This document shows, piece after piece, positions 1 to 64,000 of a stretch of 64,000 nt of DNA. Source of the DNA: Eunapius fragilis (Eukaryota; Porifera; Demospongiae; Spongillida; Spongillidae); contig OY811990.1 of NCBI GenBank assembly GCA_963681505.1, forward strand, positions 5,820,708-5,884,707, in the 5' to 3' direction. The translations under genes were made by a program, and so were the position numbers. Each line of letters begins with the position of its first letter. The first letter of the stretch is position 1. Under the pieces are notes generated by a model. The model did no database searches, had not been told where the DNA came from, and saw only the letters and a list, made by a program, of their open reading frames with translations.

Positions 1-110
1 AACAGTAGGAAGTTTCAGGAACCATCTAGGCCTATGCATTTCTATTTAAAAACCCTCCGCGTAACGTCATGTGTCTATTCCTCGACCCCAGACCTTAGTC
101 ATGTGCTTAC
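1..110. repeat. Dispersed repeat fragment, copy A
   Basis: The segment containing GGAAGTTTCAGGAACCAT and a following ACGTCAT block recurs in the same orientation near 11,050-11,150. The two copies flank the NBAS-like gene region. No coding content or family was recognised. They may be fragments of one interspersed repeat. Confidence 0.5.
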
Positions 111-376
111 GTAAGTATTATAAGAATTTATGTCTACACCAGATTCTGCTCCTCCATAGCCTCAGCCAGCCCCTCAGGCCGGTGGCCAACCAGCCACATG
201 GCAATGAAATAATTAAAGGCCCACACACACCTCTTCCTCATCCTCTTCCCTCCCCTCTTCCTTCTCCCTCCTCCCATCAAGGTATTTATCTTGCCTTGTA
301 CACGAAGTCACCTGCAGTTGTGAACACACTGAATCCCACAAGAACTTTTAATGAATACTCACTCCATCTGTACAGT

Positions 377-445
377 GGAGTGGAGGTGTGCGCATACATC
401 GTGCCAATGAGGGATTGGCACGATGTATGCGCACACCTCCACTCC
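377..445. repeat. Perfect hairpin, 32-bp stem and 5-nt loop
   Basis: Bases 377-408 are the exact reverse complement of 414-445, with GAGGG as the loop. The stem is GC-balanced and has no mismatch. It is followed by a (CA)n tract. No transposon end or transcription unit was recognised here. Confidence 0.9.
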
Positions 446-476
446 CACATGCTCACCGTACAACACACATGTACAC

Positions 477-477
<1 letters not shown>

Positions 478-511
<34 letters not shown>

Positions 512-512
512 G
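478..512. repeat. (CA)n/(TG)n microsatellite
   Basis: A simple CA run is followed by a short TG run. Comparable CA/GT tracts occur at 2,640-2,687, 10,520-10,550, 10,774-10,835, 18,070-18,165, 57,966-58,005, 59,459-59,538 and 61,282-61,400; ORFs across them are artefacts. Confidence 0.9.
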
Positions 513-616
513 TGTGTGATCACATTAATAACTTCTGATAATCATAATTTGCCGGATAAATATGAATCAATATTGGATGTATGAATTAATGGATCAAAAG
601 TTCAGTTCATTCTCTA

Positions 617-618
<2 letters not shown>

Positions 619-649
<31 letters not shown>

Positions 650-671
650 GGGGGGGGGGGGGGGGGGGGGA
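619..671. repeat. Long poly-G tract
   Basis: About 50 nearly uninterrupted G residues. This is the longest of many G or C homopolymers in the window (see findings). Length in the assembly is probably approximate. Confidence 0.9.
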
Positions 672-1400
672 AAGATATACAATGACCGACCACCTAATGT
701 AACTACAAGACTTAGTTCTAGTAATACTTACTTAATTGTATGAGCAATCATGGGCCGTGTAATGCTATGAAAGAAGATCATATTACTAGCACACATATAA
801 TTGTCAATACATACCTTTATTGAAAAGTGTCCCCCACATGCACATCGCCATCTGAGGATGGTGGTTCTCTGAAGGAAGTACAGATTAAGATTAAGATATA
901 TATATATATTTAATGATCTTACTGTCATGTGTCGATGTGCTGAAAATACAAGCACAAGAGGAATTATTAACTATGCACTTGCACACAATATCCCCTTACA
1001 GGTTTGGTCCTGATCACTGCATGCAAAATAAAAAGGAATGATAAATACAGCATCGTTTTAATCATGAATGTTATTACATCGAACTTGCATAAATGCAGCC
1101 ATTTGGGCCTGGGTTATGCTGAATAGTATACAGGTACATTATATAGCACCAAAAGAATATAGTATAAATACATACGTTTATGCAAATATACCCCCTGCAG
1201 GGGCACCTCCATGTTCCGATGGTTGTCCTCTGATGAATACAGACATAAATAAATCATAAATTCAATCTTGACTTACATTCAAATATTGAGTAGCCTCCTC
1301 GTAGGACGGGGGTGGTCCAAAGTGCTGCTGTGCTGTTAGTAACAATAAATACAGTGAGTTCACTGATCGATCCTCCACCCCCCCCCCCCCCCCCCCCCCC
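672..1400. other. Non-coding stretch, nothing recognised
   Basis: AT-rich sequence with only short, low-complexity ORFs, a TA run near 896-910, and a poly-C tract at 1,377-1,400. No gene, RNA or element was identified. Confidence 0.5.
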
Positions 1401-1533
1401 CAGTAGCGGATCCAGAGGGGGGGCTAAAATCATATTCACAATTCATTTTCACCATATATGGTACTGTCAATGCCTTATATGGTGAAAATTAATTGTGAAT
1501 ATGGTTTCAGCCGCCCCTCTGGATCCACTACTG
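1401..1533. mobile_element. Palindromic MITE, hAT-like ends
   Basis: The element begins CAGTAGCGGATCCAGAGG and ends with the near reverse complement, CCTCTGGATCCACTACTG. The arms stay complementary inward through a region reading ATATTCACAATT, so the whole 133 bp can fold on itself. The CAGTRGCGGATCC-type terminus is typical of hAT-derived MITEs. Poly-C tracts lie on both sides. No transposase is encoded. A related half-end sits near 17,726-17,746. Confidence 0.7.
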
Positions 1534-2140
1534 ACTTCCCCCCCCCCCCCCCCTTGCATAAAAATAATGTGGCTTGTTATATCAAAGTGATCGAACATTA
1601 TGGTCAATGAATGAATTTGGTCAGTGACTCCATTGAAACCACAATGCGGATCGTAGGAAACTTTCGCCTTTAGATTCAAGCCTCAACCTATGTACTGTTA
1701 AGCCCAAATCTTTTCACAGCGAAGTGGATATCAGCAACATGTAACAGTACATTGCATGGTTACAAAAACACGTGGACTTACAAGAAGGATTCATCGTTTA
1801 AAAATGGCGCAGTTTGGTTTGAGCCCCCCCCCCCCTCCCCCTTTACGTCATAACAATTACGTAAATAATAATTAATTTTACATTCTCCGTGTGTGCTGCA
1901 TACCTGTGTGTTTGTTCCTAAGGGATTGCAGATATCCCCTATCTCTGTCCCTCCATGTCACATTTCACGTGGGTAATATGTTAATGACCTTGTGTAGAGA
2001 TGCCCCCCCTCCCCTTGTATTTATATATAGACTTCACATAAATAACTTATGATAATCATAAATTAATGAATCAGATGAATACAACACATTAACTTTATTG
2101 AATATTAACTACAGGTGGGTGGGCATCAAGTGGGTGAGCA
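1534..2140. other. Intergenic, downstream of NBAS-like gene
   Basis: The region holds poly-C runs (1,539-1,553 and 1,824-1,833) and AT-rich sequence. The short ORFs are not protein-like. It lies just 3' of the stop codon of the minus-strand gene ending at 2,141. Confidence 0.5.
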
Positions 2141-2634
2141 TTAAAAGGAACCAGAAAGGAACCAGCTGGGCCCTTGGTCCTTTTCAAATGGACAGTTTAG
2201 AGCTTGATCCAGCATGTACTTGACCAGGAAGAAGGAATATCTGCTGAGGAGGAGGGGGAGGGGGAGATTAAGGTGTTCCCTGCAAACCACACCCCTCCTC
2301 CTCCTCCTCTCCCCAGTAACACACCATGGTCTTCTTGCTGCTGCAAAGAACTTCTTGAACAGTTCAAACTTGGCTGCATATGCATCAGTCATGACAAAGG
2401 CCCTCAGAATGCAGTTCTGAAGGAGGGCAACACTGATATGTGTGTTTCAGGGTGACCGGAACGACCGCCCACCCTGTCCTTCGATAGTGCCACGCCCACC
2501 ATGTCCCTCTGTTCTTGGCCCTCCTCCCTCTGCTCCCCTCCAAACAGCCTGTCCACCTCAACTCCCAGCTGCTCCAGACACCCATCAATGACATCCTGCT
2601 CTGAATTCTTCCCTAGAGCACTCATTGGCCTAGA

Positions 2635-2688
<54 letters not shown>

Positions 2689-5600
2689 CTCTAAACCACA
2701 CGAAAAGCAGACTCTATGCCACTCCAATTTCTACTGCCGTCCCCTCCTTACAGGATGACATTAAGAGGAGCATTAAATAGGGATTAGCCTATGACACTTC
2801 CTTACTTGTGCCTGATGAACTGCTGCACAACACCTGTTCCCTTGGTAACGATCTGTTGTACACTCCTCCCAATGACTGAGCTCCTCCCACTTTCAAGAGA
2901 CTCAGTGGCCAGCAGCTGCCAAACAGAAATATAGTCCACACCATGGCCAATATGAGTGCCCTACCATCTAGTCCACACCATGGTCAATATGAATGCCCTA
3001 CCATCTAGTCCACACCATGGCCAATATGAGTGCCCTACCATCTAGTCCACACCATGGCCAGTATGAATGCCCTACCATCTAGTCCACACCATGGCCAATA
3101 TGAGTGCCCTACCATCTAGTCCACACCATGGCCAATATGAGTGCCCTACCATCTAGTCCACACCATGGTCAATATGAATGCCCTACCATCTAGTCCACAC
3201 CATGGCCAATATGAGTGCCCTACTATCTAATCCACACCATGGTCAATATGAATGCCCTACCATCTAGTCCACACCATGGCCAATATGAGTGCCCTACCAT
3301 CTAGTCCACACCATGGCCAATATGAGTGCCCTACGATCTAGTCCACACCATGGCCAATATGAATGCCCTACCATCTAGTCCACACCATGGCCAATATGAG
3401 TGCCCTACCATCTAGTCCACACCATGGCCAATATGAGTGCCATACCATCTAGTCCACACCATGGCCAATATGAGTGCCCTACCATCTAGTCCCACACCAT
3501 GGCCAATATGAGTGCCCTACCATCTAATCCACACCATGGTCAATATGAATGCCCTACCATCTAGTCCCACACCATGGCCAATATGAGTGCCCTACCATCT
3601 AGTCCACACCATGGCCAATATGAGTGCCATACCATCTAGTCCACACCATGGCCAATATGAGTGCCCTACCATCTAGTCCCACACCATGGCCAATATGAGT
3701 GCCCTACCATCTAATCCACACCATGGTCAATATGAATGCCCTACCATCTAGTCCACACCATGGCCAATATGAGTGCCCTACCATCTAGTCCACACCATGG
3801 CCAATATGAGTGTCCTACCATCTAGTCCACACCATGGCTAATATGAATGCCCTACCATCTAGTCCACACCATGGCCAATATGAGTGCCCTACCATCTAGT
3901 CCACACCATGGCCAATATGAGTGCCCTACCATCTAGTCCACACCATGGTCAATATGAGTGCCCTACCATCTAGTCCACACCATGGCCAATATGAGTGCCC
4001 TACCATCTAGTCCACACCATGGCCAGTATGAGTGCCCTACCATCTAGTCCACACCATGGCCAATATGAGTGCCCTACCATCTAGTCCACACCATGGCCAA
4101 TATGAGTGTCCTACCATCTAGTCCACACCATGGCCAATATGAATGCCCTACCATCTAGTCCACACCATGGCCAATATGAGTGCCCTACCATCTAGTCCAC
4201 ACCATGGCCAATATGAATGCCCTACCATCTAGTCCACACCATGGCCAATATGAGTGCCCTACCATCTAGTCCACACCATGGCCAATATGAGTGCCCTACC
4301 ATCTAGTCCACACCATGGCCAATATGAGTGCCCTACCATCTAGTCCACACCATGGCCAATATGAGTGCCCTACCATCTAGTCCACACCATGGCCAATATG
4401 AGTGCCCTACCATCTAGTCCACACCATGGCCAATATGAGTGTCCTACCATCTAGTCCACACCATGGCCAATATGAGTGCCATACCATCTAGTCCACACCA
4501 TGGTCAATATGAGTGCCCTACCATCTAGTCCACACCATGGCCAATATGAGTGCCCTACCATCTAGTCCACATCATGGCCAATATGAGTATGAGTGCCCTA
4601 CCATCTAGTCCACACCATGGCCAATATGAGTGCCCTACCATCTAGTCCACACCATGGCCAATATGAATGCCCTACCATCTAGTCCACACCATGGCCAATA
4701 TGAGTGCCCTACCATCTAGTCCACACCATGGCCAATATGAGTGCCCTACCATCTAGTCCACACCATGGCCAATATGAGTGCCCTACCATCTAGTCCACAC
4801 CATGGCCAATATGAGTGCCCTACCATCTAGTCCACACCATGAGTGTCCTACCATCTAGTCCACACCATGGCCAATATGAATGCCCTACCATCTAGTCCAC
4901 ACCATGGCCAATATGAGTGCCCTACCATCTAGTCCACACCATGGCCAATATGAGTGCCCTACCATCTAGTCCACACCATGGCCAATATGAGTGCCCTACC
5001 ATCTAGTCCACACCATGGTCAATATGAGTGCCCTACCATCTAGTCCACACCATGGCCAATATGAGTGCCCTACCATCTAGTCCACACCATGGCCAATATG
5101 AGTGCCATACCATCTAGTCCACACCATGGTCAATATGAGTGCCCTACCATCTAGTCCACACCATGGCCAATATGAGTGCCCTACGATCTAGTCCACACCA
5201 TGGCCAATATGAATGCCCTACCATCTAGTCCACACCATGGCCAATATGAGTGCCCTACCATCTAGTCCACACCATGGCCAATATGAGTGCCATACCATCT
5301 AGTCCACACCATGGCCAATATGAGTGCCCTACCATCTAGTCCACACCATGGTCAATATGAGTGCCCTACCATCTAGTCCACACCATGGCCAATATGAGTG
5401 CCCTACCATCTAGTCCACACCATGGCCAATATGAGTGCCCTACCATCTAGTCCACACCATGGCCAATATGAATGCCCTACCATCTAGTCCACACCATGGC
5501 CAATATGAGTGCCCTACCATCTAGTTCACACCATGGCCAATATGAGTGCCCTACCATCTAGTCCACACCATGGCCATTATGAGTGCCCTACCATCTAGTC

Positions 5601-8600
5601 CACACCATGGCCAATATGAATGCCCTACCATCTAGTCCACACCATGGCCAACATGAGTGCCCTACCATCTAGTCCACACCATGGCCAATATGAATGCCCT
5701 ACCATCTAGTCCACACCATGGCCAATATGAGTGCCCTACCATCTAGTCCACACCATGGCCAATATGAGTGCCCTACCATCTAGTCCACACCATGGTCAAT
5801 ATGAGTGCCCTACCATCTAGTCCACACCATGGCCAATATGAGTGCCCTACCATCTAGTCCACACCATGGCCAATATGAATGCCCTACCATCTAGTCCACA
5901 CCATGGCCAATATGAGTGCCCTACCATCTAGTCCACACCATGGCCAATATGAGTGCCCTACCATCTAGTCCACACCATGGCCAATATGAGTGCCCTACCA
6001 TCTAGTCCACACCATGGCCAATATGAATGCCCTACCATCTAGTCCACACCATGGCCAATATGAGTGCCCTACCATCTAGTCCACACCATGGCCAATATGA
6101 GTGTCCTACCATCTAGTCCACACCATGGCCAATATGAGTGCCATACCATCTAGTCCACACCATGGTCAATATGAGTGCCCTACCATCTAGTCCACACCAT
6201 GGCCATTATGAGTGCCCTACCATCTAGTCCACACCATGGCCAATATGAGTATGAGTGCCCTACCATCTAGTCCACACCATGGCCAATATGAGTGCCCTAC
6301 CATCTAGTCCACACCATGGCCAATATGAATGCCCTACCATCTAGTCCACACCATGGCCAATATGAGTGCCCTACCATCTAGTCCACACCATGGCCAATAT
6401 GAGTGCCCTACCATCTAGTCCACACCATGGCCAATATGAGTGCCCTACCATCTAGTTCACACCATGGCCAATATGAGTGCCCTACCATCTAGTCCACACC
6501 ATGGCCAATATGAGTGCCCTACCATCTAGTCCACACCATGGCCAATATGAATGCCCTACCATCTAGTCCACACCATGGCCAATATGAGTGCCCTACCATC
6601 TAGTCCACACCATGGCCAATATGAATGCCCTACCATCTAGTCCACACCATGGCCAATATGAGTGCCCTACCATCTAGTCCACACCATGGCCAATATGAGT
6701 GCCCTACCATCTAGTCCACACCATGGCCAATATGAGTGCCCTACCATCTAGTCCACACCATGGCCAATATGAGTGCTCTACCATCTAGTCCACACCATGG
6801 CCAATATGAGTGTCCTACCATCTAGTCCACACCATGGCCAATATGAGTGCCCTACCATCTAGTCCACACCATGGCCAATATGAGTGCCCTACCATCTAGT
6901 CCACACCATGGCCAATATGAGTGCCCTACCATCTAGTCCACACCATGGCCAATATGAGTGTCCTACCATCTAGTCCACACCATGGCCAATATGAATGCCC
7001 TACCATCTAGTCCACACCATGGCCAATATGAGTGCCCTACCATCTAGTCCACACCATGGTCAATATGAGTGCCCTACCATCTAGTCCACACCATGGCCAA
7101 TATGAGTGCCCTACCATCTAGTCCACACCATGGCCAATATGAGTGCCCTACCATCTAGTCCACACCATGGCCAATATGAGTGCCCTACCATCTAGTCCAC
7201 ACCATGGCCAATATGAGTGCCCTACCATCTAGTCCACACCATGGCCAATATGAGTGTCCTACCATCTAGTCCACACCATGGCCAATATGAGTGCCCTACC
7301 ATCTAGTCCACACCATGGCCAATATGAGTGCCCTACCATCTAGTCCACACCATGGCCAATATGAGTGTCCTACCATCTAGTCCACACCATGGCCAATATG
7401 AGTGCCATACCATCTAGTCCACACCATGGCCAATATGAGTGCCCTACCATCTAGTCCACACCATGGGCCCTACCATCTAGTCCACACCATGGCCAATATG
7501 AGTGCCCTACCATCTAGTCCACACCATGGCCAATATGAGTGCCCTACCATCTAGTCCACACCATGGCCAATATGAATGCCCTACCATCTAGTCCACACCA
7601 TGGCCAATATGAGTGCCCTACCATCTAGTCCACACCATGGTCAATATGAGTGCTCTACCATCTAGTCCACACCATGGTCAATATGAGTGCCCTACCATCT
7701 AGTCCACACCATGGCCAATATGAGTGCCCTACCATCTAGTCCACACCATGGCCAATATGAGTGCCCTACCATCTAGTCCACACCATGGCCAATATGAGTG
7801 CCCTACCATCTAGTCCACACCATGGCCAATATGAGTGCCCTACCATCTAGTCCACACCATGGCCAATATGAGTGCCCTACCATCTAGTCCACACCATGGC
7901 CAATATGAGTGCCCTACCATCTAGTCCACACCATGGCCAATATGAATGCCCTACCATCTAGTCCACACCATGGCCAATATGAGTGCCCTACCATCTAGTC
8001 CACACCATGGCCAATATGAGTGCCCTACCATCTAGTCCACACCATGGCCAATATGAGTGCCCTACCATCTAGTCCACACCATGGCCAATATGAGTGCTCT
8101 ACCATCTAGTCCACACCATGGCCAATATGAGTGTCCTACCATCTAGTCCACACCATGGCCAATATGAGTGCCCTACCATCTAGTCCACACCATGGCCAAT
8201 ATGAGTGCCCTACCATCTAGTCCACACCATGGTCAATATGAATGCCCTACCATCTAGTCCACACCATGGCCAATATGAGTGCCCTACCATCTAGTCCACA
8301 CCATGGTCAATATGAATGCCCTACCATCTAGTCCACACCATCATTTCATTCCTCCCATCCTTCAGACTCCCTCCTCCTGACCACTTACCCCTCCCACATG
8401 ACTCCCCTCCCCCCCCCCCCCCCCCCCACACTTACCTGGACCTCAATGACCCCTCTCTCCTTCAGCACATGTCTCAGGTCTTCACCAGGGCAGTGGGTGA
8501 GTACAAAACTGGTGAGCTCCAGTTTGTTCTGCAACTCTTTGTACTGGTCCTGTTGTGCCAACCTCCTGGAGATGGGAGGAGTTATTATAACTTAGATGTG

Positions 8601-10650
8601 TGGTGATAAAGATGCCTACATCTGTGTGGTGATAAGGATGTCTACCCTGCATAGATCCAGACAGCTCATATTCTTGACACAGGGCTGACAATTATACCTC
8701 TAATTGGTTAGTGATCTTTAAAAGACACGAGTACCATTACATCATGTGTAAGAGAATTATAGCATCTTCCCCTCCCTCTCCCTGATAAAAGAAGTCCAAC
8801 ACTATCCCCTCTCACACCTTCCCATACCACACTCCTTTGGGGTAATGCCTGCCATGTTGATGTGTTAAAAGTAAAAGTACTCACCCTTCCTCTCCCTCCC
8901 TCTCCTCCCTATCTCCTTACTCTAAATACATTGGAAAGGACTGGGGAGGAGACAGGTGTCCTTACCTACACACTTCCCATGCAGGAGGGAACTGGGCAGA
9001 CATCAGCTGAGAGCACAGCTTGTAGGCAACCCTGAAGTCTCCTTTCTGATCCAACCAATGTAAAAGACACGAGTACCATTACATCATCAGCCTTACCTCA
9101 ATGGCAGTGGTGGCTATCAGTATGGAGGTGTAGCCCTGACTATGCGACATGGGCATCCCTGCTGTTGTCATGGCAACAGGTGTGTCCATCCCATCCAAAC
9201 CCAGCAAGTGAGCTAAACGAAACAACTGGGAAAAATAAACAAATGTGTTACACACATATATCTGTTGTTGCATCAATGATGTATGATACAATGACAGTAC
9301 AAAGGCCCACTTTACTGCAAGTGATTTTATAACCTCCACTATGTCCTCCCATCACCAGGTGAATCAGCTTTCCCTTCCTCCCTGCCCCCTCCCTCTCCCT
9401 TCTTGTACGTAGTGTGGCTGGCTAAGATGAACGAGGTCAGAGGTTCGAATCCTGATTATTATTTTTCTCCTCACTACTCTTTCTTCCCCCCCCCCCCCCC
9501 CCACCCTTTTCACTGCCTTAGCAACTCGTGCTGGTTAGCATACGTTTCAAGCGAAGCCGCTGGGCTTAGCTTAGGTATAGGGTTAGGTTTAGGGTAGGGG
9601 AAGGTTTATAGATTGGTAAGTACAAACACACACGCCCACGTTGTCATTATTACTTGTGATAATTATTCATAGGCCTTCTCTCCCCTAACGGCTTGTTACA
9701 ACCGCACCATATTAAATAACTGACTAGGAATGCACTGTCAGTTAACTGACAGTGCATTCCTCACAGTGGTCGCTATGCTCCAATCATAATGCAGCAGAAT
9801 TCTAATCTGTGAATTCCATACATTATTTTTGCTGGTTATTATGTTGTGGCTGCAGGACATTAGAAGCGCATTTAGGGGGTTTAAGCCCCCCCCCCCCCCC
9901 CCCCCCCCCAACCCTTCTATAATATTGTTCACAGCCTACAATAGAAATAGAGTGCCGCGCCCCCCCTCGTATGGAGCACGTGAGAAACGGAAGTACGACA
10001 CTCAATGAAATTAATGCGTACATCCCACGTGAGAAACGGAAGTACGACACTCAATGAAATTAATGCGTACATATAATATAAATAACCTCAATTCTTAAAT
10101 CTGTTACATTATTAGTATTTTACGGCGCGCCATGGACGATGAAAACTCATTCAGAGAATTAGTATGCAGCAACACACATGTCACTGTGTGTGACATTACC
10201 TTACCGCCACCATCCCACATCCCACTATAACATCCCCCCTCACTCACCTCCTGTTGGCTCTCTGCTGTGTGGTGCATATGGTGGCAAAGGTGGGTCACGG
10301 CGCACAGCGTACACTCCCACCAGGTCAGGGTCAACCTCCTCCCCCTCTAGGAGGGGCTTGGGTGGGGTGTGGGAAGAGGTGAGTTTCTCAGGCACAGTAT
10401 GCGGAACCACTGGAAGGGACTCAGGACCATCCTCAAGGGGTTAAAGGTCCATATCATGTACTCACACAAGCACAAGCATAAGCAAACATACACACACATG
10501 CATACACACGCATAACTACAGACACACACTCGCACACACACACACACACAAACTACCACTAACCCATCTTGGCAACCACACTGTCCTGCTGCCATGACAA
10601 CAGGCGGGCAGCCACACGTTCCAGGTGGAGGTTCCGCCTCTTGGTCTGCA
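2141..10650 (-). CDS. NBAS: NBAS-like protein (Sec39 domain), 3' part of gene
   Basis: Minus-strand exons: about 10,650-10,564; 10,409-10,248; 9,225-9,097; 9,045-8,966; 8,565-8,436; 2,915-2,806; 2,629-2,473; 2,416-2,325; 2,243-2,141 (stop). From 9,225 to the stop every junction has GT/AG ends and matching phase. The 9.2-8.4 kb exons read like the repeated helical Sec39 region of NBAS: KGDFRVAYKLCSQL, FPPAWEVCRRLA and LTSFVLTHCPGEDL resemble human NBAS as I recall it. NBAS works in the NRZ tethering complex for Golgi-to-ER vesicles and in nonsense-mediated decay. The C-terminal ~120 residues after 2,629 are not recognised, and human NBAS continues much further, so the end may be divergent, truncated or belong to another gene. 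Phase between 10,248 and 9,225 is not continuous, so an exon is probably missing. One intron holds the 5.4 kb minisatellite. Confidence 0.55.
2932..8340. repeat. 5.4 kb minisatellite, 37-bp unit
   Basis: About 145 head-to-tail copies of a 37-bp unit built around CCACACCATGGCCAATATGA and GTGCCCTACCATCTAG. Variants are mostly single substitutions (GGCC/GGTC, GAGT/GAAT), with occasional 6-bp additions and one short deletion near 7,465. It fills nearly all of the intron between the exons ending at 8,436 and starting at 2,915 of the NBAS-like gene. Confidence 0.97.
9400..9502 (+). mobile_element. Possible tRNA-derived SINE head
   Basis: GTGGCTGGCTAAGATG resembles an RNA polymerase III A box, and GGTTCGAATCC about 30 bp later is a perfect B box. 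No full tRNA cloverleaf is evident. A T/C-rich tail follows, ending in poly-C at about 9,487-9,502. This fits a tRNA-derived SINE, but no second copy or target duplication was found in the window. Confidence 0.4.
9503..10240. other. Intronic/intergenic repeats: perfect palindrome and 49-bp tandem duplication
   Basis: A zero-spacer 36-bp palindrome lies at 9,726-9,761 (two 18-bp half-sites around GTTAAC), a poly-C tract at 9,887-9,909, and two tandem copies of a 49-bp unit beginning CACGTGAGAAACGGAAGTAC at 9,977-10,074. No coding signal was seen. Confidence 0.8.
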
Positions 10651-11671
10651 TGTTACAGGAGCTCGGTACCATCTGAACTTAAGCCCAGCTAGATGGGCGT
10701 TCCCTAAACTTAGCTAGACGGGGCTGATCCGCTAACAAATCCAGCAGACCTGGATTGCAGTTTAATAGCAGACATGCACACACACACACACAATACACAC
10801 ATATGTACACACAACACACACACTACACACAAAATACAAACACAACACATAGGGATACACACAAGGAAAATGCTTGTGACATAAGGGGAGAACATGGTTG
10901 TGGCACAATGGGGGAACATGGTAATCATGCGATGGTGGAACGTGGTTGTGGTGCAAGGAGGGAACATAGTTGTAGCATGGTTGAACCGTTGTGGTATGGA
11001 AGCACATACATTACATTCCTTTCTCTTACCTGTAATAGCGAATTTGAGTCACCATTTCTAATAGCAGCTGGAAGTTTCAGGAACCATGCATCTATTATAC
11101 ATTTAACCCTCAGCGTAATAACGTCATAAGTCTAAATTCATGACGTATTATTTACATCACTACACAAGACGCGCGTGACATCAATACAAATGTCCTGCTA
11201 TTAAGTTCCTGGCGGGCCGGTGTGCTCCCTGTATAGACGAGAAAGAGAGGGCCATTGCAACACTAATCTACACCCTACAGAACTACCACAGCATTCAAGA
11301 CCTCGTGCGGAGCCCCTGGTAACCAAGGATCACATACAGACGACCAACACTTCAGCTACAAGGTGGAGAACGAACACGGATCTCAAGAAGAAAGTCGACT
11401 GGTTCCCTTTTTTCCAAGAACGAGTACGGGAGTCTGGAATCCATGAACCTGGCACAGCCCGGACAAACTATCCCATTAACTGTGAACAAAAAAAATCCAC
11501 CTTGTTCTTAGGTGTCTTTGTACATACACACAATATTATGATAAGGAATTAGTACCTCAGCTTTAGTGTACCTACATGTATTACACATGCATGGATAGGT
11601 GCATGTGATTTTTGCTTTTTTCAAAACCATACACATCTCTGAGTACATAACACATCATGTACAAAAAAATA
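10651..11671. other. Intergenic region with dispersed repeat copy B
   Basis: Contains a (CA)n tract, short degenerate repeats near 10,885-10,985 built on GGGGGAACATGGT, and the second copy of the repeat seen at 1-110 (about 11,050-11,150). An ORF at 11,220-11,552 (110 codons) has no recognisable domain and is probably not a gene. Confidence 0.45.
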
Positions 11672-14600
11672 CTACGATGAGGTAAGTAGAGGTAGAATTC
11701 TTGATAGTTTACCAAGATATTTTTGCTGTGGAGGAGATTTAGAGAAGAAGATGTACTCCAAAGCATAGAAAATGTTCTGACATTTTTCAGTATACTTTAT
11801 GTTGAACACATAAAACACTGCCAGAAATACAGGAACTGCTGCTTCAATCTTCACTTTATACATCATCTTGCTGTCGACCATGATTCCTACTGACTTCCCC
11901 CCAGACATAACCACCATAATGGGCTGAAGAATCCCTTTAGATTCAACCTCTTCCACACTTTCTGTCGCCTATAGGAGTTAATGGTAATTTTATGAACATG
12001 ACTATAAGAGTAATGATAATATGGTCTGCAAATCCGAACTTACAGACATGATATACAACATCCTTTTATAATCCGCAGAAGAATGCCAATCAGGCACCAT
12101 GTAATATAGGAGAATTAATCCCAAGATGTGTTTATCTAAAGATAAAGTACTTTTTTATCAGTAGCATCATGACGTATTTGAGAATTTACTATGTATATAT
12201 ATAACATAATCTTACCTTGAACCTGCAATTCCTCCCATACAGAACTTAGTGATTTACAATCTGACTTCTCCTTTGACGCTATTTCGTATATCCTTTCCAA
12301 CATATTCTTCCACTTTACAACCATACCGATTTTCTTCTTCATTATCATGTCAACTTCTTTAAAAATCTGTTGAAATGTTATATATATATAAACTATATGT
12401 ATATATATATATACATCTAGTATGCAACACAAGACTTACACAATCAATATGGAGTAGTGCTGGGAACTTTTCACTGATACTAGAAGCATTGTCTGTACTA
12501 GTGGTGATGATGTGGCGCCTAGTATGGAACGTCTGTACCATTAGCAAAACCACATTTTCTTTCCGGTGTTTTTCATCACCTGTAGAAAATATGGACTTCA
12601 ACCGTTTATTTACTGCTTCAAAAGCTTTCAATTCTTCCTCAGTTGGTATTACTCCATCCATTTGTACTGAAGGATATACACTTTTGACAATCATCATTTT
12701 TTTTGCCCCCTTTAGGCTTCTTCGTCCCGATGTGCCCCTCTTATACGCCATTCTCTGTTGCAAGATCTTCTTTAAGTCTTTCTAAAGAAAATAAATAAAT
12801 GTAGTTAATTATTTGTAACTCATAAAAGGTAAGACTTTGACTTACTCGGGATGTTGAGGAGTTGTTAAGGAAAGGGCACTTCATAAACACAAGGTTTATT
12901 ACCATGTCGTACTCCTCCTTCGAAGGTGACGACTTAAAACAGAAAATTGCTCCTGCAATTTGTGTCATAAATGATGCTAACTGAATTCTGGTGAGATATT
13001 CCTCCTCAATCCCCTTCAAAATAGAAGGGTGGTAATTTTGCGGAAGGCAAAAGTCTCGGGGTAGGGGTGGCTCAATTTTCTTCTTTCTTTTGGACCCAGT
13101 GCTGCAGCTAGGATGGTCAGCACTGGCTACTGATTCCTATAAATTAAGCAAGTATTAGCACATGAAATACATAGTTGTTAATTATGTGCATACTGCATAG
13201 TCATCCTTACTAATTTAATTAAAGACTTTTAATAAAAACAGTGTTTATATTAATTTTCTAACTCATTATTATGGATAGTGTATTTTGTGAAATACCTCAA
13301 CTGTATCCATACTTATTTCAACTCCGTCATCACCCAGATTGTAATTTTGTTGTTGAACCTCTGGAGTCTGTGTATACAAATGGGAGACTGTTCTTAAGGG
13401 ATACAACTCATTAGGAACTCAGTTATTAACACATACCTCATCGTTTGTTGATAACTCCTGTAAAATTTAAATATAAGTTTAGTCATTTATCAGTGCATTC
13501 ATCATAAATACATTTCCCCCCTTATGTATCTGTTGTGTGTAGGCCTATCGAGTGCAGATTTCCAAGCACCACTATTAATACACACCTCACGATCATCATT
13601 TGACTCTTGTCGAACCTGTTATTCAAATATAAGTATAGTCAAAAACAAAACTAGTTTAAAATTTTCTTCTTACAGATCGTGACGCATCAGGTACAGATTT
13701 CCGAGCACCATGCTGTTGAACCTGTATATTTTTAAAAATATAAGTTAAGTCATGCATCATCAAAAAAATAAACAAGTTATATTTATAATAAAAAATATCT
13801 TACAGATTGGCGGTGTTGTGACGTATCAGATACAGATGTCTGAGCACCATGCTGTTGAACCTGTATATATTTAAAAATATAAGTTAAGTCATGCATCATC
13901 AAAAAAATAAACAAGTTATATTTATAATAAAAAATATCTTACAGATTGGCGGTGTTGTGACATATCAGATACAGATGTCTGAGCACATTGCTGTTCCTGT
14001 TGTGTGCAGGCCTATCGAGTGCAGATTTCCAAGCACCACTATGACTTATTTTAGGAACTCATTAATTAATACATACCTCACTATCATCATTTGACTCTTG
14101 CCGAACCTGTATATTCAAATATAAGTTTAGTCAAATACGAAACTTGTTTTAAAATTTTTTTCTTACAGATCGTGATGCATCAGGTACAGATTTCCGAGCA
14201 CCATGCTGTTGAACCTGTATATTTTTAAAAATGTTTAGTCATGCATCATCAAAAAAAGAAACAAGTAATATTTATTTAAAAAAATTTCTTACAGATTGGC
14301 GGTGTTGTGACGTATCAGATACAGATGTCCGAGCACCATGCTGTTGAACCTGTATGTATTTAGAAATGCTTAGTCATGCATCATCAAAAAAAGAAACAAG
14401 TAATATTTATTTAAAAAAATTTCTTACAGATTGGCGGTGTTGTGACGTATCAGATACAGATGTCCGAGCACCATGCTGTTGAACCTGTATGTATTTAGAA
14501 ATGTGTAGTCATGCATCATCAAAAAAGAAACAAGTATTGTATTTATAATAAAAAATTTCTTACAGATTGGCGGTGTTGTGACATATCAGATACAGATGTC

Positions 14601-15482
14601 CGAGCACCATGCTGTTCCTGTTGTGTGCAGGCCTATCGAGTGCAGCACCATTAGTAATTTATATATGCATTCATCAAAAAAAAAACATGCAAGTATAATT
14701 TTTACAGATCTGCTGTGTGGAATATGTAGGAACTCAGTTATTAACACGTACCTCACTGTCATCATCTGTCTCATCCAAGTAAGCATAACTGGACTCTTGT
14801 TGAACCTGTATATTTAAATATACATTCATATACATATCATTTCGTCTGTGTGTCCGCCTATCGCGTGCAAATTCATGCACCATTACCTCTTCGCTAAAAC
14901 TCCATGCATGCCAATTACGATTTCGATTTTTATCATTTAGACGCGAAAAGCTTTATTGCAGAATGAAGTTACATTACCTCAAAATGACCAGCAGCGGCAC
15001 TCTCCGAACCAAAAATATTATTAATTTCGTTACTTTTTTTTCTTGTGTTGTGTTATAATTATGGTACACTAGCTTTCCACACACCGTTTCCCTTTTACTT
15101 ATGCTTAACTTTTATACTCCACCTGTCTTTTTACCTTAACATGACGAGCAGATTCCGCCGCCTTCGCTGAATCAAAAAACTAAAATCATGCAGATAAGCA
15201 TAAGCGATCGACACCTCGATATCTACCTTCACGTTTTGCCTCAAGGCTGTACAAAGCTTCAAGTAATCTGTCCCACTATGGCCCGGAAATAGCTCACGGA
15301 TATATCGTAAGCTCTCCTTTGATAAAAGTACGGCAGCTTTGCCATCTATTACATTTTCTATAAGAATAAAATCTCTTGAAATGAATACCCCTAAATTATG
15401 CATTGATACCTTCAAAATCCGTCACAAATCGCTCGAATCCATTTCTTTCCAGCCACTCTGACACCTCCTGTATAGTTGGCAT
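11672..15482 (-). CDS. SAMD3-like protein with N-terminal SAM domain
   Basis: Start codon is at 15,482-15,480. Exon 1 (15,482-15,410) and exon 2 (15,357-15,227) together encode a SAM domain (EVSEWLERNGFERFVTDFEE, then IDGKAAVLL, YIRELFPGHSG, LKLCTAL). Many tiny exons follow between 15.2 and 13.3 kb, then four large ones: 13,136-12,846; 12,781-12,440; 12,366-12,216; 12,135-12,044; and the last, 11,968-11,672 (stop). Phases are compatible through all of the last five exons. The C-terminal half, with motifs such as QTFHTRRHIITT and SISEKFPALLHID, resembles the conserved region of vertebrate SAMD3-type proteins, whose biochemical role is unknown. The middle of the protein is a Q/S/D-rich linker made by the repeated small exons. 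A decayed hAT element lies just upstream. Exact usage of the smallest exons between 15.2 and 14.8 kb is uncertain. Confidence 0.75.
13587..14808 (-). repeat. Tandem micro-exon array inside SAMD3-like gene
   Basis: Seven related exons, each between an ACAG acceptor and a GTAAG donor, lie at 14,617-14,564; 14,484-14,428; 14,349-14,293; 14,214-14,167; 13,996-13,943; 13,860-13,804; 13,721-13,674. Lengths are 54, 57, 57, 48, 54, 57 and 48 nt, all multiples of three and phase 0. The 57-nt version encodes VQQHGARTSVSDTSQHRQS. Related 30-54 nt exons encoding VRQESNDDSE-like peptides lie at about 14,808-14,755, 14,105-14,076 and 13,618-13,589. The introns between them are also near-duplicates of 75-90 bp. 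Confidence 0.8.
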
Positions 15483-15608
15483 AATGTTCACACTTCATAA
15501 TCAAAACGATAACTGGACGCTCATGCGCATCCGCATATACCGTATATCGCTTGGAGAAAAATATTTTTTTTCCCGACATAGCTACATGCGACGGATCAGG
15601 TTCCCAAA

Positions 15609-16597
15609 AACAGGGGCGTAGGAACGTATTTAAAAGTGGGGGGGCTGAAGTGAACTTGATAAAGTGGGCGTGGTCATTATGTGCCATGACGTAATATTAC
15701 GTCATGGCCCGCGAGACTAACAAACCATGTATAGTCGCATGGCCGTAGACAACTTAGGGGCTATAAAATATGGGGGTGCGTGCCCCCTCCTGCCCCTAAA
15801 TAGTGTAAGCTCCCCCAATGGGGTCTGGGGCGAAGCCCCAGCCGCTTTAACCGTTTCCTTATTTGTTGTTAGCAAAAACTTAACATTAAATGCACCCGGC
15901 TCTACACGGTATAGCAACGAATGCTACTCCTATATATTTTTGTTAGTTGACCTTTTCAAAAATCACTTGCCCCCGCGGAGATTTTTTGATCCGCTTTGTC
16001 ATTTCTTCGATACTAGTAGTGTCTAATGTATCACGAAGGATTACATTTGCCTTTACTGCGTCTTGAACAGCTAAGTTCAGAGCATGGCCATAGCAATGGA
16101 TATACAAAGCTCTATGCTCATTTTGAAGTATAGTATTTGATACATATGTTATACAGCCTGCCATTGTAGTTAACTAGCCCACTGTCCACAACAATTCTGA
16201 CGTGAAGGGATAACCTCACCAAAATGTCTTCTATTGTTTGGATGATGCTTTCTGCAGAGATTGAGTCCATGCAGTGGACTATACTCTACTCACAATCGAC
16301 CGCTATCAATGATTACAGTTAATTCTAATTATACGAGATGCGGTTAACATTTTAATATTTTCTCACAAGGAAAATTTAGGGGTGCTCAAGCCCCCCCTTA
16401 CCTTCCCTTGTTTACGACCTTGATATTATTATTACGTGCCCGTTACTATCTTTCGCCATGAAGCACGTGTCACATGTACATATACCGCAATAATTAATTA
16501 TTCATACACAATAATAAAAGTGGGGGGGCTTAGCCCCCACACATTTAAAAGTGGGGGGGCTATAGTCCCCTCAGCCCCCCCCTTCCTACGCCTATGA
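15609..16597 (-). mobile_element. Decayed hAT element (ZMYM-type transposase remnant)
   Basis: The left end reads CAGGGGCGTAGGAACG and the right end, reversed, CATAGGCGTAGGAAGG. Both are followed inward by AAAAGTGGGGGGGCT-type sequence. On the minus strand, 16,164-15,943 encodes a transposase piece with HCYGHALNLAVQDAVKA, matching the conserved core block of hAT/ZMYM-like transposases. Flanking A-runs are similar, but an 8-bp target duplication is not clear. Most of the coding region is deleted, so it is non-autonomous. Its edge is about 130 bp upstream of the SAMD3-like start codon. Confidence 0.7.
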
Positions 16598-17471
16598 AAA
16601 AGGAGACGTTTTGAAGACTTTAGAACTTGTACGAGGCATTATTACCCTAGTCAGTGTACATAGTCAGTGTACACAAAGATTCCAGTGGCCAAGATTTATG
16701 ACGTCTAGTGCGCCCTGCACGTGCAACTTAGCCAATGGTGTGGTTGAAGGAGGAATTTGAAAGGATGCGGGTAAAACCTTCTGCGTTTCTTGTGAGAGGC
16801 AGATGATGGGTGACAAAATCAAAGAAGGTTGGTAGCAGCTCTTCAAATGCTTTTCAATTTGTTTATGTGCGCTTGAGTGTGTGTTTGTGTGAAAGTTGTG
16901 GATAAAAGCTATCAGAATGGACCTTCCAGTGAAGGTTTTGACAGAGTGTGCATATGTCTGTGTGTGTGTGTGGGGGGGGGGGGGGGGGGAGAAGATATGG
17001 CAGGAGTATATATTCAATCATTTCCTCTCTATATGTATTGCCCACCCAGGGCAGTACTGGGTCCACCTCCCATAAGGGACTCGAGAACATAACTCAGAAC
17101 CTTGTACCAACAATACAACAGCTCATGGAGAAGGTGGGTCTATCAGCATGTGGCTTTGATATACATGTATGTATCTTTATGAAAGCACACCCTGTTTCTG
17201 GCTATTTTATAATTAATTATTGGGTCATGATGACAATGATGTCATGAACTGTTCTTTATCATACATGTATGTGCTTAGCTAACCCCAAATAATGCCTCCC
17301 TTAGTTACAACATTCTGCCCCAACTTTAATAATTCCCTCCTCTTTTCCACAAGGTCTATATACACTTGCAAACGAGTGTAACACGTTTAAATGAATATAA
17401 AGCCTGCTTGTGATGGCATTTTATCTTCCATGTGTTATCTGTTTTGTGTGAACAGTTAGCCTAAGCCAAAG
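16598..17471. other. Non-coding stretch, nothing recognised
   Basis: A poly-G tract (16,973-16,989) and GT-rich sequence produce spurious ORFs. No convincing exon or RNA gene was seen. Confidence 0.4.
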
Positions 17472-17632
17472 AGCACTATGCTAAGTAGTGACTGCTGTGT
17501 TCCAACTAAACCAAGGAAAAATGAGGTGGATTTACACTAAAGTTGAAACTTGAAACAGGAAACTTCAAATAAATCCACCTAATTTCTCCTTGGCGTAGTA
17601 GGAACACAGCAGTCGCTACTTAGCATAGTGCT
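17472..17632. mobile_element. Palindromic MITE, ~160 bp
   Basis: The ends AGCACTATGCTAAGTAG and CTACTTAGCATAGTGCT are perfect inverted repeats. The arms continue inward with few mismatches (GACTGCTGTGTTCC / GGAACACAGCAGTC; AGGTGGATTTA / TAAATCCACCT). There is no coding capacity and the superfamily is unassigned. Confidence 0.8.
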
Positions 17633-19310
17633 TTTTGCATGCTTCATTATTCAAATTATTTGAGGTTAGTCATTCATTCCTGGTTTGGGGGGGGGGGGAG
17701 GGTGTCTTTAGACTCCTTAGACCGCCCCCCTGGATCTGCCACTGGATGGATTAGTTGGCTCTACTCTGTCACATCATGGCCATACATAGAGCTCCTAAAG
17801 TGAGACTACCCAGGCAAATTAAGGTCAGGTTATGTTTCCCTTTCCTACATAAAATTTGTCAGGTTATGCAATTGCAGCTTTTCACGCTTATGCTCTCATA
17901 ATGAGGATCTGGTTAGTCAAATGTAGGATTTATGCCCTACCCCCGGCCTAGAAATGACAGAACTTTATTTTGTATTGTGTAATATATTACAAGTTTAGGG
18001 TTTATAGTCTATGATACAAGCCCTTATCAGCCTCACACACAGTGTGAGATTTGTTCATGTAAAGGGTTTGATGTGTGTGTGTGTGTGTAAAGGGTGTGTG
18101 TGTGTGTGAATGGTGTGTGTGTGAAGGGTGTGTGTGTGGTGTGAAGGGTGTGTGTGTGTGAAAGAGAGAGAGGACTGAATGCTCAGTTGGTATTGCTTTT
18201 CTTTTTTTACCACTTCACTCATGTGCAGTGGGATCATTGATTCATCCTGAAAGCTTTGCAATGAGTGTGATTATGTGTCTAAAACAAAACTGTCTAAAAA
18301 TGAAAATTTTTTAACAGTATGATAACAGGTCAATCACAGATAAGCCTTTCACAAACTGCTGCTTCATGGTCCCAACCTGTAGCTTCATGTAGATCCACTA
18401 ATTCGTTAGCAGCACTTCAAGTTAGTTTTAGAACAGGGGTTTAGCATACTTTCCAGCATATTGCAAATTAATCTGCGTTTGCTGCAAGGGGGAAACAAGA
18501 TGTGTTCTATGATTGGATTGATTTGTGCACTGTATGCATGGAGTCATTCTTTGTCAGACCAAGATCTGACACTCATGTGTCTGTCAAATTTAGTTCCCAT
18601 TTTTCATATATACATGTATGTCGTATAACACAAACATCATACTTTTATCAAATTCTATTTTTTGTGCATGTTGTTTATAACGCCGGTTCCATGAGAAACG
18701 GGTACACATTTGTTTGGAACAGCATAAATGAAACTAATCGGTCATGCATGTATCTCAAAATCAATAAATATATACTCTTTTCCTTTTCCTCTTAGTAATA
18801 TTAGTGTCACATAACATCTTACCTCTCATATTGTCCATTGTAGATACTGTATGGCTACCCATTTTTGGCACAGTTGAAAGGATTGAACATAAAATAAAAG
18901 ATACACACCTTTTGATGATTCTTGGTGTTTGAATTTTTAAAAACTGGGACTTTGCGGGATGTCTTCGGGAACTAGATTTGAATTAGGGTGGACATTTTAG
19001 GCCCTCAGCCCTTCTGTGTTGGCTGTTATGATATCCCTACCACTGTAATGATACTTTTACGTCTGAGATAAGTGTAGCAGACCTTATTAGAATAAAGATC
19101 TTTGAGTCTAGATAGCTAGATTGCGCCATAGTCAACTAGGCAAATCCAGGCAGGCGGGGCTATGTCTCCTTTGTGTGTTACCGATGTGCAAGTACATAAA
19201 GACAGTCTGTGTACTAAATGACCACAATCATTTTGCTAGTGCAGTCTTGTTTTATGAATGTCTGTTGATACAAAGGCTTGCTGTGATCCTTTTAAACTCC
19301 CTCCTTAAAC
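17633..19310. other. Non-coding stretch with hAT-MITE end and (GT)n
   Basis: The segment CCCCCCTGGATCTGCCACTGG near 17,725-17,746 resembles one end of a CAGTGGCGGATCC-type MITE. A degenerate GTGTGTAAAGG microsatellite occupies 18,060-18,165. From 18,300 to 19,310 I see no gene. Confidence 0.4.
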
Positions 19311-20498
<1,188 letters not shown>

Positions 20499-20539
20499 TC
20501 AAAATTGAGTGTCCGTCTGTCCACCTGGGGGAGGGAGTC

Positions 20540-21008
20540 TCCATCCTGTCACCCCGTGTCTTGACAACGAACTTTGTGCTGCATTGCAGCAAGCTTATAC
20601 TGATAGCACACACACACACCATAGAGGTAACGAAGAACGGGCACACAAACACACATACATCCACAAATCTATGCACGCCTAGGCTTTTAGACCGTCACAC
20701 TTGAGAGCCCCTGCTCCACAGAATTCTTAACATAGCCATCCTTAGCTGACTCTGACCTCCCAACGCCCATGGCGCTTGAACAGTCTATCTGGCACCCCAG
20801 CATTAGCTGCAGCTGTTGCTCCCCCAGCTCGCATGCCAAACAACTTGGGGTCCATGCCCAATTGCTCAATCTTGGCCAAAATAACTCAACTCAAAAGACT
20901 GTAACTCAAACGACCCTCTTTTCTAAGCACTTGCCACTCTTAGTAGATACAATAGCCTTAAACAACATGTCTGATGTGTGAGACAAACCTGCCATGCTAA
21001 AATATTTC
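20540..21008. repeat. Direct repeat R2 flanking kinase fragment
   Basis: Second copy of the repeat at 19,311-19,779, in the same orientation and nearly identical, which implies a recent duplication or gene conversion. Confidence 0.9.
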
Positions 21009-21930
21009 TGCATCATACTCACAGGGCATGTGGGTGTGCCAGTACGTGCATTAACAAGGGATGCCCCCTCCCTGTACTAATCTCTGTTTTACTGGATACA
21101 ATATTAATAACCATGTGTTGCTCATCAAAGGACACATCCTAACATTTTAGCTTTATTAACTCATCACAATGGAGAAAACACAATTTCCTTACCTTGCTAG
21201 CACCGGGTCCCGTGAGGTAGCTTCTTGAAATGCTGCTCAAGCTGAATGTAGTTCCAGCTTATGATATTCTTCAATCTCTTCATTTCTTCATCTGGACGTT
21301 CCATGACCAATAGTAGCCTTTACAATGCATCCGTATTTGCATGTGAATTCATGTTTCTGTAGAGGAATAACCAGAGAGCCACACTTAAGAGCCTTGCAGC
21401 TGTTACTGCAGGTAGGCTTTTCGCTGGGTGTGGGTTGGATGTGAGAGGCTGGTCATCTGATTGCCCAATACGTATTGCTGGAACCGCTTAATCCCCCCAT
21501 ACCAATGCCTTTTCAAATTGCGAGTACTTCTGTTTCGAGTCAGACAATGTCCATGATGCAAAAGATATGTGTTCTCCAGGCCCATTATGAGGAAATACAG
21601 CCCCTAGCCCATACACACTGGGATCACAAGCACCAGTGGTCAGTTAGGAATAGATTGGGTTCTTCTAAGGCAGTCATCAGTTTAGATTTGACATGTGAAT
21701 AAAATTTTAGCTTTGTGGGAATAAGATTGTATCATTCTGAAATCATCTACGTGATTGTGAATAAAATTCAGTAGGTCTATTCTATTTTTGTATTGTCATT
21801 GATACCTTGTTGCCTTTCTTATAAAGAATGCTTAACAGTCAGTTGTCCAATCGTTTTCACTAGAAAAAAAAAGCCAATTAAGAAAATTATAAACATTGAT
21901 ACCTTTAGTGCTAGTTATTTCTAAGCTCCT
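21009..21930. other. Non-coding stretch, nothing recognised
   Basis: Only short ORFs without recognisable domains, in AT-rich sequence. Confidence 0.4.
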
Positions 21931-21935
21931 GATGT

Positions 21936-22128
21936 GACTGATCCCATCACTAAGGTTATAATCCTGGTGGTGAAGACCCAGCAAGCCGTCTAGAGTACGT
22001 GCAGTGATTTGTACGTGATTTGTTCATCCACACGGACCTGTTTGACACTACCAAGAAGGTATTGGCTGCCGGCTTGGTTGTTATGGTGTATGTGCTTGGA
22101 GCTGCATACAGGATCAGTGTGGACAAGG
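21936..22128 (-). pseudogene. Duplicated segment related to 32,580-32,790
   Basis: This ~190 bp segment matches 32,580-32,790 at high identity (shared GATCCCATCACTAAGGTTAT and GGCTGCCGGCTTGGTTGTTA). In the other copy, the minus-strand translation contains LDGLLGLHHQDYNLSDG, which looks like an extracellular beta-sandwich repeat. Here the frame is interrupted, so it is probably a duplicated exon remnant. Confidence 0.45.
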
Positions 22129-22280
22129 ACTGTCCGACTGCGGGTGATATGGCGTTGTGCGGGTCTTTTTAATCTGCAACAGACGACTTACTACTCTCAT
22201 AACGTCAGCTTCAAACTCTGACGTCCTTGATCGGAATGGAGCTATAGAGGAATAGAAAATCTACAGAAGAACTCGTCAAT

Positions 22281-22640
22281 TTATTTATCTGCAACCGTTA
22301 CCGCCTCCTGGTTGGGTATTGCGTAAGCGTCCACCCACTTGGTGAAGTAATCTGAAGCCACAAGTATGTACCGATTGGTGGTCTCCCCGGGAGATATAGG
22401 TCCCACTATATCTACAGCTACTATTTGCATAGGGTACCCGGTACTAACCTCACGTGATGGTGTTTTCCTTCCGGCACATTTAGGGCACGAACTACACCAC
22501 TCCTGCACATCCTTAGCATGTCCCGGCCAATAGAACCGTTCTTTGAGACTCAATATATCTTTTCTGATAGCTGCTGGAGCTACCACCTGCAAATGAATTT
22601 TACCCTGGTTGTTTTCATAGCGCCTACACAGTATACCATC
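22281..22640 (-). mobile_element. Fossil Ty3/Gypsy-type integrase fragment
   Basis: The minus strand carries an integrase remnant: the zinc-binding H2C2-type segment followed by the start of the catalytic core (pattern near WCSSCPKCAGRK and VDIVGPIS). No LTRs, reverse transcriptase or other parts were found nearby. It is an isolated, broken and clearly old fragment. Confidence 0.8.
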
Positions 22641-23470
22641 TTTTAGTACTAATTGTTCCCAGTGCTGTACTAAAATGCTCAGTTCTTTACATTTCCCTTC
22701 TAACTATGAATGAGGTGTTGCTATGATTCCTCTTGTATGACATGTTCCCCAACCAGAGAGCTAGGGACGTAGGGATCACTGCCAGCAAGCCTTATCTTCA
22801 GCTGAAGTGGGATCTGCAGAGATGATGTCAGGCAGGTGCTGATGATGTCATAGTCCATCGCAAGGGATTCCTTACTGTGACATAGTGGCCTCCTATGACC
22901 TCATACAGGGCGAGGGATTCTGCTGAAGATATGAAGTTATCCCGTAGGCTATCGAAGCAGGAATAGAGGAAAACATGGTTCTAGCTGAAGTTTAAATATT
23001 ATTTTTTATTTTAATCTTTAATCTCCAGGGCCAGGTCCTACGCGTAGGACCAAACTTTCAACATTTGTTCTAACTTGAAATAAAATAATCTAGCATCCAT
23101 GTCTTCATTGTTCTGTGATGTCACATCATACTTAATTTAAATATTAATTTTAACGTGATTGAGGTGGCCTGAAATACCTGTTAAATATTTTATTGTTGCA
23201 GAAAAATGTATGACAACTGTAGGTTTTTAAAAATGATTTATCTAGCTTGATGTGTGTGCTACTTTACAAAATCTTTGGCAGTTCCATATCCAATCAGTTT
23301 TGCCATTTTCTACTGACGATGCAGTACTCCTTACATGCATTTAGCTATATTTTCAAAACAAAACCTACTGACCAGAAAGCACATATATTGAGATGATAAT
23401 GTTAATTAACTACAGTCCAACTCTGCCTAAATGGCTTTTGAAGCAATCTCGTGTACAGCATCCATACAGG
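22641..23470. other. Non-coding stretch, nothing recognised
   Basis: AT-rich sequence without a convincing exon. It separates the integrase remnant from the piggyBac-derived gene. Confidence 0.4.
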
Positions 23471-23591
23471 TCATTCTCTCCAATGTTTGAGCATCCTACA
23501 CAATAATATGATGTCTTTGCTGAACATATCCTGCACTTCCGTTGCTTTCGACCAGTTGCACCACTGTATGAAGGGGTGTGTTTTACAAAAT

Positions 23592-26500
23592 CTAGTCGAT
23601 GGCATACATCGATCTGTATGCAGTAAACAAATTATGCCACCAACTATGAGTGTACCATTGTCGCTCAAACGCCAAGGACCCCTGGCGGTAGTGATTGTGC
23701 ACATCTATAGCACCAAAGCAGCTGAAAATAAGTTCTATTATTGAAGGTCGAGAGATCTCTTTATAGTAGGTAACTGTTTCATACATTCCATCTTTTTCCA
23801 CCTTCTTGTGTAGTTTACGTTTTCTGGGATTCCCAGGAAGGGTCGTACCTGCATTTGAAATAATGGTCTTCAACTTTCTGTCTTTCCAACTAAGTGCATA
23901 CATATTTGTGTTCTGTGGTGCAGATGGATCAATTAATAAAGTATCTCGTACTGCCCAAACATGCCCATGAGGTAACAAAGACTGCTTGTGGCTGGTAGGA
24001 TGGTCAATATCTGCAGAAGGACCAGGTACATCATCGCTGTTAAACATAAAAAATATACATGTACGTGAACTTTGCATCATGTATACATTGCATACTTGCA
24101 TGCATATACATGTAATGTATAGTACAGTAGCGGTCAAAATAAAGTTTCCGTAACGTGCAGTTTTACGGAAGCCGTAAAGTGTGATAATTAACGTGCGGTT
24201 CCCGCGGTCGTTAAAATAAACTGATTAAACCACGCCACCACAAAGGCGTCACGACGGTTAAATTATGTAGTCCGTTTAAACGGCAAGTAGTCGTAAGTAA
24301 CGGCGTAAATAAAAAACGGCGATGATAACGCCGTTTTATGTGCACGTGCTCGCTTCCCGACTCGTCGCCTGTGCTTTTTCAAAATGGTTTACTCCCACTA
24401 CCAAAAGCTGCGTATCCTGTTCTTTTTTTCGAAAGGTTTAAATCCACCTGCCATTTTAAAACGCCTAGAAGAAGAAGGCATGTACGCAACTAGGCAAGGC
24501 ATATTGAAGTTTATCAAGAAGTTCAAATCAGATGGCACTATTGGAAGAAAGCCTGGGGGTGGACGTAAGTCGAAGGTAACGGCGGAAGTAAAAGCCATCG
24601 TTGAAGAGCAGATGAAGAAGGATGATGAAACAACTGCGTCGCAACTGCACGCTCTTTTGAATGCTCGGGGTCATTACCTATCGTTTAGAACGATACTTCG
24701 GTGCAGAAGTGCTTTGGGCTGGACCTTTCGCGGAAGCGCATACTGCCAGATGATACGGGAGCCAAATAAACTGAAGAGACTGGATTGGGCAAAACTACAC
24801 CTGCACGAGGCTGAAACAGGATTCAAGGACGTGCTCTGGACGGATGAGTGCACAGTGCAGCTGGAGTCACATCGCCGCTTCTGCTGTCGCAAGCGAGGAG
24901 AGCCACCCAAAAACAAACCTAGGTACAGTTAAATATCGTATCATGTATTACATTTGCAAATTTATTTATAGGGCTAAACATCCTACCAAAGTTCATGTCT
25001 GGGCAGGTATCAGTATTGAAGGAGCAACAGGAATCTGCATCTTCGATGGGATCATGAAGGCTCCATTATATGTTGAAATCCTGCAAGATACATTGCTACC
25101 ATTTTTATCAGATATCCTTCCCCACAGCCATCGTTTTATGGCAGACAATGACCCAAAACACACGTCACGGCTGGCTCAACGGTTCATCTCGGACAATAGG
25201 ATAAACTGGTGGAGAACGCCTGCAGAGTCACCGGACTGCAATCCCATAGAGAATCTGTGGCATGAATTAAAGGAGTATATGAGAAGAGAAATCAAGCCGC
25301 GAACAAAAGATGAGCTTATTGCTGGTATAATTGCATTTTGGCATACTGTAGATAAAGAGAAGTGCCAGAAATATATTAGACATCTGAGGAAAGTTATACC
25401 TAAGGTCATTGAACTCAATGGTGCTGCAACTGGTTATTGATTATTTTGCATATACATGAACACGTATAAATAAGACTGATTTTTTTGGAATGTCCACCCG
25501 GCACTGTACCAATCATATGGGAGGGAAAGTTTGTGCATGACATATCTTAGGTGCCTATTATTTTAAAAAGGAGGCAGTTTGTGGCTTGTTGGAAGAAGGT
25601 GCTTTCTTTTATTTTTAAACAAAGGTGGTTTGTTTCACTGTCTTTGTGCCTAACATAGAACAAATATTTACTTGTAGCTGTGCTGATTAGCAAACATTCC
25701 ACACATCCTTATAGGGAGGTGTTTGTGCAGTGATCTAATGCCTATCAAAGGGGAGGAGGGGGTTTTGACATAAGGATGCCTATCAAAGGGGAGGAGGGGG
25801 TTTGGGCGTCCTGATGCCTATCAATGGGGAGGAGGTAGTTTGGGCGTATAATGCCTATCAAAGGGGAGGAGGGGGTTTGGGCATCCTGATGCCTATCAAT
25901 GGGGAGGAGGTAGTTTGGGCGTACTGATGCCTATCAAAGGGGAGGAGGGGGTTTGGGTGTCCCGATGCCTATCAAAGGGGAGGAGGGGGTTTGGGTGTCC
26001 TGGTGCCTATCAATGGGGAGGAGGTAGTTTGGGCGTATAATGCCTATCAAAGGGGAGGAGGGGGTTTGGGTGTCCTGATGCCTATCAATGGGGAGGAGGT
26101 AGTTTGGGCGTATAATGCCTATCAAAGGGGAGGAGGGGGTTTGGGTGTCCTGATGCCTATCAAAGGGGAGGAGGTAGTTTGGGCGTATAATGCCTATCAA
26201 AGGGGAGGAGGGGGTTTGGGTGTCCTGATGCCTATCAAAGGGGAGGAGGGGGTTTGGGCGTATAATGCCTATCAAAGGGGAGGAGGGGGGTTGGGTGTCC
26301 TGATGCCTATCAATGGGGAGGAGGTAGTTTGGGCGTATAATGCCTATCAAAGGGGAGGAGGGGGTTTGGGCGTCCTGATGCCTATCAATGGGGAGGAGGT
26401 AGTTTGGGCGTATAATGCCTATCAAAGGGGAGGAGGGGGTTAGGGTGTCCTGATGCCTATCAATGGGGAGGAGGTAGTTTGGGCGTATAATGCCTATCAA

Positions 26501-29500
26501 AGGGGAGGAGGGGGTTTGGGTGTCTTGATGCCTATCAAAGGGGAGGAGGGGGTTTGGGTGTCCTGATGCCTATCAATGGGGAGGAGGTAGTTTGGGCGTC
26601 CTGATGCCTATCAAAGGGGAGGAGGTAGTTTGGGTGTCCTGATGCCTATCAATGGGGAGGAGGTAGTTTGGGTGTCCTGATGCCTATCAAAGGGGAGGAG
26701 GTAGTTTGGGCGTACAATGCCTATCAAAGGGGAGGAGGGGGTTTGGGCGTCCTGATGCCTATCAATGGGGAGGAGGTAGTTTGGGCGTATAATGCCTATC
26801 AAAGGGGAGGAGGGGGTTTGGGTGTCCTGATGCCTATCAAAGAGGAGGAGGGGGTTTGGGTGTCCTGATGCCTATCAAAGGGGAGGAGGTAGTTTGGGTG
26901 TCCTGATGCCTATCAAAGGGGAGGAGGTAGTTTGGGCGTACAATGCCTATCAAAGGGGAGGAGGGGGTTTGGGCGTCCTGATGCCTATCAATGGGGAGGA
27001 GGTAGTTTGGGCGTATAATGCCTATCAAAGGGGAGGAGGGGGTTTGGGTGTCCTGATGCCTATCAAAGGGGAGGAGGTAGTGTGGGCGTATAATGCCTAT
27101 CAAAGGGGAGGAGGGGGTTTGGGTGTCCTGATGCCTATCAATGGGGAGGAGGTAGTTTGGGCGTATAATGCCTATCAAAGGGGAGGAGGGGGTTTGGGTG
27201 TCCTGATGTCTATCAATGGGGAGGAGGTAGTTTGGGCGTATAATGCCTATCAAAGGGGAGGAGGGGGTTTGGGTGTCCTGATGCCTATCAATGGGGAGGA
27301 GGTAGTTTGGGCGTATAATGCCTATCAAAGGGGAGGAGGGGGTTTGGGCGTCCTGATGCCTATCAATGGGGAGGAGGGGGTTTGGGTGTCTTGATGCCTA
27401 TCAATGGGGAGGAGGTAGTTTGGGCGTCCTGATGCCTATCAAAGGGGAGGAGGTAGTTTGGGTGTCCTGATGCCTATCAAAGGGGAGGAGGTAGTTTGGG
27501 CGTATAATGCCTATCAAAGGGGAGGAGGGGGTTTGGGTGTCCTGATGCCTATCAAAGGGGAGGAGGTAGTTTGGGCGTATAATGCCTATCAAAGGGGAGG
27601 AGGGGGGTTGGGTGTCTTGATGCCTATCAAAGGGGAGGAGGGGGTTTGGGTGTCTTGATGCCTATCAAAGGGGAGGAGGGGGTTTGGGCGTCCTGATGCC
27701 TATCAAAGGGGAGGAGGTAGTTTGGGTGTCCTGATGCCTATCAAAGGGGAGGAGGTAGTTTGGGCGTATAATGCCTATCAAAGGGGAGGAGGGGGTTTGG
27801 GTGTCCTGATGCCTATCAAAGGGGAGGAGGGGGTTTGGGTGTCCTGATGCCTATCAATGGGGAGGAGGTAGTTTGGGTGTCCTGATGCCTATCAAAGGGG
27901 AGGAGGTAGTTTGGGCGTATAATGCCTATCAAAGGGGAGGAGGGGGTTTGGGTGTCCTGATGCCTATCAATGGGGAGGAGGTAGTTTGGGTGTCCTGATG
28001 CCTATCAAAGGGGAGGAGGTAGTTTGGGCGTATAATGCCTATCAAAGGGGAGGAGGGGGTTTGGGCGTCTTGATGCCTATCAATGGGGAGGAGGTAGTTT
28101 GGGCGTCCTGATGCCTATCAAAGGGGAGGAGGTAGTTTGGGTGTCCTGATGCCTATCAAAGGGGAGGAGGTAGTTTGGGCGTATAATGCCTATCAAAGGG
28201 GAGGAGGGGGTTTGGGTGTCCTGATGCCTATCAAAGGGGAGGAGGGGGTTTGGGCGTCCTGATGCCTATCAATGGGGAGGAGGTAGTTTGGGCTTACTGA
28301 TGCCTATCAAAGGGGAGGAGGGGGTTTGGGCAACTACTCAGAGGGATTGAGAGATTTTTTTAAAAAGGATTTACTAAAGCTGTGCTGATTGGTAGTTATT
28401 TGACACATAAGGGAGGTGTTTGTATGATCTAATGCCAATCAAAGGGGAGGTGGCTTTGGGTGTACTCATGCCTAACTGATGCCAATCAAAGGGGAGGTGG
28501 GGGATTGGGGCTTGTCACTAGGTGTATTTAACATGCATGCTAAATTCACTAACTGCTACATATACACATTGCAAAAAACTACAGCCAGAATCACTACACC
28601 ATGAAAACGCGGTCTCACTTTGGCCTTAAACGTTTGCAACTTTGTTGGACAGCTTCCATACACTTTTTCCAAAGATCTTCAAAGCCAACAGTGTTATTCC
28701 AATATTGTGGAAGCTGTTGAAACATGATATCCTTTAAATATTGAAGTTCCCTAACAGGTAGTGCATGCAGAGTACCAGTTCCAAAAGGTGTGCATCGTAT
28801 CATAACGTCATCTCCAAATATAGCTTCTCTTGCTAACTTTTGGGCTAAAGTAGGTGCCTTTCCCTCACCTTTAAGCTTAGAATTTTTAATTAGTACTACC
28901 TCCACAGAAGATAGGCGCTCTTTCTGTATAGCAGATGAGGGTAGAGGTTGTCCAGGAGGCACATCTTTGCCCTCTGCTGTCCCTTGAGGTGGTTGTACAG
29001 AGGAGGACTGAGATGATGCACTACCACCCAGGGCCAGTTGGGCCAGTATGGAAGACATTGGTGACTGAGATGGAATAGAAGTGCCCATTGCTAGTTGAGG
29101 TGGAGCAAAAGACATTGGTGACTGAGATGGTAAAGAAGTGTAAGGTGGTATAGAACTGCTCAGTGCTGGTTGAGGTGGAACAGACGACATTGGTGACTGA
29201 GATGGTACAGAAGTGTAAGATGGTATTGAAATGCCCAGTGCTGGTTGGGTTGGAACAGAAGACATTGGTGACTGAGATGGTATAGAACTGCCTAGTGCTG
29301 GTTGAGATGGAACAAAAGACACTGGTGACTGAGATGGTACAGAAGTGTGAGATGGCATAGAAGTGCCCAGTGCTGGTTGAGGTGGAACAAAAGACACTGG
29401 TGACTGAGGTGATAAAGTACTGCCCAGTGCCAGCTCGAATGGTGCAGAAGTGGATACTGGAGATTCAGACAGCGTAGGAGCTTCAGTAATGGATGTTGAA

Positions 29501-31772
29501 TAGTGAGGTGCAGCCAACAGTCGAGGGGCAAATCTGGATGGTGTGAGAATGTGCCTTGTTGTTTGAACAGATACTTGTTCGAGTGCAGTTAATCTTTTCA
29601 CTAAGTTGTCAATTAGTTGCTCCACTTTGGTAAGACGATACTGAAGATCTTGAACAGTTGCTTGCAGCAATATGCGGTCCTGTAAACCTGAAATGTTGTG
29701 TTTGCTACAAGGTAGTGATTGTGCAACAAAAGCACCTACCAGGTAATGAAATGTCAGAATCAGATGAGTATGATGAGAGTGATGAGGATAATTGTTCACC
29801 ATCTAAATACAAAAATAGTAAAGTAATGTTTATACATGTAAATCAAGATTTTCTTGCCATACTGCTTACCTCCAGCTGATGTATATGTAACACCATTAGG
29901 TTTGGAAACAGTGCCTGTAGCATGTTTGCTAATCGCAGAGCCTTTTGGGTATAAATGTACATGTTCATTATAAAGTATAGAACTCTAAATGTTACATACC
30001 TCCTGCATCTGTCACCGCTGCTGTGGATGGTAGATTAGAACTATAAACTAACATTCATTTTTACTAGAGCAAATTAGTCTTACCTTTTTCATGTAAAGCA
30101 ATTTGCAGGATTTTTCCCACAGCAGCAGGTTTCCTAGGCTTCTTTTTGATAGCATCACTACCCTTCTTGCTGCCCTTTCCTTCATTTGCTTTAAATTTCT
30201 TTACTCTTTTTGGTGGTGACTGCTCTTCCATCTTCTCTACATCCTCCTCTTGCACCTTCTCATCATTTGCATCCTTATTCTTTTTCCCTCTATTATCATC
30301 CCTCTTTCTTTGCACTGACTGCTCTTCCATCTTCTCTAAATCCTCCTCTCGCACCTTCTCATCATTTACATCCTTACTCTTTTTCCCTCTATTATCATCC
30401 CTCTTTCTTTGCACTGACTGCTCTTCCATCTTCTGTACATCCTCCTCTTGCACCTTCTCAAAAGGTGTGTAGGTACCATCAATAAAGCCTTCCTCAAGAG
30501 CTGCCATCTCATCCTTGGTACCTATATACATGTATGAGTGACAAATTTTAACATGCCCGTTTTTTCTAATACAGTCTACCCTCGATATAGTCCGTGCTAC
30601 GGGAACCCCCAAACTAGCGGACTGTAGGACAAACGGATAGTAGCGATGCGAAGTTTAGCTTACGAAGGGTTAGTAGTTGGCAAGAAAAATAGCGGACATT
30701 ATCGCGGATGGACTGTATCGAAGCGGACACTATCGAGGGTAGACTGTAGCAATAGAATCAAATGCGGTAGGCTTATGTAAACTGTGGTTTAACTATCAGA
30801 TGTTTCCTTGGTTACGCTATTAAGTAACAGCAATGCATCTTGTCACCTCGCAGATATACATTTCTATCGTAACATAAAGCTAGGTTAGATGCACGTGCGT
30901 GTGCTTGTGCATATATGCGCTTGCTTACCTTTTGCCAAAATCTTTCCAACATACTCCTTTCTGTGCACCTTCACCTTACAGTTCTCACCGATCTTATCGG
31001 ACGACAACGTGTCTCCAGATACTACTGACACCGACTCTTCATCTGGCCAGTGAACTAAATAGTAATTGTCTATACATGGTGACAGGTGGGTATATTAAAA
31101 CATCGGTAGACAATCCTTTTTCTCTTACCGGATTGAATTATCTTCAGCGATCTCCTAAGGCTGGTTGGGTTCATCTTGATGCGTCAATAATCAAAAACCG
31201 TTCTCGAGCGTAAATATCAACGCCGTTACGATCACACGTCAAATGTAACGCCGTTGAAATATACGCCACGTGTGTGCGTGCGCATACAATAACGTAACGG
31301 GCGTTCAACGGTTTAAGAACTAATTAAAACGCCGTTCTAATACCGCGCGGTTTCTATAATTGCACAACGCCGTTTACGTGAAACTGCACGTTACGGAAAC
31401 TTTATTCTGACCGCTACTGTATGTCGCGCATGCAAGTGCGTACCGTTGAGGTTCGCCGCTCTTTTCGTCCGTGGAAGAGTCTTTACTCCCATCTTCACTA
31501 TCATCTGCTGGCAAAGGACTGTTTTCATCTACCTGAAGTACTTCACGGGGCTTTTTCTTTACCTTTCTAGGCGCTGAGGCTTTTAGCTGCCCAAAGACAT
31601 GCGGCAAACAAATGGCTTTTGTAGATTTTGTCGTGGAGCCCCCGTCTTCCCACTGCACTACATACTTTTTATTATGTGGAGTGCTAGAGACCTGCCTTAT
31701 AACCCCCTTCTTTCCATAGTTCTTCTTTATCTTCACGACGATATCTGTGCCTACTCGAAGTTGACCCGCCAT
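23592..31772 (-). CDS. PiggyBac-derived (PGBD-like) two-exon gene, split by a transposon
   Basis: Exon 1 (31,772-31,444) starts MAGQLRVGTDIVVKIKKNYG and has a small basic, possibly KOW/Tudor-like module (KYVVQWEDGG) and an acidic tail. Exon 2 (24,036-23,592) encodes the C-terminal part of a DDE_Tnp_1_7/piggyBac-type transposase (YALSWKDRKLKTI, FGAIDVHNHYRQGSLAFER, THSWWHNLF). The junction is GT/AG and phase-compatible, giving 257 codons to a stop. The N-terminal and middle catalytic region of a piggyBac transposase is absent, so it cannot be an active transposase; it is either a decayed copy or a domesticated C-terminal fragment. Almost the whole intron is the 7.3 kb Tc1/mariner-type element; without it the intron would be about 110 bp. 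More piggyBac-like residues lie in another frame just past the stop (to about 23,470). Confidence 0.65.
24125..24169 (+). repeat. Left terminal inverted repeat of the two-gene element
   Basis: Starts CAGTAGCGGTCAAAATAAAG, continues TTTCCGTAACGTGCAGTTT, and is preceded by the TA target site. It matches the right terminus in inverted orientation. Confidence 0.9.
24180..24345. promoter_or_regulatory. Left subterminal region with AACGCCGTT-like motifs
   Basis: One exact AACGCCGTT lies at 24,327-24,335. Related AACGGC or ACGGCG motifs lie at about 24,299-24,305 and 24,315-24,320, and ACGACGGTT further out. The region also spans the presumed transposase promoter. The same motif is repeated at the opposite end, which suggests binding sites for an element-encoded protein. 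Confidence 0.55.
24384..25440 (+). CDS. Tc1/mariner-type DD34E transposase
   Basis: Two exons, 24,384-24,922 and 24,972-25,440, separated by a 49-bp GT-AG intron that restores the frame (PR/AKHPTKVHVWAG), giving 335 residues, normal for the family. The N-terminal ~110 residues contain helix-turn-helix segments (PPAILKRLEEEG; basic RKPGGGRKSK linker). The catalytic triad is visible: Asp in WTDECTVQLES, Asp in MADNDPKHTS, and Glu in PDCNPIENLWHEL, with 34 residues between the second Asp and the Glu. Unspliced, the first exon ends at an early stop, so splicing is required. It would cut at the element TIRs and insert at TA. No inactivating change was seen. Confidence 0.9.
25739..28330. repeat. 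2.6 kb G-rich minisatellite with 37/38-bp units
   Basis: Tandem units of 37-38 bp, core TGCCTATCAAAGGGGAGGAG followed by GGGGTTTGGGTGTCCTGA or TAGTTTGGGCGTATAA. Many stretches alternate the two types, giving a 75-bp higher-order unit, so long ORFs appear on both strands by accident. The plus strand has repeated GGGG/GGGGG/GGG runs with G-quadruplex potential. Both flanks carry a related ~60-bp sequence (GGGAGGTGTTTGT...GATCTAATGCC) near 25,715 and 28,405. It lies between the 3' ends of the two genes of the element. Confidence 0.97.
28615..31174 (-). CDS. BEN-domain protein carried by the Tc1/mariner-type element
   Basis: Seven minus-strand exons: 31,174-31,129 (ATG); 31,054-30,929; 30,521-30,084; 30,020-30,000; 29,941-29,870; 29,802-29,740; 29,687-28,615 (stop). 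All introns are GT-AG and phase 1, and the exons sum to 612 codons plus stop. Domains in order: a small N-terminal module (HWPDEESVSVVSG, CKVKVHRKEYVGKILAKG) resembling the Tudor-like segment that precedes BEN domains in some animal proteins; a Lys/Glu-rich region with three ~33-residue repeats (EEDVEKMEEQS); a short coiled coil (LQYRLTKVEQLIDNLVKRL); a Pro/Ser-rich repeat region (SQSPMSSVPTQPALG-like units); and a C-terminal BEN domain (LAQKLAREAIFGDDVMIR to FEDLWKKCMEAVQQSCKRL). BEN domains bind DNA or chromatin partners. A role in transposition or silencing of the element is inference. A small MITE sits in intron 2. Confidence 0.8.
30572..30746. mobile_element. 175-bp MITE with TA target duplication
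   Basis: The ends CAGTCTACCCTCGATATAGT and ACTATCGAGGGTAGACTG are inverted repeats flanked by TA (30,570-30,571 and 30,747-30,748), as in Tc1/mariner/pogo-type MITEs. Inner segments also pair (CGGACTGTAGGACAAACGGA / TAGCGGACATTATCG). It is nested in intron 2 of the BEN-domain gene, so it arrived after that gene did. Confidence 0.85.
31200..31375. promoter_or_regulatory. Right subterminal region with four AACGCCGTT motifs
   Basis: Exact AACGCCGTT at 31,219-31,227, 31,247-31,255, 31,328-31,336 and 31,366-31,374, with near matches (AACGGGCGTTCAACGG, ACCGCGCGGTT) between. The region lies between the right TIR and the start codon of the BEN-domain gene, so the motifs could serve as transposase, BEN-protein or promoter sites. 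Confidence 0.6.
31376..31419 (-). repeat. Right terminal inverted repeat of the two-gene element
   Basis: Reversed, it begins CAGTAGCGGTCAGAATAAAG and matches the left end at 24,125; it is followed by TA. Confidence 0.9.
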
Positions 31773-31779
31773 TATTACA

Positions 31780-32450
31780 ACTATGTGGCTTTGCTTTATA
31801 CTGCATGTCTCGATCAATCACGTATAATAAGGAGGTTGTCCAATTTTTTGCTCTGAAAAGTATCACTGAAGACAATAGAGTTTTTATTCCATTCTTCTTG
31901 CATACTGTTTGCCCAAAATACTAACTTTTACCTGCGTCCTATGCGAGTTTGCTTTCATGAGTGCGTGCTTGAAATGATTGGTACAAATTCAAGTATTACG
32001 GTCTTGAATGATAGTACAGCAAATTCAAATGACAATAATCAATGGACGTTTGACAGTAACTAACCCCCTTAATGGACTTTTGACAGTAACTAACCCCTAC
32101 CTCGTTGTAGGCCACCAGAGAACCACTCCAGTCCATGAAGGGGACTCCCTTCCCAGCACATGAGGCTCATCCTCACACATATCTACCCAACTAAAAAATC
32201 TTAGATTAATAGCAGTATAATCTACTTTTTATTTAATATACTTTAAAACACGCTGACCCCCTGTCAAAGCTGGTCGACAAGATGTATTGGTGAGACAGAT
32301 GAATTGGTCCCCCAGAACAATACATCTTTAGATGAAATATGAGTTGTACTGTGCTCATTGTAGCTGTTATGACAACCAAAAATAGTGCATCCAATGAGTG
32401 CGCACCACAAGAGTAGAAGTAGGTAGTAGAAGTAGGTAGTCAACATTGTG
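31780..32450. other. Mostly non-coding; possible short exon
   Basis: A direct duplication of GACAGTAACTAACCCC lies near 32,045-32,100. On the minus strand, 32,101-32,155 reads like a short exon (KGVPFMDWSGSLVAYNE before a GTAGGG donor), possibly part of the extracellular-repeat gene at 32.6 kb, but the acceptor is unclear. Confidence 0.3.
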
Positions 32451-32459
32451 GCTTTGGCT

Positions 32460-32798
32460 AAAGAAATGGTGGCCGGCTAGGCACATCACGGTTACGTTGA
32501 TGGTCGTATGGAGCCCGCGGAGTGTGGGCAGGTTGTCGGTGATATCGATAATACCCACACCTACGATCATAGACTAGACTTGTTCCTGTGATCCCATCAC
32601 TAAGGTTATAATCCTGGTGGTGAAGACCCAACAAGCCGTCTAGAGTACGTGCAGTGATTTGTATGTGCAGTGATTTGTTCATCCACACAGACCCGTTCGA
32701 CCCTACCAAGAAGGTATCGGCTGCCGGCTTGGTTGTTACAGTGTATGTGCTAGGAGCTGCATACTGGATCAGTGTGGACAAGGACCACGTGTATCTGG
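32460..32798 (-). pseudogene. Extracellular-repeat gene fragment interrupted by a hAT element
   Basis: Minus-strand segments read like a beta-sandwich extracellular repeat (FLVGSNGSVWMNKSLHI, LDGLLGLHHQDYNLSDG, VGIIDITDN), but in two frames, so it is decayed or mis-spliced as read. A plus-strand frame is also open here, so strand is not certain. The sequence continues at 35,862 on the other side of the hAT insertion. A copy of the 32,580-32,790 part is at 21,936-22,128. Confidence 0.35.
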
Positions 32799-32806
32799 AC
32801 TACGGG

Positions 32807-35800
32807 CAGTGGCGTAGTGTGATAGTTGAGCGCCCGGGTACATAACGCCCTAATGGCGCCCCCCCCTCCCCCCCCCCCCCGCGCGCGCGCGCGCTATTCG
32901 TACCTGTGTGTTATATAACCGCTATTTTCAATCATTCACATGTATAATACACGGAAATGAAACTTGTTTCTTGCTATAGATATATTCGTCTGACTTTTGC
33001 TGATGCAAATGTGTCAATAACTTCATCAAAGTTAATACACTCCAACGTTTCTCTTTCTATACTCAATAGAGCAAGGTTGCTAAATCGATCTTGTCCCATC
33101 GACGAACGCAAGTAGGACAAAATTAGTTTTAATTTGCTGAAAGCGTTCACAACTGGCGATAGATACAGCAATTGTAAGCAATATTTGGAGTGAAATGCGG
33201 AGATTCGGGAATACATCATCTCCATATGATATGATAAATGACAGAAGTTCTATAGGAGTCTTTGGAGAAATATCGCCTCTATTATTAAGTAGCATCCTGC
33301 AATCACAAACTTCAGTAGAGAGGTCTTCCCCGTTTATGTCAGTGTCATAGAATTTTCCTAGCTCAACACAATGATTATGGTGAGCAAGGGCATAATTGCT
33401 ATTCAGTAAATTTGTCACATCAAGTAGAAAGCCGAATTTAGAATTCATGTCATCCAATCGCGAGAAACGTGTTAAAATCTCTTGGTGGAGCCTGTCAAGA
33501 ATGCTTCTTAAAACTCGCTTAATCTCCTGTTCGGCAGTTAGTCCGGCATCCAGAGACAATTCATCAGGCATTCGTCGTCTTCTCCTAATCCGACGCTCCA
33601 CATCTATTCCCCAATCTGTGCATCGTATCTTTGCATTCTCTATAGCATCAAGGCACAATTGGTCACCATCAGTGGCAAGGTTATGTTGCAAACCATTCAG
33701 GTCAGCTGCAGCATCCTTAAAATTCATGCTTGGATCCTGCAACCTCTTCTGAACACGATCTAGTTTTCCAAGAATTGTGTTCCAAAATTGCAACAAAACA
33801 AAAAATTCAAATTTCAAAATCGCTGCTAACAGAATCTGTGCTTCACTTCTGGTATCATGTGTCATGGTTGTATCATCGAATAACTTTTCAAGCAATCCCA
33901 CCAATTCATCTAGACCAATACAAATTGCTTTCACAGCCTCTGCACGTGAACTCCATCGAGTTTCACATTCCCGCTTCACTACAAGTGGAAGCACATTTTT
34001 CAGCTCTTCCCACCGTAGGGTTGAGGCCGAGAAAAACGTATAAATTTTTTCGATTGTTCCAAAAAAGGTCACAACAATTGGATCCTGTTTGGCAGAGTGC
34101 AGTCCAGCTTAGTTCAAACTGTGATTGTCACAGTTTAGAAACAATGCACGGTGATTTCTGGCACATATCCGTTGTTGAAGACCTGATATATGACCAGCCA
34201 TTACAGATGCATTATTGTAGCACTGTGACCTGCAATCACCCAGAGGTCTTCCGTCAGATTCCGAACGCTCCAGAATGACCTTCTCGAGGGTAGAGGCATC
34301 TTTTGAATGCAACTCTATAAAACCCAGAAACACTTCTTTGATACAGACTTTCTTGCATACAAAATTAATGTCAACAAACCGAATTACCTGTGATCACTGC
34401 TCCCGATGGGCAAGATCAGGTGTTGAGTCTACGAGTAAACCATAGTACTTGCTTTTTATGATGTCTTGTACCAATCGATTTCTTACACTGTTTGCAAGAA
34501 TACTGATAAATTCGTTCTGAATATCTGGGGATAAGTATGAGACAGACTTAGGATTGTCTCTTGCATATTTCAGATGTTCTGAAATAATAGGATCATATTG
34601 ACCAATCAGTTTCAGGAGAGAAAGGAAGTTTCCCGGATTATCACAGTCATCGCTCAATCGTTCTTCATGACCACGTAGTGCTAAGTTTTGGGAAGCAAGA
34701 TATTTGATACACGCTAGCATAGTTTTTAAAACTTCTCGCCATCGCTGTTTTTCAGATAGAATCATCGCTTCAGTGCAAGCATCAATCCCTATACCAGAAG
34801 TTATTCTTCGCTCTGCTTCTTTCCACATTGTAAACGATTTGCGATGACTAGGACTGTTCTCATGTAAGACTAATTTTTCTGGCTTCTTCCATTTGCTGAA
34901 CCCAGTACCTAATTCAAAAGCCGATCTGCAATTAGCCGATGAGGATGTAAACAATAAACAACAAAAGCAATATGCAACTTTATTTAGTGGTGAATATAAT
35001 AACCAAGAGCGGTTCACAATACTTCCATTGGCAAGGTGACGCTGAAACCAAAAGCGCGTCATTGAACGTTCGCCAGTTGACGTGGAAAAGGGACCGCAGG
35101 CATTCTGAAACATAATTGACCCTGTTTTTATCATTTCATCTCGTAGGGACTGTGGTATGACTGAAAGATGTGAAACTGGATCGAATGTCAAATGGCCAAC
35201 GTCATGATAACTTATAATGTCAAGTGTGCTACCAGATCTGCACTCCACAGAGGTAATATTGCCTAAGAAGGAACTTGCATCGTCCAATGTGCTAGTGGAG
35301 TTATCTTCATTAATTGAGTCATGATTGTCGTCGTTCATTTCAATTTCATTTGCGTCAGTGGATGTTTCAGACCTGAGTTTATCATCCTGAAAATGACCAC
35401 CATCTGATTCTGCAGAAAAAGGCTGCTTCCTGAGAAAACCCTCCATCATTTTTCTGCATTTTGCTGCTTCACTCTCTAGTACCTTCCTTCTTTTGCGACT
35501 TTGAGCTCCGCTACGTTTCATTCTCTGAGCCGGTCCTTCCCTAAGCGCTCACAAGTTATCTGGCGATCCGAGATTCCGAACTGTAAAAGCGTGACACTGT
35601 GTATTAAACAGAATATGAAGGTGTCGATTGTGTACCGTATCTTCTATGTCCAGGATTAGAAAGGAATTTAAAAGTTTGCGTGCATGCGCAGATGTTTACC
35701 TTCTTACCTTATAGGTGGCATTAAGTGCCCGTTCGGCGTTCGCGACTTTGCGTTGGCGAGATAATTAATTATCTCTCGTCTTTTTGGCGCCCCCTTATCC

Positions 35801-35853
35801 CTGCGCCCGGGGACATATGTCCCCCCTTGCCCCCCCCCCTCGCTACGCCACTG
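32807..35853 (-). mobile_element. hAT element, 3.05 kb, with perfect 8-bp target duplication
   Basis: The left end CAGTGGCGTAGTG and the reversed right end CAGTGGCGTAGCG are terminal inverted repeats, each followed by GCGCCC-rich sequence. ACTACGGG is duplicated exactly at 32,799-32,806 and 35,854-35,861. The 8-bp duplication and CAGTGGCG ends identify a hAT transposon. It carries one broken transposase gene on the minus strand. The intact target duplication and nearly full-length coding region suggest a fairly young insertion. Confidence 0.92.
32974..35521 (-). pseudogene. hAT transposase (ZMYM1-like), disrupted
   Basis: Starts at 35,521 with a basic stretch (MKRSGAQSRKRRKV). A TTF-type zinc-finger region follows (STGERSMTRFWFQRHLA, YCFCCLLFTSSS), then DUF4371-like sequence (LLVDSTPDLAHREQ), the hAT core (SQCYNNASVMAGHISGLQ), a WSSR motif region (CETRWSSRAEAVK) and the C-terminal dimerisation segment (SIASCERFQQIKTNF, FSNLALLSIE). 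The reading frame breaks near 34,394, has an in-frame stop after NHSLN at about 34,110, and shifts again near 33,110. In the core, the expected D of YDxA is N. The element is therefore not autonomous. Confidence 0.85.
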
Positions 35854-35861
35854 ACTACGGG

Positions 35862-37780
35862 ATGGGACTCTGCCTGGATCCTGCCACTGGTACTACATGT
35901 AGCTATCCCGCTCATGCCCAATGACACTATAAAAGGATAAGTGGCTTTAATTAAAGCCAGCTTCTTTGTTCAACATAGAGATGGTTTAGTTGTCACAGGT
36001 GCTATGGTGACAAGCCTCCTATATTGACTACCTCTTCCACTTTATTCACCTGGTGTTTATCAGCTTAATTCTTAGATTAATGAGTTCCATAGAAATATCA
36101 TTGGTTGGGCTGTGATTTGTCCCCCCCCCCCCCCTCTTGCAAATGCCACTGGCAGGACAAACAGTAGTCATGGCAACTGAGTCCATCTTCCTCTAAGCAC
36201 GCAAATTTAATGAAATCATGTACCAAAAGTACAGGTACAAAGCCTGAAGACCTTGCAGGCAGACGACACAAAATCATTAGTGGTGTGCTGATAATTTGAA
36301 TACTTACGGTAGGAGGGGGGTGTTGTGAGGGTGATATTGTTACTGGAGGGTTTTTAAAAACCAAAAACCAGCAAATTGGCAATTTAAAAAAGTGCCCTTA
36401 TAATCTGAATGTTTATACTGCATCGAAGTGATTATTTTTTATGATAATACAAAGCAGCAACCAGCTGCCGTGACTGATGAACCTGGTACCTGTGTACATC
36501 AGTTAAGGGTGCTGGTAAAAAAAAAGTACAGGTGCTGCCGGTTCGTCAGTCAGATATGGCGGCTGCTTACTTTCTGACACAGCGGTGAGCCATTGTTTTA
36601 TTTGAACTTTGTTTCGTCCTTGCTATAAACTGATACCTATTTCATATCCTTGTGATACAATCACCAGTTACATGGTCATTTGTACCGTCTAAATCTCATA
36701 TTGTAACACCACTTCCCATATATATTCTCCTGTACAAATGATGCAATATGTGTACACCAAGTTGTACTGTTTATTAACTGCAACCCTGAATAAATAATTT
36801 TGGGGTAACTTAAGCATGGCCACACAGCCCATGAGCTCCATGACCTTCAAAATGTGTGCCTGACATGCATGCTCGATCGAATCCTTGTCTTCCACTGCTG
36901 GCATAATGTCAATGTCTGCAGTACTTTGATCGTGATCGTGACGGGCCCGAGCTACACATTCAGGATTTAACCAATCTGGTGGTGGTTCAGACTAAGCTCT
37001 TTCCTTGCTTGGTCGGCCACGCGTACATGGAGCAGCATTTTACGCATGCAGTTTGTTATTGCATCACACTTGTTGCACACTTTGAAAACCAATAGGAAAA
37101 ATGCTTGCCGATCAACATTAAAAAAAAAAAAACGAGGAAGTGCACCCATACAAGTATGTTGTTATATACGTCACAAAGTTATAATTTATACCAAATGGCT
37201 CACTGAGAGTTGGCCTATCAGCCAATATGCTTTGAAAATCAGAAACAACTTTTTTTGGCTTAAGGTCGATGTGACATTCTATTCTCATGGAAGCGGTGTT
37301 AGTGTGTGGCACATGCATAGTTGATGTGTTATTCATCCATTAGGCGGGCTTGATTTGTATACAGAAGACCATCGTAGTCACATCAGTTTATTGATGAATG
37401 ATGGACTGAAAAAAAAACGTTTGTACATTTGGAATATTAGGCCCGCCTCACTTCTATAGGTAAGCACGAATATCTCTTCTTCAGCGCTATAACCTGCTGC
37501 ATATATAATAGCATTCTGATGTTATGCTCTCATGTGCACTTGGTCCAAGTATATTCTTCCATTTAGAAAAGATGACAATGGAAATAAGATTGTCAAATCA
37601 GGATGACGACAGCTGGAAACTAGAAAAAATACCAAAAACAATCTGCAAGAGTTGTTCATGAATTATCATGAAATACAGTATGTAAGTTTTTGGGGAAGGC
37701 ATTGCTCCATTACAAACCTTGATTCCTTTGTCTTATGACTTGCTGGGACCCTTAGCTCGGTACTAAAGGGTGGTAAAAAG
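35862..37780. other. Unassigned region with weak coding-like segments
   Basis: Minus-strand ORFs near 36,900-36,740 (IEHACQAHILKVMELMGC) and 37,340-36,970 (CNKCDAITNCMRKML) look protein-like but match no family I know. A poly-C tract is at 36,120-36,134, and an imperfect inverted repeat lies around 36,465-36,560. Confidence 0.3.
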
Positions 37781-37782
37781 GA

Positions 37783-37985
37783 AGTAAAATAGTTAGAGGC
37801 CGACTGGTTCCTTTTGTAAGTCTTCTGTGTGCGTTACTTAGTATAATTTAGAGCTGTCCAAATCAAAGTGCAGAGCCTGCTAAGTAACAAAAGAGGTAAC
37901 GTCAGCTTAGCTTTTGCTGAAAGGTCTCTCTATAGGCACAGAGCACATAGAAAAGGAGTCGGTTGACCATTGAAACTAACTATTC
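37783..37985. mobile_element. Possible MITE with imperfect inverted ends
   Basis: AATAGTTAG...CCGACTGGTTCCTTTTG near the left edge is partly complementary to AAAAGGAGTCGG...CTAACTATT at the right edge. No target duplication is clear and the pairing is interrupted. Confidence 0.35.
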
Positions 37986-38790
37986 TAAGGCTTTGCTTAA
38001 AGGTCCAGATGGTAGCTGGCTTTGCCCTTTTGTCTAGACACTTGTAGTAGTAAAAGCGTGTAACGTACTCTGTGTTGTAGTGTCCCCGTAGCTACCAAAG
38101 TGTGTGGGAGGTCAGAAGTGGTGTCCGTACCTTCGTTATAGCTGTTAGCGCTTATCTGGACAGTCCAACGAATCTCGCTACTTCCATATGTGGTAGATTA
38201 GGTGTGACAGAGAAGCTTGAAGCGTGTAGTTTGGGCCCCAAATGGTTAGAGGGGGATACCGATAGTGTAGCAACCTCTCCAAGAACGAGGACCACCTCAA
38301 CAGACCAAACTAGTCACCACGTAGAGTTGGCAGTGTCCAGATTAGCCGTTAGTTGTGCATACGAGCTAGCTAGCTAGGTCCCTAGACGTTGAGCTAACTA
38401 TAAAATTTCTCGATTAATTCAGAACACAAAAATTTCACTTTCCAAACATGTACAGCAGTACTTGATCATGGTGGTCGAGTATGTGGTGCTGGTGGTGTAG
38501 TGAGGTGGCAGGTAGGGTTGTGTGGGGAGGGGTGTACAGGTTTGGTGAGATCAGTTCAGAGTGGGTGACAGGCAGATGTGGAAGCCACACTAGCGGTATG
38601 TGGAGGAGAGTTATAGTATCTGTCGGTGGTTGGTTATAAGGGTGGGGTGTGTAGTAAGGAGGTGAGGGTGTTAAGGGAGGGAGGTGAACCTCCATGACTG
38701 AGATGTTGTAGTGTTATGGGTCATATGTGGTTAGTGTAAGTGGAGGTGCTGTTAGTGATGGGAGGAGGGAAGGTGATGGGCATAGGTACC
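37986..38790. other. Non-coding stretch, nothing recognised
   Basis: Short ORFs on both strands without domains. G/T-rich sequence at 38,450-38,760 leads into the Kelch-like exon. Confidence 0.35.
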
Positions 38791-38956
38791 TGTACTTGAA
38801 TGACGTTCAGATATTTGATGGTTGGGCATGGAACATGGGACCTCCACTTCATTGGCTATGTGTGGCCATGTCTGCAGTGGTCCACGGAGACCTGGTGTTT
38901 GTGGTGGGAGGCGCGGACATGGAGTGGGCAGTGTGTCTGCCAACGTCACTGACCTG
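38791..38956 (+). CDS. Kelch-repeat exon fragment
   Basis: The translation contains YLNDVQIFDGWAWNMGPPLH followed by AMSAVVHGDLVFVVGG. This is the usual Kelch blade order: a beta-strand with a W/GPPLP segment, then SAVVxGxLyvvGG. It ends at a GTGAGC donor (38,957). Only about one blade is present and no neighbouring blades were found, so it is a partial gene or isolated exon. Sponge genomes contain many Kelch-type genes, but the full protein cannot be inferred here. Confidence 0.55.
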
Positions 38957-40305
38957 GTGAGCCACTGAACATCATGTAGCATCTCTGTTCTGTGTGTAGC
39001 TACACCACGTTACTCACGTCAGCGTACACACTACACACACGTCACTGCCCACAGTCCGCTCCAACTGCTCCAGTCACATGCACACACATGCACATACGCA
39101 CGTACACGTAGACCTAAACGTGTGTTGTGTGTACATCGTATGTCTTGACAGCAGTACAGACATCCTTTGTTATTGTGTTACCATCTTCACCTACACACAT
39201 AGGCACCATTACAACCAAGATGAACTCTATCAAACAGACAAAGAGGGCCATATTCCCTGTGCAGGTGGATGTGTGAGTGTGCGTGAACTACCTGAGGACT
39301 ATGCAAACAGTTCCATTGAAATGAATATATTAACAACTATTCCGAAGACAAAACACCTGCATGGTAAGCGAACACCACATGTCATTCAAAATGCTTAGTT
39401 TTTCATCTTTGTAATCCCCACCACCGCCTACTTGTGAAACATGCGTGACCTTGAAACACAAACAGCGCGAGGGCTGTGCGTGAAATGAATTATTTAACCC
39501 ACAAGCACATGGTATTATTAGTAAATGTGATGACTGTGTTAACCCTGAAGACCTGTATATATTGCATTAATGTGTCCTTTTGTGGTCAAAGCTCTGCTAA
39601 CAATGACACATTGTGTTTTTTTTTTCACATGGCCCCCTCCACCGTCACTGCTTCCCTCCCTCCCCACTCCCTCCCAGGTGTACTCTGATGTGGGGAACAC
39701 TTTGCATGTATATCTCTATGACACTACTGGACAGTTTAAGTAAGTATTCACAGAGCAGTAGCTACAGCAATATAGAGTTGGGTGTGGCATTCTCACTTTC
39801 TCCCCAAACAACAGTGTCATTTGAAAGGAAATGAAAAAGGGATACAACTTTGCCTGCATAAATATTATGTAACTTCCCAGTATGCAACTCCAAGCACGTA
39901 CGCCATAATGGGCTATTCCATTTTATAATCGTACACCCCCACGGAAGACAAGTTTAAAAATACATCTACCCTGGACAGCTCATGTGAGCACACAACCCCC
40001 TGGACAGTACGTTGTACCTCCCTAGGACAGCTTTGATTAAAAATTTGTCCCCTGGACAAATTCACACTACTCCCCCTGGACACATGTTTAACACCTTCAT
40101 ATGGATGCCCCCTGGACAATTGTCTTGAACCCCCTCAGGACATAGACGTAGTGGACACTGGTCATCCCTTGGACAACTTTATATGGAGACCTCCTGGACA
40201 ATTGTTTTGAAACATCCCCCCCCCCCCCCCCCCCCCCTCAGGACACAGACGTAGTAGACACTGCTCACCCTTTGGAAAACTCCATGGTCGTGAATCCCCC
40301 CAGGA
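38957..40305. other. Non-coding; degenerate CCCTGGACAA repeats
   Basis: From about 39,960 to 40,300 the motif CCCCTGGACA recurs irregularly every 20-60 bp. It looks like the decayed edge of the minisatellite that follows. A poly-C tract is at 40,217-40,237. Nothing recognised from 38,957 to 39,900. Confidence 0.5.
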
Positions 40306-40878
40306 CAAAAGCATAGTGATCACCTACTGTACCCCCTCCCCCCACAAGCATAGTGATCACCTACTGTACCCCCTCCCCCACAAGCATAGTGACCACCTAT
40401 TGTACCATCCCCCTCCCCCCACAAGCATAGTAATCACCTACTGTACCCCCTCCCCCCACAAGCATAGTGACCACCTATTGTACCATCCCCCTCCCCCCAC
40501 AAGCATAGTAATCACCTACTGTACCCCTCCCCCCACAAGCATAGTGACCACCTATTGTACCATCCCCCTCCCCCCACAAGCATAGTAATCACCTACTGTA
40601 CCCCCTCCCCCACAAGCATAGTGACCACCTATTGTACCATCCCCTCCCCCCACAAGCATAGTGATCACCTACTGTACCCCCTCCCCCACAAGCATAGTGA
40701 CCACCTATTGTACCATCCCCCTCCCCCACAAGCATAGTGATCACCTACTGTACCCCCTCCCCCACAAGCATAGTGACCACCTATTGTACCATCCCCCTCC
40801 CCCACAAGCATAGTGATCACCTACTGTACCCCCTCCCCCCACAAGCATAGTGATCACCTATTGTACCATCCCCCTCCC
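40306..40878. repeat. Minisatellite, ~37-bp unit
   Basis: About 15 copies built on CACAAGCATAGTGATCACCT followed by ACTGTACCCCCTCCCC. Two unit types (GATCACCTACTGTACC and GACCACCTATTGTACCATCC) alternate, with periods of 36-41 bp. ORFs across it are artefacts. Confidence 0.95.
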
Positions 40879-41763
40879 AGGACACAAACATTATTATTAT
40901 TTCAACTAATTAATTCATTATAGTTCTTCGACTAATCAATACTTCTCCCCACACCATAGGACACGATTGCTTAAACACTGGTTCTCCTTGGACTTACTGT
41001 CAACCACGTTTTACACCTTTGTGTTTTCCTGGACAATTACTTATAACCTTTCCTTCCCTCCCTCCCTTCTCCAGGGACACTCCTATTAAATAAAGAGGCC
41101 CTTGGATGCCTCCCAATGTATCTCTGTAAAATAAATCATAATTTACGCGTAGTGGATAATGAATGACCTTTGTGTTATTTGCACGGCCATACCCAGAGGG
41201 GTTCGTAACCAGGGAAACCCGTAAAATTGCTAGTAAAAACAGAGATCATATATAGAGGGATTGGAAACGAATCACGTGCGCCATAGACTCCTGTACTTGC
41301 GTGCGCGGGCAATGCTCAATAGTGCGATTCACACCTCTATATGTGTTGGAAGGGGTGGATTTCTGGAGGGAAGGATAGAAAATCTGCTGGTGTGCATCAG
41401 CCTCGGTGAGTTAGCTGTGTTTCGGTATCAGCAAATGCGCAAAAATACTTGCCTTAAGTAAATATAGTTATTTATTTACGAACAAGTCTTCGTAAGGTAC
41501 TTTACTTGCGCGTGTACGTATTTGTGGGGGTGCTGTTCCTAAACGCAGTGGGTATTCTGCTCAAACCTTATAAAATGTGATTGTGCATAGTCTGTTGTAG
41601 TCGACCGTGGGGTTTTTATTAAGCCATCGTGTCTATCGCGTCCGCTATATCGATTTTTGACCGCGAAATTCGTTTTACCAAGCGTAACTTTGTGGAACCG
41701 TATCTACGCCATCCTATACCAAAAAATTCTCTTGCATATGATTTCGACTGCGCATTGTGTATT
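40879..41763. other. Non-coding up to assembly gap
   Basis: No recognisable gene. An ORF at 41,261-41,461 (66 codons) has no domain. Confidence 0.35.
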
Positions 41764-41963
41764 NNNNNNNNNNNNNNNNNNNNNNNNNNNNNNNNNNNNN
41801 NNNNNNNNNNNNNNNNNNNNNNNNNNNNNNNNNNNNNNNNNNNNNNNNNNNNNNNNNNNNNNNNNNNNNNNNNNNNNNNNNNNNNNNNNNNNNNNNNNNN
41901 NNNNNNNNNNNNNNNNNNNNNNNNNNNNNNNNNNNNNNNNNNNNNNNNNNNNNNNNNNNNNNN
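41764..41963. other. Assembly gap, 200 Ns
   Basis: Exactly 200 N characters, a conventional placeholder for a gap of unknown size. The sequence resumes within the repeated 5' flank shared by the TRIM-NHL units, so the gap coincides with a duplication boundary. Confidence 1.
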
Positions 41964-42311
41964 ACCATGTGTTATCTAGATGGTCTACTTCTAAGCCCAA
42001 GAGGGCTGGGACATTCTTTGCCCCTCCAAACTGAGCTGTGTGGTATACCAGACCTTCAATATTGCGTGTATTCATGTCTGTGATGAACACAAGTTTATAT
42101 TTGTATGACATCGAACTATGATGAAAATGAAAGTGAGATATTTTGCAAGGTAACTTTAAGGTGATGTACGTACATAGCAGCCACTGCCGCTACACTATAC
42201 AATTCTTCGTTACTTCAGTTCTCAGTCTATAGCTAATAGCTATCCACGCATGCCAGAAGGAACCACGCCCTCTCGTAAGCACAGCACGTGAGGGCGTGGT
42301 GTATTATCGCG
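41964..42311. repeat. Shared 5' flank of TRIM-NHL unit 1
   Basis: The sequence from ACCATGTGTTATCTAGATGG up to the first TRIM exon is present three times: here, at 48,655-48,997 and at 52,949-53,291, with small indels and substitutions. It presumably includes the promoter of each TRIM-NHL gene. Copy 1 lacks a ~15 bp piece (ATTCGAATATCGCGTC) present in the other two. Confidence 0.85.
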
Positions 42312-45203
42312 ATGTTGAGATCGTCCGAACAAGACGACGTACGTAGCAGGTAAGCTCAAACACCCATTAACAGATATGTACTATAATTTGCTATACGAAT
42401 GGTCCCCCTAGTTATGGGCACAGCATAGGCGTCGGCTCATTTATTTCCGTCCCAACTCTGCTAGATATTATGTGGTCTACTATTTGCTGCTGCACAAGAA
42501 CTATTGCCTTGTGGTATTGTTAAGGCTTCAAAGCCATCGCGCACGAAGTCATTTAACAATAGGTGTTTTCTGATCACTTTTTTGGGATTTTTTTACTCAC
42601 GAAACGTACGTTGCCCAGTGATCAACTAGAGGCTATTCTATAACCATACTAGAATTGTTTAGTCAGTTGCCAGCTATAAATTGTCAATTGTGCTTTTCTA
42701 ATGTGATTTGGTCGTCGTCGAACCGGGTCGTTGGTGGGCCCGAAACCCTTGAGGTTTTCTTTGGCCAGCTTCACTAGCGGTGTGTTAAAACTACCTTCAA
42801 CCTCCAGGACCGAGACAATAGCATTTCGAACACCTCAAATAGTTTACGGAAATCAAAACGCACATGAAATCCCTAATCTTTATCGTTTCCAAGTGGAGGG
42901 GGGGGGGGGGGAGGTGGAGGTGTGGGAGTCTAGGTAAAGAATGATTGACCTAGTACTGTCTCTTCTTCCTATGGTATCAATTCATGTTCTTGTTTTTTAT
43001 TGTTCCAAGATCTGGCCTCTTCCCCCCACACACCATATGTCAGCTGTGCTCTAAGCCCTACACAGACCCTAGGATCCTTCCATGTCTACACTCTTTCTGT
43101 GGGCAGTGTCTGCATATGGAGATAGAGAGGTCTGGGGACAAGCAGAAGATGGAGTGTCCTACCTGTCAGAGAAGTATCACCATACCAGAGGGTGGAGTCA
43201 ATGCTATACCTCAGAACCTCCATCTTGGCTTTGAGGTGGAGGTGACTGGGTACATGTCCAAGATTGGCAGTGGTGGTGAAAAGTCATGTGATGCTTGTAT
43301 TGATGGGGACAAGGGGCCTGCAGTGGTGTTCTGTTGTACATGTGGTCAGTTCCTCTGTACCTTCTGTCATGATTACCACAAACATTTCAAAGCATTACAT
43401 CATCACCAGATAGTAACACTAGACCAGGAGTCTGTCAGACTACTTCCTTCCATCATGACACCAACTGAACATCTCTGCTCCCAACCTCATCATGACAAAA
43501 AGAAGTTAAAGTTCTTTTGTGAGACCTGCCAGTGTCTGGTCTGCAGAGACTGTACCCTAGTCCTTCACAAGGACCACAGGATTGCTGAGGTGTGCAATAT
43601 TGCAAAGGTCCACAGAGATGGAATGAGAGAGTCACTTGTGTGTGCACAGGAAATGGCCTCAAAGCTGACCAGTGCCATTGGTGCCAATGACAAGATGGCA
43701 GAACAGGTTGAGACTTCCAGAGAGAATGCCACACTGCTCATTAACCAAACCTTTGAACAGCTCCACCAAGCCATTGAGGAAAGGAAGAAGACACTGTTGT
43801 CAGAGATGGAGGCCATTTCACTTTCCAAGACAACAGCTCTGTCCCTCCAGAAGGAACAGTTAGTGAAGATACAAGATGAGATTGGTGGCTACACTGAGAT
43901 GACCTCCCACATCCTCCAGACCCACACTGACAATGAGGTGGTAGCTCTTGGAGGTCTGCTACCCACTGAACTGAAGGCCACCCTGAAGAAGGTTGGGGGA
44001 GTCTCCCTCACTCCCAGTCAGTCCAGTGACATACATGTGACCCTACAAACTGATTCTCTGATGAAGGAACTCTCCATATTTGGTCATGTAACGGCCTCAC
44101 CTCCATCTCCATCACAGAGCACATGGTCTTCTAAGTCAGCAGCCAGGATAGACAAGGTGTATAGTGTAAAAGTGGAGACCAAGAGCTCAGAGGGAGAGAG
44201 GTACCCATATGGTGGTCTGCAGGTAAAGGCTGAGCTGAGGCCCAAGTCACATGATGGAGCAGTTGTCCCAGGAAAGGTGGAGGACCATGGAGATGGTACC
44301 TACACCATCACCCTCACCCCTCAGGCTGCTGGTCCTCACCAGCTCCTCATCACAATGGATGGTGAACATGTCCAGGGCAGTCCTCATGACGTTGATGTGA
44401 GGCCTAGCTACAGCACCTTATGTAACCCCCAGCAAGTTATCAGTTGTAGTGGTGCTCCATATGGTATTGCCATCCATGACAGTGGAGACATCTATGTAGC
44501 CAGTAATGATAGCATTATTCATGTGTATGACCAAGGTGGTCATGAGAAGAGAACCATAGGTAGTGGTGGGGGTGGTGATGGTCAGTTCAGCACACCTCAT
44601 GGTATATCCATCAAGGGAGATGTGATGTATGTTGCTGACACTGCCAATCATTGCATTCAGAAGCTCACAACAGGAGGACAGTTCCTACTGAAGTTTGGCC
44701 AACATGGATCAGGTCAGGGACAGTTTAACTACCCAGTATCAGTTATTGTTGACCAAAGAGATAGGATGATTGTTGCTGACCAAAACAGGGTTGTGATGAT
44801 GGATCAAAATGACATCTGCCTATTGACCATAAATGGAGATGTCTCTGGTGCTCAGGGTTTTAAGAATCCATATGGCCTTGCCTTGGACCCTCAAGGGAAC
44901 ATCCATGTTGCAGCCTGGGGTTCTAACACCATCAAAGTCTTCACACCAGAGGGAACCTACGTCAGATCATATGGAGATGTAATGGGTCCTTCTGGAATAG
45001 CAATTGATGAAAAAGGTTACAGCCTTGTCTGTGAGGAGAATGGCAATTGTCTCTCCATCTTTGATCCTCAGGGAAACAAGATCCACACAGTTGGCAATCT
45101 CACTAATCCCTGTGGTGTTGCTCTGGATCCTATAAGTGGTAGTCTGTATGTAGCCAACTATGGTGCTAAGACTGTATTGAAGTATTGTGTAGTGGTAATG
45201 TAA
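42312..45203 (+). CDS. TRIM-NHL protein (TRIM2/3/71-like), unit 1
   Basis: Proposed first exon 42,312-42,349 (MLRSSEQDDVRS), GT donor, then exon 2 from 43,010 to the stop; the phase-2 junction reads RSGLFPPHTICQLC. Total 743 residues. The start at 42,984 is likely artefactual because it lies in the intron. Domains: RING (CQLCSKPYTDP to ECPTCQRS, residues ~20-70); two B-boxes (SCDACIDG...FCCTCGQFLCTFCHDYH and LCSQPHH...CRDCTLVLHKDH, ~110-215); B-box C-terminal coiled coil (~215-350); a filamin-type Ig domain (KVEDHGDGTYTITLTP, ~400-480); and NHL beta-propeller repeats (GGDGQFSTPHGISIKGDVMY, then four or five more, ~490-740). The family are cytoplasmic E3 ubiquitin ligases and RNA regulators. 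It is the first gene of a tandem cassette. The other large intact copy is at 53,292-55,911. Confidence 0.92.
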
Positions 45204-45355
45204 TGATGATGTCATGTTTTGATGTAATGATGATGTCATGTAATTATGATGTCATAGTGTATGGAATTGAGCCTTAGTAAGGCTGTGGGAATGAGATTAG
45301 GAACATGGTAAGAATGTTTGACCGAGGACATGACCCTACCTCAGGGGTTAAACAT
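45204..45355. repeat. Shared 3' flank of TRIM-NHL units
   Basis: TGATGTCATG-rich sequence, then GGCTGTGGGAATGAGATTAG to about 45,385, recurs after the unit-3 gene (55,912-56,110). It helps define the duplicated cassette. Confidence 0.8.
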
Positions 45356-46960
45356 AACATATCCCCAATGACCCTGTGTACCCTGACCTCTCCTCCTTAG
45401 AGCGGTGGACAACTATTGGAAAGATGTCAGACTTAGTAAGACTATTGAAAGCATTTGTGATGGTCAATGTAAGGCTCACCTCCTGGAAGAACATACTGTC
45501 TGCATCGCTTAGGACCACTCCATGGGATATGGGGACAGGGGGCTGGCCTTGGGTGTAGAGAAAGGTGATATTGGGTGTGGTCACCTCAGGTGGCTCATTG
45601 TTGATGACTATCACAATCACCACCACCTTAACCGCATTACTGGCACGCCCAGTCACTCCAATAGAGGCTGTCCTGGGGACCAGGCTCTGGTTCATCTGTG
45701 GTATTGTGGTACTGTGCAGACCTGAGAATGGACTGGTATGTGGACACTGGGGCGGCACCTGATACCACCAGGACACCTGTGATGGGGTCATATCGCTGTG
45801 TGAGGGATGGATAGGAGCTGATGTCCACTGAGGCATTGTCACCAGAGGAGGCAGGTATTGGGGTAAGGGAGATGGTGGCATTGCCGATCAGGAAGTAGGC
45901 ATTGTTGTCCAGATCAGAGAGGGTGAGGCTTGGGGAGACCAGGGGGACAGGAGAAGTGCTATCCTCTGTGAAGTTGAATGACGTCAAGGAGTTGCTAGTA
46001 ACAGGGTTGTAGGCATCAAACAGCACAATATGAACCTCAGTCTGAACTGTTGTCACAATGGTACCATCATCCACCTCAATGGTGACATAGCGCGTACTGT
46101 TATCTATCTCCACGGCAACGTCACCATACACCACCTGTATCAGAAGTGCCTGGAAGGCTTCAATAGTCACATTATTGGCATCATCAGAGTACATGTGGAG
46201 GTACGAGTACGGTTCACCACTGTCATTGACGTAGATGTATCTGTCCAGTAGGATCTTTTCCTGTGTATGGTTAACAGAGACGATAGCCAGCGTATCATTA
46301 ACCAAAGTGACGGCAGAAGAATTGAGAAGTCCAATGGATTCAGCATCTATATCTTTGGGGTTAAGTACCAGCACAGTTATGGACACAAGGTAAGCATTGT
46401 CAGTGTCAGTAAGTGAAACAAACTGGGGCTTTACGATCTGCACATAGGGACTCAGCTGAAGGTAGTCCACACTGAGGTATGTCCCACTACCACTGCCCGA
46501 TATCCTGACAGCAGTAGGGTCATCCACAGATATGACCTCAATGGTGGCAGTCCCAATGACTCCACTGAACTCATCAGTGTCGCTAAGGTTGTAGTAAGAA
46601 GCATCAATCCCATACCTGCCAGACTTCCCCCTGGCAACCCCAGTGTTGTCCCAGCCAAGAATGGTGATGTAAGGGACATCAGAGGCTGGTCTGTAAAACC
46701 CCCTGGTGTCCTTGAGTGTGTTGACGTTCCACACAGGCAGGAATGGTATGCGACAGTCTCCAGCGAGGAGGGTGGCCTTCTGTACCAAGGGGTCCTTGGG
46801 TACCACCACACCATAGTAGATGTTCCCCACAAACGTCAGCCATGTTTTGGACTGGGGACACCACCACTGCCACACCCCATACCTCAGGTCCACGCCCACC
46901 ACTGCCACTGAAAGCTCCGTGGATAACCCCTCCCCCTCAACTACACCATACAACTGCTGT
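45356..46960 (-). CDS. Cadherin-like/Ig-like extracellular repeat protein, fragment A
   Basis: A minus-strand 438-codon ORF (46,953-45,637) followed by another (45,881-45,348, other frame) encodes beta-sandwich repeats of an extracellular protein. Each repeat ends in a strand like ATIEVISVDDPTAVRIS or VVIVIVINNEPPEVTTPN, and there are many N-glycosylation sequons (NNVTIEAFQ, IDNSTRYV, YHNTTDEP). The pattern resembles cadherin-like or bacterial-Ig-like tandem domains; I cannot name the family. No signal peptide or membrane segment is visible. A one-base frame change is needed around 45,650-45,700, so the copy is damaged or contains a sequence error. It lies convergent to the upstream TRIM-NHL gene, as the related fragments do in the other units. 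Confidence 0.65.
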
Positions 46961-47216
46961 GGGTGTGGCCTACCTTAACACATTGCTATGGCAACATTAA
47001 TGGAGGCAGGTAATGTAGTAGTCACCCATCAGATGCCAGTCCCCAGACCTAATGGTCTTTGGTATCCTATACTCCCTTCCAGGGTACATGTCTAGTGCTA
47101 CAGATCTCTCTGGTCTCCTGGTGATGGTGGAGGTGATGATTACATCATGCCCCACTTGGAGGCGGGGTGGGAGGCATACGTAATGTACATCACAATGGAA
47201 AACATCTGTAGGGCTT
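46961..47216. other. Junction region between cadherin-like and TRRAP fragments
   Basis: No exon recognised. It ends abruptly in the middle of a TRRAP exon, so a rearrangement breakpoint lies near 47,216. Confidence 0.4.
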
Positions 47217-47991
47217 GGTGGCGTTGCTTAGGAACTGTCCCCAGGAGGTAGCCCACCTGAGGAAGGAGCTGTTGATTGCTGCCAGACATATTCTAGCCAC
47301 AGACCTGCGTAACAAGTTTCTGCCGTGCATAGACCATCTCTTTGACGAGAACCTTCTGATTGGATCAGGGTGGACCACCAGAAAAAGTGTGAGGTATTAT
47401 CAGAGAGGTGTTAGGTGTGAGGGTGTCAGGTATGATGTGAGGGTGTCAGGTATTATGTGAGGGTATCAGGTGTTATGTGATGGTGTAGTGTGAAGTTAGG
47501 GTGTCAGGTGTGATGTGCGGGTGTTAGGTGTAATGTGATTTTATTGTGCTGTTATTAAATCATTTTCCCCAAACCAATCAGGTCACTGGCATACAGTATA
47601 CTGGCTGATCTGGTCCACCATATTCGTACCCAACTTACCCTGCAGCAGCTGTCAATGGCCGTCCACCTGTTTGCTAAAAATGTCCACGATGACACCATCC
47701 CTGTGAGCATCCAGATGATGTCATGCAAGCTGCTGCTCAACCTGGTGGAGAGCATCAGGGTGAAGTCAGAGCAGGACACTGGGGCCAGGGAGCTGCTCAT
47801 GAAGATGATGGAGGTGTTCATACTCAAGTTCAAAGCCATAGCGCTGTACCAGATCCCCGAACTGTTCAAACATTGTCAGCCATCACCCCCCAGTGACCCT
47901 GGGGTTAGCCCCAGCCATGAAACAGCTGTTACCTCCAGCACACCCAATGGAGATGTGAAGAAGTCTGGCTCACCTACTCCATCTTCATCTG
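47217..47991 (+). pseudogene. TRRAP: TRRAP exons 12 (5'-truncated) and 13, unit 1
   Basis: Positions 47,217-47,393 match TRRAP exon 12 at 63,190-63,407 but lack its first ~40 bp. After a 188-bp intron, 47,582-47,991 continues TRRAP in phase: SLAYSILADLVHHIRTQL, FAKNVHDDTIPVSIQMMSCK, EVFILKFKAIALYQIPELF, matching the HEAT-repeat region of animal TRRAP closely. It ends in a variable Ser/Pro linker and a GTACAT donor. Without exons 1-11 in front, this is a gene fragment unless misassembled. Exon 13 is the only copy in the window. TRRAP is the scaffold of SAGA and NuA4/TIP60 acetyltransferase complexes. Confidence 0.85.
47394..47560. repeat. Short GTGAGGGTGTCAGGT-type tandem repeats
   Basis: The intron after TRRAP exon 12 contains irregular 15-25 bp repeats of GTGAGGGTGTCAGGTNTTAT. 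The same repeats follow the exon at 51,961-52,080 and 63,408-63,465. Confidence 0.8.
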
Positions 47992-48149
47992 GTACATTAG
48001 GGGAGGGAGGGAGGGAGGGAGGCATGGTGAGGGTATGAAGAAGAGGGAGGGATCTGACGACCACACCAATGTCCCCCTTCACCCCACCCTTCCTACACTA
48101 CTTTCATATCACACCTCTCCTTACCTTTCCCCCCAGGTAGCCTGCTCTA

Positions 48150-48655
48150 TTGTGGGTGTTTGTGGTGACCTGCAAAAGCATGCTGGAAATCACTGAACTA
48201 CAGAGCCTTCAGGTATGGAAGTGGAAGGCATATTGGAAGCGATAACAATTATTTTTAAAATATGTTTTCCTCCTATGTTTTAGTCTGGGTATTGAGAGAG
48301 GATATCCACCACCATGATTTGGGTCAGCTGATGACTATGTTCAAGCCACAAAGCTACTGGCGACAGTACTTGTCTCTTGTGGACAATCCTGAGCCCCAGT
48401 CCCCAGCCCCATCTGGTCCGTCCAGTCCCGGCATGGCTTCACCATCTACACCTGAGCAACGTCCAAGTAAGCAAGGGGGCGTGTGCCCATGTGTGGGGGC
48501 GTAATACGTACCAACCTTTCTCTGCACTTTCAGTTCCTGAGAGTCCCTTCCTTGGGTCTTGTCAGTCTCCAAGGTTTCCACCAGAACCCCTGTTTCTGCC
48601 CAGTGGGTGGTTTATATGCACATCAGTTCAAATGTGATGAAGTGTTCTCATAACA
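48150..48655 (+). pseudogene. RACGAP1-like C-terminal exons, unit 1
   Basis: Segments at 48,280-48,470 and 48,531-48,640 match the unit-2 copy (52,440-52,910). They read EDIHHHDLGQLMTMF, then SYWRQYLSLVDNPEPQSPAP, GMASPSTPEQRP, and a last exon VPESPFLGSCQSPRFPPEP. The order YWxQ-(linker)-TPEQ-PRF resembles the C-terminal tail of RACGAP1/MgcRacGAP, the centralspindlin GTPase-activating protein. The RhoGAP core exon is missing here and two exons appear fused, so this copy is a fragment. Confidence 0.5.
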
Positions 48656-48997
48656 CCATGTGTTATCTAGATGGTCTACTTCTAAGCCCAAGAGGGCTGG
48701 GACATTCTTTGCCCCTCCAAACTGAGCTGTGTGGTATACCAGACCTTCAATATTACATGTATCAATATCTGTGATGAATAAAAGTTTATATTTGTATGAC
48801 GCTAACTATGATGAAAATGAAAGTGAGATATTTTGTAAGATTACTTTCAGGTGATTTACGTACATAGCAGCCGCTGCCGCTACACTATACAATTCTTCGT
48901 TACTTCAGTTCTCAGTCTAGTGCCAAAGGACCACGCCCTCTCGTAAGCCCTGCACATATGGGCGTGGCGCATTACCATATTCGAATATCGCGTCACG
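48655..48997. repeat. Shared 5' flank of TRIM-NHL unit 2
   Basis: Second copy of the flank described at 41,964-42,311. Confidence 0.85.
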
Positions 48998-50688
48998 ATG
49001 TTGAGATCGTCCGAACAAGACGACGTACGTAGCAGGTACTAAGCGCAAACACCCATTAACAGATATGTACTATAATTTGCCATACGAATGGTCCCCCTAG
49101 TTATGGGCACAGCATAGGCGTCCGCTCATTTATTTCCGTCCCAACTCTGCTAGATGTTATGTGGTCTACTATTTTCTGCTGCACAAGAACTATTGCCTTG
49201 TGGTATTGTTAAGGCTTCAAAGCCATCGCGCACGAAGTCACTTTCAAAAATAGGTACTACAAATGATCAAATAATAAAATGATCAAATAATCTTTATCAA
49301 ATGCATGTATCTCTATAATCAAGCTTGGTAAAGATCAAACAATACCTCGTCATCGCTATAGGACGTGTGTGGGGCAATGATATTCTCCTTCTTCCTATGG
49401 TATCAATTCATGTTCTTTCCCCCACAGATCTGACCTCTTCCCTCCACACACCATATGTCAGCTGTGCTCTAAGCCCTACACAGACCCTAGGATCCTTCCA
49501 TGTCTACATTCTTTCTGTGGGCAGTGTCTGCATATGGAGATAGAGAGGTCTGGGGGCAAGCAGAAGATGGAGTGTCCTACCTGTCAGAGAAGTATCACCA
49601 TACCAGAAGGTGGAATCAATGCTATACCTCAGAACCTCCATCTTGGCTTTGAGGTAGAGGTGGCTGGGTACATGTCCAAGATTGGCAGTGGTGGTGAAAA
49701 GTCATGTGATGCTTGTATTGATGGGGGCAAGGGGCCTGCAGTGGTGTTCTGTTGTACATGTGGTCAGTTCCTCTGTACCTTCTGTCATGATTACCACAGA
49801 CGCAATAAGATTCTGTGCCATCACCAGATTGTAGAACACTAGACCAGGAGTCTGTTAGACTACTTCCATCCATCATGTCATCAACTGAACATCTCTGCTC
49901 CCAACTTATGTAAATGCCAAGAAGTTATCAGTTGTAGTGGTGGTCCAGTGAGTATTGCCATTCATGACAGTGGAGACATCTATGTAGCCTGTGGTGATAA
50001 GAGTATTCATGTGTATGACCAAGGTGGTCATGAGAAGAGAACCATAGGTAGGGGTGGGAGTGGTGATAGTCATTTTAGTTCCCCATGTGGTATATCCATC
50101 AAGGGAGATGTGATGTATGTTGCTGAAACTGGCAATCATCGCATTCAGAAGCTCACAACAGGAGGACAGTTCCTTCAAAAGTTTGGCCAATATGGATCAG
50201 GTCAGGGACAGTATAATGAACCATTATCGGTTATTGTTGACCAAAGAGATAGGATGATTGTTGCTGATTATAACAACCACAGGGTAGTGATATTGGATCA
50301 AAATGGCATCTCCCTATTGACCATAGATGGTAATGTTTCTGGTGCTCAGGGTTTTAAAAATCCATATGGTCTTGCCTTGGACCCTCAAGGGAACATCCAT
50401 GTTGCAGCCTGGGGTTCTAACACCATCAAAGTCTTCACACCAGAGGGGACCTATGTCAGATCATATGGAGATGTAAAGGGTCCATCTGGAATAGCAATGA
50501 ATGAAGAAGGTTACAGCCTTGTCTGTGAGAGCAGTGGCAATTGTCTCTCCATCTTTGATCCTCAGGGAAACAAGATCCATACAGTTGGCAATCTCACTTA
50601 TCCCCGTGGTGTTGCTCTGGATCCTATAAGTGATAGTCTGTATGTAGCCAACTATGGTGCTAAGACTGTATTGAAGTATTTTGTGTAG
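48998..50688 (+). pseudogene. TRIM-NHL unit 2, internally deleted
   Basis: Exon 1 (48,998-49,035) and the start of exon 2 (49,428 onward) match the other copies through the RING and first B-box. The frame then shifts (ends HHQIVEH at 49,842), and near 49,905 the sequence jumps from the second B-box start to just before the NHL repeats, at the shared tract CCAAC/TTATGTAA. The second B-box, coiled coil and filamin domain, roughly 0.9 kb, are gone. Sequence from 49,948 to 50,688 keeps an open NHL beta-propeller frame of 246 codons (GISIKGDVMYVAETGNHRI, AWGSNTIKVFTPEG). It is probably a pseudogene, although the NHL part alone stays open. Confidence 0.88.
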
Positions 50689-50739
50689 TGGTGATGTAAT
50701 GATGATGTCATGTAATGTCATGTTTGCATAGTGTATGGC

Positions 50740-51345
50740 TTAGTAAGTACAAGGTGGTCTGGTCCTCCAGAACGTACATCACAGCTGGGGAGAACTGTGG
50801 TGGGTGGTTGAGGAACAGCACACAGATGTAGATGGTAGCTGTCTGGCACTTGGGGACATCCACACTGTTGTTATCACAGGCCTTCATGACAAAGGTGATG
50901 GGCTGACAGGGTGTGGCAGAGAAGTAATGAAGTGGGGGCGTGTACCTCAGGACACCTCCTGAGTATGATACAGTGGGACAGGTTTGTTCATGACTGCTCC
51001 ATAACATAGTCTGGGATGGTCCCACAGCTGACAGTGATGACAATGATGTTAGGATGGTCTCCAAAAACACTTAGGACCTCAAGAGGCTGGTCATACAGGT
51101 TGAGCAGTCTGGCCACCAGACGGACTAGAGTTGTGTTGTCCTTGTCAACAATGGTGGCATTGGGGGCAAGGGGAACAGGCCCCTCCCCCTCCACATAGTT
51201 GATGATGGTGTCATACATGAAGGCAACAGGGCCGTGGAGGTTCACCTCTGGAGGGTAGTTCACTCGCTGGATGTCCACTAGAATGTACTGATCAGGAGGA
51301 CTGCTTTGGTACACCCCATCAAACAACACCACAGACATGTGCCTG
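50740..51345 (-). pseudogene. Cadherin-like extracellular repeat fragment B
   Basis: Minus-strand segments contain NYPPEVNLHGPVAFMYDTI, GPVPLAPNATIVDKDNTTLV, FGDHPNIIVITVSCGTIPDY and LNHPPQFSPAVMYVLEDQTT, nearly identical to fragment D (57,325-57,960). The upstream exon also has SVVLFDGVYQSSPPDQYILV. It lies convergent to the unit-2 TRIM gene. No complete gene can be built in this window. Confidence 0.65.
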
Positions 51346-51742
51346 GTACATAGTTGTATCTCATTTGTCCCTAAGACACCAATGCATTGTGATGGGTGTT
51401 TAGTAGTTTTGGTCAGTGCGGTCTTAGGCCATGATGTGAAGGCCCTATGTGTGTGTCAATGGTTGTGCTGACCAAAGATTGATGTACATGTATGGAGTGT
51501 ATGTACTTCTGAAGCTTCTGCTATACTTATATGTGTGTATGTGTGTGTGTGTGTCTGCTTGTGCTGGTGTGTGTAAGTGTATGTGTGTGTACATGCTCCC
51601 CGTGATATGACCCTCTGCCCTCATACATGACCCCCTGCCCCCCCCCCCCCCCCCCCCTTGCCGTCATACATGACCCCCTGCCCCCACACATGACCTCCTG
51701 CCCCCACATGTACTCTTACGCGCCCCCCTGCCCCCCCCACAG

Positions 51743-51960
51743 GAACAAGTTGCATCCTATGCCTCTAACCTGGTCCAGGGTATGGTGGCGTTGCTTAGGA
51801 ACTATCCCCAGGAGGTAGCCCACCTGAGGAAGGAGCTGTTGATTGCTGCCAGACATATTCTAGCCACAGACCTGCGTAACAAGTTTCTGCCATGCATAGA
51901 CCATCTCTTTGACGAGAACCTTCTGATTAGATCAGGGTGGACCACCAGAGAAAGTGTGAG
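51743..51960 (+). pseudogene. TRRAP: TRRAP exon 12, unit 2 copy
   Basis: Complete 218-bp copy of the exon at 63,190-63,407, with the same AG acceptor and GT donor and three or so substitutions. It encodes EQVASYASNLVQGMVALL to IRSGWTTRESVR (Gly in the other copies is Arg here). Neither the preceding nor the following TRRAP exon is present; RACGAP1-like exons follow at 52.1 kb instead. Confidence 0.88.
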
Positions 51961-52097
51961 GTATTATCAGAGAGGTATTAGGTGTGAGGGTGTCAGGTGT
52001 TATGAGAGGGTGTTGTGTGACATGAGGGTGCTTGATGTTTTGTGAGGGTGTTAGGTGTGATGTGAGGGTGTTAGGTGTAATGTGATTTTATTGTGCT

Positions 52098-52910
52098 GGC
52101 AGACGTGGGACTGTATCGGGTACCAGGGTGAGTGCACCACTTCAACACCAGCCCCTCCATCACCTCTCCATCCTCTCACCTGTAGCTCTGATAAGATGGT
52201 CAAGGAACTCAAGGAGCGTCTGCTGAAGGTCAAAGGGAACCCTTCCTTCTTGGAGGGAGTGCAGGACATCAATGTGGTGTGTGGTGTGCTCAAGGACTTC
52301 CTGAGGTGTCTGAGGGAACCTCTCCTCACCTTCAAGATGCATAATGCCTTCTTGCAAGCCGCTGGTATGGAGAGGGAAATAACTGAACTTCATAGCCATC
52401 AGGTATGTGGAGGGTGAAGTGGAAGATGTTTCCACGAATGTTTTAATGTTTTAGGTATTGAGAGAGGAAATCCACCAACATGAATTGGGTCAGCTGATGA
52501 CTATGTTCCAAGCTAAAGCTACCAAGATTGAGACATGTGGATGGACATACAGCTGCAACCTAAGGTTTTCTATTCGAATCTTCTGTGTGTAGCTCTAACT
52601 CCACTCTCCATCACCCAATGAACAGGTGATGCAACGTTTGATGGGTATCTCTGGGGACTACTGGCGACAGTACTTGTCTCCTGTGGACAATCCTGAGCCC
52701 CAGTCCCCAGCCCCATCCTGGCATGGCTTCACCATCTACACCTGAGCAACGTCCAAGTAAGCAAGGGGGCATGTGCCCATGTGTGGGGGCGTAATACGTA
52801 CCACCCTTTCCTTGCACTTTCAGTTCCTGAGAGTCCCTTTCTTGGGTCTTGTCAGTCTCCAAGGTTTCCACCAATAACCCCTCTGTTCCTGCCCAGTGAG
52901 TGGTTTATAT
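52098..52910 (+). pseudogene. RACGAP1-like RhoGAP and C-terminal exons, unit 2
   Basis: Exons recognised: 52,188-52,405 encodes SDKMVKELKERLLKVKG, VQDINVVCGVLKDFLRCLRE and PLLTFKMHNAFLQAAG, the middle of a RhoGAP domain most like RACGAP1/MgcRacGAP (CYK-4). Then about 52,455-52,511 (LREEIHQHELGQLMTMFQ); 52,626-52,756 (VMQRLMGISGDYWRQYLS, NPEPQSPAP); and a last exon from 52,824. RACGAP1 acts on Rho GTPases at the cytokinetic midzone. The N-terminal coiled coil, C1 domain and the catalytic-Arg part of RhoGAP are absent, and compared with unit 1 a short deletion near 52,718 shifts the frame, so this is a fragment. Confidence 0.6.
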
Positions 52911-52948
52911 GCACATCAGTTCAAATGTGATGAGGTGTTCTCATAACA

Positions 52949-53291
52949 CCATGTGTTATCTAGATGGTCTACTTCTAAGCCCAAGAGGGCTGGGACATTC
53001 TTTGCCCCTCCAAACTGAGCTGTGTGGTATACCAGATCTTCAATGTTACATGTATTAATGTCTGTGATGAACACAAGTTCATATTTGTATGACATCTAAC
53101 TATGATGAAAATGAAAGTGAGATATTTTGTAAGGTTACTTTGAGGTGATGTACGTACATAGCAGCCACTGCCGCTACACTATACAATTCTTCGTTACTTC
53201 AGTTCTCAGTCTAGTGCCAAAGGACCACGCCCTCTCGTAAGTCCGGCACATATGGGCGTGGCGCATTACCATATTCGAATATCGCGTCACG
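52949..53291. repeat. Shared 5' flank of TRIM-NHL unit 3
   Basis: Third copy of the flank at 41,964-42,311, closest to the unit-2 copy. Confidence 0.85.
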
Positions 53292-55911
53292 ATGTTGAGA
53301 TCGTCCGAACAAGACGACGTACGTAGCAGGTACTAAGCGCAAACACCCATTAACAGATATGTACTATAATTTGCTATACGAATGGTCCCCCTAGTTATGG
53401 GCACAGCATAGGCGTCCGCTCATTTATTTCCGTCCCAACTCTGCTAGATGTTATGTGGTCTACTATTTTCTGCTGCACAAGAACTATTGCCTTGTGGTAT
53501 TGTTAAGGCTTCAAAGCCATCGCGCACGAAGTCACTTTCAATAATAGGTGTTTTCTGTACTACAAATGATCAAATAATTTTTATCGTTTCCAATGCATGT
53601 ATTCTATAATCAAGCTTGGTAAAGATCAAACAATACCTCGTCAGTGGCCTATGACGTGTGTGGGGCAATGATATTCTCCTTCTTCCTATGGTATCAATTC
53701 ATGTTCTTTTCCCCCCACAGATCTGGCCTCTTCCCTCCACACACCATATGTCAGCTGTGCTCTAAGCCCTACACAGACCCTAGGATCCTTCCATGTCTAC
53801 ACTCTTTTTGTGGGCAGTGTCTGCATATGGAGATAGAGAGGTCTGGGGACAAGCAGAAGATGGAGTGTCCTACCTGTCAGAGAAGTATCACCATACCAGA
53901 GGGTGGAGTCATTGCTATACCTCAGAACCTCCATCTTGGCTTTGATGTGGATGTGGCTGGGTACATGTCCAAGATTGGCAGTGGTGGTGAAAAGTCATGT
54001 GATGCTTGTATTGATGGGGGCAAGGGACCTGCAGTGGTGTTCTGTTGTACATGTCGTCAGTTCCTCTGTACCTTCTGTCATGAGCACCACAAATGCAATA
54101 AGATACTACACCATCACCAGATGGTAGGACTAGACCAGGAGTCTGTCAAACTACTTCCTTCCATCATGACACCAACTGAACATCTCTGCTCCCAACCTCA
54201 TCACCAGAAAAAGAAGTTAAAATTCTACTGTGAGACCTGCCAGTGTCTGGTCTGCAGAGACTGTACCCTAGTCCTTCACAAGGACCACAGGATTGCTGAG
54301 GTGTGCAATATTGCAAAGGTCCACAGAGATGGAATGAGAGAGGCACTTGTGTGTGCACAGGAAATGGCCTCAAAGCTGACCAGTGCCATTGGTGCCAATG
54401 ACAAGATGGCAGAACAGGTTGAGACTTCCAGAGAGAATGCCACACTGCTCATAAACCAAGCCTTTGAACAGCTCCACCAAGCCATAGAGGAAAGGAAGAA
54501 GACACTGTTGTCAGAGATGGAGGCCATTTCACTTTCCAAGACAACAGCTCTGTCCGTCCAGAAGGAACAGTTAGTGAAGATACAAGATGAGATTGGTCGC
54601 TACACTGAGATGACCTCCCACATCCTCCAGACCCACACTGACCATGAGGTGGTAGCTCTTGGAGATCTGCTACCCACTGAACTGAAGACCACCCTGAAAA
54701 AGGTTGGGGGAGTCTCCCTCACTCCCAGTCAGTCCAGTGACATACATGTGACTCTACAAACTGATTCTCTGATGAAGGAACTGACCATATTTGGTCATGT
54801 AATGTCCTCATCTCCATCACAAAGCACATGGTCTTCTAAGTCAGCAGCCAAGTTAGACAAGGTGTATAGTGTAAAAGTGGAGACCAAGAGCTCAGAGGGA
54901 GAGAGGTACCCATATGGTGGTCTGAAGGTGAAGGCTGAGCTGAGGCCCAAGTCACATGATGGAGCAGTTGTCCCAGGAAATGTGGAGGACCATGGAGATG
55001 GTACCTACACCATCACCCTCACCCCTCAGGCTGCTGGTCCTCACCAGCTCCTCATCACAATGGATGGTGAACATGTCCAGGGCAGTCCTCATGACCTTGA
55101 TGTAAGGCCTAGCTACAGCACCTTATGTAACCCCCAGCAAGTTATCAGTTGTAGTGGTAATCCATTAGATGTTGCCATCCATGACAGTGGAGACATTTAT
55201 GTAGCCAGTGATGATAGCAGTATTCATGTGTATGACCAAGGTGGTCATGAGAAGAGAACCATAGGTAGGGGTGGGAGTGGTGATGGTAAGTTCAGTGTAC
55301 CGCATGGTATATCCATCAAGGGAGATGTGATGTATGTTGCTGACTATTGCAATCATCGCATTCAGAAGCTGACAACAGGAGGACAGTTCCTACAAAAGTT
55401 TGGCCAACATGGATCAGGTCAGGGACAGTTTAATGGCCCAATATCAGTTATTGTTGACCAAAGAGATAGGATGATTGTTGCTGACCATCACAACGACAGG
55501 GTGGTGATATTGGATCAAAATGGCAGCTGGCTATTGACCATAAATGGAAATGTCTCTGGTGCTCAGGGTTTTAAGAATCCATATGGTCTTGCCTTGGACC
55601 CTCAAGGGAACATCCATGTTGCAGCCTATGGTTCTAACACCATCAAAGTCTTCACACCAGAGGGGACCTATGTCAGATCATATGAAGATGTAAAGGATCC
55701 AATTGGAATAGCAATTGATGAAGAAGGTTACAGCCTTGTCTGTGAGTTCAGTGGCAATTGTCTCTCCATCTTTGACCCTCATGGAAACAAGATCCACACA
55801 GTTGGCAATCTCACTAATCCCTTTGGTGTTGCTCTGGAGCCTATAAGTGGTAGTCTGTATGTAGCCAACTATGGTGCTAAGACTGTATTGAAGTATTTTG
55901 TGTGGTGGTGA
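53292..55911 (+). CDS. TRIM-NHL protein (TRIM2/3/71-like), unit 3
   Basis: Exon 1 53,292-53,329 (MLRSSEQDDVRS) joins exon 2 (53,721-55,911) after a CCCCCACAG acceptor; 742 residues. Domain order is as in unit 1: RING, two B-boxes, coiled coil, filamin Ig domain, NHL repeats. Protein identity to unit 1 is very high, with differences clustered in the NHL repeat loops (for example ASDDSSIHVYDQGG versus ASNDSIIHVYDQGG, and DHHNDRVVILDQNGSW where unit 1 reads DQNRVVMMDQNDIC). The RING and B-box cysteine/histidine sets look complete. The longer ORF start at 53,644 lies in the intron and is not the likely start. Confidence 0.93.
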
Positions 55912-56149
55912 TGTAATGATGATGTCATGATTTGATATAATGATGATGACATGATTTGATGTAATGATGATGTCATGTTTTGCATATTGTGTGGCTTAGT
56001 AAGGCTGTGGGAATGAGATTAGGAACATGGTAAGAATGTTTGACCGAGGACATGACCCTACCTCAGGGGTTAAACATAACATATCCCCAATAACCCTGTG
56101 TACCCTGACCTCTTCAACATAGAGTGGGGGACAACTATCGGAAACATAT

Positions 56150-56290
56150 CATACTCAGAGGACGTGTACCTCAGGAGGTGTCCTGAGGTACACGCCCCCA
56201 TATCATTACTTCTCTGCCACACCCTGTCAGCCCATCACCTTTGTCATGAAGGCCTGTGATAACAACAGTGTGGATGTTCCCAAGCATCCT
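56150..56290 (+). pseudogene. Inverted piece of the cadherin-like gene
   Basis: The plus strand here (ATCATTACTTCTCTGCCACA, GGCCTGTGATAACAACAGTG) matches what is on the minus strand at 50,870-50,960 and 57,555-57,640. The fragment is therefore inverted relative to its neighbours. A small palindrome (GTACCTCAGGAGGTGTCCTGAGGTAC) lies at its left edge, near 56,164-56,190. Confidence 0.75.
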
Positions 56291-56339
56291 CCTATCCTGA
56301 TTATACGGTCCAGATCTACAATGCCTGTTTAAATGTTGC

Positions 56340-56612
56340 CATAGCAATGTTTATAATCTTTGGTATCCAATACTGATGGTGGGCGGTTCACGTTCTGCAC
56401 AACCACAGTGATGTTACCCACCGTGCAGCCATTGAGGGTGTCACATGCCCGTACATAGATGAGGTCTAGGCCATAATAGGCAGGGTCTGGTCTGTACGTG
56501 ACATTACCTGTGATGTTGTTGTAGTAGGCCTTACCATGGGCGGGGTCAGTGAGGATGTGTGTACCGCTGAGTGGTGGTGTGCCATCTTCAACATCAGAGA
56601 GAGCTGCTGAGA
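56340..56612 (-). pseudogene. Cadherin-like extracellular repeat fragment C
   Basis: The minus strand encodes the end of one repeat: ILTDPAHGKAYYNNITGNVT, YRPDPAYYGLDLIYVRACDT, NGCTVGNITVVVQNVNRPP. The Y-R-P-D-P-x-Y-Y-G-x-D motif is typical of cadherin-like/bacterial-Ig-like tandem domains. At about 56,612 it is joined directly to an NHL-repeat fragment in the opposite orientation. Confidence 0.7.
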
Positions 56613-57132
56613 TTTCCTACAAAAGTTTGGCCAACTTGGATCAGGTCTGGGACAGTTTAATAGACCAGCATCAGTTATTGTTGACCAAAGAGATAGGATG
56701 ATTGTTGCTGATTATGGCAACCACAGGGTAGTGATATTGGATCAAAATGGCAGCTGGCTAATGACCATAAATGGAAATGTCTCTGGTGCTCAGGGTTTTA
56801 AGAATCCATGGAGTCTTGCCTTGGACCCTCAAGGGAACATCCATGTTGCGGTCAATGGTTCTAACACCATCAAAGTCTTCACACCAGAGGGGACCTATGT
56901 CAGATCATATGGAGATGTAAAGGGTCCACAAGGAATAGCAATTGATGAAGAAGGTTACAGCTTTGTCTGTGAGTACAGTGGCAATTGTCTCTCCATCTTT
57001 GATCCTCAGGGAAACAAGATCCACGCAGTTGGCAATCTCACTAAACCCCGTGGTGTTGCTCTGGATCCTATAAGTGGTAGTCTGTATGTAGTCAACAATG
57101 GTACTAAGACTGTATTGAAGTATTCTGTGTAG
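56613..57132 (+). pseudogene. TRIM-NHL fragment (NHL repeats only), unit 3b
   Basis: Starts inside an NHL repeat (FLQKFGQLGSG-like sequence) and runs open to the stop at 57,132, matching the last ~170 codons of the TRIM-NHL genes (MIVADYGNHRVVILDQNGSW, NGSNTIKVFTPEGTYVRSYG). RING, B-boxes, coiled coil and filamin domain are absent, and no start exon was found. It is a recombination product inserted into the cadherin-like gene. Confidence 0.88.
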
Positions 57133-57324
57133 TGGTGATGTAATGCGGATGTCATGTTTATAAATGGAATTGAGTAAAACTGGGAATGAGGTCCTTAACG
57201 TGGTAATAATTTAGGTTTCTATGGCAAAGGAGGATGGTTTTCTCAGTCCACATTGCTATTCTTTGTAGACATAGGCCCCACCCTTTTCTCTGGTGCACTT
57301 AAGAGAATGGTCTGAGGTATACCC

Positions 57325-57962
57325 CATCAAGGTGTGATGTTGTTGTAGTAGGCCTTACCATGGGCGGGGTCAGTGAGGATGTGTGTACCGTTGAGTGGTG
57401 GTGTGCCATCTTCAACATCAGAGAGAGCTGCTGAGATGTTCAGAGACGTGAAGGTAGTCTGGTCCTCCAGAACGTACATCACAGCTGGGGAGAACTGTGG
57501 TGGGTGGTTGAGGAACAGCACACAGATGTAGATGGTAGCTGTCTAGCACTTGGGGACATCCACACTGTTGTTATCGCAGGCCTTCATGACTAAGGTGATG
57601 GGCTGACAGGGTGTGGCAGAGAAGTAATGAAGTGGGGGCGTGTACCTCAGGACACCTCCTGAGTATGATACAGTGGGACAGGTTTGTACATGACTGCTCC
57701 ATAACATAGTCTGGGATGGTCCCACTGCTGACAGTGATGACAATGATGTTAGGATGGTCTCCAAAAACACTTAGGACCTCAAGAGGCTGGTCATACAGGT
57801 TGAGCAGTCTGGCCACCAGACGGACTAGAGTTGTGTTGTCCTTGTCAACAATGGTGGCATTGGGGGCAAGGGGAACAGGCCCCTCCCCCTCCACATAGTT
57901 GTTGATGATGTCATACATGAAGGCAAAGGGGCTGTGGTGGTTCACCTCTGGAGGGTAGTTAA

Positions 57963-58000
<38 letters not shown>
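57325..58000 (-). pseudogene. Cadherin-like extracellular repeat fragment D
   Basis: Minus-strand exons: 57,960-57,700 (NYPPEVNHHSPFAFMYDI, LAPNATIVDKDNTTLVRLVA), 57,660-57,545 (ITLVMKACDNNSVDVPKC) and 57,521-57,330 (LNHPPQFSPAVMYVLEDQTT, LSDVEDGTPPLNGTHILTDP). A duplicate of its 57,330-57,435 part is at 56,500-56,612. A (GT)n tract follows at 57,966-58,005. It is convergent with the TRIM-NHL genes, as in units 1 and 2. Confidence 0.65.
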
Positions 58001-58005
<5 letters not shown>

Positions 58006-58160
58006 TGGCATACTCTCTACAGGATATGGGCACAAACCTTTGATGCACCAACATCCTCTCCAGCACATGCATGGGCGTGGTCTGGGATAGGATTTGTCAC
58101 ATGACATACACCACTAGTCACATGACACACATCTGATGCTCACATGGGCAGCAGAAATAT

Positions 58161-58648
58161 GTGTTAGTGGTTGTGGGGTACAGTGGTCACTCCTAACACC
58201 CTGGTGGTTGTGGGGTACAGTGGTCACTCCTAACACCCTAGTGGTTGTGGGGTACACTGGTCACTCCTAACACCCTTGTGGTTGTGGGGTACAGTGGTCA
58301 CTCCTAACACCCTGGTGGTTGTGGGGTACACTGGTCACTCCTAACACCCTAGTGGTTGTGGGGTACAGTGGTCACTCCTAACACCCTAGTGGTTGTGGGG
58401 TACAGTGGTCACTCCTAACACCCTAGTGGTTGTGGGGTACACTGGTCACTCCTAACACCCTAGTGGTTGTGGGGTACAGTGGTCACTCCTAACACCCTAG
58501 TGATTGTGGGGTACAGTGGTCACTCCTAACACCCTAGTGGTTGTGGGGTACAGTGGTCACTCCTAACACCCTAGTGGTTGTGGGGTACAGTGGTCACTCC
58601 TAACACCCTAGTGGTTGTGGGGTACAGTGGTCACTCCTAACACCCTGG
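58161..58648. repeat. Minisatellite, 37-bp unit
   Basis: About 13 copies of GTGGTTGTGGGGTACAGTGG followed by TCACTCCTAACACCCTA, period exactly 37 bp, with few substitutions (ACAGTGG/ACACTGG). Confidence 0.97.
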
Positions 58649-58995
58649 TCATCTTTGAGGCCTTGTATTGTGCACACTCTCATTCATAATGAAAACACTC
58701 CCTATGGTATTATCACTTGATGAAAACATTCTCAATGAGAAAGATGGTGGCATATATAGGATTGCAAGACATAAGTAAAAAGCATGGGTTGTCTGATTTC
58801 TGAACCCTAATCAAATGAGAAGATAAAGCAACGTGTACAGACTACTAGTTTATAAGATCACACGTGTGCACATACGTGCAATTGATTGGAGCATGCCACT
58901 ACTGCATTGGGTTACGTCATGCCTATTTGGGCGGAGCGAATATTTTATAATTCTAATTGTAGCCTACATTTGCGCGGGTAAGGTACGGTAGCTAG
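58649..58995. promoter_or_regulatory. Presumed TRRAP promoter region
   Basis: AT-rich sequence without exons, immediately upstream of the proposed TRRAP start codon at 58,996. No TATA or initiator was assigned with confidence. Confidence 0.3.
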
Positions 58996-59456
58996 ATGTC
59001 CAAGCTGCGAAGTCACCTAGCTTGTCTGGTGGATCCGGCTACCCGTAAGTGCACGTTTCGTTACGTTTGAGAGTTCCATGCATGCGGCAAGGGTGTTGCG
59101 TGGTGATGCAGCTGCTAAATGCCTACATGGTAAGCCCTCACATGATAAAGCTGTTGAATACCCACACACAGCGGATGAAGGCAAGCTAAAAGCAGCGCAG
59201 GAAGTTAGCGAGAACTTGGAGGTTAGGGTCCTACGTAGCAGCACATTATTGCATATAGTTTACTGTAGCACGTAAGAGGCTGTAACTCGGCTGCGAATAT
59301 ATCGTGCGAGACTTAAAGGTGGAGGGGTGTCTGATTGGTGTGTCTTCCCTCCCTCGACCCACCACCCTCATGTAGAACATCATCAACTCCCAACATTACT
59401 CTAATTTTCTGGAAACAGCTATTCCAATTTTCGTGCAACTGTTGAAGGATGGTATG

Positions 59457-59542
<86 letters not shown>

Positions 59543-61280
59543 GGTAACCATGTCTACTGCTTTCCAGGGGAACCTCAGTTTACAACTGACAGTCACTCTC
59601 AGGTATGAAGGGTACTGAAGGAATGGGGAGGGGAGAAGGGAAAGGGGAGAGGGAGGGAGAGGGGAGAGGGAGGGAGAGGGGAGAGGGAGGGAGTTGGTAA
59701 GGGAGGAGAGGGAGAAGTCTGTGCGTATATATGAATTACCTTCCTTTCAACACTGGTTGCCCAGCAACTAAGAAAGCTAGTTTTGGAGCTGATGCACAGG
59801 CTTCCAGCCAATGAGCAGCTAAAAGGACATGTGAAGGTGTGTGTGTGTGTGTGTGAGTGTGTGCATGTGTGTGGGTTGAGTACATGTTCTGAGATGCAGT
59901 AATGGTTTGGACTGATGTTGGTTGCTGTTGTGATGTGACCAGGTCTCATTCTTTACAGGGTATCCTCACTGGAATGTTCCAACTTCTGGAGGTGAGTTTT
60001 TAAATGTATACCTGACAGCTCTGGTGATTTGGCTTTCACTTTCAGGTTGAGAATGAAGAGAATGTTCTGGTGTGTTTGAGGATCATCATAGAACTGCACA
60101 AGCAGTTCAGACCTTCTCTGACACCAGAGGTGAGGGGAGGGGCCTACCAGGGGGGGAGGGTACTGGGATCAGAGAGTATTGATTTAACCCTCTCAGATCA
60201 TGAGGTTTTTGTTGTTTGTGAAGACAGTGTACGCAGAACTACCAAAGGCCATGGTTAGTGAGCACTGTGTAGCCATGGTTACCATTTTGTTCAAGTCACA
60301 TGGGTCATCATAACCATAATCATATGGGTCATCATGACCATCACCATTTTATGGATCATCATGACCATCACCATTTTATGGATCATCATGACCATCACCA
60401 CCATATGGGTCATCATGACCATCACCACCAAATGGGTCATCATGACCATCACCACCATATGGGTCATCATGACCATCACCACCATATGGGTCATCATGAC
60501 CATCACCACCATATGGGTCATCATGACCATCACCACCATATGGGTCATCATGACCATCACCATCATATGCGTCATTTAATCTAGTTTCTTTCAGCAGACG
60601 TTGTTTGAACCTTCTGAGGGAGATGTTGGAGGAGGAGGGGCAGCTGGAGGGAATGGACCAGGAGTGGTGGGAGGGGGAGGAGGTGTTAGTGCTGGTGGAG
60701 AGGAGGTGGTCAAGGCACCTGCTGTGAGTGTGCATGTGTGAGAGTGTATGTGTGAGTGTACATGTGAGCGTGTGTGTGCATCTGTGAGTTTGCATGTGTG
60801 CAGGTGTGGAGGTGTTTACAGCTATGTCCCCTTGCAGTCAGCCCTACCAAAGGCTGCCTCATCTCTCAAGGTCCTTGCTGAACTGCCCATCATTGTGGTA
60901 CTGATGTATCAGGTAACCCAAACCACTCACCTCCTCATCAACCACTCACCTCCTCATCATACCCTAACCACTCACCTCCTCATCATACCCTAACCACTCA
61001 CCTCCTCATCATACCCTAACCACTCATCTCATCATACCCTAACCACTCACCTCCTCATCATACCCTAACCCCTCACCTCCTCCCCATCCCTATCAGCTGT
61101 ACAAGCAGACGGTACACACAGTGGTAGGAGAGTTCATTCCTCTCACCATGAAGACAATAGTCCTTCAGCCTTCCCTAAAGGCCAAGCAGACACCTAACTT
61201 TAACAAGGAACTCTACGTTGACTTCATGGCTGTTCAGATCAAGTTCCTCTCATTCTTAGCATACATCATCAGGATATACC

Positions 61281-61374
<94 letters not shown>

Positions 61375-63407
61375 TTGTGTGTGTGTGTGTGTGTGTGGTG
61401 TGGTGTGTGTGTACATGCACAGTGGTGTTGGATATAGGTCTGCTTAGCTTCAGTCCTCCCCATCCAAGAAGAAGAGCTAACACTGTTACCACCTTATAGG
61501 GTCATTCCATGGGCTGTCAGGAAGGAATTGGACAGCACCCCTCAGATTTGTGTGCAATTTATCATATTTGCTTGGATGTTACTTTAACGCATTAATTTTT
61601 AAAATCTCATGACTGGTTACGAATTAACACCATCATGAATAATTAATTGTTTTCCACTCATAACTCCCTACTCACAGAACGTGTATGGCTATTGTTGGCA
61701 TCAATTTGAAGCTTTCTTAGTGTACAATCCGACTATAATATGTTTCTGTGGGAGAGGCGAAAGGGTTAAAGAATAAACGTTTATACAGCACGGGTTTCAA
61801 TATTTAGGTCACTTGCAGGGTGATACTCAAGAATTTTGTTTTTGTATATGAAAACTGTTCATTGTCCTTACATTTAAAAAAGTTTGAGTATCAGCTAGTT
61901 CTGGGAACTGCAGAAGGTTAAAGGGCAAGACGCCATTTTAATTTCTTCATGGCTGATTTTATCACTAATGAGAAGCAAGTGTTGTGTAGATACGTCTCAA
62001 GGGTATTACATAATACTGTCCTCAAGTAAGAAAGGGCCTTGGTAATTTAAAAAATGATTTTTAGTACGTCGAATTGTGCATTTATTGGAAACCGTTAAGC
62101 CTTCTAATGAGATCGTCGCTTAGGTAAGCGTGCTCGTTATTACTGTCATAAGTGGTTAAAGCTCAACATTTCTTTTGATTGGAAGTAATGCACCTATCAT
62201 TGTTACGTGAGACCCCCCCCCCCCCCCTGAGGGAATTCGGGATTAGGTGGGGATTTGACGCGTGAATATCATTACTGGCCACACATTTGATCCCCGGTAC
62301 GCCATCATCCGGCGTATGAACAGGTTGAGGGGCCACCGCTTCTTGAGCCGGTTGAATAGGTCTCACCGCCGGTTCATTTAAACCTCGTTGTTCCTTTTTA
62401 CTTCCAATCAAAAGAAATGTTGAGCTTTAACCACTTATGACAGTAATAACGAGCACGCTTACCTAAGCAACGATCCCATTAGAAGGCTTAACGGTTTCCA
62501 ATAAATGCACAATTCGACATACTAAAAATCATTTTTTAAATTACCAAGGCCCTTTCTTACTTGAGGACAGTTATGTAATACCCTTGAGACGTATCTAAAC
62601 AACACTTGCTTCTCATTAGTGATAAAATCAGCCATGAAGAAATTAAAAATGGCGTCTTGCCCTTTAACCTTCTGCAGTTCCCAGAACTAGCTGATACTCA
62701 AACTTTTTAAATGTAAGGACAATGAACAGTTTTCATATACAAAAACAAAATTCTTGAGTATCACCCTGCAAGTGACCTAAATATTGAAAACCGTGCTGTA
62801 TAAACATTTATTCGTTAACCCTTTCGCCTCTCCCACAGAAACATATTATAGTCGGATTGTACGCTAAGAGAGCTTCAATTTGATGCCAACAATAGCCATA
62901 CACGTTCTGTGAGTAGGGAGTTATGAGTGGAAAACAATTAATTATTCATGATGGTGTTAATTCGTAAACCAGTCGTGAGATTTTAAAAATTAATGTGTTA
63001 AAGTAACATCCATATTAGGTCAAGCAAATATGATAAATTGCACACAAATCTGAGGGGTGCTGTCCAATTCATTCCTGACAGCCCATGGAATGACCCTATA
63101 ATCTCACACTTATACTTGCCCCCCCTTGCCGTCATCCATGACCCCCTGCCCCCCCTTGCCCTCATACATGACCCCTTGCTCCCCCATAGGAACAAGTTGC
63201 GTCCTATGCCTCTAACCTGGTCCAGGGTATGGTGGCGTTGCTTAGGAACTGTCCCCAGGAGGTAGCCCACCTGAGGAAGGAGCTGTTGATTGCTGCCAGA
63301 CATATTCTAGCCACAGACCTGCGTAACAAGTTTCTGCCGTGCATAGACCATCTCTTTGACGAGAACCTTCTGATTGGATCAGGGTGGACCACCAGAGAAA
63401 GTGTGAG
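58996..63407 (+). CDS. TRRAP: TRRAP, first twelve exons (gene continues beyond window or is cut)
   Basis: Exons: 58,996-59,044 (ATG); 59,172-59,221; 59,376-59,451; 59,568-59,602; 59,765-59,836; 59,959-59,991; 60,046-60,129; 60,197-60,253; 60,595-60,723; 60,838-60,912; 61,097-61,282; 63,190-63,407. All have GT/AG ends and continuous phase. Translated, they follow animal TRRAP from its N-terminus: LKAAQEVSENLE, QLRKLVLELMHRLPANEQL, NEENVLVCLRIIIELHKQF, LKVLAELPIIVVLMYQ, LYVDFMAVQIKFLSFLAYII, AHLRKELLIAARHILAT. Exon 9 is a Gly-rich sponge-specific linker replacing the human variable segment. TRRAP is a giant pseudokinase of the PIKK family that recruits SAGA and NuA4/TIP60 to activators; this part is the start of its HEAT solenoid. 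The last intron in view holds a foldback element. The next expected exon is not found before the window end; its only copy is at 47,582-47,991. Confidence 0.92.
60300..60572. repeat. 27-bp tandem repeat in TRRAP intron
   Basis: About ten copies of ATGGGTCATCATGACCATCA plus CCACCAT, period 27 bp. Being a multiple of three without stops, it makes open frames in several phases on both strands; these His/Asp/Met-rich ORFs are artefacts. It lies between TRRAP exons 8 and 9. Confidence 0.93.
60915..61075. repeat. 26-bp tandem repeat in TRRAP intron
   Basis: About six copies of CCACTCACCTCCTCATCATA plus CCCTAA in the intron before exon 11. Confidence 0.9.
61499..63096. mobile_element. Foldback (long-TIR) DNA element, 1.6 kb
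   Basis: The left arm 61,499-62,188 and right arm 62,398-63,096 are inverted copies of about 690 bp with a few percent divergence, separated by a 209-bp spacer containing a poly-C run. The termini are GGGTCATTCCATGGGCTGTC and its complement, flanked by TATA on both sides (61,495-61,498 and 63,097-63,100). There is no transposase ORF, so it depends on another element. It lies wholly within the TRRAP intron before exon 12. Confidence 0.92.
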
Positions 63408-63478
63408 GTATTATCAGAGAGGTGTTAGGTGTGAGGGTGTCAGGTGTTATGTGAGGGTGTAGTTACGTATGATGTTAC

Positions 63479-64000
63479 AGTGTTTCCCCCCAGAGCGTGG
63501 CGCTTCATGAGCGCCATGCTTATGAATAAAGGAGATAACTAGGTGTTAAGTAAACTGGGTAGATAGGAGATAAAGATTGGTTTATGGGCAAAAAAGATTA
63601 CACTTGTGGGAGGCATAAATACTAATTTTACGATGGTGCATCTCACTCCAAATCTCAGCAGCTTTTATAAAATCAAAGTTCTCTAGTTCTCCACCTAAAA
63701 CAATTCTCATTATTTGGCATAGAGTGGAGGTGTTTAATCTATTTCTAAGATCAGTTTTTATTCATAGATGAAAAGCATCTTTCACACTCAGCTGTGCTAA
63801 CTGGAATGATTAGTGCAATTGAAGCAAGCCTTGATAGTTGAGGGAAGAGATATTTGAGAGTATTGTTCAACTAGCCAGGGATAATCTTCTTTCCACGATG
63901 AACAGTACCCTATTTTATGACCTCCTTTGCGTACAGCTGAAATCACTACTTCGCTTGACCTCGTTGCCATTATGCTATGTTGCCTGGTTACATAGTACTA
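63479..64000 (-). mobile_element. hAT element, one end and C-terminal transposase part (runs off window)
   Basis: Begins at about 63,479 with CAGTGTTTCCCCCCAG, a hAT-style terminus. The minus strand near 63,760-63,600 reads RNRLNTSTLCQIMRIVLGG followed by ENFDFIKAAEIWSEMHHRK, like the tail of hAT transposases of the ZNF862/KIAA1586 type (hATC dimerisation domain then a short C-terminus). The frame upstream looks interrupted. The other end is outside the window. It is inserted after TRRAP exon 12. Confidence 0.65.

Follow-up and report, generated by a model that had tools for sequence, protein, structure and literature searches.

Tc1/mariner elements are textbook one-gene transposons. The known Tc1 elements described in PMC7325037 are about 1.3 kb long and hold one ORF. 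In contrast, the element considered here, which lies in a 64,000-nucleotide stretch of Eunapius fragilis DNA (the window), lacks such a single ORF and instead spans 7.3 kb with two genes, a transposase and, tail-to-tail with it, a spliced gene for a BEN-type protein. Is the second gene a partner that the lineage has kept or cargo trapped by accident and, if it is a partner, what would it do?

The original prediction of a TA-flanked unit bounded by terminal inverted repeats (TIRs) was borne out by the inverted ends and by empty sites. The TIRs are about 46 bp long, and the inverted arms 24123-24170 and 31374-31421, with the TA of each side counted in, are 94% complementary over 48 nt. The flanks joined across one TA correspond to three contiguous empty sites on C18, C2 and C9 (89-93%, query 1-383), and a single TA is retained at the junction in two of these three, the two that were read, which confirms that the window element is a genuine insertion. 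The genome contains the exact 12-mer of the TIR 164 times and its reversed control 9 times. Both the terminal inverted repeats and the TA duplication expected of Tc1/mariner are present in the lineage: among two-gene elements with both TIRs of the window type, 10 of the 11 read (a set that includes a duplicate of the window locus at C9:4.50) have TA on both sides. The element C1:0.54 has TA at one side only, and L067 has it at both. The two-gene elements that were read measure 4.6-7.6 kb.

The transposase was found to be apparently intact and of the DD34E type, as had been claimed. It comprises two exons separated by one GT-AG intron, with an open frame of 335 aa that matches PF13358 (DDE_3) at E 6.6e-21, above the cut-off of that family; the second D and the E lie 34 residues apart, counted on the alignment, and both are invariant in 9/9 aligned sequences. 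Matches to HTH_32 (E 2.8e-5) and HTH_Tnp_Tc3_2 (E 9.5e-4) do not reach the curated cut-offs. The BEN-type gene has seven predicted exons on the minus strand and is open over 612 aa. All six of its introns are of phase 1 in the chosen gene model, and to this extent the earlier claim stands; exons 4 and 5 have ambiguous splice sites, as alternative sites likewise yield open frames. The N-terminal domain is conserved among relatives, and those that have diverged place the boundary between exons 2 and 3 at about the same residue. The two start codons, placed about 0.25 kb inside the termini by the original prediction, were measured at 259 and 245 bp.

Features of the two-gene element and its insertion site, in window coordinates
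Feature	Position	Strand	Remarks
Whole two-gene Tc1/mariner-type element	24125..31419	.	7295 bp; inverted ends, empty sites, four other copies
Left TA target-site copy	24123..24124	.	one TA at both empty sites read
Right TA target-site copy	31420..31421	.	one TA at both empty sites read
Left terminal inverted repeat	24125..24170	+	starts CAGTAGCGGTCA
Right terminal inverted repeat	31374..31419	-	
Transposase-side CpG-rich end, likely promoter	24125..24383	+	28 CpG, observed/expected 2.12
Candidate AACGCCGTT site, left end	24327..24335	.	
Transposase exon 1	24384..24922	+	DNA-binding half, first catalytic D
Transposase intron	24923..24971	+	GT-AG, 49 bp
Transposase exon 2	24972..25440	+	second D and E, 34 residues apart
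Minisatellite	25738..28331	.	38-bp unit, ~69 copies; spacer between convergent genes
BEN gene exon 7	28615..29687	-	coiled-coil-like start (by eye), P/S/Q-rich repeats, C-terminal BEN domain, stop
BEN domain stretch	28618..28983	-	query for genome search
BEN gene exon 6	29740..29802	-	
BEN gene exon 5	29870..29914	-	acceptor uncertain
BEN gene exon 4	30000..30047	-	splice sites uncertain
BEN gene exon 3	30084..30521	-	charged region, 99-bp repeats
Short inverted-repeat unit in BEN intron 2	30570..30748	.	arms 25 nt, 92%
BEN gene exon 2	30929..31054	-	conserved N-terminal domain
BEN gene exon 1	31129..31174	-	
BEN-side CpG-rich end, likely promoter	31175..31419	-	29 CpG, observed/expected 2.42
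Stretch with four candidate AACGCCGTT sites, BEN-side end	31219..31374	.	sites at 31219, 31247, 31328, 31366

We then considered whether the two genes occur together elsewhere in the same genome. Both genes are intact in four further full copies, three of them independent insertions and one a duplicate of the window locus. The latter, the C9:4.50 Mb copy, was rejected as an independent insertion since its flanks are identical to those of the window over the roughly 3.1 kb read on each side, which points to duplication, either of the region itself or in the assembly. Counting the window, five copies from four independent insertions thus retain both reading frames and every predicted splice site, and the two genes move together. 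In a genome-wide census limited to matches with E<=0.001, 45 of 63 BEN loci had a related transposase in tail-to-tail orientation no more than 9 kb away, where random placement (with rough lengths used for contigs C6, C18 and C23) expects 0.27 such pairs and gave at most 3 in 1000 trials. Places with a DDE_3 match inside the clade of the window's transposase were paired in 41 of 58 cases, and none of the 24 outside it had a BEN match within 20 kb. The pair was found with the same layout in about eleven diverged subfamilies; in the most distant one, the transposase is about 40% identical, 25-bp TIRs with TA enclose the pair, and the BEN protein passes the Pfam cut-off. The converse picture, of copies holding the transposase alone and of a single-copy host BEN gene, is contradicted by the four copies and by the paired BEN loci.

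Three of the 26 unpaired transposases were read. One (L064) has one stop and no TIR that could be seen, and another (L065) has five stops. In the third (L066) the transposase is free of stops and a TIR lies beyond its start, and no BEN match was found in the 7.2 kb read; a 98-copy array reaches the edge of that DNA, at the place where BEN would be expected, so that BEN is lost or displaced there. Pattern searches of viral contigs matched 3 and 51 stretches, none of them a relative, and a search for a stretch conserved enough to serve as a query yielded none.

Divergence of the two partners was compared over 22 pairs, two of which were excluded for insufficient length; from the 12 representatives, those two with multiple stops were then removed, and 2 of the remaining 10 have one transposase stop. 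Distances between transposases and between BEN proteins were correlated among these 10 representatives (Mantel r 0.71, P 0.0001), and more weakly when the multi-stop copies were retained (r 0.36, P 0.0054). The partners diverge largely in parallel, with C4_7.42 discordant in that its transposase is the closest to the window's and its BEN protein is not. As synonymous sites are mostly saturated between subfamilies, we report differences by codon position: between the window and the C3 subfamily, these number 32/21/81 at positions 1/2/3 in the transposase half and 34/22/76 in the BEN domain. In the same comparison the BEN domain changes faster, with a dN of 0.29 versus 0.17 for the transposase. 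The few unsaturated BEN comparisons gave omega values of 0.15-0.37, and the near-identical pair C1:13.40/C1:0.54, which differs by a handful of changes, gave values of 0.82 (transposase) and 0.37 (BEN). Judged from these substitution patterns, both genes are constrained over deep divergence. The recurrence in subfamilies, the parallel divergence and the third-position excess in both proteins together argue for an old, selected two-gene lineage, and since many old branches of the family in this one genome contain the pair, the BEN gene looks like a true partner rather than accidental cargo. The functional partnership suggested by the original prediction is supported to this extent by the pairing and the constraint; the BEN protein may act as a helper, a regulator or a counter-silencer.

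The reading that we set out is an old two-gene Tc1/mariner lineage whose BEN protein would open CpG-rich ends in a VANC-like manner, a proposal made by analogy that we believe and doubt in about equal measure. The DD34E transposase begins at one end and the BEN-type protein at the other, the latter predicted to consist of the conserved N-terminal domain, the charged region, a coiled-coil-like stretch and the C-terminal BEN domain; the spacer on which both genes converge is in most cases a minisatellite. As an oligomer, the BEN protein would bind the CpG-rich ends, with the AACGCCGTT sites as its possible targets in the window, and, once bound, would keep both promoters and the landing sites of the transposase open against methylation or silencing, while the transposase would perform cut and paste at TA. 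VANDAL elements are Mutator-type transposons of Arabidopsis. VANC binds noncoding parts of VANDAL and lifts silencing (PMC10398659; PMC5735166), and BANP and BEND3 bind unmethylated CpG, BANP, which also has a coiled coil, selecting it as an oligomer (PMC11472053). The narrower claim that the BEN protein is a dedicated anti-silencing partner, binding CpG islands and keeping the paired CpG-rich ends unmethylated and active in a methylated genome, and that partner and ends have coevolved through many subfamilies, is one that we advance tentatively and on balance doubt.

The element ends are CpG-rich in a CpG-poor genome: in six elements, each of the 12 ends contains 18-31 CpG per 300 bp, against a window median of 4 and with 5 of 188 background windows reaching 18. 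Elsewhere in the window, patches rich in CpG precede other ORFs, one of them hAT-like, and BEN-less relatives likewise have CpG-rich ends. We therefore rejected CpG richness as a BEN-specific feature; patches near other ORFs suggest promoters, not BEN binding. A candidate site, AAC-N3-GTT, was chosen after inspection of the sequences and occurs 14 times in the ends of five subfamilies versus 4 times in a tenfold longer interior; in 100 shuffles, none of 448 palindromes came to 14. Two subfamilies supply 11 of the 14 sites, the window 5 and C1:0.54 6, the latter partly within an 11-bp tandem repeat. The ends of C9:2.14 contain no such site, and k-mer tests within single subfamilies were not significant for L049 or L054.

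These sites also bear on the alternative that BEN is a transposition helper, which occupies subterminal sites and brings the transposase to the ends or assembles it there, without any role in silencing. Its model is the Myb-like partner of PIF/Harbinger elements, which assembles the transposase at, or delivers it to, the ends. Tc1 transposases have a DNA-binding HTH half of their own and are known to act alone, which speaks against the need for such a helper. The tight pairing and co-divergence would fit it, as would the palindromic sites found close to the termini in several subfamilies and the description of BEN domains as sequence-specific DNA binders in PMC7764960 and PMC11472053. However, AAC-N3-GTT is absent from L054 and was rejected as a universal site, and the data fit binding for transposition and binding for transcription equally. 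We regard a pure helper as possible but rather unlikely.

An improbable further option is that BEN is a self-regulator or repressor limiting copy number, perhaps by shutting both promoters. BEN proteins such as BEND3 do repress, according to PMC11472053, and in two short relatives, L069 and L070, the coding sequence is limited to the DNA-binding half of the transposase (169 aa open in both of the two read), so that the family may also make products resembling repressors. Against this, a self-limiting gene is not obviously one that selection at the level of the element would keep across so many lineages.

All of these roles could equally be filled by a protein of another kind, and the assignment to BEN was itself examined. 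Neither the 612-aa window protein nor its domain matches any Pfam family at E<=1, BEN included, and we rejected the label 'BEN by Pfam' for the protein itself. The predicted seven-exon gene of 612 residues stands as an open gene, and its naming as BEN rests on homologues that match PF10523. From loci other than those that were identical, shorter or stop-broken, 19 sequences were aligned over the full domain; 7 match PF10523 at E<=1 (best 1.5e-7), and no other family matched more than 2. Sequence searches of the PDB yielded no BEN chain, and the PF10523 model recovers only three loci in the genome, two of which have a transposase of the present type as partner. Set against the homologue matches and this pairing, the likelihood that the second protein is some other small helical domain with a chance likeness to PF10523 seems very small. 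Accidental capture, in which two inverted repeats would have enclosed a BEN gene of the host, or a nested unit, on a single occasion, could draw on the 18 of 63 BEN loci that have no tail-to-tail transposase within 9 kb and on the BEN gene at C11 (L068) with no transposase nearby, but we reject it as next to impossible, given that random placement fails to explain a pairing so far above it and that the same arrangement recurs in many diverged subfamilies with constrained genes and largely parallel divergence.

With Tc1-like DD34E elements the lineage shares the TA target, TIRs starting with CAGT, DDE_3, the D34E spacing and short non-autonomous relatives; it is unlike the known ones in its length and its spliced second gene. 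The ciliate TBE and Tec elements are likewise Tc1/mariner with extra genes, and those of TBE are under purifying selection, with one reversed and with short tandem repeats between two ORFs (PMC4724952). They differ in having three ORFs instead of two genes, in their partners (a 22-kD protein and a zinc-finger/kinase protein for TBE, BEN being unnamed in the available passages of PMC4724952), in ciliate germline biology and in TIRs of ~80 bp or ~700 bp (PMC7325037). A separate sequence-specific DNA-binding protein (predicted here), noncoding target regions and fast-turning tandem repeats are shared with VANDAL/VANC (PMC5735166; PMC10398659), which belongs to another superfamily with another protein and for which anti-silencing has been shown, whereas here it is a candidate by analogy. 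KolobokP, as described in PMC9587614, is also an animal DNA transposon that combines a DDE transposase with an acquired second protein; this partner is a homing endonuclease, and the element has long terminal direct repeats and belongs to another superfamily. The BEN domain is common to BANP, BEND3 and NACC1, which are host chromatin factors and not transposon genes, the window domain being too diverged for recognition by Pfam alone. Within the open-licence literature, with Repbase outside its scope, no title among the matches listed concerned a BEN-encoding Tc1/mariner element, which leaves absence unproven, and nothing joined the BEN domain with Amphimedon.

Harbinger and Mutator/VANDAL elements depend on partners. 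A long-lived lineage with a retained chromatin-type gene suggests that Tc1/mariner elements can come to do so as well, which also seems true of the ciliate TBE elements. As the group of the partner domain includes CpG-island readers, the lineage offers a direct test of transposon-encoded defence against silencing in animals, and also of whether BEN genes travel with transposons. If the proposal is true, plant VANC would have an animal equivalent in this anti-silencing partner, made from a chromatin-factor domain, and BEN genes of hosts might have come from the lineage or passed into it.

The minisatellite, like the CpG-rich ends and the short relatives with a DNA-binding half, was absent from the original prediction. 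It is present in most spacers of the lineage, spacer length differs between element copies, and in the window the array supplies about 2.6 kb of the element length.

Both genes of the element were recovered by the analysis. The plus-strand transposase (335 aa, two exons) matches the Pfam family DDE_3 (E 6.6e-21), and its D-34-E spacing, counted on the alignment, bears out the DD34E transposase of the original prediction. The minus-strand BEN-type gene lies tail-to-tail with it, and the seven exons, 612 residues and six phase-1 introns originally proposed are matched by the predicted gene model, in which exons 4 and 5 have alternatives. By eye, a coiled-coil-like stretch precedes the linker of the BEN protein. 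A 3174-bp spacer, mostly a 38-bp minisatellite of ~69 units, separates the convergent genes. The TA-flanked, TIR-bounded unit of ~7.3 kb was likewise confirmed, with empty sites: joining the flanks over one TA gave three unbroken matches elsewhere in the genome (89-93% identity), and the two of these sites that were read each show one TA where the flanks meet, so the insertion is real. Its surroundings weakly resemble a piggyBac-type transposase gene (DDE_Tnp_1_7, E 0.0045, under the Pfam cut-off).

Features of the window and related loci of the same genome
Feature	Position	Strand	Size	Details
Whole element	window 24125-31419		7295 bp	inverted ends ~46 bp, TA both sides
Inverted-repeat unit	window 30570-30748		179 bp	starts TACAGTCTACCCTCGATATAGTCCG; within BEN intron 2; resembles, and may be, a pogo-type short element
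Minisatellite	window 2932-8341		5.4 kb	37-bp unit, ~146 copies
hAT/ZMYM-like gene region	window 33080-35548	minus		CpG-rich start; DUF4371 (E 7.5e-11) and, below cut-off, hAT dimerisation (E 0.0019)
Cluster of RING/B-box/Filamin/NHL-type ORFs	window 42954-57132	plus		two long open ORFs and partial ones; Pfam basis is ORF 42954-45203 only
Repeated segment	window 20980-34493, at C9:4495300-4509000			flanks identical ~3.1 kb each side as read; element length differs by 188 bp, in spacer
L066, unpaired transposase locus	C9:2377500-2384700			BEN side is a 43-bp array, ~98 copies, running to edge of stretch read
L068, BEN stretch	C11:7575600-7581500			over Pfam cut-off; no transposase match nearby
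L069, non-autonomous relative	C1:11480980-11481820		~770 bp	element's TIR, TA sites
L070, non-autonomous relative	C22:1423400-1424260		~770 bp	element's TIR, TA sites

The original prediction had named further full copies with both genes as a check, and four were found intact in the same genome (C9:4.50, C9:5.57, C9:9.36 and C2:6.87 Mb). In all five copies, the window's included, both frames are open and every predicted splice site is intact. Relative to the window's proteins, the copies show 0-1 residue differences in the transposase. In BEN, the three copies compared residue by residue show 0, 1 and 19 differences, and the protein of the fourth, L041, is 26 residues longer. Spacer length ranges from 1791 to 3362 bp. 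Three of the four further copies have their own flanks. The C9:4.50 Mb copy shares the flanks of the window's element without a difference over the stretch read; it was rejected as an independent insertion and the two were counted as one. The repeated segment reflects either recent duplication or duplication in the assembly.

Genome-wide, the window's BEN domain matches 72 stretches, merging into 63 loci, and the transposase at least 147, merging into at least 91, lower bounds given that 120 of 443 first-look candidates were scored. For at least 45 of the 63 BEN loci, a transposase stretch lies within 9 kb in tail-to-tail orientation, although these pairs include near-identical copies of one subfamily and are thus not 45 separate events; random placement within contigs gave a mean of 0.27 pairs and a maximum of 3 (1000 trials). 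In 43 of the 45 cases the paired transposase stretch extends to at least residue 250, and in two it covers only the N-terminus; several are fragments. Among the matches listed, 43 of 69 transposase loci reaching residue 250 are paired and 26 unpaired. Three unpaired loci were read: two are broken, and L066 is without a stop and has no BEN match within the 7.2 kb read, being either a one-gene derivative or a case of displaced BEN. As a control, all 82 DDE_3 matches found were considered: 58 fall within this transposase clade, 41 of them paired, and none of the 24 outside it has a BEN match within 20 kb. A functional partnership of transposase and BEN had been proposed, with transposase-only copies and a single-copy host BEN gene as the contrary outcome; the intact two-gene copies and the pairing of BEN loci favour partnership.

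Seven diverged loci were examined over all or nearly all of their length (C1:0.53, C1:0.54, C1:13.40, C3:10.88, C9:7.20, C9:2.14 and C11:7.50 Mb), and further pairs in part. Six of the seven combine inverted ends of 45-64 bp with stretches of both genes; five of these are TA-flanked on each side, C1:0.54 on one side only; the C11:7.50 Mb locus showed no clear paired ends on reading. Stops in the transposases of C1:13.40, C11 and C1:0.53 indicate that some copies are not intact. The BEN N-terminal domain was found again across subfamilies. In the most distant pair, L067, a ~40% identical transposase at C1:13.447 Mb, with a stop within the matched stretch, lies tail-to-tail with a BEN gene; inverted repeats of 25 bp (CAGCGCCGTCCACC...), each flanked by TA, bound the pair, which spans ~5.3 kb. 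A second, broken pair of this type lies at C2:7.115 Mb. A spacer minisatellite (units of 28 to ~150 bp) occurs in 9 of 11 subfamily-level pairs, three of which (L056, L057, L059) have partial spacer sequence only; it is absent at C9:7.20 and from the L067 spacer read. Where the whole spacer could be measured, in eight cases, array makes up 63-89% of six and 0% of the other two. By comparison, more than 30% array was seen in 719 of 4390 random 700-bp window segments. Besides the 5.4-kb minisatellite, the window has three further arrays with 36-38-bp units, the element's own among them.

Co-divergence was examined in the 20 of 22 pairs with sufficient sequence of both domains, which reduce to 12 representatives (Mantel r 0.36, P 0.0054). 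With two multi-stop copies removed, r was 0.71 (P 0.0001), and the nearest relative was the same for both proteins in 7 of the 10; C4_7.42 was clearly discordant. In both genes, differences fall mainly at third codon positions: between the window and C3:10.88, positions 1/2/3 differ at 32/21/81 sites in the transposase (156 codons) and 34/22/76 in BEN (107 codons), synonymous sites being mostly saturated. dN was 0.29 for the BEN domain versus 0.17 for the transposase. Both proteins have thus been under long-standing constraint, which is looser for the BEN domain.

The window has a background CpG observed/expected of ~0.33, a low ratio of the kind typical of methylated genomes, and the densest CpG patches of the 64 kb are the element's two ends. 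All 12 ends of six elements from five subfamilies hold 18-31 CpG per 300 bp, against a window median of 4; among 188 background windows, 5 have as many as 18. Inside the element the ratio is 0.24 in the spacer, 0.21 in BEN exon 7 and 0.07 in BEN exon 3. Because patches of 18-22 CpG also occur upstream of RING/B-box/NHL-kind ORFs and where a hAT-like ORF begins, and BEN-less relatives also have CpG-rich ends, the element's ends look like paired CpG-island promoters, a feature that points to promoters rather than to BEN binding. Among 448 palindromes tested, the half-site palindrome AAC-N3-GTT, first noticed in k-mer counts, is the commonest in the ends of five subfamilies (14 sites in 2550 bp of ends versus 4 in 25114 bp of interior), a count of 14 being reached by any palindrome in 0 of 100 shuffles. 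Most of these sites belong to the window (5) and C1:0.54 (6), and the C9:2.14 ends have none.

Most likely, the BEN protein would bind the element's own CpG-rich ends and thereby counter silencing or turn on both promoters. We favour this mechanism because of BEN biology (PMC11472053) and the VANC parallel (PMC5735166 and PMC10398659); the main rival is that the BEN protein is a helper in transposition. Multi-gene Tc1/mariner elements are already known in ciliates, where TBE has three ORFs that evolve under purifying selection, one of them in reverse orientation, and tandem repeats between two of them (PMC4724952). Typical Tc1 elements are single-gene and ~1.3 kb (PMC7325037).

The BEN-domain identity originally predicted stood for homologues but not for the window's 612-residue protein itself, which matches no Pfam family at E<=1; PDB sequence searches found no BEN chain. 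In an aligned set of 19 C-terminal domains from the same genome, 7 match PF10523 at E<=1 (best 1.5e-7); the runner-up family matches two of the domains (best E 0.025). Searching the genome with PF10523 gave only three loci, two of which face a transposase of this kind. With reservation, we accept the window protein as BEN by homology. The odds that it is not truly BEN are slightly lowered because the most distant pair is a TIR-bounded element whose BEN passes the Pfam cut-off. L068, whose BEN is 59% identical to that of L067, is possibly a host gene related to the transposon BEN.

Four relatives of 6-7 kb (L043, L044, L045, L047) share the element's TIR and retain only ~66 residues of the transposase N-terminus, with no BEN match. 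They are ~87-96% identical to L045 in long aligned pieces and contain an internal tandem array of ~60-65-bp units (~65 bp in L043 by TRF). The short relatives L069 and L070 have an open 169-aa frame comprising transposase residues 1-124, the DNA-binding half, and a new tail; its product is possibly a natural repressor. Among the matches listed, 11 of 22 N-terminal-only transposase loci likewise end at residue 124.
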